Position numbers and translations under genes: made by a program
The notes under the pieces: generated by a model
What the model was told of the DNA's origin: nothing
Seen by the model: only the letters and a program-made list of their open reading frames with translations
The model's database searches: none
In this document: one piece after another, positions 1 to 64,000 of the stretch
Position numbering within the stretch: position 1 is the stretch's first letter
How the letters are laid out: the number at the start of each line of letters is the position of its first letter
From: Daucus carota subsp. sativus
Lineage: Eukaryota > Streptophyta > Magnoliopsida > Apiales > Apiaceae
Reading direction: 5' to 3'
Assembly (NCBI RefSeq): GCF_001625215.2
Contig: NC_030386.2
Location: forward strand, 18,694,545 to 18,758,544
DNA: 64,000 nt

Positions 1-306
1 TAAAAATTATTTTCCAAAAATATGTTCAAGCTTCCACAATTTTATTCCAACTTTCTAGCTTCCCGCGTGTGCCATGTCAGTTTGTGATAAGGCTGATCCC
101 AATTATCTAGGGGTTTAATTTGAATTCAAATTAATTTAAAACCCAACTGAACTCCTAATAATGTGGCTAGTTGTAGAGTTCCAGCTAAACTCTCCCTCTT
201 CACCTGCCTAGCCTCTCCTCGGGAAGCCGTGCATCATCAAGGCTATCTTCACGCCTTTCCAATCCAGTCATGCCACCTGGCGCGTGTGTCTCCCACTTAC
301 CACTAC
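1..306. other. Non-coding retrotransposon interior upstream of the antisense ORF
   Basis: This stretch holds no convincing ORF. By element order it belongs to the region between the antisense ORF promoter and the left (3') LTR, which is outside the window. Short open frames here lack recognisable domains. Confidence 0.5.
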
Positions 307-312
307 TATAAA
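307..312 (+). promoter_or_regulatory. TATA box for the antisense ORF
   Basis: A TATAAA lies about 30 bp before a CT-rich leader. It is followed by a good splice donor (AAAG|GTATGT, exon end about 455) and an acceptor (TTGTAG, 1246-1247) directly before the ATG at 1248. This gives a plausible promoter with a non-coding first exon (about 340-455) and a 5'-UTR intron of about 790 bp (456-1247). It would drive transcription opposite to the retrotransposon's own gag-pol. Confidence 0.5.
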
Positions 313-1247
313 TTCATGCCTCCGAAGCCTTGTTTTACTTTTTACTTTTAACTCTCACATCTTCCCTCTTACACTTCTCTCACACTCGAAGCACTCCAGA
401 CGCTAGTTTACTTCTTCCGGCGACCCTTCGGCTTTTCTCCGATTTTCAACCAAAGGTATGTTTCTTGACCTCCGGCTTTCCTTTTCGTTACATTCATCTA
501 TGTTTGTGGCTAGATGCTTGTATGATCCATGCCTGTCTGCCCCTTTTTCTCTTGACTGTTCACCTCGGTATGCGTGCACACACCCACATTTGCCTTGCTT
601 GATGTTATTATGCCCGATTGAACCGCTAACTTGCCCTGCATGCTAGTTTTAGTGAAACATGTACACTCATCCTTTGAATATACACACACCACTGGCTTTA
701 ATTGACCCCAATTAGGTCCCGATTATTTCCCAACTGGGTTATCGCCCTTGGTGTTGTCGCATTGCTTTGAGGCCATGATCGTAACCCTAGATTGTAAACC
801 CTAGGTTCCCAATCGCCTCCAGGGGGGAACCCCTCTTTCACAATCGAACCCCTCTTTTTGTGCCCTTTATCTGCTGTGAATGTATTGTTTGTGTGATTTG
901 CTTGCCATACTTGTTTAGCTGATATCTTAGGATTGTGATTGGGCGTTGATTGTTGTGGTTGAGATTAGGGTTAGGATTAGGCTTCCCGCTCCGGGTCCCT
1001 TGTTGGGCTTCCCGAAGAAGATGAACCGTCCTCCGTGGCCTATGCTACTTCCTGTGAGGGACGTAGCCCTCTTACACTTCAAGGCTCCAACCGAAGCCTT
1101 TTCACTCCCCCTTCACACCCGTAGGGCTCCACCCTTGCAGCCCAGTCTTCCGCAAACCCTTTCTCCTTCTCCCTTTTTGTTTTTCTTTCTCTCGACCGCT
1201 CCTCATCTTGCTGTGTCCTTTCGTTAACCCATCCTTTCCTATTGTAG

Positions 1248-3590
1248 ATGTCTCAAGGATCCATGTCCTCACACTCTTCTCAGTCTGCCACCAGCAAGGC
1301 TCCCGTTGTTGCGGTTGACACGGGATCCTCCTTTAGCCAGGACCTTCAACCTGCCCGGCCCAGTTTAGGGGTTAGCTCCAGGACCCGCTCCAGGCGCAAT
1401 TTGGTGGTGAAGGAGCTCAACTGGACCACCTCTGAGTCCAGTAAGGCGGATGGGACCTCGGGCCTCCCGCTGGACCCTGCTACTGAAGCCCTCGAGGGGA
1501 GCCCCGAGGAGGCTGAGCGGGAGGCTGAGGCTTCCGTGGAGGTGATCGAGCCTCCAGCTGTAGTCCTGGCCTGCGAGCATATGGACTCCATCATGACTCC
1601 TGTTCGGCTGCAGTCCCTATTGGAGTCCTGCAACCCTGGCTGCACCTTGGGGATCCCGAAGCCAGGAGAGAGGTGTCACCGCTTCGACACCCTCAAGCCA
1701 GGCACTGGCTACCCCAAAGCCGTGCTTTCCGCCCAGTTCTTCAGGCTGGGTTTGTCTCTTCCCCTCCATCCTTTCATCCTGGAGGTCTTGGACTTCTATG
1801 AGGTCTCCCCCATGCAGCTCACCCCCAACTCCTACCGCATGGCGGTCTGCCTCTACATCCTCTATGACATCCACCATGGGGTGAGGATGTCTGCTTTGGA
1901 GTTAGGCTGGTTCTTCCAGCTGAAACTTACTGGCAGGACCCCAGGGTTCTTCTACCTCACTGCCTGGAACACCCACCACAAGAAGGGCATCAAGGGCAAC
2001 CGCCAGTCGATGTCGGACTGGCAGAAGCTCTTCCTTTACTGCTATGACTGCCCAGTCTACAGGAAGGACTTCAATCTCTCCCCCAGTAAGCCAGCTTTTC
2101 CTTAATCCATTGTCCAGTTTAGCCCTTTAGGGTTCCCGTTTAGTTTCCTTATGCTTGTATTTGTTGTAGACATGCCAGTGCAGACTCCTCTGGCGGGAGA
2201 GTCCCTTGAGAGGGCCAAGCATGTGTTGGGGCTATCCACCGGGCTAGGTGATGGCTCCAGCCTGCTTACTCCAGAAAATCTGGAGAGGCTCGGTTTTTCC
2301 ACTACGGTGGTAGATGCATCCCCCGTTGACGAGGGGGGTGCAGATGTGGAAGCGACGGGAAGCCCAGGTTTTCTCTTAGCTTGCACCTTACATGATATTT
2401 ACTTTATAAATTCCCTTCCTGCATGCTTTATGATTTTTATGCCATCTGCTATGCATGCATCTTCCCATATTTCCGTATACGTTTGCATATTATCTAATTA
2501 TTTCCCCTTGTCTCTTTCCACAGATATGGCTGCCAACATCCCACGGTTCATCAAGCGTTCTACCAAGTACGAGGATCTGTTCGGGGAAGCCTCCGATTCT
2601 CAGGCTCCCCTCTCTGTCAAGCCTCTCTCCCAGCTTCCTTCTCCCTCCTTAGAGCAGAAGAAGGCCTCTTCCGGGGGTCGCAAGCGGGACCCCTCTAAAG
2701 CCGTCGAGGCGGGGTCTTCAGCTGAAGGCCGCTCCAGCAAAAAGCCCAAGCTGGCCCTGGCACGTAATTCCCCCGCTCCTTCCTCCACTCAGAAGACTCA
2801 GCTCTTCCAGAGGATGCTCTCCGACCAGGTATCTGAGGCCACTATCCGGGAGTGGGATAGGCTTTCCATTGCTGAGGCCACCCGAGACAAGATGGTGGCC
2901 AACGCCAAGAGCCTATTCCTCGACCTGAAGATGGGGGAGCACGTCGCCGATACCGCCCGGGTGAATGAGACTATGAGGGCGGACCTGAAGCAAGCCAGGG
3001 CCGATCTGGCTTCCGCTGTCAAGGAGAGGGACACCTTCCGGAAGGCCAACCTCAAGTTCAAGGAGGCGGAGGGCGAAGCTCGGCGGCTGAAGGAGAAGGA
3101 GGACATGGTGAGGAAGGGCCTTGAGGAGGAGGTTGACGGCCTGCGGAGGCAGGTTAAGGAGCTGGAGCTGCAGGTGAAAGGCCTTCAGGATGCGGCTGCC
3201 ACCATGAAGGCAGGGAGGAAGGAGAGGGAGGCTACCATCTTCGAGGCCGGGGTAGCTGCAGGCATCAAGGACTGCGTTAAGTCGGCCTACAGGTTCTTTC
3301 CTGAGAATGACTGGGCAAAGTTGGGGCCTGACGCTGCGGTGGCCCTGGAGGAAGCCAAGGCTGAGGATGAGGCCGTCATGGATAAGGCCCTGGCTGCTTC
3401 TCAGGGTCTCTCCGGTGATGGTGGCGACAAAGGGGTTACGGCTGAGGATCAGCCAAAGCCCGCAGAGCTGGTTTCTGCGGGTCTTGTGGTGACACCCCCG
3501 GAAGGGGTTCCGGCCGTAGCCCCGGCGGTAGCCTCTCAGGATCCCCCAGCCGTTGATGAGAAGGACTCCTCCTCCCCTGCTGCTCTTTGA
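1248..3590 (+). CDS. Antisense additional ORF (aORF) with putative gypsy-type transposon domain
   Basis: This is a host-like intron-containing gene inside the Tat element, opposite in strand to gag-pol. Proposed coding exons are 1248-2085, 2170-2367 and 2524-3590. Donors are A|GTAAGC and CAG|GTTTTC, acceptors TTGTAG and TTCCACAG, and phases match to give 700 residues. Residues about 160-270 (motifs FRLGLSLPLHPF, GWFFQLKLTG, FFYLTAWNTH) look like PF04195, 'putative gypsy type transposon'. Residues about 490-580 form a long charged coiled coil, and the C-terminus is acidic and low in complexity. The last intron is 156 bp with no stop, so its retention would stay in frame. Such ORFs are known from plant Tat elements; their function is not established. 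The splice sites are inferred. The alternative is three separate frames. Confidence 0.7.
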
Positions 3591-4290
3591 CCTCCTCTCC
3601 CCTTGTTTTAATCAACCTTTTTCATTACGAATATTTTTGCTTGGCGCTTGTCGTCATGAATTGTTATTTTGATGAGGGTGCGGGCACCTCGGAATGCCCC
3701 GCAAGATATTTTTTGGGGCTACAAGGGCCTCCCCCTGTTGGTGTGGGGAGGAATTTCCCTTGTAGCTTATTTTATATGTAACTGCTTTCATTTCTTCATT
3801 CCTTGCCTTGTATTTCCTTGGATATTATTATGTTAGTCGCCTAACTCTTCCATGCAGGTAGAAAAGATGAACATAGGGGATAACCCTTGTACTGAAAGTG
3901 GACACATTGTCCACCTTATGGGGGGTTGCAACCCTTGGGGCCTTGTTCTTCAAGGTTGTTTCCTTCTTCGTGGATGTATGCTGACGTATATGCTTGTGTT
4001 AATTCCCCAATAGCGTATATAAAAGTACTTAGTCTTTCCTTGCAATAACCCATTTAGGCACAATTGAATTTGATCTCACATGTGTAACAATCTAGGAACA
4101 CCATTGGGTGCAAGCCTTTAGAGTAGTCTCCAAATATAAGCTTTGAGATAATTTAACAACGTAGGCCTTGTAATAATTCCTCCGAATAAGTTCCGAAGTA
4201 ACCCCACAAAGTTGGTCTTGTAATAACTTCTCCAAGTAAGCCTTATGAGCCTGGATAGGCTTTAAACTCGAAAGCCGCGGTAAGCCTTCG
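3591..4290 (+). other. 3' flank of the antisense ORF, degenerate lead-in to the tandem array
   Basis: This stretch has no convincing coding frame. It is AT-rich 3'-UTR-like sequence. From about 4,230 onward come diverged GCCTT/AAGCC words that look like decayed edge units of the 50-bp array that follows. Confidence 0.5.
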
Positions 4291-5240
4291 GCCTTGAAAG
4301 CCTTGATAGGCTTGAAACCTTGAAAGCTTGAACAGCTTTAGCCTTGAAAGCCTTGATAGGCTTGAAACCTTGAAAGCTTGAAAAGCTTTAGCCTTGAAAG
4401 CCTTGATAGGCTTGAAACCTTGAAAGCTTGAAAAGCTTTAGCCTTGAAAGCCTTGATAGGCTTGAAACCTTGAAAGCTTGAAAAGCTTTAGCCTTGAAAG
4501 CCTTGATAGGCTTGAAACCTTGAAAGCTTGAAAAGCTTTAGCCTTGAAAGCCTTGATAGGCTTGAAACCTTGAAAGCTTGAAAAGCTTTAGCCTTGAAAG
4601 CCTTGATAGGCTTGAAACCTTGAAAGCTTGAAAAGCTTTAGCCTTGAAAGCCTTGATAGGCTTGAAACCTTGAAAGCTTGAAAAGCTTTAGCCTTGAAAG
4701 CCTTGATAGGCTTGAAACCTTGAAAGCTTGAAAAGCTTTAGCCTTGAAAGCCTTGATAGGCTTGAAACCTTGAAAGCTTGAAAAGCTTTAGCCTTGAAAG
4801 CCTTGATAGGCTTGAAACCTTGAAAGCTTGAAAAGCTTTAGCCTTGAAAGCCTTGATAGGCTTGAAACCTTGAAAGCTTGAAAAGCTTTAGCCTTGAAAG
4901 CCTTGATAGGCTTGAAACCTTGAAAGCTTGAAAAGCTTTAGCCTTGAAAGCCTTGATAGGCTTGAAACCTTGAAAGCTTGAAAAGCTTTAGCCTTGAAAG
5001 CCTTGATAGGCTTGAAACCTTGAAAGCTTGAAAAGCTTTAGCCTTGAAAGCCTTGATAGGCTTGAAACCTTGAAAGCTTGAAAAGCTTTAGCCCTGAAAG
5101 CCTTGATAGGCTTGAAACCTTGAAAGCTTGAAAAGCTTTAGCCTTGAAAGCCTTGATAGGCTTGAAACCTTGAAAGCTTGAAAAGCTTTAGCCTTGAAAG
5201 CCTTGATAGGCTTGAAACCTTGAGAGCTTGAAAAGCTTTC
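4291..5240. repeat. 50-bp tandem array, 19 nearly identical units
   Basis: Nineteen head-to-tail copies of a 50-bp unit beginning GCCTTGAAAGCCTTGATAGG. Nearly all units are identical; I see single changes in the first unit (AACAGC), the unit at 5091 (GCCCTG) and the last unit. Each unit has two AAGCTT sites and is itself built from a shorter GCCTTGAAA-like word, so a roughly 10-bp repeat probably amplified first. The array sits between pol and the 3' LTR. In Tat/Ogre elements this region is known to be hypervariable and to seed satellite repeats. The homogeneity implies recent expansion, and copy number in the assembly may be unreliable. Confidence 0.97.
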
Positions 5241-5713
5241 CTTCCCACCGGTGTAGCCAAGTTATCAAGTTGTGTTTACGAGTTTTAGTGTATTTAGCAT
5301 TTTCGATTTCCAAATTTATTTGAATTTTAAGCCAAATGAGTAATGTTGATGATACGCCTACTACCCCCCGAGTTTTTTAGCATAATTTTAATTATGGTGG
5401 AGAACTAGATGCAATTGAAGCCTTAAATAATTTTTAAAGCATACATGAAGTATTCAATTAACAATCATGGTAAGCAAGTAAGCATACACAACATTTTCAT
5501 AACGGAAAGCTGTGAAATTTTATTGAACCACATGGTAGAAATTGACATAGTATAATATTGGGGGGTGCAACGACACTACCCCCCGAGTGTCCTAGCAAGT
5601 AAAGCAAATAGTAGCCTGATAATTCTCCTAAAAGCATAGCGATTACAACTAATAAATCGCCTTTATTTCCTGACCCCTAAGCCGAAGCCTACAGAAATAC
5701 TACCCGGGTGAAG
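5241..5713. other. Non-coding spacer between tandem array and pol end
   Basis: No ORF or known motif. It contains two similar short stretches (around 5,360 and 5,575: CTACCCCCCGAGT) that may be leftovers of an older internal repeat of the element. Confidence 0.4.
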
Positions 5714-6610
5714 CTACTGGTAATACCTCTTTAAGTGTTGGGCATTCCATGCCCGTGGTATGAGTCTTCCATCCATGTCTGTGAGGTGATAGGTACCTTC
5801 CCAAAGCACTGTTTTGATGATATATGGGCCTTCCCACTTTGCACCGAAGGCCCCATGAGCGGGAACCCTCATGTTAGGCATCATTTTTCTGAGAACTAGG
5901 TCTCCCGTTTTGAGGGGTCGAGCCCTTACTTTCTTATCAAAATATTTACGGGTCCTCTGTTGATATGCAGCAAGTTTCAACTGAGCCGTATCTCGTACTT
6001 CTTCAATCAGATCTAAGTAGAGCCTGTGGTTGACTTCATTATTCTCAGGGTCGTAGTTATCCCTTCGAAAAGATCCCGCTCCAACTTCCACGGGAACCAT
6101 GGCTTCACACCCGTATGTTAAGGTGAACGGGGTTTCGCCGGTGGTAGACCTTGGAGTGGTATTGTAAGACCACAACACCATGGGAAGTTCTTCTGGCCAG
6201 CATCCCTTTTTCTCTTCTAATTTGGCTTTCAGGGTGTGCTTAATAATCTTGTTTACGGCCTCAGTTTGACCGTTGCTCTGAGGGTGGCACACCGCGGAGA
6301 AGCCTTTCTTTATGCCAAGGTTTTCACAAAAATTCATCATTTCATTGCTGTCAAACTGTTTCCCATTGTCTGATATGAGCTTGTAGGGAACCCCGTAACG
6401 ACAGACGATTGCGCGACAAACGAAGTCTACCAACTTCCTTGCAGTGATGGAAGCTAGGGGTTCAGCTTCAGCCCATTTAGTAAAGTAATCTACAGCCACG
6501 ACTGCATATTTCACCCCTCCTTTCCCTTTTGGCAATTCACCAATCAGATCTATCCCCCAAACAGCAAACGGCCAGGGGCTTGTCAGGGTCTTCAGGGTAG
6601 GGCTGCTCAT
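5714..6610 (-). CDS. Integrase core and C-terminus of gag-pol (distal part of split polyprotein)
   Basis: This frame encodes the catalytic core of a Ty3/gypsy integrase, which would join retrotransposon cDNA to chromosomal DNA. The acidic triad is visible as D21 (WGIDLIG), D81 (ISDNGKQF) and E117 (NGQTEAVN), with 35 residues between the last two: the DD35E pattern. A GPY-like region (KWEGPYIIKTV) and WNAQHLKRYY follow near the C-terminus. The first six residues come from the hAT-type MITE, so the ATG at 6610 is not native; true pol sequence starts at 6597. The frame is the same as that of the upstream gag-pol part once the MITE and one target copy are disregarded. Confidence 0.9.
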   Translation of the reverse strand: MSSPTLKTLTSPWPFAVWGIDLIGELPKGKGGVKYAVVAVDYFTKWAEAEPLASITARKLVDFVCRAIVCRYGVPYKLISDNGKQFDSNEMMNFCENLGIKKGFSAVCHPQSNGQTEAVNKIIKHTLKAKLEEKKGCWPEELPMVLWSYNTTPRSTTGETPFTLTYGCEAMVPVEVGAGSFRRDNYDPENNEVNHRLYLDLIEEVRDTAQLKLAAYQQRTRKYFDKKVRARPLKTGDLVLRKMMPNMRVPAHGAFGAKWEGPYIIKTVLWEGTYHLTDMDGRLIPRAWNAQHLKRYYQ

Positions 6611-7308
6611 GGGTTGTCCAACCCGTTAAAACCAACCCAACCCAACCTTAAACTAGGCCGACTAACCCGACCCATTCCAAACCGTGGGTTAATTGGGTTG
6701 ATTTTTGGTTGAGCCGTTTATAATGGGTTGGGTCGAAATATAACTTTTAAGAAACCTTAAACCAACCCAACCCGGTCAAAATACATCTTTAACACTTTGA
6801 TAAAATATTTTTGGTTCCTCAAGGAACTATATTTACTTATTTGATGATAGAATGTGCAGTGAGTGTAGTGCAATGTGCAGAAACAATTAGAAATAAAGCT
6901 TTGTAGTTCAAATCAAACGACTCACATTGCTAGTTCTTATGATTATATATCATGGCAGAAACATTATTTTTAATAGTTATTACTTTATTAAGATTCAGTT
7001 GTCCACCTTAGTATGGAAAGAATATCTGCACTCTAAAAGCACATGATATTTTGTATCGGTGCATGTCCTATGTTATTGCTAATTGTACAAAAGAAAATGG
7101 TGCAAAACATATTTTGGATTATGCTTATCTTGCAAATTTTTCAACCCGATTAACCCTACCCTAACCAACCCAACCCGTCATACAATTAGTAGGGTTGGGT
7201 TTCTAATTATTTTTATGGTTAATGGGTTAAATTTTTGTAACCCGTACTAAATGGGTTGGGTCGCTTGAATGGCTGAAACCGGCCCAACCCAGCCCATGTG
7301 CAGCCCTA
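6598..7308. mobile_element. hAT-type MITE inserted in the integrase
   Basis: A 711-bp non-autonomous element flanked by an exact 8-bp duplication, CTTCAGGG (6590-6597 and 7309-7316). Terminal inverted repeats start TAGGGCTGCTCATGGG on the left and TAGGGCTGCACATGGG on the right. The 8-bp duplication and TAGGG ends fit the hAT superfamily. Both ends carry many GGGTTGG/CCAACCC words, like subterminal transposase-binding repeats. It has no transposase ORF. Its first bases in the minus frame give a TAG stop that ends the upstream polyprotein. Confidence 0.95.
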
Positions 7309-10300
7309 CTTCAGGGGTACCGCGGGACTCTTGTTTGTATTAGAGAACCTCTGGCAGCTGTCACAGGCCCTGGCGAAGGCATGAGCATCCTTGTGGAGGG
7401 TAGGCCAGTAGTAGCCTTGACGAAGGATTTTGTGAGCGAGGGAGGCACCCCCCGAGTGATTCCCACAGATCCCCTCATGCACCTCGCGCATAATGTATTC
7501 ACACCTTACCCCAGCGACACACCTGAGGAGGGGCCGATTGAATCCCCTTTTGTAAAGGATTCCATCATAAATTACATACTGGGCAGCCTTGTACCTCAAT
7601 TTTCTGGCCTCATCTTTGTCTGTAGGCAGGGTTCCATTGGCTATGTATTCGTGGATTGGGGTTGTCCAGAGGTTAGTCTCATCAGCTTCAACATCCATGA
7701 CTTCAATTTTGGGGATGCTAGGCTGATACTGGATTTCGAGGGGGATCACCCCGAGCATGTGTGCATCCCTCTGAGAGCCTAATTTGGCTAAAGCATCAGC
7801 ATCTGCATTCTCAGACCTTGGTATTTGCTCTAGCTTGATTTCTCTGAATTTTCCAATTAATTCCTGGGCATACCGCATATAGAGATCAGTGCGGGGACCC
7901 CTAGCTTGGAAGCCTCCTCGGATGTGCCAGACTACCAGCATAGAATCACTGTAAACATTCATGTTTTCCACTCTCATTTCCAAGGCCAGCCTCAGGCCAG
8001 CTATTAGGGCTTCATACTCCGCGTCGTTGTTAGTGGCATTGAAGTCGAAATGAATGGAGCTTTGCAGCTTATGGCCTTCCGGACTGACTAAGACAATGCC
8101 AGTCCCGGCCCCATTTCCATTTACAGCCCCATCGACGTACAGGTTCCACCAAGGGGAACAATTCTCAGGTATGGCTACTGAAGACTGGGGTTCAGGTGTG
8201 CATTCCATCCCTTCGACCCCAAAAGTAGGTGGAAATTCTAAGATGAAGTCAGCTAGCGCTTGCCCCTTTATTGCGGTTCTAGGCTTGTACTCTATGTCAA
8301 ACTGGCCCAGCTCGACCGCCCATTTCATGATTCTTCCCGAGGCTTCCGGCTTGTGCAAGACCTGTCTGAGAGGGAAGGATGTTCGTACTTCAATCTTGTG
8401 AGCCTGAAAGTAAGGCCTTAATTTGCGGGAAGCCAAGATTAGTGCATAGGCTAACTTCTCCATGTTTGAGTAGCGGGTTTCAGCATCAAGTAATCTCTTG
8501 CTCACATAGTATACTGGCTGTTGGGCTTGCTCTTCCTCCTTGATCAGGACGGCGCTAATTGAGAACTCGGAAACCCCTAGGTAAAGGATCAAGGCTTCAC
8601 CCTCCGTTGGCTTGGCCAGCAGGGGCGGGCTTCCAAGTTGCTCTTTCAGCTTCAGGAAAGCAGCCTCACATTCTGTCGTCCATTCAAATTTTTGCCCCTT
8701 TTTTATGGCTGTGAAAAATTCTCTACATTTGTCTGAGGATTTTGAGATAAACCGGTTTAGGGCGGCGACCCGGCCTGTAAGGCATTGCACCTCCTTTACG
8801 TTCCTAGGCGACCTCATTTCAATTAAGGCCTTGATCTTCGCAGGGTTAGCTTCGATTCCCCTGTGATTGACAATGAAGCCCAAGAACTTGCCGGATTCAA
8901 CCCCGAACACGCATTTTTGGGGATTCAACTTCATCCTATAATCCCTCAGTATGTCGAACATCTCTGATAAGTGTGTAACATGATCGTAAGCCTCCTTTGA
9001 TTTTACTAACATGTCATCTACATACACTTCCATAGTTCTTCCAATCTGATCTTTAAACATCTTATTGACCAGCCTCTGATATGTAGCCCCAGCGTTTAAT
9101 AGCCCAAACGGCATGCCTATATAGCAATAAAGCCCCCTGTCGGTGATGAAGGAGGTGTGTTCCTGATCTGGCTCGAACATGGGGATCTGATTGTAGCCCG
9201 AGTAGGCGTCCATGAAGCTTAACAGTGCATGCCCCGCAGTGGAATCCACCAATTGGTCAATTCGAGGGAGCGGGAAGCTATCCTTAGGGCAAGCCTTGTT
9301 CAGATCAGTAAAGTCTATGCAAGTCCTCCACTTCCCGTTAGGTTTTTTCACCAACACTGGGTTTGCTAGCCAAGTGGGGTAAAAAGCTTCTTTCACTAGG
9401 CCTGCCTTCAATAGTCGGTCTACCTCTTCTTGAAGAGCGGTAGCCCTTTCCCCGCTAATTGGTCTTCTTTTCTGTCTGACTCCCTTCCTGTCTGGGTCAA
9501 CATTGAGGTGGTGGCACATGACTTCTGGGTGAATCCCGATCATATCCGAATGGTTCCAAGCGAAGACGTCCAGATTATTCTTTAAGAATGCGGTCAGGGT
9601 TTCCCTTAGGTCCGGTCCCAACTGTTCCCCAATTTTTAGTTCTTTAGTGGGGTCGGACTCATCCACCAAGATGGACAGGGTATCCCCGGCTGCTCCAGTC
9701 TTCACCTGGGTTTCCGGCATCCTTGGGTCGAGGTCGATCTCAACGGTAACCTCTTTGTTGCCACCCTCTTGGGGTTGCGTACCCAAGATTTCATGAACGG
9801 GAAGCCGTGGTCGGTTTCCGAGTTGATAGGTTACCATAGCACTATTGAAGTCACAAGGTGCCTCGCACTCATTTTCTTGCTTTTTATTTTGGGGCTGCTT
9901 TTGACCATCCCCTTCAAAGTCACTGTCAGTAACATCTTCCACAATCCCTTCAACCAGGGTTTCAGCTGTATCAATGTTTTTCACCGGGAGTGTATCCGTG
10001 GATGCAAGCCCTTCATGCACGGCATGCGAGGCTTCTAGATAAGGGTCTTCCCCCGGATGTTGCACGATAATCACCATGTTGCAGGTTGCTTTCACAAACT
10101 TTATTAAAACCTTTCCCTGAGCCTTGGTTTCAGGTTCCTCTTCAATATCCACCTGCTTGTAACAGCTCTCCGGGATGTCTTCATCCATCTGTTGGGCTTC
10201 TTTACAGGCTTTTACTGCGGACCTCAAAGCATTACTATAACATTCCCGGGAGTCAGCCTGACATCCTCGTACACATCCTACCCCATTGGGGGTTGGGAAC

Positions 10301-12594
10301 TTCATGGATAGGTGGTATATCGAGGTTACAATCCGCATGTCCCTTAAGATAGGTCTGCCCAGGATCCCGTTATAGGAGATGTCTTCGTTGACTACCATGA
10401 ATTCTGCAACCTGAGTGACAGCCCGGGGTTCCACTCCGAGGGTGATCGGGAGTCTTACCCTTCCAACAATCTGGACAGCATTCCCCGTAAAACCATACAA
10501 CTCATTATAGCAAGCCATCATATCCTTATCCGCCATTTTCATTCTTTGGTACGCACTGTAAGCCAAGATATTGACAGAGCTTCCGTTATCGACAAGAAGC
10601 CTGTGTACATTGACATTTCCGATCACGGCTGTTACCACCAGGGCATCGCTATGAGGATGGTGTACCGCGCGCGCATCCCCCTCAGTGAAGGTAATGTCCA
10701 TAGTCTCCCCTTTGAACATTTTGGGAGGCCTTTCAGACAGATGGCACACATTGGTTAAGGGCGGCCCTCGGGCTTCCCGTACATATCTCTTCATAGCACT
10801 GCGTCCCTGGCCTCCCACGAAGGGCCCTCCGATGATCATTCGTACACTACCAGCGCGGGTGTTACGGTTGGCTTCCTGGTTATTTGCCCTTTCAGCTTTC
10901 TTTTCCTTATATTTCTTAGCCTCTTGGGCTACAAACTCCGTCAGGTACCCTGTTCTGATAAGATCCTCTATGTGGTCTTTAAGATGAACACATTCCGCCG
11001 TGTCATGTCCGTTCAAATCGTGGAAAGCACAATATTTTCCCTGATCTTTCTTTCCAGGGGGTCCATTTCGAAAGGGCTTCCGGAAGAGTCTCGCCTTGTC
11101 TCCGACCTCAAAAATGTGATCTATAGAAGCCGTTAGTGGCGTGTATTCGTGGTACCTCGCTTCTCTTGCCTTTCTCATTGTCAACCTTGACTTATCGAAG
11201 CCCTGCGTGCTGGTTGTGTTCACGGTAATGGGTGAAGTCTTGCCGTCTCGGCTCGAGGATTTTTCGCCAGCAGGCCTTACGTAGGGATTCCTCTTGTAGG
11301 TGTTCCTCCTATCTGGGCTGTAAGACCTATCCCTCTTGTTTTTCCAGCTGCTACGGCTTTCAGACTTTGACTCCTTCTTCAACTTAGCCAGGGATTCCTC
11401 GATCACTTTATGGGGTTCAGCCCTAGCAAAGAAGTCAGCTAGGGTTTCAGGCTCTCGCCCTTGCAACTCCTTCCAAAAGTCTGTTCCAGGCCTTACCCCC
11501 GCTATCAAGAAATTCTTCAGGGTTTCCTTTGAAGTTGGCCTAACCCGGGGTACCTCTGCGTTGAAGCGCTTGAAATATTCTCTCAATGTCTCATGTTCCT
11601 TTTGCTTAATGTTGGCCAGGGTGTTGGCAGGTGGGGCGTAAGTGACGGAAGCCCTGAATTGTCCCACAAATAGTTCGCACATTTTCCTCCAAGAGCTGAT
11701 GGAGTCAGCGGGAAGCCTCTTGAACCAGTGATGAGCGTCATCCCTGAGGGTTGCAGCCAACAAGCGACATTTTGTGAGGTCCGGAATCTGGTAGACCTCC
11801 ATCTCAGTGTCAAACCGGCTAAGATACTCCACGGGATCCGTGGTTCCGTTAAATCGCAGGTCGCCAACCCCCCTGTAGATACGTGGTAGGGGTGACTCCC
11901 TAACCTTCTTAGTAAAAGGTGACTTTACGGTAAGCTCGGCTTTCGACTTCTTATCGGCTTTCACCTTCTTTAGGGCTTCCAGTAGTTCTTCCATCTTGCA
12001 CTTATCATCCCCATCATTGAGTGCAACCTCATAATCATCATCCAGGGGTTGGTCTTTCTTCTTGCTCACTTCATTATCATTGTGCGACCCTGAGCTTTCC
12101 TCATCGTCATGAATGGAGATAACCTTTGACGGCCTTTGGTTTTTATCCTTTGACCGAGCTTCAGACGTGGGCTTCTCCGGTCGTTGACTGGGAGGAGCCC
12201 TATATTGCGAGCCTTCAGGTCCATCCCCGTTAGGGGCCTTGTTGCCAAGCCTGTGCCGCAAGTCTTGCTCGGTCAGTTTCCTCCCAAGGCGGTCGAACAC
12301 ACTAGCAGCCTGTGAGTGCTCTCTATCATCCATTTCGGGGTTAGCTTCTTTCTCAGGGTTGCCACCTTCTTTTCTGCCGCCTTCTGCACCGAAATCTAGC
12401 TTGGTGGGAGTCACCTTGCTAGCCTTTTTCGACCTTGCTGACTTTCTTTTCAAGGAGGCAATCCTCCTACTCATTCTCTTCATTTTTGCCTTCATCTCCT
12501 CGCGGGTCAGTTCTCCGCTTGGAAGATCGCTTTCATCCTGCGTAGCGCCTTCCGGCGTCTTGGGGTTTTCAGTGTTTTCGGGAATTTCTGACAT
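7306..12594 (-). CDS. Gag-protease-RT-RNase H polyprotein, truncated in integrase by MITE
   Basis: A 1,762-residue frame. Rough order by residue: Gag near 240-400 (DDAHHWFKRLP at about 285), a Cys/His knuckle-like stretch near 520 (YCAFHDLNGHDTAEC), aspartic protease near 668 (LVDNGSS), reverse transcriptase near 1085-1200 (YVDDMLVKS at about 1190), first RNase H near 1340, second RNase H near 1485-1610, and the integrase HHCC zinc finger near 1705-1750. The first RNase H lacks the usual first Asp (LYLGVSEFS where LETDAS is common). The second, archaeal-like one keeps its acids (YVDGA, NNDAEYEAL, VYSDS, NADADALA). This dual arrangement is typical of Tat. The frame ends at a TAG supplied by the MITE at 7306-7308. 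A short leader of 46 bp separates the ATG from the LTR. Confidence 0.93.
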   Translation of the reverse strand: MSEIPENTENPKTPEGATQDESDLPSGELTREEMKAKMKRMSRRIASLKRKSARSKKASKVTPTKLDFGAEGGRKEGGNPEKEANPEMDDREHSQAASVFDRLGRKLTEQDLRHRLGNKAPNGDGPEGSQYRAPPSQRPEKPTSEARSKDKNQRPSKVISIHDDEESSGSHNDNEVSKKKDQPLDDDYEVALNDGDDKCKMEELLEALKKVKADKKSKAELTVKSPFTKKVRESPLPRIYRGVGDLRFNGTTDPVEYLSRFDTEMEVYQIPDLTKCRLLAATLRDDAHHWFKRLPADSISSWRKMCELFVGQFRASVTYAPPANTLANIKQKEHETLREYFKRFNAEVPRVRPTSKETLKNFLIAGVRPGTDFWKELQGREPETLADFFARAEPHKVIEESLAKLKKESKSESRSSWKNKRDRSYSPDRRNTYKRNPYVRPAGEKSSSRDGKTSPITVNTTSTQGFDKSRLTMRKAREARYHEYTPLTASIDHIFEVGDKARLFRKPFRNGPPGKKDQGKYCAFHDLNGHDTAECVHLKDHIEDLIRTGYLTEFVAQEAKKYKEKKAERANNQEANRNTRAGSVRMIIGGPFVGGQGRSAMKRYVREARGPPLTNVCHLSERPPKMFKGETMDITFTEGDARAVHHPHSDALVVTAVIGNVNVHRLLVDNGSSVNILAYSAYQRMKMADKDMMACYNELYGFTGNAVQIVGRVRLPITLGVEPRAVTQVAEFMVVNEDISYNGILGRPILRDMRIVTSIYHLSMKFPTPNGVGCVRGCQADSRECYSNALRSAVKACKEAQQMDEDIPESCYKQVDIEEEPETKAQGKVLIKFVKATCNMVIIVQHPGEDPYLEASHAVHEGLASTDTLPVKNIDTAETLVEGIVEDVTDSDFEGDGQKQPQNKKQENECEAPCDFNSAMVTYQLGNRPRLPVHEILGTQPQEGGNKEVTVEIDLDPRMPETQVKTGAAGDTLSILVDESDPTKELKIGEQLGPDLRETLTAFLKNNLDVFAWNHSDMIGIHPEVMCHHLNVDPDRKGVRQKRRPISGERATALQEEVDRLLKAGLVKEAFYPTWLANPVLVKKPNGKWRTCIDFTDLNKACPKDSFPLPRIDQLVDSTAGHALLSFMDAYSGYNQIPMFEPDQEHTSFITDRGLYCYIGMPFGLLNAGATYQRLVNKMFKDQIGRTMEVYVDDMLVKSKEAYDHVTHLSEMFDILRDYRMKLNPQKCVFGVESGKFLGFIVNHRGIEANPAKIKALIEMRSPRNVKEVQCLTGRVAALNRFISKSSDKCREFFTAIKKGQKFEWTTECEAAFLKLKEQLGSPPLLAKPTEGEALILYLGVSEFSISAVLIKEEEQAQQPVYYVSKRLLDAETRYSNMEKLAYALILASRKLRPYFQAHKIEVRTSFPLRQVLHKPEASGRIMKWAVELGQFDIEYKPRTAIKGQALADFILEFPPTFGVEGMECTPEPQSSVAIPENCSPWWNLYVDGAVNGNGAGTGIVLVSPEGHKLQSSIHFDFNATNNDAEYEALIAGLRLALEMRVENMNVYSDSMLVVWHIRGGFQARGPRTDLYMRYAQELIGKFREIKLEQIPRSENADADALAKLGSQRDAHMLGVIPLEIQYQPSIPKIEVMDVEADETNLWTTPIHEYIANGTLPTDKDEARKLRYKAAQYVIYDGILYKRGFNRPLLRCVAGVRCEYIMREVHEGICGNHSGGASLAHKILRQGYYWPTLHKDAHAFARACDSCQRFSNTNKSPAVPLK

Positions 12595-12617
12595 CTCTCC
12601 TCTCTAAGATCAGTAAT

Positions 12618-12635
12618 CCCCTCCTTCTAGCGCCA
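12618..12635 (-). other. Primer-binding-site-like motif
   Basis: On the minus strand TGGCGCTAGAAGGAGGGG lies 5 bp downstream of the LTR end, where a tRNA primer would anneal to start reverse transcription. The same 18-mer follows the LTR of the unrelated-looking element at 45,973. I cannot assign the tRNA. Confidence 0.65.
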
Positions 12636-12640
12636 AAAAG

Positions 12641-13581
12641 TGTTGTGAGAGGAATTGATACAACACCCCCAGAACCGTATAGCACAATTATAGGGATATC
12701 TGTTACAACTACGAGAATCACGGCTAGCTCTTAGGGGCTACCGTTGACATAAACTAACGAAACAAATGAGAAACAAGTGTGTTTAAGGGCTGAGCTTGCA
12801 AAGAACCAAACAACGAGGCCGGAATTATGGAATTCCGTCCTGCAATTGCCCGGAAATATCTGTCACAAAGGTTACACGTGCCTCTCTTTAGAGTGTAGAA
12901 CTCGTGAAAATGATTCTCGTCCCTTTGCAAGGTGCCTACATACCCTATATTTATAGGGATCAAGCCCATGTAGTTCTCGATTTAGGACTCTGAAGAGATA
13001 AGCTCTTATCCCCTCTAGTTTAGGATAAAACAGCCTTCTTTCAGTAGTTATCCAGCGGTATCCCACTCCAAGTAGGTCACTTGAAGCCTTCATCTTCAAT
13101 ATATATCCGAATATATGTGAATTATCTCCTCCCATCATAATTATCTTCATAATAGATGCATTTATCCCTTAATTCGTAGATAAATAATAGCTGATACACT
13201 CCCAATATGTCTCCAATTCGTCCTCCTAGAAACAAGGAAGAAGAGTCCTGTTCGGAGTCTGCCTACCATTCTGCCCAGGCGGCGGAAGCCCTGCCAGCGG
13301 CATCCCCTAGCTGCACCCCCATAACTGCAAGCCAGGACGCACTTAGCGGTAACCCCTAGCAGCGGTAACCCCTAAAGCGCCTTCAGGTGCAACCCCATTC
13401 TGATGGCAGCCTTCATTATGCTTCCAGTGTAAGTCCGTACTCCTTCTTGTACACCTTCAGTGATCCACCCAGCCATGGTGAAGCCCATTATTCTTAACCA
13501 AATGATTCCAATAAGCCCAAGTGAAGCCCAAATAATATGATGGGCTATAAAATAAGCCCAGGGAGATCTTATGGCACAACA
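12641..13581 (-). repeat. 5' LTR of the Tat element (941 bp)
   Basis: The ends are a short inverted repeat: TGTTGTG at 12641 and CACAACA ending at 13581, giving TG..CA termini in element orientation. A PBS-like motif follows directly on the inner side. The expected partner LTR is outside the window, so LTR identity and target duplication (which would be CTGTC at 13582-13586) cannot be checked here. The region includes tRNA-free, unique-looking sequence and a TATA motif. Confidence 0.8.
12948..12955 (-). promoter_or_regulatory. TATA box in the LTR
   Basis: TATAAATA on the minus strand inside the LTR, in a short palindromic setting (CCCTATAAATATAGGG). It lies about 300 bp from the inner LTR edge, a reasonable place for the U3/R promoter of the element. 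Confidence 0.5.
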
Positions 13582-14570
13582 CTGTCATTAATAGATTCTT
13601 TTAAAGAAATATAACTGTAGTAAAATTCAATTATTTAAAACATTTGAGAGAATATATTTGTGTATTAAAATAAATACAGAAGTATTTGTTTGAGAAATAT
13701 TATTTGTCGGGAGATTCGGTGTTTCAAATAAATGAAAATCTTAATTTGATTTCACAACTTTTCTAATATAGACAAAAATGAAAAGTACAGTGGTAATCAA
13801 GTAGACTCCTTAAGAGAATATAATTGTATTAAAATTCAACTAAGTTCTCTAAAATAATCTTTAATGTAATTTAAAATTCTCTTAAGTGTGCTATTAAGTA
13901 TTATTGAATCTTACTTTTAAAATAATTAAAAAATAGTTAATGTTATTGTTTTCAAAAAGTAATAATAATAGTTTAGTGTGCTAATAAGATTATTAAAATT
14001 ATATTAAAGTGTTCTACCAATTATTTCATTAATTTATTGAAAAGCTAAAACTAAAAAAATTATTTATTATATAATAATATTATAATTCTTTTAAGTGCTC
14101 TTTTAAAATTTAAGCTAGTGTTCTTTAATATATTCTTACAAAGAAATTTAAATTATATTAGTATAAAGATGATCATATTTACAAAAGTCAAAATCCAACA
14201 AAACATTTTTACGAAAGATTATTCTTTGTTAAGTGTTCTTTAAGTACACGTTAAACACAATAGTAGATAGAATTGTGAGCATATCCAAACGTTTTTTGAA
14301 AGACCAAGTACATTAATAAAGCCATATATCGACTTAGAGATTACAGAAGAAAGGGCTTAATATTCTACGAGAGTTAGTGATTTCTTTTTTATCAAGCAAA
14401 GCATTGCATTAATCCAAAAGATAAGTACATGAAGATTATACACGCCTGCAGAAGACTAGAAAAGAACATTGGTTCTACTGCTTGGCCATGCCCAAAAAAA
14501 CAAACAAAAGACTTTTAGATAGCTAAATAACTAGTGAACTCAACGGACCCAACAATTCAAAAACTCTTCT
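13582..14570. other. AT-rich flank, no gene seen
   Basis: Strongly AT-rich sequence right of the LTR with no long ORF, no repeat with clear ends and no recognisable gene. It may be old decayed transposon sequence. Confidence 0.5.
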
Positions 14571-14587
14571 GAAGGCATTGATCCCAC

Positions 14588-15220
14588 TCAGCCAAAACTT
14601 GCGCCACATCCATGAGTTTCCATAACTTCTATCATGTCAAGATCCTGTTCTCTCTCCCTTGTAAACGCTAAAGAATCTTCCAGTGGAGAATTCGCGTCTG
14701 CATCTTGTTCTTTGGCTAAGTTCTCGCTCCATGAATGTACTGCTTGCTCGAAAATATTTTTAGCACAAATGCCTTCCCAAACTACTGCTTCTAGATCAAT
14801 TACCTCAGCCTCAAAGAGTGGAGATAATTCCTTTAAAAAACCAGAATCCAGAACCTGCACTGCAACTTCACTTGAATCACTACAAAAGTTAGTGATTACA
14901 ACGGAAGCAAAAGCCAAAAGGAAAAAGTAAAGATTGAGCAAATTAGAGAAGGCTACCACTGCCTCGACTTAAACTAGATCAACAAAACCAACTACAAGAT
15001 AAATCAAAGTTAGAACTAGAACTGAATGAGACCGTAAAAGAAAATTGGAACAAATCCAAGAGACCTTCATCCTCTCTTCTAACTGATCCTCGAGGACAGT
15101 TTTTTTATTTTCTGAGAGGGAAGATATCACATCAACAAGGATACCTGAATTCATGTTTATAACCAGTAGCTTTAAGCTTGAACTCAGTTTTGTATGTTCC
15201 TTTAGCTGTTCTTCTAAGTT
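14588..15220 (-). pseudogene. Gene remnant of unknown family, possibly coiled-coil
   Basis: Two exon-like blocks on the minus strand. The right one (about 15,075-15,220) reads as a charged helical stretch (LEEQLKEHTKL, SSLSEN, LEDQLEE). The left one (14,588 to about 14,882) follows an acceptor-like TTTTGTAG and reads FLKELSPLFEAEVIDL and ICAKNIFEQAVHSW, ending at a stop at 14,588. I see no start exon, and the frame shifts within the right block, so I take it as a fragment. I do not recognise the family; the amino-acid composition suggests a coiled-coil plant protein. It could instead be the 3' end of a real gene whose other exons I failed to see. Confidence 0.4.
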
Positions 15221-15239
15221 TCGCTGCATAAAAAGAAGA

Positions 15240-15635
15240 ACATATGACGATCTGTTAAAAGAATTAACCTTGAATCTTTCCCATCATTGATCGTCTCCAT
15301 CAGATAGCTTCAAGGTTTTGAAGTGTATGTATGTTTTATATTAATAGTAAAAATGTAAAAGTCAATTAGTAATTGTTATTATTGGGAAGCTTTGATTAGT
15401 GATTACGTTACCATATATCAAGGATATCAATCACTGAATCGATTCCATATATATCAAAATCTCAGAGATTTCTTATTTAATAATTGAATACCCTTATCCT
15501 TGAATCATCCAATAAATTTCAAGATTGCCATTGATATTTTATAGTAATTAAATAATAACTGATAGAATTAATCAACGGTGTAGGATGTGGTCTCCCGGTT
15601 CTCTTGATAAAATAGTTCTCCCTCGAACCTTACTC

Positions 15636-15666
<31 letters not shown>

Positions 15667-16004
15667 TATGAGTTTAATGTAAAGTATATATATTGAAATA
15701 TTATGAATTATTAGGTATGAATATTAACATTTTACTTAATTTTATATGCCCAATACAAAACTTAAATTCATTTCATCAATATTTTTCTCAATTATTGTGC
15801 ATTAAAAAATTTAAATATAATAAAAATATAAAATATAAATGATAAGTTGAATGATTGTATACAATTAAGTTAACATGTTTCACGTGTTTATTGTACTAGA
15901 CGAAACTTGTAAAAACCCCTTTTTATATTCCTATATTTTAAAAAAATCAATCATCACATTTTTTTATAAATATATAATTTTTAATTTTTATTTAATTTTA
16001 TTTT
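15240..16004. other. AT-rich spacer with (TA)n microsatellite
   Basis: No coding signal. A run of about ten TA dinucleotides lies near 15,640-15,660. The rest is low-complexity AT-rich sequence. Confidence 0.5.
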
Positions 16005-16176
16005 TTAAATACCCGAATTAGACCCGAACCCGAACCGAAACCCGAAAAAACCCGACGGATTGGATCTGGATCTTCATTTTCCAGAACCGAACCCGAACCC
16101 GAACCGACCCGAAATATAATGGATCGGGTCTGGATTTCAAGAAACCCGACCCGACCCGACCCGTTGCCATCCCTAC
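16005..16176. mobile_element. One-ended hAT-type MITE fragment
   Basis: A block of repeated ACCCGA/CCCGAA words ends in TTGCCATCCCTA, the complement of TAGGGATGGCAA, a common hAT MITE terminus in plants. I find no matching left terminus or 8-bp duplication, so it appears truncated on the left. Confidence 0.55.
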
Positions 16177-16528
16177 AGTTGTGTTTTATCGACAACTCAT
16201 TTATTCTAAAAAAAATGCTAAGCATCTCAAAAAATGTTTCCAATTTTTTTGTAATTTATAATGTATGATTTGTTTGCTCATGCTAATAATAATGGGACTG
16301 AGGCGGACGCGACTTGTGTATTCGGAACAAATGAATCCTATATCCTTCTCTGTTGTGTTTTATGTACAACTAAAACAAGTACATCAATCCTACATCACTA
16401 TGGTTTTTCTCGTTACATTCTTTTGGGGTACAAAATGAATGCACTTTAAAAGTTCTCCCTTTTAGTATCTCATTTACACATGAACCGTCTCTACTACATT
16501 GTAACGATCCTCGCGTTCTCTGGGGAGC
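16177..16528. other. Spacer between MITE fragment and PIP5K 3' region
   Basis: No gene or repeat with clear ends seen. Confidence 0.4.
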
Positions 16529-16728
16529 ACATTTGTCGAGTATAAATATGATGGCGGAAATTGCAGTGAATATGACCAACCTCTGATGGCCTGAACATTT
16601 GTCGAGTATAAATATGATGGCGGAAATTGCAGTGAATATGACCAACCTCTGATGGCCTGAACATTTGTCGAGTATAAATATGATGGCGGAAATTGCAGTG
16701 AAGATCTTCCGACCAACCTCTGATGGCC
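16529..16728. repeat. Three 66-bp tandem units in the PIP5K 3' UTR region
   Basis: Units start at 16529, 16595 and 16661, each beginning ACATTTGTCGAGTATAAATA. The first two are identical as far as I can read. The third diverges at its end, where ATGACC is replaced by GATCTTCCGACC. The array begins 88 bp beyond the PIP5K stop codon, so it is probably transcribed as part of the 3' UTR. Confidence 0.9.
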
Positions 16729-16815
16729 ATTCATATGACAGGCTATTTTACTCGAGACTGACTGTACATGAAGGCTTCTAGCCACTACCTGAAACTTGTA
16801 CCTGGAATATCAACT

Positions 16816-19800
16816 CTAATTGTCATCTACAAAAACTTGAAGTATGAAATCACGGAAACGTTTGGAGTATTGTTTGGGATCGACTGCTGAGATTGAAGTC
16901 GCGTCGTATTGGAATGATTTGTATGCATGCTCGAGCTTCTTGCTGATGTCGTAATCCTGCAGTATATCTATTATACCAAAGTAGAGTATGACATTGTAAC
17001 ATTCTCCGGTTGGATCTCCTATTAACTGAGTCTCAAAGCTTCTAACTGTTTGCTCGACCCGGGCAGGCATGTGTACGCCTAGTTTAATTGGCGTCTCCCT
17101 GCAAAAAAAAAGATAATAAGAGACTGATAATAAAGAAAAACATTACTGAGTTAACTTGAGAATGCATTAGGAAACACAATAACAGCTTTAGGAATCAAAG
17201 AATCCATCACTGTCTGGAGTTAAATTTTCAATGAACAGCAAAATTTATTACCCCGATGAAGAGCGATCCATGCCAGGCGTAGAAAGAGGACTTGTTCCGA
17301 CTTTATCACTTTCTTGATTACCTGCATGAGATATTCAACAATCCCTCGGTTTATAAAGTATGTCAGGACAAGACTAGCAAGAATATGAAATCAGATAGGG
17401 GACATTACAACCTTCTCTACTGGGATTTCCCGGGAAGTGAATCCCAACTAATAGACTGTAATCCATTATTCTCTCCTGTTCAAGAAAATCGCAGTCCTTT
17501 TCCACTTGTCTACAAAAACAGTTTTAAAGTTAAATGGTTGAATTGTTGCTTGATAACAGTTAAATGTCGTTTATAGGATTTAATGAGTGAAACTGAAAGT
17601 AAAGAGCTAAAAGATGCGAAGAAACATTATGAGAATCATTAGTTTAAGCTATGAATAATCAATGAAATGAATGATATCGAATTCAGAGAAGTTTGTAGCC
17701 AGAGTTCATATTCTACAATGCAAAATTTTCTGACTTGGTATATGCAGTTTCAATCTCACTTTGGTACCTTGTTAGAAATGAAGCTATCCAGAACTAGTTA
17801 TACTCTGTCTGGGAGACACAAGAGAGCTTACCTGCAGAACTCTTCGAACCACAGGTTCCGTAATCGGAAGATAAAACTAAGATCAAGGTCCTTCAATGTT
17901 GTCGTGGCTTCAATCTCAGATTCAGGTTTGTCTGTGATTCGGCCAAGAGAAGAGCCTTTCAAGTCATAACGCCTGTGAATGGGTGTCTCAGTACAGCACA
18001 AGTTTCCCATTATAACAAATCGAACCTGGCACATAAGTGCCAAAAATATTAGAAAAACATTGACTTGAGTGTGTTTGTTAATATCTTGAAATGCATGGTG
18101 GGATTTTTTGTAGAATCAAATTACTTTTCTTTGAGCAGACCCTGTCAATTTTACACAATGTAGGCCAAAGAAGGTGGTCACTAGAGTGTTCTCACAGGCT
18201 CGAACATGACTGTAATAGGCAGGAAGCATCCTCTTCAAAACCTGTATTTGGAATTTACACATTTCAGTTCTTTCTCCTAACAAATGCACAAGTAATCATA
18301 AAATCTGTTGTTCACACTCGTATTTCTAAATTTTAAACCTAGCGAGTGAAACCGGATATGTGTAGTAAGTGAAACAGAAAGCTAAATTGTTATGAAGTTA
18401 AGTTTAAACTCACTTTAACTTCAGCCTTCTTAATGGTTTTTATCATGTACTTGTCATCATTGGTCAGGTAAAAGAAGCTTCCACTTTTTCCAGGTGATGA
18501 GAGCTCCCTGAGAGCATCATTCCCGCATATGGATAGCATGTAATCAGCCGGATCCACCTTAAATAACTTCCTAAGGGTCCTGAAGTTTATTATATATAGA
18601 TCAGCACATCATCGTTACTAGAAATAGCGTATAGATTAACATAACAGGTACATGAAGTGTCTTCCACCAATACAAATATGATCTCTGTATCTTCGATCAC
18701 TTCAAAGAACTTCAAAGTTTGCTTAGAAAAAAAAATGTTGTGTTTTAAGACGCCAGTTATCTATTACTAATTGTACAAACTAAACATAACAAGCGCACAG
18801 ACTTTATAATCGACAAAAAAACCCAGTAAAGAATAGTTCATTACAATTAGATAAATCTGACAAACTACCTGAACCTGTCAGGAAAAAAAAAGAAGAAAAG
18901 AGAAACTACCTGAAAACCAATGGGCAGTAATCCTTCCACTTGAAGTCACATGATTGATGAGGTGGCGTGTTCTTTGATCCTTCGGGAGGAAACCTGGTCC
19001 ATACTTTTTCCTTGGTATCAAAAGCTGTAGGCTTTAAGTCGAGAGAAGTAGCAGGAGCAGGCCTTCCTACAGAATGCCTTGGCGGTTGAACCTCGTGTTA
19101 GTCACTAGCAGAAAGATTTCAGAATATGGATAAAAATCTAAAAAGACCACAAAAGCTGTAACATTTGCTCAGGACGCTATTGCAAACACAGGTACGCTAC
19201 ACCTGTTTCTGAGGAATGACCAGTATTCATATTCTGTTAACAATTTTATCAGTGTTGGCTAAAATTTCCATTTCAGGTAAAACTAAATAATAAATAAGAC
19301 TGCCCAAGTCCTCCGTCATCTTTTGTACTTACTTCACATCGCTAATACTGATTCAATTACAGTTCAGTGATTTCTTATACACTAGGGTTCTACATCTACC
19401 ACAACCTTATAAAAAGCTCATTCTCTAACCTTCCCACAGTAACCACTTCTTGATATTTATAAAACACAACTGAAAAGGCACATAGCAATTTGATTTGTAA
19501 CTGTCATTTCCTTTTAAACTTGTATGGTGTGTCAAACTTGAAAGTATTCTGGTTTGATTTATGAAAAAGGTGCCTTGCAGATTAGAACAACGTAAGCAAC
19601 ATAATTATTACTGTGCACACCTCCCTGAGGAGTCTTATATATAAACACACATGAGTTAGGGATATTGCATCATACTGCAATATTATTACAAAGTTGCCTT
19701 CAAGGTTTTTTTTCCAATTCTGATCAATTGCGCCAAATCACATGTACAGTTGTACACTGTCTTTCTGCAAAGCGATAATAGGGTTATGGAATTCTTTTTG

Positions 19801-21676
19801 TTTGACAAAGCATTCTGCAAGATTTCTTTGCCAAACAATTAAATTAGTGGAAGCAATATAATGTGCAGAACCTTCTGACGAATAGTTAGATAGAACAGCC
19901 CCAATAGTATCCAGTCATCCACAGACTGAGGTGCCAAATTTGTCCATGTGGTTTATATGAATATATTTAGAAAACCAGAGGAGAGAATTTGACGCTTGAT
20001 TATCTCATTTGTATATTCTTATTATATGCCAACAAAAGAAAAGATTAAGTTTGGGGAAAGGCTTTGCATAAGGTAAGAAATATACCCGATATCCTGTTTC
20101 CCTTACAAAAAGAGAGCAAAATCTTTTTAAGTCTTAAAGCAAGAACTTTGTAGTAAAAACATTTGATTAGTGCTAAATTCTCACTCTAACTATTCACGAA
20201 ATACGCTTCAAAATCATATCAGGTCACAACAAAATGAAGGAACACGTGGCACGTCTTTGTTGGACATTCCAGATGTTCAAAATTAAGTTCAATGACTATT
20301 GACAACAATAATTAAAATCCTCGGAAAAAATGGTTGATATAACACATAAATTAACAGCCTAAGCTTAAGTGACTGTTTATCAGTTACTTCCTACAGCAGT
20401 CATTATCATGCCAAGGGAAGGATCAAGTTCACCCGATACCATATAGGAGAACCACGAGATAACAACACTGCATATATATAGCTGCTTAGCAACAATATAT
20501 AATGGAAAAGTATAACTAATTCAATACATACCTTATTCCAAGCTGAAGATTAAGCATAAGCTCATAATTCTTGTGCCCTTTACTTATTGTTTGCCCCTGT
20601 CTCCTTGGAGGTCGTATCCTGATGTTTTTTGGGATCCCGCTGGACTCATCCCAATCATCAATCTGGAGATTCCCTAAACCTTCATTTATTTCTTTTCCAT
20701 CTACTGAATTTCTGTTAGAAATCTCAGAGGTAAGGTCAGTTTCAGAACCCCAACTAGTCTCGCTACCACTGTTGAGCCTAGAATCAATCGACTTTCTCCT
20801 TGATCTCGTTTTTCCATCCCTTCCCTTAAAACTCTTGCCATCTTGACCAGTAGGCCAACTCAACATCTTTTGTGAAGGATATATCGGAATACTTTCACCT
20901 TCACATACTCTACAGTCAACTAATTCAATCATAACATCTTGAGGTTCCCAATCAAAATCCTCTGCATCTTCAGTTGCAGGATGATAAGTGCCATTCTGTT
21001 CCTTGGAATCAGAATTCCAAACACCCTCATAAAAACTCCCATCTTCCCATCGAAAAATCCCACTCCCATTAGGAAGTCCAGCCTCCCAACACCCCTCATA
21101 CACATTCCCATTCTTCCAAGTCATTGTTCCATTGCCACTCATCTCCCCGTTCTTCCACTCTCCAGTGTACTGATTACCAAAATGCCAAGCATATCTCCCG
21201 TTCCCTTCTTGCACTCCACGACGCCAATCACCATCATAAGAATCTCCATTAGCATAATGCCTAGTTCCAGTACCATGCTTCACATTCATATTCCACTTCC
21301 CTATATAAATATCATTTGAAGAACCCGAATAAATCCCTTCACCATCGAAAAAACCATCCTTAAATTGACCCTCATAACTGGCTCCCCCAACCCAAGTATA
21401 CTTACCTCTACCAGTCATCTGACCTTTCACCCACTCACCTATATACAAACTCCCATCAGCCCACACAAAACTCCCCTGACCATGAGGGCAGTTGTTTTGC
21501 CATTGGCCTGTATAAACATCACCACTTGAGAAGGACTTTTCGATATCTCCACCATCCACTGGACTATTCACTTCAGTATCATCTGCATGGGCTACTGTCA
21601 TTGTTGCAAAAATGCTCTTTGCCCTTTTTCTTGCAACTGCTTGTGATTTTCTTACTGTTGCTTCCCAGGCCTTCAT
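16816..21676 (-). CDS. PIP5K: Phosphatidylinositol-4-phosphate 5-kinase, MORN-repeat type
   Basis: The enzyme phosphorylates PI4P to PI(4,5)P2 at the plasma membrane. I read eight coding exons: 21676-20532, 19077-18910, 18579-18414, 18241-18125, 18025-17832, 17509-17412, 17321-17252 and 17098-16816. Phases fit throughout and give 746 residues, the usual size for plant B-type PIP5Ks. Exon 1 carries eight MORN units (YTGQW, YIGEW, YEGQF, YIGKW, YDGDW, YTGEW, YEGCW, YEGVW). The kinase core follows: [17 protein letters not shown] (nucleotide-binding loop and Lys), [19 protein letters not shown], and an activation-loop region ending SKRFRDFI. All donors are GT; exon 6 uses a weak one (AAG|GTTGTA). 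The ATG at 21676 opens the conserved [10 protein letters not shown] start. Nothing is missing; it looks functional. Confidence 0.95.
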
Positions 21677-22180
21677 TTTCTTTATCTATGTAAATCTCCA
21701 CAAGCAAATCAATGAATTTTTTTATATATTCATCTAATTTTCTCCACCACCACCACTAACCTAAATCAATCTTTCTGTGTATCATCAATTCAACTCCAAA
21801 TAACTGAACAACCATTTAAATTCAAAAAATCAATAAACCACAAAACAAACAAAAAACAAGAACCCTAAAAAAAAATTCCCAAAATGGGAAATATCAACAA
21901 CAGCAAAATGCACCAACTTCCACTGATTTTCTTATGATTTCTCCAAAAGGGTATCTGCTTTTCAATGTTTCCTCAAAAGGGTATTCAAAATCTTAGAAAA
22001 AAATGAAGCCCATGCAATCAAAATCAACAAATAAAAGCAAAAGCATGAACAAACCAATGCTCTGTTTCAAGATATTTCTTCCTTTCTGGGTATTCCCTGT
22101 TTTTTTCTAGAATTTTGATTGATTGGGTATGCACTAGAGGCTCAACAACAACATTGTTCTTGGTACCCGAGTTTTTCTCC

Positions 22181-22186
22181 TATATA
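22181..22186 (-). promoter_or_regulatory. TATA-like motif upstream of PIP5K
   Basis: ATATATAGG on the minus strand about 505 bp before the start codon. The gap would fit a leader with a 5'-UTR intron, as is common in plant genes, but I cannot place that intron firmly. Confidence 0.35.
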
Positions 22187-22189
22187 TTC

Positions 22190-23193
22190 TAACAAGCCCA
22201 ACAATTGGAAGGATATAAAAAGGTGGTGAACTTAATATGTTTCTATTTATTCCATTTTAAGTGTTTGATTCAGACCATATATACATACAGAGATTTGTAT
22301 GTATAGCTCAGCAATTTTAGTTGATTACTACAACTCTACAAGGTACAAACACTTCTCCTTGTGACTTTCCTGTCTTTCAGTTTTTCCAAGGCTGTTTTGC
22401 ATGTTTTTTTATTTTGCTGTCGTTAGGTGTTAATGTTAGAATGGAAGATTTTATGCAATTATACTTTCATATTTGGACTCTTTTTGTGGGTTCACATCAT
22501 CTTTTTTTGTTTTGGCTATTTGGTCCCCCAACAACTGGTCCAAGATCTAACTATAGATGTACATTCGATTCAAAAGTATGGTTTGACCCTTTAGGAAAAA
22601 TCAGGAATGTTGGTCCAAAATATCGTAATCGAATCGGAAAAATTTATCTCTCATTTTCTTTAGTCGTGGCAAATTATCATCGTAAATCTAATTTTCAGTG
22701 TGAAAATTTGTCACAAGCAAAGACGTATGTAAAACATGTGACAAAAATCTACAACTTTTGAACTAAGATTTTAATTTAAAAACTTGCTATTCATGCACAT
22801 TATTACTTCTCGACATCTTATTATTAAGAAAAGAGGAGCACTAACCTATATTGATTAGGAAGAAAGGAGCATTAACCTAGATTCAATACCAAGAGTAGAG
22901 AAGCATCAACCTTGCAGATTTTTTACCAAAAAAGAGGAGCAAGGAGGCTTTGTTGCCTCTTTATCTGAAAAACTTGAATCCCAGTAAATTTAGTAATTTA
23001 TATGTACCATGAGGGAAGAAAACAAAGGTGACAGGAAAAACCAGCACAATCTATGACTTCTAACATAAAAATAAATTTAGTAATTTATACACTTGAATGT
23101 TTGGTAAAATAGGTTATGAAATCAAAGTCCTGAATATGACACAAATGAGGCCAACAATAATACTAAAATGAAGAGCCTGTACCAATAATTTTT
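22190..23193. other. Intergenic region between PIP5K promoter and NQR copy A
   Basis: No supported gene. A plus-strand open frame at 22,321-22,761 begins at TTG and has no family signature. Around 22,825-22,950 short purine-rich words (GAGGAGCA, AAGGAGCATTAACCT) recur loosely. Confidence 0.45.
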
Positions 23194-25648
23194 TTACTTT
23201 CCTTTGAGCCGCAGAGCATATGCGTGCAGAGACAGTAGGACCTTTTTCAAACTCTCCTTTGATTCAGCATCAATAAGGTTTCCATCAGCATCAAACTTAG
23301 CAGGAGCTTCAAACACGTTCAAGTAAAACTCTGGCTTATTAATAAAGTGAAGGTCGATGTAGATTCCTATTTGACGGAGGTGATACTGTGAGCGACCCCC
23401 TCCCCAACCTCCTCCAGCACTAACAATTGCAGCAGCCTTATCAGCCCAAACATTTGGCGGTCGGGATGCCCAATCTATAGCGTTCTTTAAAGGTGCTAAA
23501 CAATAGATTACACAACCGAGAGTATATTAAAAAAAATTTAACCATTTTTTAGTTTAGTTTGTTAGTTTAAAAAATGAGTTCTGGATGCATTTGAAGCTAG
23601 TGAGAAAAAATTAAAAGTAAAACGCAAAGCAAGAAAAACAAAATATACCCCTATTTATTTTTTCCGAATTTCATAGCTATTCTAAAGATTTAAAATAAGA
23701 TGACTGGAGAAGTGTCTGAATGATACCAAATGATTCAGCTACACAAGGGAATAACTTCTATATAGCTAGACATTAAGTAAATTTTTGTAGAAAGATAAGA
23801 TTACCGGTGACTGAATAATTGTACTCAGGTGAAGCAAAGAGATAGCAATCTGCTTCCGCAATCTTGTTTCGAAAGGCCTCCACAGCAGCGGGGTATGTTC
23901 CATTTACCTCGAGATCAGTGTTCAGCATAGGCAAAGGTGATATATCCACATATTCCACCTTCACACCATTATTTAACTCCTTGGATATATCAATTACTAC
24001 ATCAAACACAAACACCAATTTTCCAACTTCCTTTCACCAACACAAAACTATAAGCTAAGCTTACACAGAAAAATTATATTCCATTAGTACAAAATTCTCA
24101 GAATCTTATGAATTTCGATATTCTAGAAACCTTAGAGCAACTCCAAGAGTTGCTCCATTAACTCCTCATAAAAATCATTATAATAAACACTCTTAGCTCA
24201 TTTACACATGAAGTGAATACTAGGACTCCAACAGCCTTCCTCAACATCCTCTTTGTCCACTTATAAATCAGTTTTTTATTCGTAACTGCTATTCGTCTTT
24301 CTCTGCAACAGATTCAAATGTCAGTGTTTCTCTTACATATTAATATAAAATTAGTTTAGGAGCTGATATATACTCCTCAGTACTGAGGAGAATCTTCCAA
24401 CTCCTAACTTTTTAGGAGGGAATAGAGAATCTGTTGGAGTATGGTTTTACATCAAATTCAGTATAATTTAACTTAGGAGGCAGTGTGAGGAGGCTGTTGC
24501 TGTTGCTCTATAATCACTTACAAGTTACAGGAATCCCCAATTCCCATAACAAATCCTTGTCCAAAACAGTGTAGAGAAACACGAAAAACTGGAAAAAAAA
24601 AACACAAACTCCAAATTTGAAGTGAAACCCGTGAGGCATGATTACTTGCACGATTTTTTTTTGTCAAAAATATAATTATCTATATAGTCATCTATACTTG
24701 TATTATAATTTTGAGAATGTTTGTTATAATAATAGTAAACAATAGGATAGTACTTGAAATAGTACATAGATAAAAGTCTCAAACAACATAGTGAAAAATA
24801 TTAGTGCATAAAAGTATCAAACTATCAACCAATAAAATTTAGTAAGTCAAAGGCTTCCATATCATTTAGCTCAATCTCAGTTCTCTCAAATTCTCTCTTC
24901 CTTATAAAGGTTTAACTAATTTCTAATAATGTTAGGAGTGTTTTGGTCTGTTTGTATATTATTTTTTTCCGAGCTTTTGCATTTTAGGCGATTGTTAGTT
25001 TCTCCAAGTAATCGCGTATCAAGCGAGATTTTATGCCAATTTCATAATCACACTAAATTGTTAATAAGCAGAACCTTCGCAGACTCACGAAGCGAGAATA
25101 AGTTAAATATAAAAGTAGATACATAACCATGGGAGAGATGTTACTTTAGCACCAAAATCACTTTTTGGTGTTAAATTATAACAATAACTCCACCTATTTT
25201 AGCACAAACATTGGACTTGCTCTAAGTGTATGTATGCATACACAATTCTATATCAATCTCATAAATTACACAGACTTAAGCATGACCCATAGAGAATAAA
25301 GCAAGTTGACAATTTTTGTTACTGCATCAAGAAACAAGAAATTCAGTTTCACTCATTTTAAGTGTATGTACGCAACCTACACAATCCTGAATCCATTATA
25401 CATTACTAAATTATGTATGAATATTTTCAAATTTAAGCTAAAGTTGTTTTTTCAAATTTAAGCTAAAGTTATCAAAATCTTTTTACAGAATGATGAACAA
25501 TTCTTGACACAAAGACGAAGAGGGGGAGGGAGGGAGGGAGGGAGAGAGAGAGAGTACCTGAACGGACAAGGCCGTGATTGAAGGAAGCTTTGCGGATAGA
25601 ACCAGAAATGGCTACAACTTTGACAAGTGGGCTAGCTATTGCCTCCAT
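23194..25648 (-). CDS. NQR: NADPH:quinone oxidoreductase, copy A (NADPH-dependent FMN reductase family)
   Basis: A flavodoxin-like FMN enzyme that reduces quinones by two electrons using NAD(P)H in the cytosol. Exons 25648-25558, 23996-23805 and 23495-23194 give 194 residues, close to the roughly 196 of the Arabidopsis NQR I recall. Seen motifs: GSIRKASFN (phosphate loop), SPEYNYSVTAPLKNAIDW (flavin contact) and GGGWGGGRSQYHLRQIG. I chose the ATG at 25648 because MEAIA is conserved in copy B; an in-frame ATG 12 bp upstream also exists. Intron 1 (1,561 bp) holds a MITE and starts in a CT-rich microsatellite. Copy B lies 3.5 kb to the right in the same orientation with identical exon lengths (91, 192, 302), so this is a tandem duplication. 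Confidence 0.93.
24135..24508. mobile_element. Probable MITE in intron 1 of NQR copy A
   Basis: The ends GAGCAACTCC and (reverse complement) GAGCAACAGC form a short imperfect inverted repeat. The left flank is TTA and the right flank TATAA, so the target duplication is not clean. The pattern resembles the GAGCAAGTCC element at 55,267. Class assignment is tentative (PIF/Harbinger-like). Confidence 0.45.
25521..25554. repeat. GGGA/GA microsatellite next to NQR-A splice donor
   Basis: A (GGGA)n tract passes into (GA)n and ends 3 bp from the intron 1 donor of copy A. On the transcript strand it is a pyrimidine tract immediately inside the intron. Confidence 0.9.
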
Positions 25649-25699
25649 CTCACTCTTCACTGCTTATCTGCTTTCTCTACAAGGTGGATATATATATGT

Positions 25700-27220
25700 G
25701 CACACACATGACACAACATCATATATATACATACATGCACGTGTAGTTTATTTTTATAACGAAGACAGGGGACTGCGGGACAACTCATTTGAGGTCCATT
25801 CACTGGATTGGGGCTGGATAACAAAATTCAGCATATGTCTTGTTATTGTATAAAGTAAACAACGGGATTATAAGCTACCAGAGAGTTTGGAAAATATGTA
25901 GAAGCTAAAAAAGAAATTATCAATTCTCGATGGCTTAAGATTGATTCTACTTTCAAAACTTTTCTGTCGCACTTGGCTCAAAACTAAGCATCGAAAATTC
26001 TTGAAACTGGATAAAGGATAAACTAATACCATAAACAAATTTATTATAAATTTATTATGAAGAATAGGATTACATATTTTTATTGTTCAAAAATTTAGTA
26101 AATTTTATGATTTAAGCTTTGTTGAATCTATAAATTTATACGAGATCTCATATCATCTTTTATCATAGTATAATAATATATTTTATTTATAATATAATAT
26201 ATATTAATATACTATTCCTTCCGTCTTATTTATTTCTTTACGATTTTCTCACTACTTGACATATGATTAAGATATACATAAAATATATTTTTATAACTTA
26301 TCTTTTAAATTATCTAATAAAAAAATTAGAAATATCAAAGTTGAATTATATTATACACTGTAATTTACATGCAATGTGTGCCCTTCATTAACAAGTGAAA
26401 TCTCATTTTAGTGAAGAATGAGAAATACAAAATACCAAAATTTGGTTATCATTTTATGATTTGAACAGTTATTTATGTGACAACACACACGATAAAACAA
26501 TTGAAATACAAAATATTAATAACATTAGTTTTGAATTAAATATAAATTAAATTCTCCGTTAGACTTTCATATTGGTTATAATTTTATAATGTAACGATTA
26601 TCTCACCAAAAGAATGACATTCTCAACAAAATTATTCAAAACTTTTAAAATTCAAACAAGTTATTTTACAAACCAACTCTACAAAATCAATATCATGTTT
26701 AAGAATTCAAATAAATAATGAATTCATATTGATATTATTAACCGAATCTATAATAATTATAGTAAAAGAATCGAAATACAAGATATTGTCAACAGAACTC
26801 GATAACTATTAGTTTTGAATTTAAACTTGAAAGTTCCACTAGACTATAATATTAATTTGTTAAACAGCTATTGAAATAGCTATTTAACTAATGTCAAAGA
26901 AATGATAATGTAACCAAATAAAAAGACATATTTTCAAAAAATAATAAATTTAAAATATTTATTTAAGTTCATACTTGTCACAGGTTATAGCCATCGGAGA
27001 ATAAAACAAAAAGTCAACTTGCAAAAATTGACCGGAAAAACCACCACAATCTCTTATTCCTTGCACACACATTCATGACAAGATACTAGGAAGCAACTTT
27101 CATGATTTAACACACAGTTTCACTTGTAATATGAAAATTACACATGAATGTTTGGTATAAAAGGTAATCAAATGAGGCTATCGACAATACTCAAATGAGG
27201 AGCCTGTACCAATAATTTTT
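25700..27220. other. AT-rich intergenic region between the NQR copies
   Basis: It holds the upstream region of copy A (TATATATA stretch near 25,688) and then about 1.3 kb of AT-rich sequence without ORFs or repeats that I can define. Confidence 0.5.
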
Positions 27221-30005
27221 TTACTTTCCTTTGAGCCGCAGAGCATAGGCGTGCAGAGACAGAAGGACCTTTTTCAACCTCTCCTTTGACTCCGCATGAA
27301 TAAGGGTTCCATCGGCATCAAACTTGGCAGGAGGTTCAAAGGCGTTCAAGTAAAACTCTGGCTTGTTAATAAAGTGAAGGTCAATGAATACTCCTATTTG
27401 ACGGAGGTGATATTGTGAGCGACCCCCTCCCCAACCCCCTCCAGCACTAACAACTGCAGCAGCCTTGTCAGCCCAAACATTCGGTGGTCTTGATGCCCAA
27501 TCTATTGCATTCTTCAAAGGAGCTGAGCAATAGATTACACAATGGGAAAAATATTAAAAAAATCAGCCTAATTTAACATAAATCCGCATCAATTTTGTAA
27601 TGTGTTGGTTTAACGAATGAGTTCTAAATGCATGTCAAGCTGGACAAAAAACTAAAAGAGAAATACAAAGCAACTAAGCAAGCATTCATTCATATTACTA
27701 TCTACTATTAATCAACCATTTAACAAAGCTGATCGTAGGGAACTCCAAGAAACGGGTCAATTATAAGACAGAGGTGTTCTTACTATGCAATCATGTTTGC
27801 AATCATTTCTCATAAGGAGATACTGTTGATTCAAACATTCTCACAATACCTAGTCCCCACATACTACGGAACACAGATAGAGATCACTGTAATGACATGA
27901 TGATTGTACTATATGCTCAAATTATTCTCCCTTACGCTGATTTCATAGTAATTAACCCACAATACATTAAAAAATCATGATAGGCTTAAAGGTCCTACCT
28001 CCTACGTATTTAACACAGCATAATCAACATAACAGATGCAGCAATACTGTTACCTAACCCAACCCAAGAACTATCTTTAAATTATTAAAGTCTGGTCTTT
28101 TGCTCTTAATACATGATAATTAACAGTGTATGTTATTAATCAATCAATTTGCTCATCCTACTTTAACTGCTCCTGCAAAGCTCTGATGCGAGGTTTCATT
28201 GCCGCCTCAAGTTCATCCCAAAAGGCCTTTATGAAATGCAGGCATAATAGCATTAAGCATTATCACATTTAGGAAAGTTTTAAAACTTCATCAGATAGGA
28301 TCGCTGATTCATTTGGAAATAATATAAATAGACCCCTACTTATTTTTATAAGATGACTGGAGATTGAAGAAGTATCTAAATAATACCAACAAATATAACT
28401 ACATAAGGGAACCTTTTCTATAGCTAAAAATCAGCAACCCTAAATTTCTAATTGGCAAGTACTAACAGAATACGAACTAAACTCATATAGTCATGCCATT
28501 AAACTGACCAACACTTGGGACAAACAGCATAGCAAATATAACTTTTTGTAGAAAGTTAAGACTACCAGTGACTGAAAAGTTGTACTCAGGTGAGGCAAAG
28601 AGGTAGCAATCAGCTTCCGCAATCTTTTGCCGAAAGGCCTCCACAGCCGGAGGGAATGTTCCATTTACCTCAAGATCAGTGTTGAGCATTGGCAGAGGTG
28701 ATATATCCACATATTCCACCTTTACACCATTATTCAACTCCTTGGAAATGTCAATCACTACATCAAAACACAAACACCAATGTTCCAACTTCATTTCACA
28801 AACAAAAAATTATAAACAAATAAAAAAAAAATCAAATCTCATAGTACAACAACATTCTCGAAATTTATAATTTTCGACCTTCATCACAATCCCAATCCTG
28901 ATAACCATTTTTTGTCAAAAATAAAACCTTTCACTTACAAATTAGGCTTCTAAAAGTCAAATAAACCACACAATCTCTAAATCAATCTCATACATTAGCA
29001 CAGAATTAAGAATGACACAATTTAGATTAAAGCTAAAGTTGACATCTTTAGTCATTACATCAAGCAACAAGAACTTCAGTTTTAGTCATTCTAAGCGCAC
29101 ATATACAATTTACACCATCCTAAATCAATCTCATAATGTATGAGTCATACATTTATTACAAAATTAGGCCTATCCCATTCCAGATTAAAGTCAAAGTTGA
29201 CAACTTTAGTCAACCCCATTAAAAAATTTCAAGAATCAAGAACTTCAGTTCCAATTTAATATATTTAACAAAAAAAAAAAAGTGTGTCCATAACCTAAAC
29301 AATTTCTAAATAAATCTCATACATAATCACAAAGTAGGGGTGTGCACGGGTCGGTTCGGTTCGGTTTCTATCTAAAACCGTTACCGAACCGTGTATTTCG
29401 GTTCGGTTCGGTTTTTAGGTAGAAACCGTAACCGAACCGTTTGAAACGGTTTTTTTTGGTTCGGTTAACCGTTGGTCGGTTTCGGTTTTTTCCGGTTTTT
29501 ATATGATTAGAAACTAGTATATACAAATTTAATACTATTTTTAATTTTAGAAAAATATTTATATACTTATAATATCAATTTCTCTTATTAAACTATATAA
29601 ATAATATCTTGTATCACACACATATATAATATGTTATATATAATAATATATAATAAATATTATATTTTTATTATATATTATATAAGCGGTTCGGTTTTTC
29701 GGTTCGGTTTTAAGAGTAAAACCGTAACCGTAACCAAACCGTTATGTCGGTTCGGTTCGGTTACGGTTTTTTTCGGTTTTTGTCGGTTACGGTTTTTTTC
29801 GGTTTGGTTTTTCGGTTTTTCGGCTCGGTTTCGGTTTTTCGGTTTTTTTTCTCACCCCTATCACAAAGTTAAGAATGGCCAATTTGAAATAAAGTCAAAG
29901 CTGACAACTTTAGTCAACCCCATCAAAATCGTTTCAAGAATAAAGAACTTCGATTCTTGATCAGAGAGAGATCAAATTGTAATTGATGTGGGGGAGGGAG
30001 GGAGG

Positions 30006-30039
<34 letters not shown>

Positions 30040-30133
30040 TACCTGAACGGATAAGACCAATATTGAAGGAAGCTTTGCGGATGGAACCAGAAATGGCTAC
30101 AACTTTGATGACTGGTTTAGCTATTGCCTCCAT
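27221..30133 (-). CDS. NQR: NADPH:quinone oxidoreductase, copy B
   Basis: Tandem paralogue of copy A with the same FMN-reductase motifs: GSIRKASFN, SPEYNFSVTAPLKNAIDW, GGGWGGGRSQYHLRQIG. Exons 30133-30043, 28757-28566 and 27522-27221 are each the same length as in copy A and encode 194 residues. No frame damage is visible, so both copies look functional. Intron 2 has grown to 1,043 bp, against 309 bp in copy A, and contains a stray exon-like fragment. Intron 1 holds a hAT-type MITE. A TATAAAA lies about 40 bp before the ATG, implying a very short leader if it is used. Confidence 0.93.
28158..28230 (-). pseudogene. Stray terminal-exon fragment inside NQR-B intron 2
   Basis: On the minus strand a short frame reads KAFWDELEAAMKPRIRALQ, then EQLK and a stop at 28,158. 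Its charged helical composition is unlike the surrounding AT-rich intron. It has no counterpart in the short intron 2 of copy A. I do not recognise the source gene; it may be chance. Confidence 0.35.
29335..29860. mobile_element. hAT-type MITE in NQR-B intron 1
   Basis: A 526-bp element with an exact 8-bp target duplication TCACAAAG (29327-29334 and 29861-29868). Ends read TAGGGGTGTG and, on the other strand, TAGGGGTGAG. Both ends are packed with CGGTTCGGTT-type words, a subterminal repeat pattern. It carries no transposase frame. Confidence 0.95.
29990..30037. repeat. GGGA/GA microsatellite next to NQR-B splice donor
   Basis: GGGAGG words pass into about 13 GA dinucleotides and stop 5 bp from the intron 1 donor. 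The tract sits in the same place as in copy A, so it predates the duplication. Confidence 0.9.
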
Positions 30134-30171
30134 TTCTCTCTTTCCCTACTTCCTGCTTCCTCTACAACTTC

Positions 30172-30178
30172 TTTTATA
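30172..30178 (-). promoter_or_regulatory. TATA box upstream of NQR-B
   Basis: TATAAAA on the minus strand, 39 bp before the start codon. It is close for a TATA box and would leave only about 10 nt of leader. Confidence 0.35.
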
Positions 30179-30541
30179 GAGAGGAAAGATCATACGTACA
30201 CAAAAATAAAAGAATCATAACATATCTTTTCAACACAAAAAAAGACAGTCAATAGTCAATACACATACATGCATTTATAATTCGGTTTTTCTCTGGTGTG
30301 CCCATGGGCACACAATAAGCGCTAATATCTATGAGTTTGGTGCATTCTTATTGGTCATGTAATTATAAATATGGATGGCCCCCTGCATTTACATCAATTC
30401 AACCAATCAAAATCCTCCAAACTCATCAAATTTTGTGCATATTGTGTGCCTTTGGGCACACATTAGAAAGACCCTTTATAATTTATTTTTATTACGAAGA
30501 TATGGGATTGTGGGCCAACTCACTTTACATTCATTCACTTA

Positions 30542-31253
30542 CGGGGTGTATTCGATTGGGATTTTAATGCATTGTTTTTAGTCTATGGATTTTTATAGAT
30601 TGTATGAGATTTTGATTATTTGCGGATTCTTGATGAAATGTCGCAGAATTGATAGGATTTAGATACAATGCTTCAAAATCCCATTGAATTTGGTGGGATT
30701 TCAAAAAATTTAAAATACACTGAACAATGCCACAAAATCCATCATTTTATGAAATGAAAAAAAATCCATCAGCATTTGAATACCATAAGATGGGTGTATT
30801 GGATTGGGATTTTAAAACATTTTTTTGCATTCATGAAATCCGAGGGTATTCGATTGGGATTGTTTGAAATCTATTAAAATCTTGAGGTATTCAATTGAAA
30901 TTTCACATTATGCTACAAAATCTAGTGGTATTCAATTGCGATTTTAAATTATGCTTTAAAATTCGATGGTGTTCAATTGAGATTGTTTAAAATCCATTAA
31001 AATCTGATGGTATTCAAATGCTGATGGATTTTTTTTACATTTCATAAAATGATGGATTTTGTGGCATTCTTCAGTGTACTTTAAGTTTTTTGAAATCCCA
31101 TCAAAATCAATGGGATTTTGAAGAATTGTGCTTAAATCCTATCAATTCTGTGACATTTTATCAAGAATCCGCACAAAATCAAAATCAGGCACAATCCATT
31201 AAAATTCATAAGCTAAAAACAATTCATTAAAACCCCAATCGAATACACCCCTC
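30542..31253. mobile_element. Foldback MITE, PIF/Harbinger-like, 712 bp
   Basis: The ends read GGGGTGTATTCGATTGGG inward from both sides. The inverted arms extend about 250 bp each with high similarity, so most of the element could fold into one hairpin. The flanks are TTA on both sides (30539-30541 and 31254-31256), the 3-bp duplication of PIF/Harbinger (Tourist) elements. The centre contains four further diverged GGTATTCAATTG-type words. No ORF. Confidence 0.88.
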
Positions 31254-31256
31254 TTA

Positions 31257-32187
31257 GAATTTGGTTGGACATCAAAATTAAAGTAAATTTGTCAGGATTG
31301 GCTAAAATTTTGTTATTTATAATATATGATTTACTATTTGTGATAAAAAATATAATATAAAAAATTAGTAAAAAAACATGACAAAAATCTCTTTCTAGTT
31401 GCTCCGGAACAATTAGGAGAGTCTTTAGAAGAAATACGGGGTTCTGCTTCTAGCCGCAACATGCTATTGGATGGTGATTCCGCTTATTAAATCAAATCGA
31501 GATAAAAGACATGTCAGGCTAGTTTGGCATGCCCATGTCTTTGTGACATCAACCCTAATCATAGTTAACCAATCGACTACTCACAAAATATAACCGGCCA
31601 ACCTATCAATTTGCCTGCCCAAATAAAGAAGAAAAAAGGGCAATCATCTCTATCTTAAAGTTTAAACAGACTCCACTGGCTTCCAATTAGTATCAATCAA
31701 CCATTCGACCTTTACGAGAGCAATCACAGGCTAAATTAAACAAAAAGATAACAAATTTTGATAGATTAATTAAATATAAAAAAAATTCCGCGCTGACCTC
31801 GTATTCTTATTATTGTGATTATTATAGATAAATGTAAACCAGTAATTATATATTAAGATTTTTTTGGTATTTCTGTTAACTTTTTGCTGAAAAACAGTTA
31901 AAACTATTTTATAATTCTAAAAATAATTTTTTCAAATAACAATTTTAAACTCAAGAACCGTTTAAGAAAAAGCATGTTCCATTATTTTTCAAAAAAGCTA
32001 TTTTTCTGCCAGCACTTTTTATAATAGGATGGCAGCACTAAGAAAAAAATCTAATGTACTCGATTTTATTTCCGCTTGTCGGATAATTTGGCTCCGTTAG
32101 TCGCTATGAAAAACGCCGACAATAGAAGACAGAAAGGATAACAAGATTACTGGAAACGAGATCTAATTAAGTAGAAGAAAAGATTAC
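31257..32187. other. Intergenic, no gene seen
   Basis: AT-rich sequence without supported features. Confidence 0.45.
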
Positions 32188-32437
32188 GTGGGTGTTTGGC
32201 ACGAGCTTATAAGCTCGGCTTCTGAATTATAAGTTGGAAGCACTTATTTGTATCGTTTGTGTAAGAAGTCAAGAAGTACTTAAAAAAAGCTATGATTGCT
32301 AGCTTTTGTCTAACGACTTCTGCTTATTTACCAAACACTTTTATCACTTATAAGTCTTAACTTACTTCTAACTTCTATTTCACTTTTTTACTTTAAGCAA
32401 TAAGCACTTATATTAAGCTCACCCAAACGGCACCTAC
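32188..32437. mobile_element. Probable MITE with GTTTGG-type ends
   Basis: The left end GTGGGTGTTTGGCACGAGCT and the inverted right end GTAGGTGCCGTTTGGGTGAG resemble each other, and both are followed by CTTATAAG-like sequence. I could not find a clean target duplication, so the boundaries and class are uncertain. Confidence 0.45.
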
Positions 32438-32672
32438 ATAAAACACCAGCAGCCATCAACCTTGACCTATAATATAATATATGGCGGCGTATAATAATTA
32501 TAATTATAATTAGGATACTAAAACATTATATATCTGGTTAGCAGCCAGCAAGTTTGGCCCGCCTTTGTCTTTTTAGTTTTCAATCAGAAGGTCACCAATC
32601 ACTAAATTTAAATTGTAATTCTTTATGTAGAGCACTACAAATTGAATTTCTCAGGTGATCCAATGATTAGTA

Positions 32673-32930
32673 CTCCCTCCGTCCCCTTTTACATGTTCAT
32701 TTTGCATTTCGAGGAGTCAAATTGACCAATTTTTGATTAAACATTACAAATTATTTACTCATTATTTTTAAAATCTGAAAGTTGCATATTAAAATATACT
32801 AAATATACTTTCTATTGATATAATTTTTATTATTTTTTTCAATTATTTGACACATGTAAAGTTCAGTCAAAATAAAGTCAATTTGACTGGTCAAAAGTCA
32901 AAATGGACATGTAAAACAGGACGGAGGGTG
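32673..32930. mobile_element. Stowaway MITE
   Basis: A 258-bp element with CTCCCTCCGTCCC at the left and the complementary GGACGGAGGG at the right, flanked by TA on both sides (32671-32672, 32931-32932). These are hallmarks of Tc1/mariner-type Stowaway MITEs. Confidence 0.93.
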
Positions 32931-32932
32931 TA

Positions 32933-33704
32933 TTTTTTATTAACAACTTTTAATATTCTAGTTTATTTTCATTAGTGGAATGGAAAGCTAGTCATTCGAA
33001 TATGTCAATTTATAGTATTACTTTTTATGGTACAAACAAAACATACTGTTTCAGATTCTGTAAGTCAATTCTTGGAAATGCATTATGATGTTACTGCGTG
33101 GTGAAAACGTTGAGCTAATGAGCCGGACTCTTATCAAAGACGATGGTATGATATTTAAATACGGATAATTTCTGTACCTTTTTTGGTTTAATGTATCTGG
33201 CGAATGCCATAAGCTGAATAATGAATCAGTTAACACGAATCAAAACTTTGAGAAATATAGTTACTTTTTTTGATAAAAAAAATTTAATAATGAAAAATCA
33301 TACGATATCAGGACTTACTTCAAACTCCTGCATAATTAATTGGAATACGAAAAAACAGGATCATGTACGAAACAACACCGAAGCCTAGCGAGGGTAAAAG
33401 GAACATGCCATCACAGGTTTTATTATTGTTCCAAGAGAAGCTCCTGCTTCATACTTGACAAATCAGTTTTAAGTTATGGTGCAGGAAATCCGATTAAATG
33501 ACTAATCGCCACAAGAGATGCAACAATGCTATGTTGTAGAAAGCATCTCTTCTGCAGCTGTCAGTAATAAGTTATCATCTAATATCGTCTAATTTAGAGC
33601 ACTAATATATGGTAATATCAGAGAGTAATTGGTCTGCCAATTGCCAAATGGTCAAGTGGCATGAACACACTACCAGGCACAACCTCAACTCTGGTCCTCA
33701 AGGG
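32933..33704. other. Intergenic, no gene seen
   Basis: No supported ORF or repeat ends. The sequence continues AT-rich up to the left edge of the duplicated segment. Confidence 0.4.
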
Positions 33705-33859
33705 AAACCTACAGTGATGCAGACACAAAATTAAAAAAATTGGGAAATAAAACAAACTCGAACACAATGTAGAGAGAAGCAGTACTAGCAATTATATGTC
33801 AAATTTCCATTAGAAATTGTCTACTAAAAGAAACTTAAGCTGCACTCCAAAGAACCGAA

Positions 33860-36800
33860 TCTACTCTTATATATAAAAGGCGAACCAAGGGCAAAATATG
33901 CCAAGAAATTGGTTGTGAAATGACGTAAATATCCTTATAAAATTGAAAATTACAGTTCTGCCATCACAGTTGTACCATCGCTTCTCACATGTTTTTGCGC
34001 CTTATTTTGATTACCATCACATAGCGAGGCTGAAATGAAAGGGTCATGGAGGTTCACCTGATTCAACACCAAACATAGCCAACTGCTAAGGTTGTAGTTC
34101 AATTCCCGTTCTGCCTTGTGTCCCGTGGGTCTCAGCTGTTCGCGGACTGTAAATCGAGTGGTTGTTGGCAAATTCGTGATTTGGGAAGGAGGATTCGGGT
34201 GTAGCAAAGGTATGGCCTGCTTCACGTTAAATAATTATGTATATCCATGTTTGTGCTCTTAGCTTGGGTTAGACACCGGTTGCTCTAGGTAGGGTTTATG
34301 CCATGACTTGATTTCTAACTGAGTAAAACACAAATAATAACAAGTCAGGGTGGGGTGTGTCATTTGTCCATTTGTTTTCCAAAGTATGCTGCACCAGGCT
34401 ACATTGTTATTCTCTGTTGTCTGCAAAAATTGGTTTCTTTAATTTAAAAAACAATTTAATATTTCGAATAGTTAGGTTTTTGTGTTGAAAAGGAGTGTGT
34501 TCTAACATATTTCGGGGTGAGCGAGAATCAAACCCGAACTTACATGAGACAATAATATTTTGAAATGAGCGAGAATCGAACCTGGAACATATGAAGACAA
34601 CAAGAGATAAGCTAGCACTTTTGTCATAGTAAGCTATAATAGAACTAATAAGATCTCAGAGTGAGCGAGAAACGCACGTGGACCTAGCTGACATGACAAG
34701 AGATAAATCTGTATGACTTTAGTTGCCTGTGAAAACCTTAGTTTCATTATTTTGGTGTAATTTAGGCTGAGGCGAAAAATGAAAAAGAAAAAAATGGGTG
34801 GCCACCAGAAGCAGGATACCTAAAGAAAAAGGTGTAAATGTAGTGGGAGTGACCAGGTTTATGACAATCTTAGCTCCTAACCACCAAGGTGGACTCATCT
34901 GCTCCATCTTGTGCTCTAGCTTGGGACACCCATTATAATTGTAGGTACCCTAGAATTGTTTGAATTATTTAACCAGATTGTGTTTGTAAAATATTTTTGG
35001 GAAGAGGTTTAAAGCTCCTGTGGCAGCAAGCTTTCTGTTGATAAATGAAGACTTCGATAAAAGAGCCTCTGCTTGCCAATTTCAGTAATTGTCTGGCGCA
35101 GTAAATGATTTAGGTTGTGTTGGAAGGAGAGTAATTTTCCGGTCCAGTGGGTAAGTTTTCCTTGTGTGTGGGTTAAGCCACTGTATCGACAGCCCTGATC
35201 GCATAAGCAGGGATTAACACGATGCAAGAGATTTGTGAGAACCTGGCCATCTTTCATGTATATTTTTACTTAAAGAATGCAGTGGGTTTATATAGCTGGG
35301 GCTGGCCTAATCTGTATTCTGTTTTTGGAACTTTTGGAGAAAAGTTTGTAGTTCTAGTGTGTTACATATTTAGGCATTCAGAGCCCATCAATCTAAAACG
35401 CTAAGGTGTAAGATAATAAGCGTCAAGTAGTGAATCTTGTGCTATATTTCAAAACTCTCCTCATTCGAATCTCATTTTTTGATTTGGAGATTGGAACACT
35501 GACTCTCATCTTTGAAGCATTTCATATTTCTACAATTAGTTTAAATACTAAATATGAAATATTCATTGATTATATAAATAAATATAAAAAAGTCTCATAT
35601 TCAAAATAAATGTATTAAAACTAGACCAAATCAAATAACTTTCATTTATTTTGTTTGAACTTTAACGACAAATAGAGATGTTCTGTTTAATCAAACTATC
35701 AAAGAACTAAATATATCCAATACTAATTTTAATGATATTAATTAGTACATAGATAACAAAATGCACCATAAAAAATAAAAATATTCTTAGAGCATCAGAC
35801 AACAGCATGTTATTATAACATAAATGTTCCCACGTGGTATTATAACATAAATGTTCCTGATAGATGACATGTTATAGAGAAATGTGTCTATAATTTTGAT
35901 TATTGCTAAAAATAATAATCAACGATTAAGCTCACAAAGTTACTGATTCAATAACTATGTTTGGAATATGCAGATAAAGAGGGAAATTGGCACATGAAAT
36001 CTACTCAGATATCCTAACGTGCTCCGGTGACACGAGGTTTGTTTTCTCCGTGGCCTTAACTATTATTTCCTCTTGATATTCCTTCAGAAAATCATGTTAT
36101 TATAAGTACATACCACAAATTTCTGCATAGTTTCAGTTAGGCAGGTCATGCGACATTAAACATGTAACCTCTATAATCTACTTATCTCCTTGTATACTTA
36201 TATATATTAAAGCAGAACCAGGGGCAAGTTTTGCCAACAAAATAGATGCGAAAGTACATAAAAACCCCTCCCAGACTTGAAATTACAGCATTGCCATCAC
36301 TTTTTATCTACGAGACAACGTTTCTTGTGCTTCATTAAGATAAAATGGTAGCAGTTTCGACGAATCCCTTGACTGAGTGTTGCGATAGAATACTTCAGAT
36401 GGGTTAAGTTTAATTCAGCTTCAGTTGTTTAGGTTGGATTTTAGGGGGTTGTGTATGTTGGATTTTAGGTTGTGGAGAAAGGGCTTGAATTTCATTGTGA
36501 TGAGGATAAAGAAGTTCAAGGGATAAAGTTTTTGTAGACGTGTCGTGTGTTTCGCGGGCCAGTGGAAGAGGAATCTTTGACGGCCGGCCAGAGTTATTTA
36601 GGTGTTTTTATTTGATCTTGTCAATAGTGTTACAAGATATGTGCCATTAGCTATTTTATATGTTGTAATTTATGTGTTGTGCTGCTAGAATCTGGTGTTC
36701 GGTTAAGCTTTTGGTCCTTAAAAAGTTAAAATCTTCTGTAGGTATTGAGGCTGTGTTTTATTGTTTTTCTCTTTTGATTTTGCGTGACTGATATGGTGTT

Positions 36801-38484
36801 TATGAGTGTGTTGTTAGGGCTGAGGTTTATTGGTAAGGTATTACGAGATTCTTGCTAGATTAGTTATGAGGAAATTGAGATATCATGACGTTGCTAATCA
36901 AGGTTTTAATGAGTGGACAATTGCAAAGGCCCTCACTTTGTGTGATGTCTTTGTCTAATGTTGATGTCACTCATCCATTTCTCACTCTGCCTTGACAACA
37001 TGTTGAAATCTATATGCTTGTGCATTTGACGCAGCGAGAACATGATATGTTGATGAATAAAGAGCTAAGAACATGATATTGTTCGAGCTAAGAATCTTAA
37101 GGTCGGGAGAGAGATTAAAATATGCTGGTTAAATGGATGCCTACAGTTCTCTGTTCCAGAATGGCAGGTTCAGGCAGTGACACCATTGTAGGATGTTGCA
37201 CCACTAATTCATGACTGCTAACCTATTACAAAGGTTTTGACATTATCGAGTGTCGATACTAATCATCCATTTCTCCCCTTGGCACGCAGATCAGTCGAAG
37301 ATCATAAAAGTGCTGTGGTGTGCATGATACAGAGTTTTAGCCTTGAGTACTTCTAATTCACTCGCTGTAAGCAAATTGAATTTATTAAGTGTGGGAACTT
37401 GACAGGAGATATACACATTATAACCTTGTATCAGCTATATTATAATGTGATACATTCAACATTCGATCCATACTAATTACGATTTGTGTAGTGAGTATTC
37501 AACACAGAGGCAATTCTTCCCTGTATCAAAGTTGTATCGGTATTATATTATGACTGCATTAAGGTTATACCAAGATAAAATTGTGACTGTATTATAAGAT
37601 TCCACGGCTAATGATTCTGGAACAAGAATGTTTAGTAGAATCTTAAGTGCCTGATTGTACAGCCTTGTAGTTTCAAATTTCAAGATTTTCTTTCCTTTAC
37701 AAAGCTAAATTTACAAATTATAGTGGGTTGCTGGATGTAATTAGTTTATTAGTCCCCTTTTTGCTTGTCTCAATATAATTTGCTTATTATACAGTGTTGT
37801 AGAGTATCCTTGGGTGGTTATGTTTTTGGTCATGTCATAATATTATATTAGACATGTATAAATTTCTCATCCAATGAAATAAGAGATGTTATGATAATAT
37901 TTGTTATTGCATTTTGCATTTTGCATTTTGAGGTATAATGTGCGATTTGAGGTTTAAGTTGTACTTTCACTTTATATTAACTAAATGTTTTTGTTTTTCT
38001 AGGGATGAAGAGTGAGCTCCCTCACTTCAGTGCTCTGGATCTTCTATGCCGCATCCGTTGACGAAGTAGTTAATGGCACATGTTATGAAAGCAAGGAAGG
38101 AAAGTGTATGCCATGATCTCTACCTCAGCTGTAGCTCAAAGACAGAGACTACTGAGAAATGATGCAAATTAAATCCTACTCTGTAATCCACATATTTTTT
38201 GTAAAAAAAAGGGACACGTGTACAATGGTCTCCTTCAACAACTGCATGCCACAACCAATATTACATCCTATACTGCAATGTACATGCAAATTTACATTGT
38301 TAGAGTAGTATGTGGTGCGGGCCTTGCATGGATTACCAACAAATGACAAAGTTTTTAAAAAATATTTATGCATTCATTTATTTTACAAGCATAAATATGC
38401 TTAACAAAAAAATTTAGGGCGATTTCCTATGTTTAAAAGTTGAAATCTAGAATTGCCCGTGCCTTGCACGGGCTATTATGCTAG
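33860..38484 (+). mobile_element. Non-autonomous Helitron, 4.6 kb
   Basis: The left end TCTACTCTTATATATAAAAG follows an A. The right end has the hairpin GCCCGTGCcttGCACGGGC (38455-38473), 7 nt, then CTAG followed by T. These are the Helitron signatures: 5' TC, 3' hairpin plus CTRR, insertion between A and T, no duplication, no inverted repeats. The homologous sequence in unit B (near 40,885-40,895) lacks the whole block, an empty site that supports both borders. I see no Rep-helicase frame. A second Helitron-like 5' end near 36,190 suggests nesting. Confidence 0.88.
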
Positions 38485-38606
38485 TTTAGGCATAATATAC
38501 CAAATTAAACAAAAACTGAAAGTTGACACAAAGTTAAGCCACTCACCAAACAGAGACTGCAACAATAATCAATCTTCTTTCTCCCCAAAGAGGAACATTC
38601 AGTAAG

Positions 38607-39094
38607 CTAAACATAAGCATGGTCACCTGTAAGCTGAACACAACCACCAGTTGGCGGACACAAGACTGCATTGCAATTATGACAAACCACAGCAGTTTGG
38701 GTGTGGCTAAACACAGGTGCTCTGCAACATTTAACAACTAATCAACACATGGCATATTTCAAACCACAACAAAATCATAAGCAGTTAATGAACCAAAACG
38801 GGGCTAGCCAAGGCTCCGGGCCTAGGCTGAATTCCAAAATTTAATAGAATATTTTTTCAAATACTAACTTTCTGTTGAGAATTAGTAAGAAAATCATATT
38901 AAGCCCCAGCTGATATGAAAAGGCTAGTGATATCTAAAGATTAAGCCAACTCTTTTCTAATCCACAGTAAAAAAAAACCCGAAAACAAACATTATATCAA
39001 GCATAAAACTACTCACAGTATCAGAAGAATTATAACTGTGATAACATTTTATTGCACTCACATGTTAAAGCAGGTAGCCCATGCACTTGACATC
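38607..39094 (-). pseudogene. RPS27 pseudogene, exons 3 and 4 only
   Basis: A truncated copy of the neighbouring ribosomal protein S27 gene. Exon 4 (38721-38607) still reads [20 protein letters not shown] up to a stop. Exon 3 (39094-39062) is 33 bp instead of 29. The extra 4 bp shift the frame right after CMG, destroying the second zinc-binding Cys context. Exons 1 and 2 are missing; unrelated sequence begins right of about 39,100. Confidence 0.85.
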
Positions 39095-39119
39095 CTACAC
39101 AGTAAAACAGATCAGCAAA

Positions 39120-39410
39120 AACAATAAAAAAATGAAATCCTCCTGATGCTTGAACGACCACTAAGTAATTTGTTTCTACCAGAGCCTTACTACAGCCTTG
39201 ATCTTTTAGCCAGCTGAGAGCTTCAGGGACACCTATAGCCTCCACCACTTCTAGGGTTGCAATGCCAAGATCTCGCTTCACCTAACTCATCAGTGTGGTT
39301 TCTAGCGACAAATGAGTAGCTATAGCAGTTCGAAGCTTTGAAAATTGCAGCATCAGTATTAACCTTAATCATATCAGTAGTTGGTTAAGTCCAATGCACA
39401 TTATCTGATT
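39120..39410 (-). pseudogene. Fragment of a non-LTR-type RNase H domain (RVT_3-like)
   Basis: Minus-strand pieces read KVNTDAAIFKASNCYSYSF and then, after a frame change, VVEAIGVPEALSWLKDQG and CSKALVETNYLVVVQAS. This matches the plant RVT_3 RNase H pattern (first Asp in NTDA, then the AEA..EAL.WL helix). It carries at least one frameshift and lacks the rest of the domain. It abuts the RPS27 pseudogene and replaces its 5' half. Confidence 0.65.
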
Positions 39411-39615
39411 CCACAACCTCCCCATCCTCCATTCCTTTTTTATTGCAGACTATAACTGCATATCAACCAGCACAGCATCGCCACCATAGCCCTCTTCTCA
39501 CCTTCACCTTGATCAAAAACACTATTTAACCAATTAGCAAATTCTAACTGTAAAGACTCTTTAATAGAAATTCCAACCCTGTCCCAGCTTTAGAAAAAGA
39601 GCAAGATACAATAAC

Positions 39616-39840
39616 ACTATTAGTGGAGTGTTCTGCTTTTTCTTCACACAAGGACCTGTATATAACTTTGAGAACGCAAAGAAGAGTGATACAACCACAT
39701 TGACAAAGTTTCACAGAGGGATGCTGGAGGAAGGAATTTACTTTGCACCGACAAAGTTTGAGGCTAGGTTCACTAGCTTGGCACATAGTTCTGAAGATAT
39801 CCAGAAGACAATAGCAGCTGCGGATAAAGTATTAAGATAA
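39616..39840 (+). pseudogene. Last-exon fragment of glutamate-1-semialdehyde aminotransferase
   Basis: The frame reads [49 protein letters not shown] and a stop after DKVLR. This is the C-terminal part of glutamate-1-semialdehyde 2,1-aminomutase, the plastid enzyme of 5-aminolevulinate synthesis. Nothing upstream supplies the PLP-binding body of the enzyme (a 430-residue domain), so this is a captured fragment. The reading frame is intact. Confidence 0.75.
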
Positions 39841-39969
39841 CTCTAATTTGGTTCTTTTTGTAGGTATTGGGAAATAATCCTAGTTTATCTCTATGATAAA
39901 GGAACGGAGTATGCAAATTCTTAGCCTTTTGATATCTATTTTAAGGAGATCGTCTGCAGCTCGAATGAG

Positions 39970-40108
39970 ACCTTATTTGTTGTTGACATGTGTGAACTGT
40001 AAACTCTGTGGCGACCACCCAGGTTACTCTGCTAGTCTCATTAAGAGCATTAATGTAGATCAATCTATTCAGAGAGCTAGTTCAGAAGTCAGGTACAAGC
40101 ATAGTTAG
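39970..40108 (+). pseudogene. Duplicated exon-like fragment of unknown family
   Basis: The frame reads TCVNCKLCGDHPGYSASLIK and ends SSEVRYKHS-stop. The same segment recurs at about 43,445-43,570 (CANCKLYGGHPGYSASLIKN), with conserved Cys pair, HPGYSASL and stop. Similar coding in two copies suggests it derives from a real exon; I cannot name it. It may be upstream sequence of the ancestral RPS27 segment. Confidence 0.35.
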
Positions 40109-41016
40109 CAAGATGTTTTTCTTGCGGCATTGAAGTGCTGCTCTGTTTGATAAAGAAAAAAAAGTTTTCAGGTTTATGTATTATTTACATTCGTGCTGCT
40201 GCTGTTGTTTTAGTGGCATGAACATAAACTTCATGTTCTGAACAAAAAAGAAGCGCTGATTTGTTAAATGCAGGCCTAACCTCAGTATTATCTTGTTCGA
40301 GACTTTATATTAAGGTTGCATGGCTTATACCAGAAAGTCCATGCACCTGATATTCTATGAAGATCAGTCCTACCCGTGCCTTTCTCAAACTCTGCTTGTG
40401 CCGGAGTTTTGTGAATGTACAAAAAAACATCAGATGCGGGAAATTCTATGGCGGTTAACAATTCTTTTCTAGGAAAGCTACAGTTCATAATAGATTTAAA
40501 CCTATGTATTACAGGGGCCAGAATATGAGATGGCCAGATCATTTGCTGTCCAAATGCACTCACAGTACAGTCGCATGCCGAACAGTATCCAATTATTTCA
40601 CTGCTGAGTATCGCTACTTGACAAATTCATAATCTCATGACCTTGATTAGAGCTTTACCTAGCTTGATGCACAAGATCTTATTAGTTTTAAAAATTACAA
40701 GTGCAGTTGACAATTACTATTTTCTATCTAAGTTCACATAATCCATAGTGACAGACACAACATCCAAAGAAAGCAGAAAATAAAACAAACACACACAATG
40801 TAGAGAGAAGCTGTACTATTTATAGGTCAAATTTCAATTCAGAATCGTCTACTCAAAACAAACTTAAGCTAAACTCCCAAGAACCGAAGGTCCAAATTAG
40901 GCATAATATACCAAACTGAAAAAAAACTGAAAGTTGCCGTAAACTTAACCACTGACCAAACAGAGACTGCAACAATATTAATCACTATTTCTCCCAAAAG
41001 AGGAACCTTCGGCTAG

Positions 41017-41786
41017 CTAAGCATGAGCTCGGCCACCTGTAAGCCGAGCCCGACCACCAGTTGGCTGACACAAGACTGCATTGCACTTATGACACACCAC
41101 AGCAGTTTGGGAGTGGCTAAACACAGGTGATCTGCAACATTTAACAACTAATTAACATATGTTATATTTCAAACCACAACACGATCATAGCCAGTTGCGG
41201 AACCAAGACAAGGCTAGCCAAGACTCGAAAATGTAACATATTTTTTTTCAAATCTAAAAAAATTAGTAAGAAAATCATTTTAACCACCAACTCATATGAA
41301 AAAATTAGTGATATCTAATATTAAGCCCTACTGTTTTCTAATCTTGGTTCCGCCACCGCAAACATAAAACACACATTAGACCAAATACAAAACCACTGAT
41401 AGCATCGAAACAACTAAAACCACTATAACATTTTGATGCACTCACATGTTAAAGCAGCCCATGCACTTCACATCCTACAGTACAGATCAGCAAAATAATT
41501 TAAAAAAATGAATACAGAAAAATAAAAAAACATAAAAATAAGGAAAGATTATTACCATGAAAAAAGAATTAGGAGTCTTAACAAGACGCTTAAGCTTGTG
41601 CTTCCTCTTCTCAACATCAGCTGGAGGGTTCAACAAATCTATATCATTCGATAACGCCTGCATATATGCCCACACAAAAAAATCAGTACAAAAATTAAAA
41701 TACAATTTTGGGAAGAACATTTAATTATATAATTCTAGTCCGTGAATATATTAAGCATGGTTAAGTCATATAAAATATAATACCAT
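41017..41786 (-). CDS. RPS27: 40S ribosomal protein S27 (eS27), variant C-terminus
   Basis: A small zinc-ribbon protein of the cytosolic 40S subunit. Exons 41786-41784 (just the ATG, next to donor GTATTA), 41657-41556, 41474-41446 and 41131-41017 join in phase to 82 residues; the usual plant length is 86. The N-terminal [20 protein letters not shown] and the four zinc Cys (CMGC, CHKC) are kept. The C-terminus differs: after ARLT it reads GGRAHA-stop instead of the conserved EGCSF tail. Codons resembling that tail (AEGSSFGRNSD) survive 3' of the stop, so about 8 codons including a stop seem to have been inserted. Both copies share this, so it predates the duplication. It may be functional or an expressed relic. 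Confidence 0.78.
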
Positions 41787-41799
41787 CTATGAAGCAGAC

Positions 41800-43436
41800 T
41801 TTTGTGTTGAGAAGAAGGAGATATTAAGCAAAAGGCAGAGGAAGAACAAGAAACCCTAATGGCTATTATATTTGTATAGGTAATCTTGGGATGGGCCTGT
41901 TATATTTTTATACCGAGGTTGCGTGAGGCTGAAGAAAGACCATGATCCATTTTGAATTTTTTTTCGTTTGTATTTGTGAAACAAATTTACATCATAAAAA
42001 ATAAAAAAGGCCGGCTCAAAAAAATTTCGGGCGTTAAATATTATATTAATAATATAAATAAATAAAATTTATAATATTCGAACATTACAAAATAAAATTC
42101 TGAAGCAATTTATTTGCAAAGATAACTGACAGATTAAAAGTTACATTAACATTATAAATTAATATATATATATTCTATCGACTTTGGAATATGATGGGTG
42201 CATAATCTGACTTTGCTTGTTTTGAATCCTGAAGCAGCATTTGGTTTTGATGGTGGAAGTATTATCTAAGAAAATACCATATGTGTAACATCCTAGTTAA
42301 GATAAAAGAGGTGGTCAGATTTTAGTTCAGTTATAAGTATAAATACTACTAGTTGCACCAAATGATAATATTTTAAATGTCTCTAATGGATTTGTGGATT
42401 ACTTAGTTGTAATTGGGCTAGTGTATTTCAGCTTATTTTCGGATTTAGAATTCGTGACTTGACCTGAATTTCGAAAAAACTCGGGATTTGACCTGGGTAG
42501 TGACAATGTGTTCGAGTAAAAGATGGTGATATTGTATTAGTGGCAGAACATAGGGGATGCTAGAGCCCCGAACTCAAAAAAATAGTGTATATTCTTTTTT
42601 CCCCTATCAATATAATTTTCAGCCCTCACTGAATTATAAATATCATAGAGAGGGACTTACTTTACAAATTTCAAGGTATGATATTTTGATTGATTCTTGG
42701 ATAAATTGTTATTTTTTAATCTTTTTGTATATGCTGTGATTTTGTATAAAGAAATTGTTAATTGGGGGTTCCGGATTTCTCAAGAATCAGAATTTGAACT
42801 TTGAATAATTGAGTGGTATGATTTGATGAACATAATGTAGGGGTTTTGCGATCCTGATATATTAAAATGTGCATGTATCCTCTTCTAGCAGCTTGTATAA
42901 TCTTAAGAAAGACTCCTGCACTCTAGATAAAAAGCATCAATCTGAAATATTCTGGAACACGATCCCTCTTTGACCTTGGATCACCAGGGATGATGTTCGA
43001 GTTCGCTGATTTTGGAGATCACAGCTATATATGAAAGAAAAATAACTTGACACAATCTTGATTGAAATTGTTTTTATAAACATACTTTAGTAAAAGAAAT
43101 AAGAAAATAAAAGAGTTGAGAAGATATATATATATATATGAAAGAAAAGACACACGAGGCATGACTTTTTACAAAATAGATTTAGATCCCCTTATAAATA
43201 TATACGTATTGAAGGTTTTTACCATTTATTAAATAATCTTAAAATTCATTTTTTGATTAACTTACTAAAATTCATTTTTTGATTAACTTACTTCTCTATT
43301 TTTAGGTAAAATAAATATTTTAGTCATGAAAATCATAAATAGACTTATATATTGTTTGGTATAAATCACTAAAACGGATCAAGATATCGAACCGCGAACC
43401 GGATTCGCGGGTCATCGTACCTAATTCACAAGAACC
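41800..43436. other. Upstream region of RPS27, no gene seen
   Basis: The RPS27 leader and promoter lie just right of 41,786. The remainder is AT-rich with a short (AT)n near 43,120-43,140 and no supported ORF. Confidence 0.4.
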
Positions 43437-44250
43437 GGTTGTCGACATGTGCAAACTGTAAACTCTACGGCGGCCACCCAGGTTACTCTGCTAGTTTAAT
43501 CAAGAACATTGATTTGGGGCAATCTTTTCAGACAGCAAGTTCAGAACTCAGGTACAAACATAGTTAGCATGATGTTTTTCTTAAGGCATTGGTGCTTGTC
43601 TGCTTGATAAAGAAAAAAAGTTGTGTTAAGTTTATGCATGATTTACATTCGTGCTGCTACTGTGGTTTTAGTGGTATGTACATGAACTTCATGTTCTGAA
43701 CAGAGTTCTGGTACGCGTTCTGTGCCGCAGTAAAACATGGTCTTTTGCTTAACCTTTTGTCTTAACTTTTAAAAGGGAAGTTAAATGCAAGCCTAACCTC
43801 ATTATAATCTCGTTTCAGACTTTGTACTAAGGTTGCATGCCTTATACCAACAAGTCTATGCACCCAATATTCTATGAAGATCAGCCCGAACCTTTCTCAA
43901 ACTCTGCTTATGCGGGAGTCTTGTGAATCTACAAAAAAACATTAGATGCGGGAATTTTGTGAAACGGTTAACAATCCTTTTTTAGGAAAGCTACAGTTCA
44001 TGATAAATTTAAGCCTATACATTACAGGGGTCAGAATATGTTGAGATAGCCAGATCATCAGCTGTCCAAATGCACTCACAGGACAGTCACATGCAGAACA
44101 GTATCCAATTATTTCACTGCTGTATATCACTATTTGACAAATTCATAACCCCATGATCTTGATTAGAGCTTACCTAGCTTGATGCACAAGATCTTATTAG
44201 TATTAAATATTACAAGTGCAGTAGACAATTCATATTTTCAATCTGAGTTC

Positions 44251-45043
44251 AGATAACTCCTCAAGAATACATTAACCTTTTGTGATTATTTCTAGTAGCA
44301 GAAACTTCTGTGATTTTGTCCTTGTGAAATTATTACATTTCTGCTGACATCTTTTCTCCATATTCTTTATTACGATAAATACACTCACGCGCCCTTCTTG
44401 TGTTTGACAAGATTGGAACTCTCGATTTCTCATTGGTGGAGTCTTTTCTCCATAACCTGCAACATAGTGATGCCATTGATAAATGTTTTAGAAACAACCA
44501 ATCTGTGCTGGCAAAATGCACTGAATCCTCCACTTCTTGACCCAAATTTAGTCCCATATACAAGTTTGCACTACTCCACTCCTATTCCCATGTGAATCTG
44601 TCCCACACAAAAGCACAATCTCTCTCAAAATTCTATTATTTATAATCAAATTATCAGTGTTCCTTTCTGAAAATGACTGATAAATTGTATAAGCTTTGTG
44701 CATAAACAGTGCCATGAAAAATGAAGTGTTTGTATTTCTTTATAAACAATTATGGAATTGGTTATATCATTACACATAATTCGCGTATCAACAATGTCCA
44801 GACAGTGCTCAAGATCCTCGTATCAGCATTGTCCGTAGAAAAGCCAATAATCCGCTAGTCACGGAAAATCAGTGGAAGTATACAATATTCTCCATGAATT
44901 ATGAATGGACTATGGCCTATGAGCAAATTTAGTTACAGGCATGAGCTGGCTATCCCACAAATTTTAAGTAACTGGATTGCAGTACATGATACACTACACT
45001 GGACACTTGAGTCAAGATTCATATATTACTCAGCACTCCTTCC
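44251..45043. other. Intergenic, promoter side of the aspartyl protease gene
   Basis: No supported gene. A minus-strand frame at 44,333-44,563 has no family signature. Confidence 0.4.
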
Positions 45044-45051
45044 TATAAATA
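45044..45051 (+). promoter_or_regulatory. TATA box of the aspartyl protease gene
   Basis: CCTATAAATACAC sits 49-56 bp before the ATG at 45100, good spacing for a leader of about 25 nt. Confidence 0.6.
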
Positions 45052-45972
45052 CACACCCCTAAAGACTCTTATCAGCAAACCATCACTCTTTCATCAGCTA
45101 TGAAGGCCTCAAACCCTTTAGTCCTCTTCAACATTATCTTCTGTACATTTGCACTTATCTGCATCTCTACCACCCAAGGCCAAGTATGTAACAAACCACA
45201 AAAAGGCTCAACCCTCCAGGTCTTCCATGTCTTCAGCCCTTGCTCGCCGTTTCGGCCCCAAAAATCCATCTCATGGGAAGAAAGTGTGCTTCAAATGCAG
45301 TCAGAGGACAAAACCAGGCTCCTCTACTTGTCAAGCCTGGCCGTCGCGAAAAAACAAGTGGTGCCTATAGCCTCAGGCAGAGGATTGATACAGAGTCCAA
45401 CTTATATTGTGAGGGCTTTGGTTGGAACCCCTCCACAGACATTCCTTATGGCTGTTGATACTAGTAGTGATGCTGCTTGGGTGCCTTGTTCTGGCTGCAT
45501 TGGCTGCCCTTCTTCGACTTTCGCTTCCGAACAATCCACATCTTTCAAGACTCTTGGTTGTGAAGCTCCCCAATGCAAACAGGTATAGTATGTCTCAGGG
45601 TCCAAATTATAGTAACTTATGTTTTTTCGTGTTCAATATTGCTAAATTCAGTGACCAGTTCTCCTAAAACCTCGGGATGTTTTCTCTGACAATGTTTCCA
45701 GGTGCTAAACCCCACCACCTGCACAGCCACTGCATGCAGCTTCAACACAACCTACGGAGGCTCCACCGTCGCAGCCAACCTCTCACAGGACTCCCTGAAA
45801 CTCGCAACAGACATAATCCCAAGCTACACTTTCGGCTGCATTCAGCAGACCACAGGCAACTCAGTGCCACCACAAGGCCTTCTTGGTCTAGGCCGTGGTC
45901 CTTTGTCACTTCTGTCACAAACTCAAAGCCTTTACCAATCCACATTCTCTTATTGCTTGCCTGGCTACAAGT

Positions 45973-46225
45973 TGTTGGGCCCTGAGAAGAGACAGCCCAC
46001 TAAGAGCACACAACCCATGACAGAAAACCCAAAGTTATGCCACACATAAGACACATGAAGAAGAGTAATCCAACAAGGGCCCAGCCCATGGAGACAACAC
46101 ACGGGAAACGCATGACACAACGACTATATAAAGACCTGCATTGAGCATGGAACAAGGAGGGCATTTGAAGAATAGAACATATACATACACTCGGAATATA
46201 CACACACACATGATCTGTTCCAGCA
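45973..46225 (+). repeat. 5' LTR of the defective element (253 bp)
   Basis: It starts TGTTGGG and ends CCAGCA, followed by TT and the PBS-like TGGCGCTAGAAGGAGGGG (46228-46245). A TATATAAAG lies at about 46,124, followed by a GCATTGAGCATGG leader, fitting an LTR promoter. No second full copy is present in the element. Confidence 0.8.
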
Positions 46226-46277
46226 TTTGGCGCTAGAAGGAGGGGATCTCGCCTTTCGAACCACAAATTTGATCTCC

Positions 46278-46421
46278 ATGAGCATGGCTACCACCGGAAA
46301 CAAGGACGAGCAACACGACTCGGCGCCGAAAAAGGCTCCGAGAGATGTGCCGCCTGTTCCCGAGAAGCAACCACCACCGGCTCATTACTTTTCTTCAATA
46401 TCATCTCCTACTGCAGATTGA
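46278..46421 (+). CDS. Short gag-like leader ORF of the defective element
   Basis: A 47-residue frame (starting MSMATTGNKDEQ, rich in Lys, Pro and acidic residues) begins 32 bp after the PBS-like motif, the position where gag begins in the large Tat element. It ends at TGA. It is probably the truncated N-terminus of Gag and has no domain I recognise. Confidence 0.4.
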   Translation: MSMATTGNKDEQHDSAPKKAPRDVPPVPEKQPPPAHYFSSISSPTAD

Positions 46422-47281
46422 ATCGTCAATCAAACTCAGAGAATCTCAATCGCCACCAGCGACTCTCTCTCCTGATGATCTCTGAATCAGCCTCACTCAG
46501 CTCAAACTGCTCTCTCCATTCTCCGACTCACTAAAGCTCCGCATATGGAAACTCAGTTGAACGACGAGCACGCAAAGCTCCGCCAAGTATCCGTCGATCT
46601 TCTGTTTCTCGCCGCCGATGTTACCGGAATTCCTTCTCCGGCGTCCAAGTCATCTTCATTCTTCTACAAAACTGGCGTGATTTGGCATAACATACGAGTT
46701 CCCATAAGAAATTTGCGTACTCTGATTCCTTGGGAAGAAGGAAGAAAAGAATGTGTCCAAGTTTGGTAAAGTCTCCATAAGAAAAGCTAGATCTGAAAGA
46801 TGAATTGATATGAAATGACGGCAGAACCGTTGAACCGTCACGGTAGAACCGTTGAACTGAAAACATAACAGAGCTCGTGAAGTTCGCCAGCTTGCCAGCT
46901 CGCCAGATGCGCCAGCATCAGCGTCTTTTAATCCAGCCTCTAGAACTTTCCTAAGCTTCAAGAGGTTTAACAATCTGTCTTCAATTTGGTGAAAACGCCG
47001 GCAAAGTGATATGTGAACCCATATCAAAAGCACAATATCGAGACAACCCTCGTATTTCAGAGCTTTCGGCCTTCATACTAGAACGACAGTTAAAAGCTCT
47101 GATGGAAACGCCCCAAGGGAAGCTCGTATATCATCTCATCGGCTCACCAGCTCTTCAGCTCTTCGCTCCTACAGCTCTTGGAGCGTCCAATTTTTGAAGC
47201 GCCCCTCTGTGAGGCGTCTCGTCTGTGAGGCGCCCCGCTTGTGAAGCATTTTGCTTGTTGTGTCTCGCTTATGAGGCGTCT

Positions 47282-47565
47282 CGCCTCTTCGCTCCATCAG
47301 CTCTTGGAGCATACAAAAATTTGAATCCCAACGGGATCCAAGGGAAACAAACATACATCCCTATGGGAATCCAAAAAACATGAATCTAGAATTCGCCTCT
47401 TTGCTCCATATTTCGCCTCTTCGCTCCATCAGCTCTTGGACCATACATAAATTTGAATCCCAACGGGATCCAAAAGAAACAAACATACATCCCTATGGGA
47501 GTCCAAAAGACAAGAATCTAAAATTCGCCTCTTTACTCCATCAGCTCTCGGAGCATCCTTGAAAG
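47282..47565. repeat. Tandem repeat of about 112-131 bp in the 3' part of the defective element
   Basis: Two full units (47282-47393 and 47394-47524) and a partial third begin CGCCTCTT(C/T)GCTCCAT and contain TTTGAATCCCAACGGGATCC and ACATACATCCCTATGGGA. The second unit has an internal 18-bp duplication of CGCCTCTTTGCTCCATATTT. Placement before the 3' end mirrors the array of the Tat element. Confidence 0.85.
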
Positions 47566-48434
47566 TAAAAAGGCATTTCCTCAAAATGACTTCATATTTC
47601 GCCTCTTCGCTCCATCAGCTCACTCCAGCACAAGTCACTCAACTTCTCAGGCTCACTCCGGTTAGGCCCAACCGGTCAGCCCATTCGGATCAAGTATACT
47701 CCATTACTCAAGAATCCCAGAAGGTCATCCCTTTACTATGTCAATTTACTTGGCATCCGAGTTGGCCCGAAAATCGTTGACATCCCTGCTAGCGCATTTG
47801 CATTCGATCCGGCTACTGGCGCAGGAACCATCTTCGACTCCGGTAACATCTCTGATTTATAAAAATAATTGTCAATATTATTTAAGTAGATGCTAGTCCA
47901 TAATAATTCGAATGATGAATAATATGTCACAGAGGACCACACTACTAGTCATAATTCAATAATTTTGCAATTCCCACTATGTCTCACTCGGAATCAAGGT
48001 CATTATTTTATCGAGAGTAAAAATAAATTTTAAATGCGAGGCCTAAACATTAAAATTTGCGTTTATTGATTCCAGGCACCACCTTCACCAGGCTAGTGCA
48101 AGCAGCTTACATTCCAGTGCGAGATGAATTTCGCAGACGCATGGGCAAGACCGCGATAGTATCCTCCCTAGGAGGATTCGACACGTGTTATACCGTTCCC
48201 GTCACAATACCCACGATGACATTCATGTTCAGTGGCATGAATGTGACACTCCCTCAGGACAACTTCCTGATCCACAGCAGCTCTGGGAGCACGACCTGCC
48301 TGGCCATGGCCGCGGCGCCTGATAATGTCAACTCCGTCCTCAATGTCATCGCGAACCTGCAACAGCAGAACCATAGAGTGCTCTTCGATGTTCCAAACTC
48401 CAGGCTTGGCGTGTCCCGGGAGACCTGCACTTAA

Positions 48435-49336
48435 TTTCAAAAATTGTGCTCAATTATGAGCTGAAAAATTTATTTTGTGATTTTCATTTCCGTGGTAATT
48501 TGGTTTTCACATAGCTTTGATCAAATGTGTGATAACGGTTATTAAAAACATTATAACGAGTGCACAAGTCTCTCGTATCTTATCAGTTGAGTTCCGAGCG
48601 GAATCCAGAATATCGGGCAGTCTTATCTTTAATTATTCATGATTGCTAACTGCTGAAATTTTATCCTGGAAATCTAAATAAGTACAGGCTCCTTTGTATT
48701 GTACTACAAGTTGGAAAATGTCACGGGTCATCTGTTGCATTTGGCCCCATTTTTTTTCTCCTTTTAACTTTAGTCACAAGATGGCTGAAGCTGATTTGGA
48801 ATTTTCTGTATAAAACCTCCTGTTTTTAGTTATCCAGCTCGATGTTTCACTAAACTTGGGAGTTCGAAGCTTCTAAAGTTATCAAACTAAATCAAATTCA
48901 AATTCCGAATAAAATTCGTAAAAATATTATGGATCACCAAATCGACACAGAAAAAAATATGTCGGTAGCAGATATTTCATGTTGTTTTAATCTTCAGGCA
49001 AGTTCGTTGTTAATGTTCCGGGCGGTTCAATTCCCGCTTCATCCCCAGATTTATTAAAATATATGTAAAATATATAACTTTATGAGCTTTACTTTTTCTT
49101 AATACAAACAAAGTTAAGAAATTCAGCATGTATGGGCTTGTGGATCTGCCATGCTGGGCATGCGTTATGCCATTCACAAAATTATGTAGGTCATCAAAAC
49201 AACAGCCCAGGGAAAAGTATAGCCTTTAGGATATGATGGGGGCATTGTTGCAAGGCCTAGTAATGGGTCACCGGCCCACCATTTTTCACTACAAATAAAC
49301 AAATAACGTCTACCAATGATTACCCTCAATTCTATA
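48435..49336. other. 3' flank of the protease gene
   Basis: No ORF or defined repeat. The 3' UTR is expected in the first few hundred bases. Confidence 0.4.
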
Positions 49337-49553
49337 TTCTCGGGACGGGATCGGCATGCATTTTAACACTTTCAAAAAATATAATTTGATAAATTATTTT
49401 AAATATTTTTTCTTCTGAATAAAAATTTAATGTTTAAAATTTTATTAAAAAAATAAAAATTTAAAATTACATTATAAAACTATGTTTTATATGCGCTTTA
49501 AAATGCGTATCAAGCAATAACAAAACCGTAAAGAAATGGGTGGGATAAGAGAG
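49337..49553. mobile_element. Degenerate Stowaway-like MITE
   Basis: Internal sequence (TTCTGAATAAAAATTTAATGTT, GAAATGGGTGGGATAAGAGAG in parts) resembles the Stowaway at 60,079. The ends are flanked by TA, but the termini have drifted (TTCTCGGGACGGG, against CTCTCTTATCCC on the other strand). An old copy of the same family. Confidence 0.6.
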
Positions 49554-50340
49554 TAGTAACTATAGTAGAAAAAAGTAGTCCTTTCATGTAAAAGTCCGTA
49601 ACTTTTCTAAACAAAGAATTATATTTGCTTTTAAAATTAAAGAAAAAGTATATTTTTTAAAATAATATTGTTGAACTTTTTTTTTGATAAATGAGTTAAT
49701 TCAATGATAAAAAAATCATACGGCAGCTACATAAACAGTCGCGTCGAACAAACAAAAAACAGAAACAATACTCATTAATCCATTCTTCTTAGAGATGAAA
49801 TCGCATGATTTGTCGAAGATGATATATACACATGCTTCGCCCTTGCTTCCGCCATAACTAGTTTGATCTATCGACTGAGAATGCAATCGTCTAACAATTT
49901 TTATTACCAAATCAAATACCATACTCACACAAATGACGATAAAATAACAAACAAAAGGTGAGACAACAAAAAAACCAAAACCAAACGTGACAAACTAACC
50001 ACTTTAGATTTGCAAATGCGTAAATGAAATACTAGCTAAAACAAGGCAATCCATTTAGCGGAAAAAAAAAAAGAGGCAATCCTTAGATCGGTGAACAAAC
50101 GCACATGACTCGGACTGACTTTCGAGAATAAAATCACTAAGAAGAACGAGAAATCTCTAACTCTGTGGAATTGAGATCTAAGAAAAAGAAAGCCAAATCG
50201 GAAAAGGTTTTGAATCCTTAGATACGAAAAAACAAACTAATGTCAAACCTTAAGAAAAAAAGAAGATTTTTAAGAAAATCAAATTTTAAAACAAGTTTTA
50301 TTGAAAAAAGGAAGAAAACACAAGGGAAGTAAAATATTTT

Positions 50341-50376
50341 GGGGCTTTCCACCGGTAGAAATCCGGTGGAAGCCCC
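50341..50376. other. GC-rich hairpin
   Basis: GGGGCTTTCCACCGG (50341-50355) pairs with CCGGTGGAAGCCCC (50363-50376) with one bulged T and a 7-nt loop TAGAAAT. It stands out in AT-rich surroundings and is followed by two copies of GCTAAGCAAAAGAAAAAGGA (around 50,384 and 50,422). Function unknown; it could be a relic of an inverted-repeat element. Confidence 0.75.
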
Positions 50377-50560
50377 TATGGCTGCTAAGCAAAAGAAAAA
50401 GGAAGAGGAGCCCCGACGACTGCTAAGCAAAAGAAAAAGGAAGAGCAGTGGTTAGAGAGAAATATAAGATTTGAGGAGATACGTAAAATGTATATAATAT
50501 TATAAAAAATATCACAAATTCCACTATCAAATCTTATCAAAATTATTGTTTATTTTATTA

Positions 50561-50974
50561 GAGCATCTCCAATGTCGTTGGCTATAATCGTTGGTTAAAT
50601 TGAACCTGTAAGTTATTATGTAAAATTTGCTGAACCTGTAAGACATTGTGCTTCAATGGTATTGGCTATATTGGTTGGCTATAATTTAAAAATAGTATGT
50701 TATTAATATTTAGATTGTTATAAATAGAATATATCAGTTTAATATGAAAATAAATAATATTTAATCAGCGGGAAGGAGAAAAATAAATTGCGGGAGATGA
50801 CGTGAAATTCACTACAGATCTGTAGTGGTTCGACAAATATAGTCATCCATAGGGGGATGGCTATACAAGGGCTTGCTATGGTTGTAGTAATGTTTTTTGT
50901 GTACATTGGCTATAAATTTTAATTTTGGTAATCCACCTAAACTTTTAGCTAAGGATTTCTGGTTGGAGATGCTT
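50561..50974. mobile_element. Tourist-like MITE (PIF/Harbinger), 414 bp
   Basis: The ends GAGCATCTCCAA and (reverse complement) AAGCATCTCCAA are flanked by TTA on both sides (50558-50560 and 50975-50977). GTTGGCTATAA words recur inside. No ORF. Confidence 0.8.
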
Positions 50975-50977
50975 TTA

Positions 50978-53004
50978 TACGTCTCACTATGCAAATATAT
51001 ATAATATTAAAAATAATTTGTAACGAAACTTCTCCCGAGAATATTCACAAACAAATTTTAGTTAAATAATATCTAATGCCAATTATATATCATAAGTATC
51101 TCAAATTTAACTAAATCGAAATCTAATTCTAGAACATCAGATAGATATTATAATCCAATTCTGAAATCTCTAACTCACATCATAATAATATAATTAATAT
51201 TGGTTGATATACGACCATTCTGAAAAAAATATATTGTAATATAGAATTATATTTGGCATGTTTGATGATCTCAATCTATTATTTGAATACTCTATTCTAA
51301 AAATCGGTGATTAATCACGATTAATCCATGTTCCGTAACTCGTCGAACTGATTGATTCTCTGATTAATCACCAATCAATCCAATTAATCCCGGATCAATT
51401 CAATTACTTTTCGATTAATCCTTGTTCCGTGACTTATTTTCCAAACAATTATTAACTTATTTACCTCTCACTTCTAATCCACTTCTTTACTTCAAGCAAG
51501 AAGTGACTTTTTTAAAACTTGCCCAAATAGCCCCATCATCTTTATTTGGGTAAGTTCAAAAGAGGTGCTTCTTTCTTAAAGTATAAGTGATTAAACTCTT
51601 TAAGAAAGAAGTAAAATTCTTGAAATAAAAGTTAACATTTTCATCTTCTTATAAGTGTTTCTGATTTTTTACACAAATGGGTTAAGAAATATGAAAACCG
51701 ACTTCTTATAGAAAAAAACCAGAAATCCGTCGTGCCACACAGACACTTTATATATTTGGAGTTCAAATCTCATGATTCAAACCGCGTTACGAATCCATCT
51801 AACTTGTTAATGGTGGAAATAGTAACACAAAAAAGGGAGGGGAGCCACGTGAAGAAGCACCGAGAAGCAACAATCAAACCGTGGGTGGATGTGGATGTCA
51901 TTGAAGGTTTGGTTAGCTTCAAATCAACGCAATAGAAAATGAAACAGTCAAAAATGCCAAAATCTAAGGCAACACAAAATGAGCACAAAAAAGATGACAC
52001 CATGTTTCAAAAAAAAAAAAAGATGACACCACGTAAAAGTGTGAATAACAAAAAGTTAGATTGTGATCATGGATTTATTTGACAAAACTCACTCACTCAA
52101 TCACCCACTCCTCCTATTCTCTCCCTTTTGGCTTGCCCACTAGCTCCTCTCCCACTATCTTAATCCCTCTTCCCCACTACATTCCAATTCCATAATGCTA
52201 ATGGTCTCCCCTCCCTACTATCAACTTTCTTCTCAACATTTTTGATTAAATCCCGTTACTTTTTTATATAAAGAGGAAAATGGTAGAATATAATATGATC
52301 TTGGTAAACCTCCTCGAGTTTTTAGGAGGATTGGTTACTTAATACAATACCATAAGTCCATAACCCAATCTTGGGTTCGGCCCCTGGGAACCCCAATAAC
52401 ATAAAGTTGATAATTTTCGAATCAATAAGTAAATAAGATATCTCAAAATTTTATTTAAGAGATAATTCATTAATAAAAGTCGAAAATTTGATTATTTGAA
52501 TTATGATACTAAAAAAATATAATCATCATTTATTAACTAAAAATTAAAGTAATTTACAAAACTAGGACATCGATTTTTATCAAACAAAAACTTGACCTTC
52601 ATAATCGTCATTTTATTTACGACAGAACATAATAAACACAAAATTGATCATATTGATCTCATAAATAGGGAGTATTAAACCCCGCCCTCTTTTTCCTACA
52701 ATATCACAAGTTAAAATACTTTTCTATTTCTAAAAAAACCCTATATAAACCACAATAACTAATAATTTAATGCAATTTAACAAAATTTAGAAAACTGCTA
52801 AAAATAAAGTTGCACAATGAGCCTGCTCTTTTCTTTTTTCTTCCTCTAAATTGGTAGTGGCTTCTCCTTTTACCCTTTTGGTTCCATTCCTGTCTGTCCA
52901 TTATTCTCATTTTATCACAACTTTAAGCCTGTTGAGATAACAATGAGCCAGATGCTTAGCTGCCTTAACCGCTAAACTCATGTAAATTTATTGCATGAGA
53001 TGAG
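50978..53004. other. Intergenic, upstream of the trihelix gene
   Basis: AT-rich, no supported gene. Around 51,300-51,420 ATTAATC words recur many times. Around 51,545-51,745 GTTTGG/CCAAA-type ends hint at a decayed MITE like that at 32,188. CT-rich stretches at 52,090-52,200 may belong to the promoter or leader of the downstream gene. Confidence 0.4.
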
Positions 53005-54315
53005 ATGGATACCGATATTAAGCAAGAAACCACAGCAACAAACGACTCCCAGAGAAAACTTCTTGGTGGTAGCAGCAATGACAGGATCAAACGAGACGAG
53101 TGGAGTGAAGGCGCGGTCTCGAGCCTCCTTGAGGCTTATGAGACCAAATGGGTGCATCGGAACAGGGCAAAGCTCAAGGGGCAGGACTGGGAGGAGGTAG
53201 CCAAGTTTGTGTCGTGTCGTGGCAACTCAACTAAGTCGCCAAAGACACAGACTCAGTGTAAGAACAAGATTGAGTCGATGAAGAAGAGGTACAGGTCAGA
53301 GTCTACTGCTGCTGAGGCATCGTCGTGGCCACTTTTTCCCAAGCTGGATCATTTGTTGCGTGGGAGCATTACAACTCAGCGAGCTCCAGTGCTGCCACAG
53401 CCGACACTTTTCAGTTCAGGTGTGATGGTGACAGAACCAACCCTGCTGCTGGCATCTCAGCTTCCTCCAGCATCGCCTAAAGAGCCACTTTCACTGCTTA
53501 CACCACCACCTCTGGCTTCTCCAATCAATACTGGAATTGCTGCAGCAAATTCACATGGTTCAGATGGTGCTGATCAGGTAGCTAAGGTATACGGTTTCTA
53601 AACCTTTCACTGTTCTTATCTAACTTTTATTGTAAAAATTCCACTTACATTAGTAGATTACATGCTCTTGTAAATAAGAAAGAAACACATGAGGACTCGG
53701 GGACAATCAAGGTCATGAGTTTAAATCTTTACTCCCCCTTGTACTTGAAAAAATAAAACATAAAAATCACACTTTGCAAGCTGAATTATTTTACTTCTAT
53801 GGTTCTGTGGTCGGGTTTCTCTCTAGAACGATGCCCGATTCTGTTATTTCTGCAGAAGATTTATAATTTTGACATTCACATACATGTATTATGCTATCAT
53901 TTACGATAAATCTTAACAGGCAGATGGAATGGATACGAAAGTATCAGACCACTTATCAGACAAACAGGCAATAGACACCGACAGTAGCACACCAGCCTTG
54001 TGCAGCAACAAGGAGAAGACAAAGTCTGAAAATTTCACAAACAAAACACAGAGAAAGAAGAGACGGAGAAGAGGAGAATGGGAGATAGGGAGTAGTGTTA
54101 GGTGGTTAGCAGAGGTAGTGCTGAGGACAGAGCAGGCAAGAGTAGATGCAATGAGAGACTTGGAAAGGATGAGAGCAGAAAGCGAGGCCAAGAGAGGAGA
54201 AATGGAGCTTAAACGCACCGAGATTATTGCTAATACTCAGCTGGAGATTGCTAAGATCTTTGCAAATATGGGCAAAGGGGTTGACTCTTCACTGAGAATT
54301 GGAAGAGATGGATGA
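53005..54315 (+). CDS. Trihelix transcription factor (ASIL/ASR3-like)
   Basis: A plant nuclear DNA-binding regulator. Exon 1 runs from 53005 to 53577 (donor CAG|GTAGCT) or to 53586 (AAG|GTATAC); both keep the frame. Exon 2 is 53920-54315. The product is 322 or 325 residues. Residues about 28-95 form the single trihelix/Myb-like domain (RDEWSEGAVSSLLEAYETKW, DWEEVAKFV, TQTQCKNKIESMKKRY) with the spaced Trp residues of the family. A basic KKRRRRGEWE stretch is a likely nuclear signal. The C-terminal helix (EIGSSVRWLAEVVLRTEQAR onward) matches the conserved coiled coil of this clade. The ATG at 53005 is the first that opens the frame. The subgroup name is from memory. Confidence 0.88.
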
Positions 54316-55263
54316 TATTGAGGGAAACTAATTACTTCATTGTCATGTTTAAATAATATATACATATTCAAGCTATTATGCTGGAGTTATAGCAGACTAA
54401 CAATAATATTGATGTTACACTATAATATATTATATTTACAAATATGAATCATGATATATTGCCCAACTCAAGTTCCGCTTTCATGTTTTTGTTCTGCTTG
54501 CAAAGATCAACCTCAATCTAGATTCCAAAGTATGTTGCTTAAATCAGGGGTTGAGAAAGTACCTTGTCTTTGGCTGCTTCTTAGGCATTTTGTTGATATG
54601 TCAATCTCTGTTTTATTACTAAAATTATTGTGAAGCAGCGTCCCGACTCGCTCCCATTTGATGTCTTGATTTTTGTTTTCGAGTTCCCTGTGATGAGTTT
54701 TAAGATTCTAGTTTGAGTCCTATCTTTCAGATAGAGGATGAACCAATAACAACTGTGAACTGGAAAATAATTATGAAGCCTCAACTCGCAGGTGGTTCCT
54801 ACCTAACATAGTAACAGTTTGAATTAAGTACAGAATACACATAGTGTAAGTTGTACCTGAGACTCTTAATCAGCCTATTGTGGCAACATCACAGAGCTAC
54901 CACAGGAAATCAAGACATTTCTGCAAGCACAGAAGACATCAAAGTAAAAGACCTGCAAAAGACCTTGACACACACTCAGAGCAGTTTACGAGTCCTTATC
55001 ATGAGGGCCATAGCATACTCTAAGATAATTCACAGTACTAACATGTAAGTATGTAACATCTCACTTCTACTTTTATCTGCTTTAGTCCTTTACTTAATAT
55101 AGAAACTAAGAGATTTTATACAAGTTACGAAAGGGCAGCAATAGAGGTTTGAAATGTCCTTTGGGAATTGAAAAGAGAATGGTAGAGGTTGACGACACAG
55201 CAAGCGAAGAAGGGCAAAAAACTTGGAAATCAATTTTCTGATATTTTAAATACTGTAAGTCTG
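54316..55263. other. 3' flank of the trihelix gene
   Basis: Probably the 3' UTR at first, then AT-rich sequence without gene. Confidence 0.4.
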
Positions 55264-55266
55264 TAA

Positions 55267-55603
55267 GAGCAAGTCCAATGCTTAGTTGATGCTATTGTTA
55301 TATTATAGCATCAAATGCTAAAAAACTCAACTCCAAACTGGTGTTATATTTGGACCTGTTTTTGAAACCAAGGATGGATCCACATCATCAGCAACTATAA
55401 ATGGAGGTTAAAATTTACACAATTATTGTATTGTACATCACCAAATATCAGAAACATATTGAATTGAGTAAAATTCAAAAAAAGATGGCTAAATTTGAAA
55501 CTAGCATTTGAGTGCAACTTTTATTTTAACATCAATAAACACTTTTCAATGCTATATTATAGCAATAGCAATAAACCTTTAGCCTCTAGCACTGGACTTG
55601 CTC
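55267..55603. mobile_element. Tourist-like MITE (PIF/Harbinger), 337 bp
   Basis: The ends GAGCAAGTCCAATGC and (reverse complement) GAGCAAGTCCAGTGC are flanked by TAA on both sides (55264-55266 and 55604-55606). GCTATATTATAGCA-type words occur near both ends. No ORF. A matching one-ended copy lies at about 25,150-25,222 in NQR-A intron 1. Confidence 0.88.
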
Positions 55604-55606
55604 TAA

Positions 55607-57787
55607 CAGTAACTATGCATATCATATCCTCGACTCTTCTATAAAAACTCTGACAGGGGAGTAAATATATTTATATACCACCAGAGAAATCTATCTGAAG
55701 TAGTCACTCATCTCCATCTTCAACATAGATATGAAGCACTAAAATAAATGGTAAATGTGACCTTTACAATACATACCATACTGTATTCTTCAGTGGAGAT
55801 CCTCATATTGTAAAATGATTCACAGCTAGGACTCTTCAGTACTTCTGCCTTCTTACTTTATCTAGCCAATGCAATTATTACAAGACTGGAAACTAAGAAA
55901 TATGGTAAAGGTGGCTAACATTACTAGATCTTCGAATACTCTTGCAAGTGAAATGAAAAAACAAAAACCGAATATAACAATAAGAAAACCTCTAGGCTCT
56001 AGGGTAGAACAAAAAAAAGCCTTTAGAGTAAGGCCCCATATCAAAAATAACTTCCATTATTATGATAACTTTTTCCAGACCAAGAAAAAAATGCAACTTA
56101 GTTGTTAGAAAACCACATAAATAGGCGAGACAAGAACATACATACAGAAAGCATACCTAAAACCCAATATAGACAATCTCAACAAAGAAACTCAGAAGTA
56201 ATGGTAAACATGCAAGGGAATTGGCATATATAACATGAAGAAAGGCTATAGTAGAAATTTGAACCATAGTATGCTGTCTGAGTAACTGGACGGATTTACA
56301 CAAGACCAAAAACAAACATGCCAATATAATTGCTATCATTCATTATCTAATGGAACGACTAATGCATTTATTTAAAAAACACCCACTAATAATACAATAA
56401 TGTAACTAGAAAAAATTAAATAAAATCAAAGAAAAGCAATAAAGAATAGTTACCATCCCCTTAAATCTGCATCCTCTGCTCCCAAGTTTTTAATGGATAT
56501 TACATAGTTGTAGCTTTTGAGTCTTTAGCGCCAGCTCCACAAAGGCATCCCTGGCCCTAAATCAATTGTAAACTGGACTAAGGCTTTTGTTAAGACAAGG
56601 TTGGTTTTTAAATAAATCTGAGATTTAAGACTTGCTAACTCATACTGCAATCCCCTCAATGACAATACACCAATAGATCTGCAGGCTCCTCTCCAAGTGA
56701 AAAGTTTGCTCTTGCGTCTTGCTCCAAAGACATGAACTTACCTTCTCCCACCTTCCAACAGTTTTTTTTTGTCAAATCACCTTCCAACATTTTGCCGACT
56801 ATTTAAAAGAGCATAGACCAACAGAAAATAGCTGCCCCAATTATCATTCCATTTTTATGCAAAAAAATATATATATCAACTGTCAAGAGAACCAAGTCAA
56901 TGCAAAACCTCAGCAATATTAGCTCCCAAGGGAGCAAAGGATTAACCTCGAAGTCTTTAACATGGAAAAGCAACTTGAAGCAGCGTATATAAGAGATGTT
57001 CCACAATGTAGAAATTTTCTAAAGCCACCAGCTTTTTCCAAAGAAAAGAAAGGGCCAATAAAGCTGCACTTCCTGAGTCATACAGGAATTACCAACATCC
57101 ATATAACTACTTAATTTCCAGTAGAACACAACAAAATTAATATAACTCCATGCGCACTACAAGTTCAAAAATCTGTAGCATCAATAATTTATAACTTCAT
57201 TATCTAATCCATAGAAAGGTTAATATATCCAACTAATCCAGAAAACAGAAAGTAAGCAGTTCAATACTTCTATTTCTATCTTTCAAATATGACCATCAGT
57301 AACATATATCATTCTGCATTGCCACATTTCTTAAATTTTAACATTCATATACGTGTAGGAGTAGCCTGAAATACATGTTATTAGTAAAACACTAAAACTG
57401 AAACTGCAAGTTAGACTAAATAATATGATTACTCAAAAATCCAAAACAACGACATACATAACGAAACTTCAATGTTTAAGCTTGTGTTAGGTGCATCAGA
57501 TCAAGGTGAGAACACTGCGCATGAAACAGGGAAGCGTAATGCAAAATAAATTATAGTATTTGAAAAATACAGATACTAAGTGCAGCCGGTTTACTTCTCA
57601 AAGACATTAACTTTGACTTCTATAAAAACAAGGTTGCAGCACAAGTCCTACTTTTAAGAATTATTCCTCCTGTTGCCAGCCACAACCTCACAAAGAAAAC
57701 AATAGAAAAATGGGCATAGTTTGATGAACAGATTTAATTCGGGCAAAGCACTAGAAACGACACTAATACACAAGACAATGCCACTGA
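55607..57787. other. Intergenic, 3' side of the PPR gene
   Basis: No supported gene. The PPR 3' UTR should lie just left of 57,788. Short open frames near 55,870 and 56,720 have no family signature. Confidence 0.4.
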
Positions 57788-59389
57788 CTAGTAGGCTCTG
57801 GTTGATGTCTTTTTTGGCTTCTTCACAAAACTCAGACGGATCTTTTTAAGAGTTCTCCTCTTCCTTGCCATCTTTTCAGGCAGCGTCTCGCGCTTCTTCT
57901 CTTTCTTTGTGACAGTGGGTTTCTTTGCAAATCTTGGGTCCACCTTGTAATTGCTAGGCGGTATAGCCAGAATTCCATTACCCTCGGCTTCCTTAAACAG
58001 ATCATTCGCCTTATCAGATTTCCCATGAGCACGTAACTTCTTTATCAACAGATCATACGTCTTAGTCCCAGGTTTGCAACCATCTTTCTTCATCTTAGCA
58101 AACACACTCATGGAATGATCAATTCTCTCTATTCCACACAAAATTGTCAGAAACTCATAGTAAGCCTTCTTAGTAAGAGCATCTCCAAACCCAGCAGATT
58201 TCATTCTATCAATCATCTCGTCCCCCTCTCCAACCCTAGCAGCCTGATACAAACTTTTAATTAAAACAAGAAACGTTGTCTCATTCGGACTACATCCCCA
58301 CTCACCCATTCTATGAAACAAACTCACTGCATCCTCAGTCTTTCTAATCTTACACAAGTTGCTAATCAACACATTAAATGTTTCCACATTCCGTGGAACA
58401 CCTGCCACATCCATTTCAACTAACACATTCTCAGCCTCAGATTGAAGCCGAAATGGATCCTTTTCCCTACAAAGCTTACACACACAATCCAACATTGCAT
58501 TATACGCAACAGCGCCAATCTCAAACCCTCCCCTATTCATCTCCCCAACTAACCTCTTAGCCTCATCTAATTTCTTATCAACACACCACCCTTTAACAAG
58601 CAAATCACAAACATGTTCATCGGGAAAAAACTCATTAGCCAAACTTTTAACCAATTTCTCAGCATAACTAGCAAAACCATGCTCACACAATTTCCCCACA
58701 ACTAATTTCAAAGAATCAAGATTCCTAACAAAGCCATAATCTTTCTCCATAGTATCAAAAAAAGAAACTACCTTAGCAGGCCTCCCCGCTCGAACCAACC
58801 GATCAACACAAGCTCCCAATGTCTTATCCCCTACCACACCTTTATTACTTTCAAGAACCTCATTAACTGCCTTAAAATCCTTACGACGTCCAAAGTAACT
58901 AACAAAATACGATATAATTTCATCGGTAACAACAAAATCTGATCTTGATGAGACCCATTTCAAGAATCCAAGAATGGACCTGCCTGCTTTGGGGGAAAGA
59001 TCGAGTGTGGCAAGAATCAATGAAGGGGTCAACTTAACATGTGAGTAGCTCAAATCGAGACGTTGAGGGAGCGAAATCGAGGACTCGGAAGACGATGGGG
59101 GCTCTTTGTTAAGCTCATTTGAGAGAGAATGGGGTAATTGGGTTTCTTCATTTTCTTGATTTGGGGGAGAAGTGGAGAAGGGTTTAAGAGAGATTAGTGA
59201 AAAGGGGTTTTTGGGGAGAGGGTTTGGAGAGAGAAAGAGGGGTTTAGAGAGAGAAAAGAGGGGTTTTTGGTGGTGGGGTTGGAGTGAGTGGTGGGGTGGG
59301 GTCTGAGGGGGGGTGGTGGAGAAGTGGCGGAGGAAGAAGGTGCGGAGGTGGAGTGGGGTTATTGGGGTTGTGGGGCGTGGCATTTTCAT
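57788..59389 (-). CDS. Mitochondrial PPR protein (P class, PNM1-like)
   Basis: An intronless 533-residue pentatricopeptide protein, expected to bind organellar RNA. The N-terminus is Arg/Ser/Pro-rich (FFLRHFSTTPP), a mitochondrial presequence type. Residues about 170-480 hold tandem 35-residue P-type repeats with typical wording (VAYNAMLDCVCK, ETFNVLISNLCK, KTYDLLIKKLRAHGK). The C-terminus is strongly basic (KKEKKRETLPEKMARKRR, SFVKKPKK), resembling the nuclear signal of Arabidopsis PNM1, a dual mitochondrial/nuclear PPR protein. That name is from memory and only tentative. The ATG at 59389 is in frame with a second Met two codons on. It diverges from the NDUFAF5-like gene. Confidence 0.9.
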   Translation of the reverse strand: MKMPRPTTPITPLHLRTFFLRHFSTTPPQTPPHHSLQPHHQKPLFSLSKPLFLSPNPLPKNPFSLISLKPFSTSPPNQENEETQLPHSLSNELNKEPPSSSESSISLPQRLDLSYSHVKLTPSLILATLDLSPKAGRSILGFLKWVSSRSDFVVTDEIISYFVSYFGRRKDFKAVNEVLESNKGVVGDKTLGACVDRLVRAGRPAKVVSFFDTMEKDYGFVRNLDSLKLVVGKLCEHGFASYAEKLVKSLANEFFPDEHVCDLLVKGWCVDKKLDEAKRLVGEMNRGGFEIGAVAYNAMLDCVCKLCREKDPFRLQSEAENVLVEMDVAGVPRNVETFNVLISNLCKIRKTEDAVSLFHRMGEWGCSPNETTFLVLIKSLYQAARVGEGDEMIDRMKSAGFGDALTKKAYYEFLTILCGIERIDHSMSVFAKMKKDGCKPGTKTYDLLIKKLRAHGKSDKANDLFKEAEGNGILAIPPSNYKVDPRFAKKPTVTKKEKKRETLPEKMARKRRTLKKIRLSFVKKPKKTSTRAY

Positions 59390-59403
59390 TGAGTTAGGCC
59401 GCG

Positions 59404-59422
59404 GAGAGAGAGAGAGAGAGAG
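59404..59422. repeat. (GA)n microsatellite in the PPR leader
   Basis: About nine GA dinucleotides 15 bp before the PPR start codon; a CT tract on the transcript strand. Confidence 0.85.
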
Positions 59423-59562
59423 ATGACCTAGGAGAAGGGAAATGATGAAGGGGAAGTGATGCAGGGTATGAATAAAACGGTGTCGTTAGGTTTGTGAAAT
59501 AGGGGTTTAGGGTTGCCAATGCAATCAAATCAATTCGTAGGTTGAATTATGAAATAGTTTAA

Positions 59563-59763
59563 GGGTGATGCTAGAGACCCAAAAAAAATTCCCAAAATTT
59601 TTTACCGAATGATGTGGCGAACATTGTGGAATATTATGATTGGGTGATTGATGAATCTGCAGGAGGGTCTCATTATTATGGGAGTGAAAGCAACCAATCA
59701 CACTATGACACATTATTTGGAAAAAAAATTTGGGATGATTTTTTGGGGTCTCTAGGAATTTCC
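59563..59763. mobile_element. Mutator-type MITE, 201 bp
   Basis: An exact 9-bp duplication ATAGTTTAA flanks it (59554-59562 and 59764-59772), the Mutator/MULE signature. The inverted ends share CTAGAGACCC..AAAAAA..CCCAAA (left GGGTGATGCTAGAGACCC, right GGAAATTCCTAGAGACCCC on the other strand). It sits about 170 bp upstream of the PPR start, in its likely promoter. Confidence 0.92.
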
Positions 59764-60078
59764 ATAGTTTAAAGAGAAGAGGCTGCATTTTATTACCACA
59801 TATATATATTTTTTACTATTCTTATGTTATAATTTTTGGTTTGTATAATAGATATAATCAGAAATAGTGGTTTCTGTCAAAAGAAAAGAAAAATAATCAG
59901 AAATAGTGGTATATGTACTTTATTTAAATTATATGTTATATTTATTAGTATATATAGATATAGATTCAAAAATTTTAAAATTCTTATATTCACTTAAATT
60001 TATAACAAATCATTTTTGAAGATTTCCAAGAAAATACTACTAGAGTACTATATGATCGACAAAAAAATAAAAATAATA

Positions 60079-60329
60079 CTCCCTCTGTCCCCCTGAGTTG
60101 TATACATTGGGGGACGGGGACGCGGCACGGACTTTAATGCTCCTGTAAAGTATAGTTCTATAATTTATTTTTAAGATTTTTCTTTTCTGAATAAAAATTT
60201 GAATGTTATATTTTTATTCAGAAAAAGAAAATTTTAAAAATAAGTTATAGAACTATATTTTACAAGAGCATTGAAGTGTGTGTCGAGCAGTGAAAAAGAA
60301 ACTTATAGAATTAAATGGGATAGAGGGAG
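60079..60329. mobile_element. Stowaway MITE, 251 bp
   Basis: The ends CTCCCTCTGTCCC and (reverse complement) CTCCCTCTATCCC have TA on both sides (60077-60078, 60330-60331). The internal halves also pair (TATAGTTCTATAA..TTATAGAACTATA), so the whole element is hairpin-prone. Confidence 0.92.
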
Positions 60330-60540
60330 TAACAACATATAAATAGTGACAAAAGTGGTTGTGCTGAGGTTCTTCTCGCTTCGAAAAAGAAACAGTGATT
60401 CTACTTCTCCCATCTGAATTAAACATGGCAAAAACCTTAGACACTTGATAGAACAACACACACACAATTAGACAGTTGTGTATGTAAAAAGTGAAACTTT
60501 TTTATTAGTCTAACATATATCAATCTTCAAAAGCTCAAAA

Positions 60541-63500
60541 ATGTTGAGAAAGGGTGGAGCTTTATTGCTAAGAAGACCATTTTGCAGCAGCAGTGATGGC
60601 TTCTCAGGCCCTTCACAATCAAAAGTCAAGATCTTTGACCGCAATCTCAAACGGAAACAGGTTTCTTGGAAACCCCATTTCTTGAAATTCTTTGTTTGTG
60701 CCCCCAATTCAATTTCTTCTAGTTCTTGGGTATTTTTGTTTTTACTGAAAGACATGTCCCCATTTTTGGTTTTTGAGATTTGGCAGTATGGCTTTTGGTT
60801 ATATGTGTTTGCATAATGCTTAATTCTTTTGGGTAAGGTGAAATTCACGAGAATTTAAATGTCTGAGTCCCTTGATTTCTTGTTAAAAAGAGTGTGGTCT
60901 GAGGAGTATCTACTAAGCGAAACTATAGGAATTGTCTGATGCTTAATTACTGATGTTACTACTCATATACAATGCCTAGTTATTGATGTACTGGTTTATG
61001 ATCTTTAGTTATTGACTTATTAATAAAATTGTTAGTTACTTCAGTTAGTAATCAGTGATGTATAATCACAGTAACATGTCACTTCTATATATTTGTTTTT
61101 TGAGTTGAATTGTTGACGATCCACAGATAATTGTTTTTAGGGAACACTGTTTGATCTTACTTTTAAGTTTTATCAATTAGTTGAATGGAAAGTGAGAAGC
61201 TGATCCAGAAAACATAAATATATACAAGCTCATGTAAAGTCTGTGTAAGGCACTGACTGACTATGAGTAGTTGAGTACTCTCCAATATGCTTTTAATTTT
61301 ATGAATTTAATAATGTTGTAGAAGGGATGTAATCATCCCCTACTTAAATTTGTTATTTGGCCCAAGTTATGTTGTACTAACAAACGACAATGGATTAGTT
61401 CAAGTTTGGCTTCAATTGTACAATATAGATGTAAAAGCTTTATCATTGCTGCTATTTTTTCGGATAAGCAAAGTGGTGCTGTAGAGTTTTTGGACTGGTG
61501 GAGAACTTACTATTAAGTATGACTGAGAAAAACTAAAAAAGTAACTTGTAAGAAACTCTCTCAATTGTTTTTGTAGATGAAGTTTCGTTAGACCATAGGC
61601 AATATATGGGAAAATGAATCCATATTTAAAACATAATAACTGCCTTTTTGCCTTAAGGACATGCCATTATGGTTTTAGTCAAAACACAACTTTGCATTTA
61701 GTTTAAAATTACGAACTTTCTTGTTAACCAAGTAGTACGCATACTATAGTTCAACTTTTATATTCTACAGAATAATAAACTAAAGCCTGAAGTTCATGAA
61801 CTAAACTAAACTGTGTTTTTTAATAAATGATGTAAATGTATATATTCAATAAGTATAATCTTAATCAATGCCAAACTTTAGAAGGTAAATGGCATAACCT
61901 AGCTTGTAGGTTTCCCATCCTTTTTTTTATGTCGCGTGCTTTATCAGTGATATCTTATTATTCAAATTCTCTACTGTAATGCTAGCTCTTTATTTGTAGC
62001 GTGATAGGGCTGCATGGTTGATGAGCCCAAAGGATACATTGGTTGATACTGTGGCTGAGAATATCCTGGATCGATTAGAGGTAGTAAAATTCTAAATGAT
62101 AACTAAACATCCCCTTTTATTTTGTGATGTTATCACAAAAAACTGTAGTGCAACTTTAACAGATGTACAGTTTTTATGATTACCTTCATTGCTTTATATT
62201 TGCCATAGTTGTCATTATTATGGTTATTAGTGCTGCTCATCTTCTTGTCATATTACTTCCTCTATATGCACATGTCAAAGCATGTTTCTTGTAATAATAG
62301 TATTTTACAACCAGACACCAGTTTCCCAAATCATTTTCGACAAGTAATAGGATAGTGCAGCGATCCTCACTGTTACAGAAAGTGATGTAATGTGCTGAAA
62401 AACAGATAAATCTCTGGCCTCCTAGTCAAAAAGCCGGTATAAACAATTAATCTGGTTACGAATTTAATATATATGTAATTATCTTCTGGATAACCAAATT
62501 ACCCAATATCTCTTAAAGTTCCGGCTTAAGCTTAGTTAGGCTCCTCCAACTATATTTTATATTAAATTTTTGTATAATCCACTCACATCTAAGTTTGTGG
62601 ATTTCAACTGTGGAAAAGTAGGATCTTGTCAGTATCATATCAATCAACTACTGATTGACTACATAAACCGCACCAGTCATAATTATTTGGAGCACATATG
62701 CAATTCACAGATCTAGTGACACAGGATTTGATCTAATTGTTAATCTGTTATTTCCATAATGAAAGTAAGTTCAGCTGCTTTTAAAGTTCTTGATGTCATT
62801 CCGAAGTTTTTATCAGTTAGATCTATTTTATATATTCTTTACTTGCTTGTTTAGGATTGCAAAAAGACATTTCCTACAGCACTATGTTTTGGTGGTTCCT
62901 CAGGAGCCATTAGGCGTTTGCTACGTGGCCGTGGTAAGCACCTGATTTAGTTAGGATTAATTTTTTTCACCTTTTATGCCTGTACATTAGGGAGCAAGTA
63001 ATTAACTCTCGGTGATAGTAAAACTGCATTGATTTATTTTATTGTAATGTCTATAATGTTCATGACTCTAATTTCAACAACGACGAGAAGCTGCAAACCA
63101 ATTGATGACCAATAAGGCAGATATAAAGGCTGCATAACAGAGATGTTATGATTTAAATCATTTTCCTGACTAAGATAGACGAGTTAAATACAGTGCACGA
63201 ACAGTACCTAGTAGAATACCTAGTAAATATATCGAAATAATTTCTCATTTCCTGCAAAGCAAGTCCCAGCAAGCGTGAATACTTGAAAGAATTATTTCAA
63301 GGCCACATGTGATGTTTGTTTGTAATAAAATTAATTTCTTATAAATTGTTGGCGCATGAAATTTCAGTACTTCTGTATATTTTTACTTGAATTATCGAAG
63401 TTTTGCTATCGACCAATCGGGCCCAGAACTTTCATTGATATGGTTGATTGAAATAGAATAGTCGATTGATATGGTAATGATACTCCTTATTGTTATATTA

Positions 63501-63932
63501 GGTGCCATTGAAAAGCTAATCATGATGGATACATCATATGACATGTTAAAATCATGTCAAGCCACTAAATACGATGATAGCATTGAAACATCATATATTG
63601 TCGGCGATGAAGAGTTTTTGCCTATAAAAGAAAGGTTTGCCTAGTAATTCTTCATATGGTCTATTCTGAATTATGACTGTTGAAATTCTTATATACGTGA
63701 AAATATTACTGTATATGTAAAGTTCTGTAGATCTTGTAATAAGTTGCTTGGGACTACATTGGACAAATGATCTCCCTGGAGCCATGATTCAGGTATGTGT
63801 GACGTCTAAAGACATCTTTGAATTTCATAGACAAAGGCGCTCATGTGTTAATTTGTTCTTGCGACAGAGTAGATTAGCGCTGAAGCCTGATGGATTATTT
63901 CTGGCAGCCATTATGGGTGGAGAAACGCTGAA
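60541..63932 (+). CDS. NDUFAF5: NDUFAF5-like mitochondrial methyltransferase/arginine hydroxylase, 5' part
   Basis: A complex I assembly factor of the SAM-dependent methyltransferase fold (human NDUFAF5, Arabidopsis At1g22800 type), acting in the mitochondrial matrix. Visible exons: 60541-60660, 62000-62080, 62855-62933, 63502-63634, 63723-63792 and 63868 to about 63932; phases agree. The gene continues beyond the right edge. Exon 1 is a presequence ([18 protein letters not shown]) running into [12 protein letters not shown]. Conserved words follow: [22 protein letters not shown] (motif I region), [60 protein letters not shown]. The last visible donor (AA|GTTTGT) is weak. Intron 1 is about 1.3 kb. 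Confidence 0.92.
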
Positions 63933-64000
63933 GTTTGTATCAGTCATATTCATATGCCTTTGTCAATAATCCAATGTATGTGCCTAATCATTTCCGGTTT

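Follow-up and report, generated by a model that had tools for sequence, protein, structure and literature searches.

The antisense TRP28 ORF of an apparently Retand-type retrotransposon, found in a 64,000 nucleotide stretch of the Daucus carota genome (the window), is probably an accessory gene of that element: a Pol II gene that has four exons and an independent promoter, and whose transcript would be spliced to encode a protein combining a TRP28 domain, an NLS-like motif and a coiled coil.

The antisense gene and its carrier element

The components of the gene, all on the forward strand, are as follows.

300..315, plus strand: TATA-like promoter element CTATAAAT, near 307
335..455, plus strand: non-coding exon 0, start approximate; donor CAAAG/GTATG after 455
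456..1247, plus strand: intron 0, a 5'-UTR intron (GT...AG); acceptor TTGTAG/ATG, abutting the ATG
1248..2085, plus strand: exon 1, 279 complete codons and one base; donor CCCCA/GTAAG after 2085
2086..2169, plus strand: intron 1, phase 1, 84 bp; acceptor TTGTAG/ACATG at 2170
2170..2367, plus strand: exon 2, 198 nt; donor CCCAG/GTTTT after 2367
2368..2523, plus strand: intron 2, phase 1, 156 bp; acceptor CCACAG/ATATG at 2524
2524..3590, plus strand: exon 3, with the NLS-like motif KKPKL, a coiled-coil-like stretch, a variable tail and the stop codon (3588-3590)

When joined, the coding exons (1248-2085, 2170-2367 and 2524-3590) give 700 codons free of stops, followed by a stop codon; shifting donor 1, after 2085, by a single base causes the spliced frame to be lost. 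The sequence-only reading had proposed a TATA box, a non-coding first exon, a 5'-UTR intron and two coding introns, and its coordinates proved exact to the base. It had also described the gene as running against gag-pol, and the copy as largely open. The gene is indeed on the strand opposite gag-pol, but the two do not overlap, since pol ends at 5714 and the gene at 3590; similarly, the antisense gene is open, but pol is split by a hAT-like insert.

Exon 1 encodes a match to the Transposase_28 profile (PF04195) at residues 159-225, covering profile positions 1-67 of 69 with an E value of 5.6e-10; the score of 39.7 bits exceeds the cut-off of 26.2, so the HMM search proposed in the sequence-only reading upholds the Transposase_28-like domain suggested there. 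That this domain is joined to a coiled coil, as was also suggested, is supported by a coiled-coil-like stretch at approximately residues 480-590, which has weak, below-cut-off matches to the Fez1, Filament, TSC22 and BST2 models, all of which represent coiled-coil families. The NLS-like motif KKPKL, at residue 418, is encoded by exon 3; KKPKL, KKPRL or KKPKV is found in all 37 of the open copies described below. Exon 1 had no relative in the PDB at E<=1, and part of it folded alone gave a prediction too poor for use (mean pLDDT 41.9). With exon 1 again as the query, the viral_contigs collection returned 16 pattern matches and no relative, and the phage and plasmid collections no match; few plant genome sequences are present in these collections, so such absences carry little weight.

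The carrier lies on the opposite strand, and is arranged as follows.

G000:C6 (window extending over 18694545-18758544), minus strand: carrier LTR retrotransposon, 14,768 bp
12641..13581, minus strand: 5' LTR, 941 bp; TSD CTGTC on each flank
5714..12594, minus strand: gag-pol (gag, RT, RH, aRH, INT), interrupted
6598..7308, minus strand: nested hAT-like insert, about 711 bp, with TIRs TAGGGCTGC... and 8-bp TSD CCCTGAAG, read by eye
4291..5239, no strand assigned: tandem array, 50-bp unit in 19 copies with dyad modules of about 25 bp, in the interval towards which pol and the antisense gene converge
G000:C6:18693358-18694298: 3' LTR, outside the window, 246 bp before its start

The two LTRs are identical at 941/941 bases and the CTGTC TSD is present at both ends; hence the carrier is whole and young. 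The pol profile matches (RT_RNaseH at 1334-1432, RVT_3 at 1488-1605 and Integrase_H2C2 at 1700-1751) place aRH between RH and INT, giving the order RT, RH, aRH, INT. Two RNase H domains, with the extra aRH in this position, are common to Ogre and Retand elements (PMC6317226), and the carrier shares the Retand arrangement of an antisense TRP28 ORF between pol and the 3' LTR. Such ORFs are reported in 97% of recently active Retand clusters (PMC11963269), whilst the share of Retand elements with Transposase_28 was just 23% in Neumann 2019 (PMC6317226). The LTR of 941 bp and the distance of about 5,959 bp from pol to the 3' LTR both lie inside the reported Retand ranges (315-1,194 bp and 2,933-6,566 bp respectively; PMC11963269); the internal region, at 12,886 bp, is 17 bp over the reported range of 7,380-12,869 bp, and includes the nested insert of about 711 bp. 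The antisense PF04195 ORF points to Retand, and the carrier may be classed as a Retand-type (Tat) Ty3/gypsy element; both this ORF and the aRH domain order fit the initial assignment to Tat. Five bases past the 5' LTR, in the primer-binding-site region, is TGGCGCTAGAAGGAGGGG, which matched none of the few tRNA ends that were tried.

The insert in pol, which we take to be hAT-like, is bounded by the TIRs TAGGGCTGCACATGGG...CCCATGAGCAGCCCTA and sits between the zinc-binding and core parts of the integrase. A sense-strand intron of the Ogre-like kind was considered for this sequence, and is ruled out by the terminal inverted repeats and the 8-bp TSD. Its presence inside the integrase of an element whose two LTRs are identical points to two recent insertions, one nested in the other.

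Other repeats occur elsewhere in the window. Three copies of a 66-bp unit lie head-to-tail at 16529-16728, and three sequences of 160-270 bp (30284-30473, 32671-32932 and 60123-60285) match their own reverse complements at 69-83%, as would foldback or MITE-like elements. There are also local direct duplications with 77-87% identity (23142-24118 and 27169-28877; 38486-39136 and 40897-41512; 39979-40741 and 43438-44256), whilst the region 20001-22000 has a GC skew of -0.35, strong relative to the rest of the window.

Conservation of the frame, leader and splice sites

When the host genome (11 contigs, 441 Mb in total) was searched at the DNA level, 213 candidates were returned, of which the best 40, including the window's own copy (L010), were scored and all read. 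These form 16 clusters at 2% divergence; the copies are therefore related, and counts of them do not represent independent events. The whole spliced frame is open in 37 of the 40, a share of intact genes that may be biased upward as these are the best-scoring of the 213 candidates. Of the three that fail, L020 has a frameshift in exon 3, L048 has one in exon 1, and L049 lacks the greater part of exon 3. Exon 1 is 838 nt long in 39/40 copies and exon 2 is 198 nt long in every one; the length differences in exon 3 among the 37 open copies are all multiples of three.

Values of dN/dS were calculated by the Nei-Gojobori method, as a ratio of means, for 16 representatives; L020, L048 and L049 were excluded from the codon alignment, in which L021 stood for the cluster containing L020, whilst the frame control retained L020. 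The ratio was 0.043 for exon 1 (0.016 for the TRP28 part), 0.079 for exon 2 and 0.162 for exon 3, the last having a dS of 0.56 and a dN of 0.09. In the frame control of exon 1, the annotated frame alone among the six was free of stops, with a dN/dS of 0.04. The other two forward frames had ratios of 2.5-3.9 and 7-16 stops per copy; two of the reverse frames had ratios of 2.4-3.0 and 3-14 stops, and the third, in codon register with the annotated frame, a ratio of 0.09 and 13-15 stops per copy. The equivalent codon-register reverse frame of exon 2 is stop-free, with a ratio of 0.27 (annotated frame, 0.09), and that of the first 400 nt of exon 3 has a ratio of 0.16 and 2-5 stops (annotated frame, 0.08 and none). 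These low values in codon register (0.09-0.27) are a requirement of the geometry, and the annotated frame has the lowest ratio in each exon tested (for exon 3, its first 400 nt). Coding on the sense strand, considered as a source of the constraint, is ruled out by the reverse-frame stops in exon 1 and in the first 400 nt of exon 3. When read as coding sequence in all frames the introns gave 0.35-1.35, and are without codon-like constraint in the 16 representatives. Neutral divergence of the frame, which the sequence-only reading had named as one of two observations that would count against its model, is thus excluded by the ratios of 0.04-0.16 in the exons, and the comparison of copies shows selection on the antisense gene at the level of the protein.

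The signals flanking the coding exons are also maintained. TATAAA or TATATA is in place in 39/40 copies, the window's own included, one of them having a single-base gap within the motif. Exon 0 contains no ATG in any of the 40 copies (25 distinct sequences), where about 0.87 per copy would be expected from base composition, despite a mean difference of 21% among representatives; intron 0 carries 8-17 ATGs, and its removal would make the AUG of exon 1 the first in the transcript. Eight further, more distant copies were read, in seven of which the TATA motif is kept. Seven of the eight, with exon 1 diverged by 11-15% and introns by 11-38%, were added to give 47 copies in all; the other, L050, was excluded from this count as its 5' part did not align, although its introns 1 and 2 show GT and AG. 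Of the 12 splice dinucleotide positions, 10 are invariant across the 47 copies and the other two are conserved in 46: introns 0 and 1 have both dinucleotides in every copy, whilst in intron 2 one copy has GC at the donor and one AC at the acceptor. By comparison, 125/768 interior columns of intron 0, 17/60 of intron 1 and 27/132 of intron 2 are invariant (16-28%). Comparison therefore shows that the splice sites and an ATG-free leader are conserved, from which we infer that the transcript is spliced.

Intron 1 is present in 48/48 copies aligned. A 206-nt query spanning the exon 1-exon 2 junction identified no intronless retrocopy, with only half-matches among the 40 scored of 184 candidates; a record of past splicing, which such a retrocopy would have supplied, did not therefore emerge, and this weighs somewhat against the model. 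On the other hand, the constant presence of intron 1 and the lack of intronless junctions agree with the proposal, made from the sequence alone, that introns on the strand opposite the genomic RNA survive reverse transcription: the genomic RNA would hold the complement of the introns, rather than splice signals, and reverse transcription would copy the gene with its introns intact. The antisense position may hence explain how introns persist in a retroelement.

Three other explanations of these data were considered. Intron 2, or both coding introns, might usually be retained, resulting in a 285-aa product of exon 1 and a separate product of exons 2 and 3. A single frame does run from 2151 to 3590 through intron 2 in the window copy, retention of this intron leaves the sequence open and in frame in 20/47 copies, and Vicient 2025 (PMC11963269) lists separate antisense ORFs, identified using ORF Finder. 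However, retained intron 1 introduces an in-frame stop in 45/47 copies (all except L052 and L056), retained intron 2 causes a stop or change of frame in 27/47, and few letters of the introns are as well conserved as the splice sites; we therefore regard habitual retention as quite unlikely, although for intron 2, given the 20 copies left in frame, the case for splicing consists of site conservation and the lack of codon constraint. That the frame has been kept only through the youth of the copies, the gene being a passenger with no present function, might be suggested by the identical LTRs of the carrier and by the 90-100% identity to the window that 34 of the 40 scored matches show over their matched length. 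Yet this is very hard to reconcile with the high synonymous and low non-synonymous divergence of exon 3, with the introns having no codon constraint in the same 16 representatives, or with the seven far copies, which keep their splice sites, except at intron 2, where one donor and one acceptor are changed, alongside introns diverged by 11-38%.

It is also conceivable that the antisense transcript rather than a protein is active, through the formation of dsRNA or siRNA with the genomic RNA or by blocking the element in cis. A role for antisense RNA has been raised as a possibility (PMC7264820), and the whole length of the gene lies antisense to the genomic RNA. Such pairing would not, however, yield low dN/dS in one frame, notwithstanding the similarly low codon-register reverse frame, and leaves unaccounted for both the changes of length in multiples of three and the contrast between exon 0, free of ATGs, and intron 0, rich in them. 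As a substitute for the protein an active RNA is thus unlikely, but it may act in addition to it.

Linkage to pol, mosaicism and the dyad array

The RT of the window (8200-9700) was used as a query, and 40 of 619 candidates were scored. All 40, the window's own included, are accompanied by a copy of exon 1, oppositely oriented and at a distance of 5.9-7.2 kb; the comparison used 72 of 139 exon-1 places (139 having been scored of 618 candidates) and 33/40 of the gene matches. Comparison hence shows the antisense gene to be linked to pol in the copies checked. Divergence of the two is not parallel: RT identity is 97-100% in the 40 scored, against gene identities of 88-100% where both are known, and copies with an RT identity of 98% have genes at 88-99%. 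A single uniform age for the gene is ruled out by dS values of 0.08 in exon 1, 0.05 in exon 2 and 0.56 in exon 3. Among L010-L049, synonymous divergence rises about seven-fold or more from exons 1 and 2 to exon 3, with a sharp break near the boundary of intron 2 and exon 3 (2368-2530 compared with 2530-3590). Positions 1-1247 differ by 13-21% from one representative to another, whereas the strip adjoining the 3' LTR differs by only 6%. The gene therefore looks mosaic, most simply through recombination between elements that would have combined old exon-3 and promoter modules with young backbones.

Eight copies of TRP28 from other families (L001-L008) were aligned in three groups. By tblastn (E<=1e-3), three of the eight match the protein of the window, being 35-43% identical over 40-89 residues. 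In the alignments coding similarity runs to a GT and resumes past an AG, and the intron following the TRP28 exon is in phase 1 in 8/8 copies, as in the window family. As these sites were picked by eye, the matching phase is good, but not blind, evidence on the age of the intron. The second intron is in phase 1 in the window family but seemingly in phase 0 in two of the other groups, and so may not be homologous.

The tandem array was followed through the 40 scored copies of the window family, units being accepted at <=8 mismatches to that of the window. The 50-bp unit was found in 37/40 copies, with the same majority sequence at 50/50 positions; such uniformity could also come from sequence exchange between elements. 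No array was in view in L037, L042 or L043, either by the unit scan or by TRF. In six far copies (L062-L067), with exon 1 diverged by 11-15%, the periods are 50/51, 103, 192 and 251, and L067 has hardly any array; the modules in these copies are nonetheless all of one type, CCTTGAA followed by a dyad.

The arms of the dyad change together, as AAGCC/GGCTT, AAGCT/AGCTT and AGGGCT/AGCCCT. Covariation was assessed using 12 modules, chosen by hand from 85 distinct sequences and one of them trimmed from 41 to 27 nt. Of the cells, 92.9% pair and 11 are changed on both sides, with a covariation score of 0.42, each of these values being reached by 0/500 shuffles. Pairs changed on both sides number 4/7, matched by 43/500 shuffles, and there is no excess in the variety of pair types (477/500). 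Sliding one arm by one column reduces pairing to 46-63%, and single strands fold at a z score near -2.9. These pairing-preserving changes fit a structured or dyad-symmetric site, although they would represent few independent events in modules related by repeat duplication. The arrays of Retand elements are described as family-specific and of unknown function by Vicient 2025 (PMC11963269), and a term search of the survey text found no mention of dyads in them.

Proposed function and relation to known systems

We suggest that Pol II would transcribe the integrated DNA from the gene's own TATA promoter, giving an antisense mRNA that would be spliced and translated from the first AUG, in exon 1. 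The predicted product, with its TRP28 domain, basic NLS-like motif and C-terminal coiled coil, would be nuclear and dimeric, and might regulate the element, through transcription or anti-silencing, perhaps via the neighbouring dyad array. A more specific version of this model, in which a TRP28 coiled-coil dimer translated from the spliced antisense mRNA binds the dyads and either shields the element from silencing or marks the border between convergent transcripts, is speculative, and we think it improbable as it stands.

Parts of this arrangement are already known from the literature on related elements. As here, Retand elements have an antisense PF04195 ORF between pol and the 3' LTR, often with tandem arrays in the same region (PMC11963269), and other antisense ORFs, coding for domains of which Smc is an example, are reported in them too (PMC11963269). 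The related element Grande of maize has an antisense gene, gene23, with its own upstream promoter, and the gene23 product is reported to be nuclear (PMC7264820). Hence the TRP28 antisense ORF, an internal promoter for such a gene and a nuclear location for a gene23 protein all have precedents (PMC11963269, PMC7264820). What appears to have been little noticed is the intron structure: the ORF of the window is read here as part of one multi-exon gene with conserved introns, including one in the 5' UTR, whereas the survey counts separate ORFs (PMC11963269). In the text of that survey the term 'intron' occurs 0 times, and 'splic' and 'exon' are found in reference titles only. Term searches covering this open survey and a review (PMC7264820) found no mention of introns in the antisense genes; the review itself calls for searches for antisense and spliced transcripts.

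Two more distant systems offer functional parallels. HTLV-1, an LTR retroelement, has in HBZ a regulatory gene that is antisense and spliced (PMC1459196), showing that such a regulator is workable in a retroelement; for the carrot gene, splicing is predicted from the conserved splice sites. The HBZ promoter is in the 3' LTR and its translation mostly starts from an exon in the LTR, whereas the window gene has an internal promoter and internal exons; no common descent is claimed. The VANC proteins of Arabidopsis VANDAL elements, encoded by intron-bearing genes of the element, bind tandemly repeated motifs in its non-coding regions and lift silencing (PMC5735166). VANDAL, unlike the carrier, is a DNA transposon, and the putative association of TRP28 with the array draws on the TRP28 exon and the array unit both being conserved.

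Under the preferred reading of a spliced, protein-coding antisense gene, the right protein for experimental tests is TRP28 joined to the coiled-coil tail with its NLS-like motif, and the adjoining dyad array is a candidate target for it. The splice junctions 455/1248, 2085/2170 and 2367/2524 provide concrete targets in existing RNA-seq data, and annotators could try joining exons that are now recorded as separate ORFs. If a matched system of gene and array proves to be general, many of the separate antisense ORFs reported in Retand elements would be exons of one ancient spliced gene.
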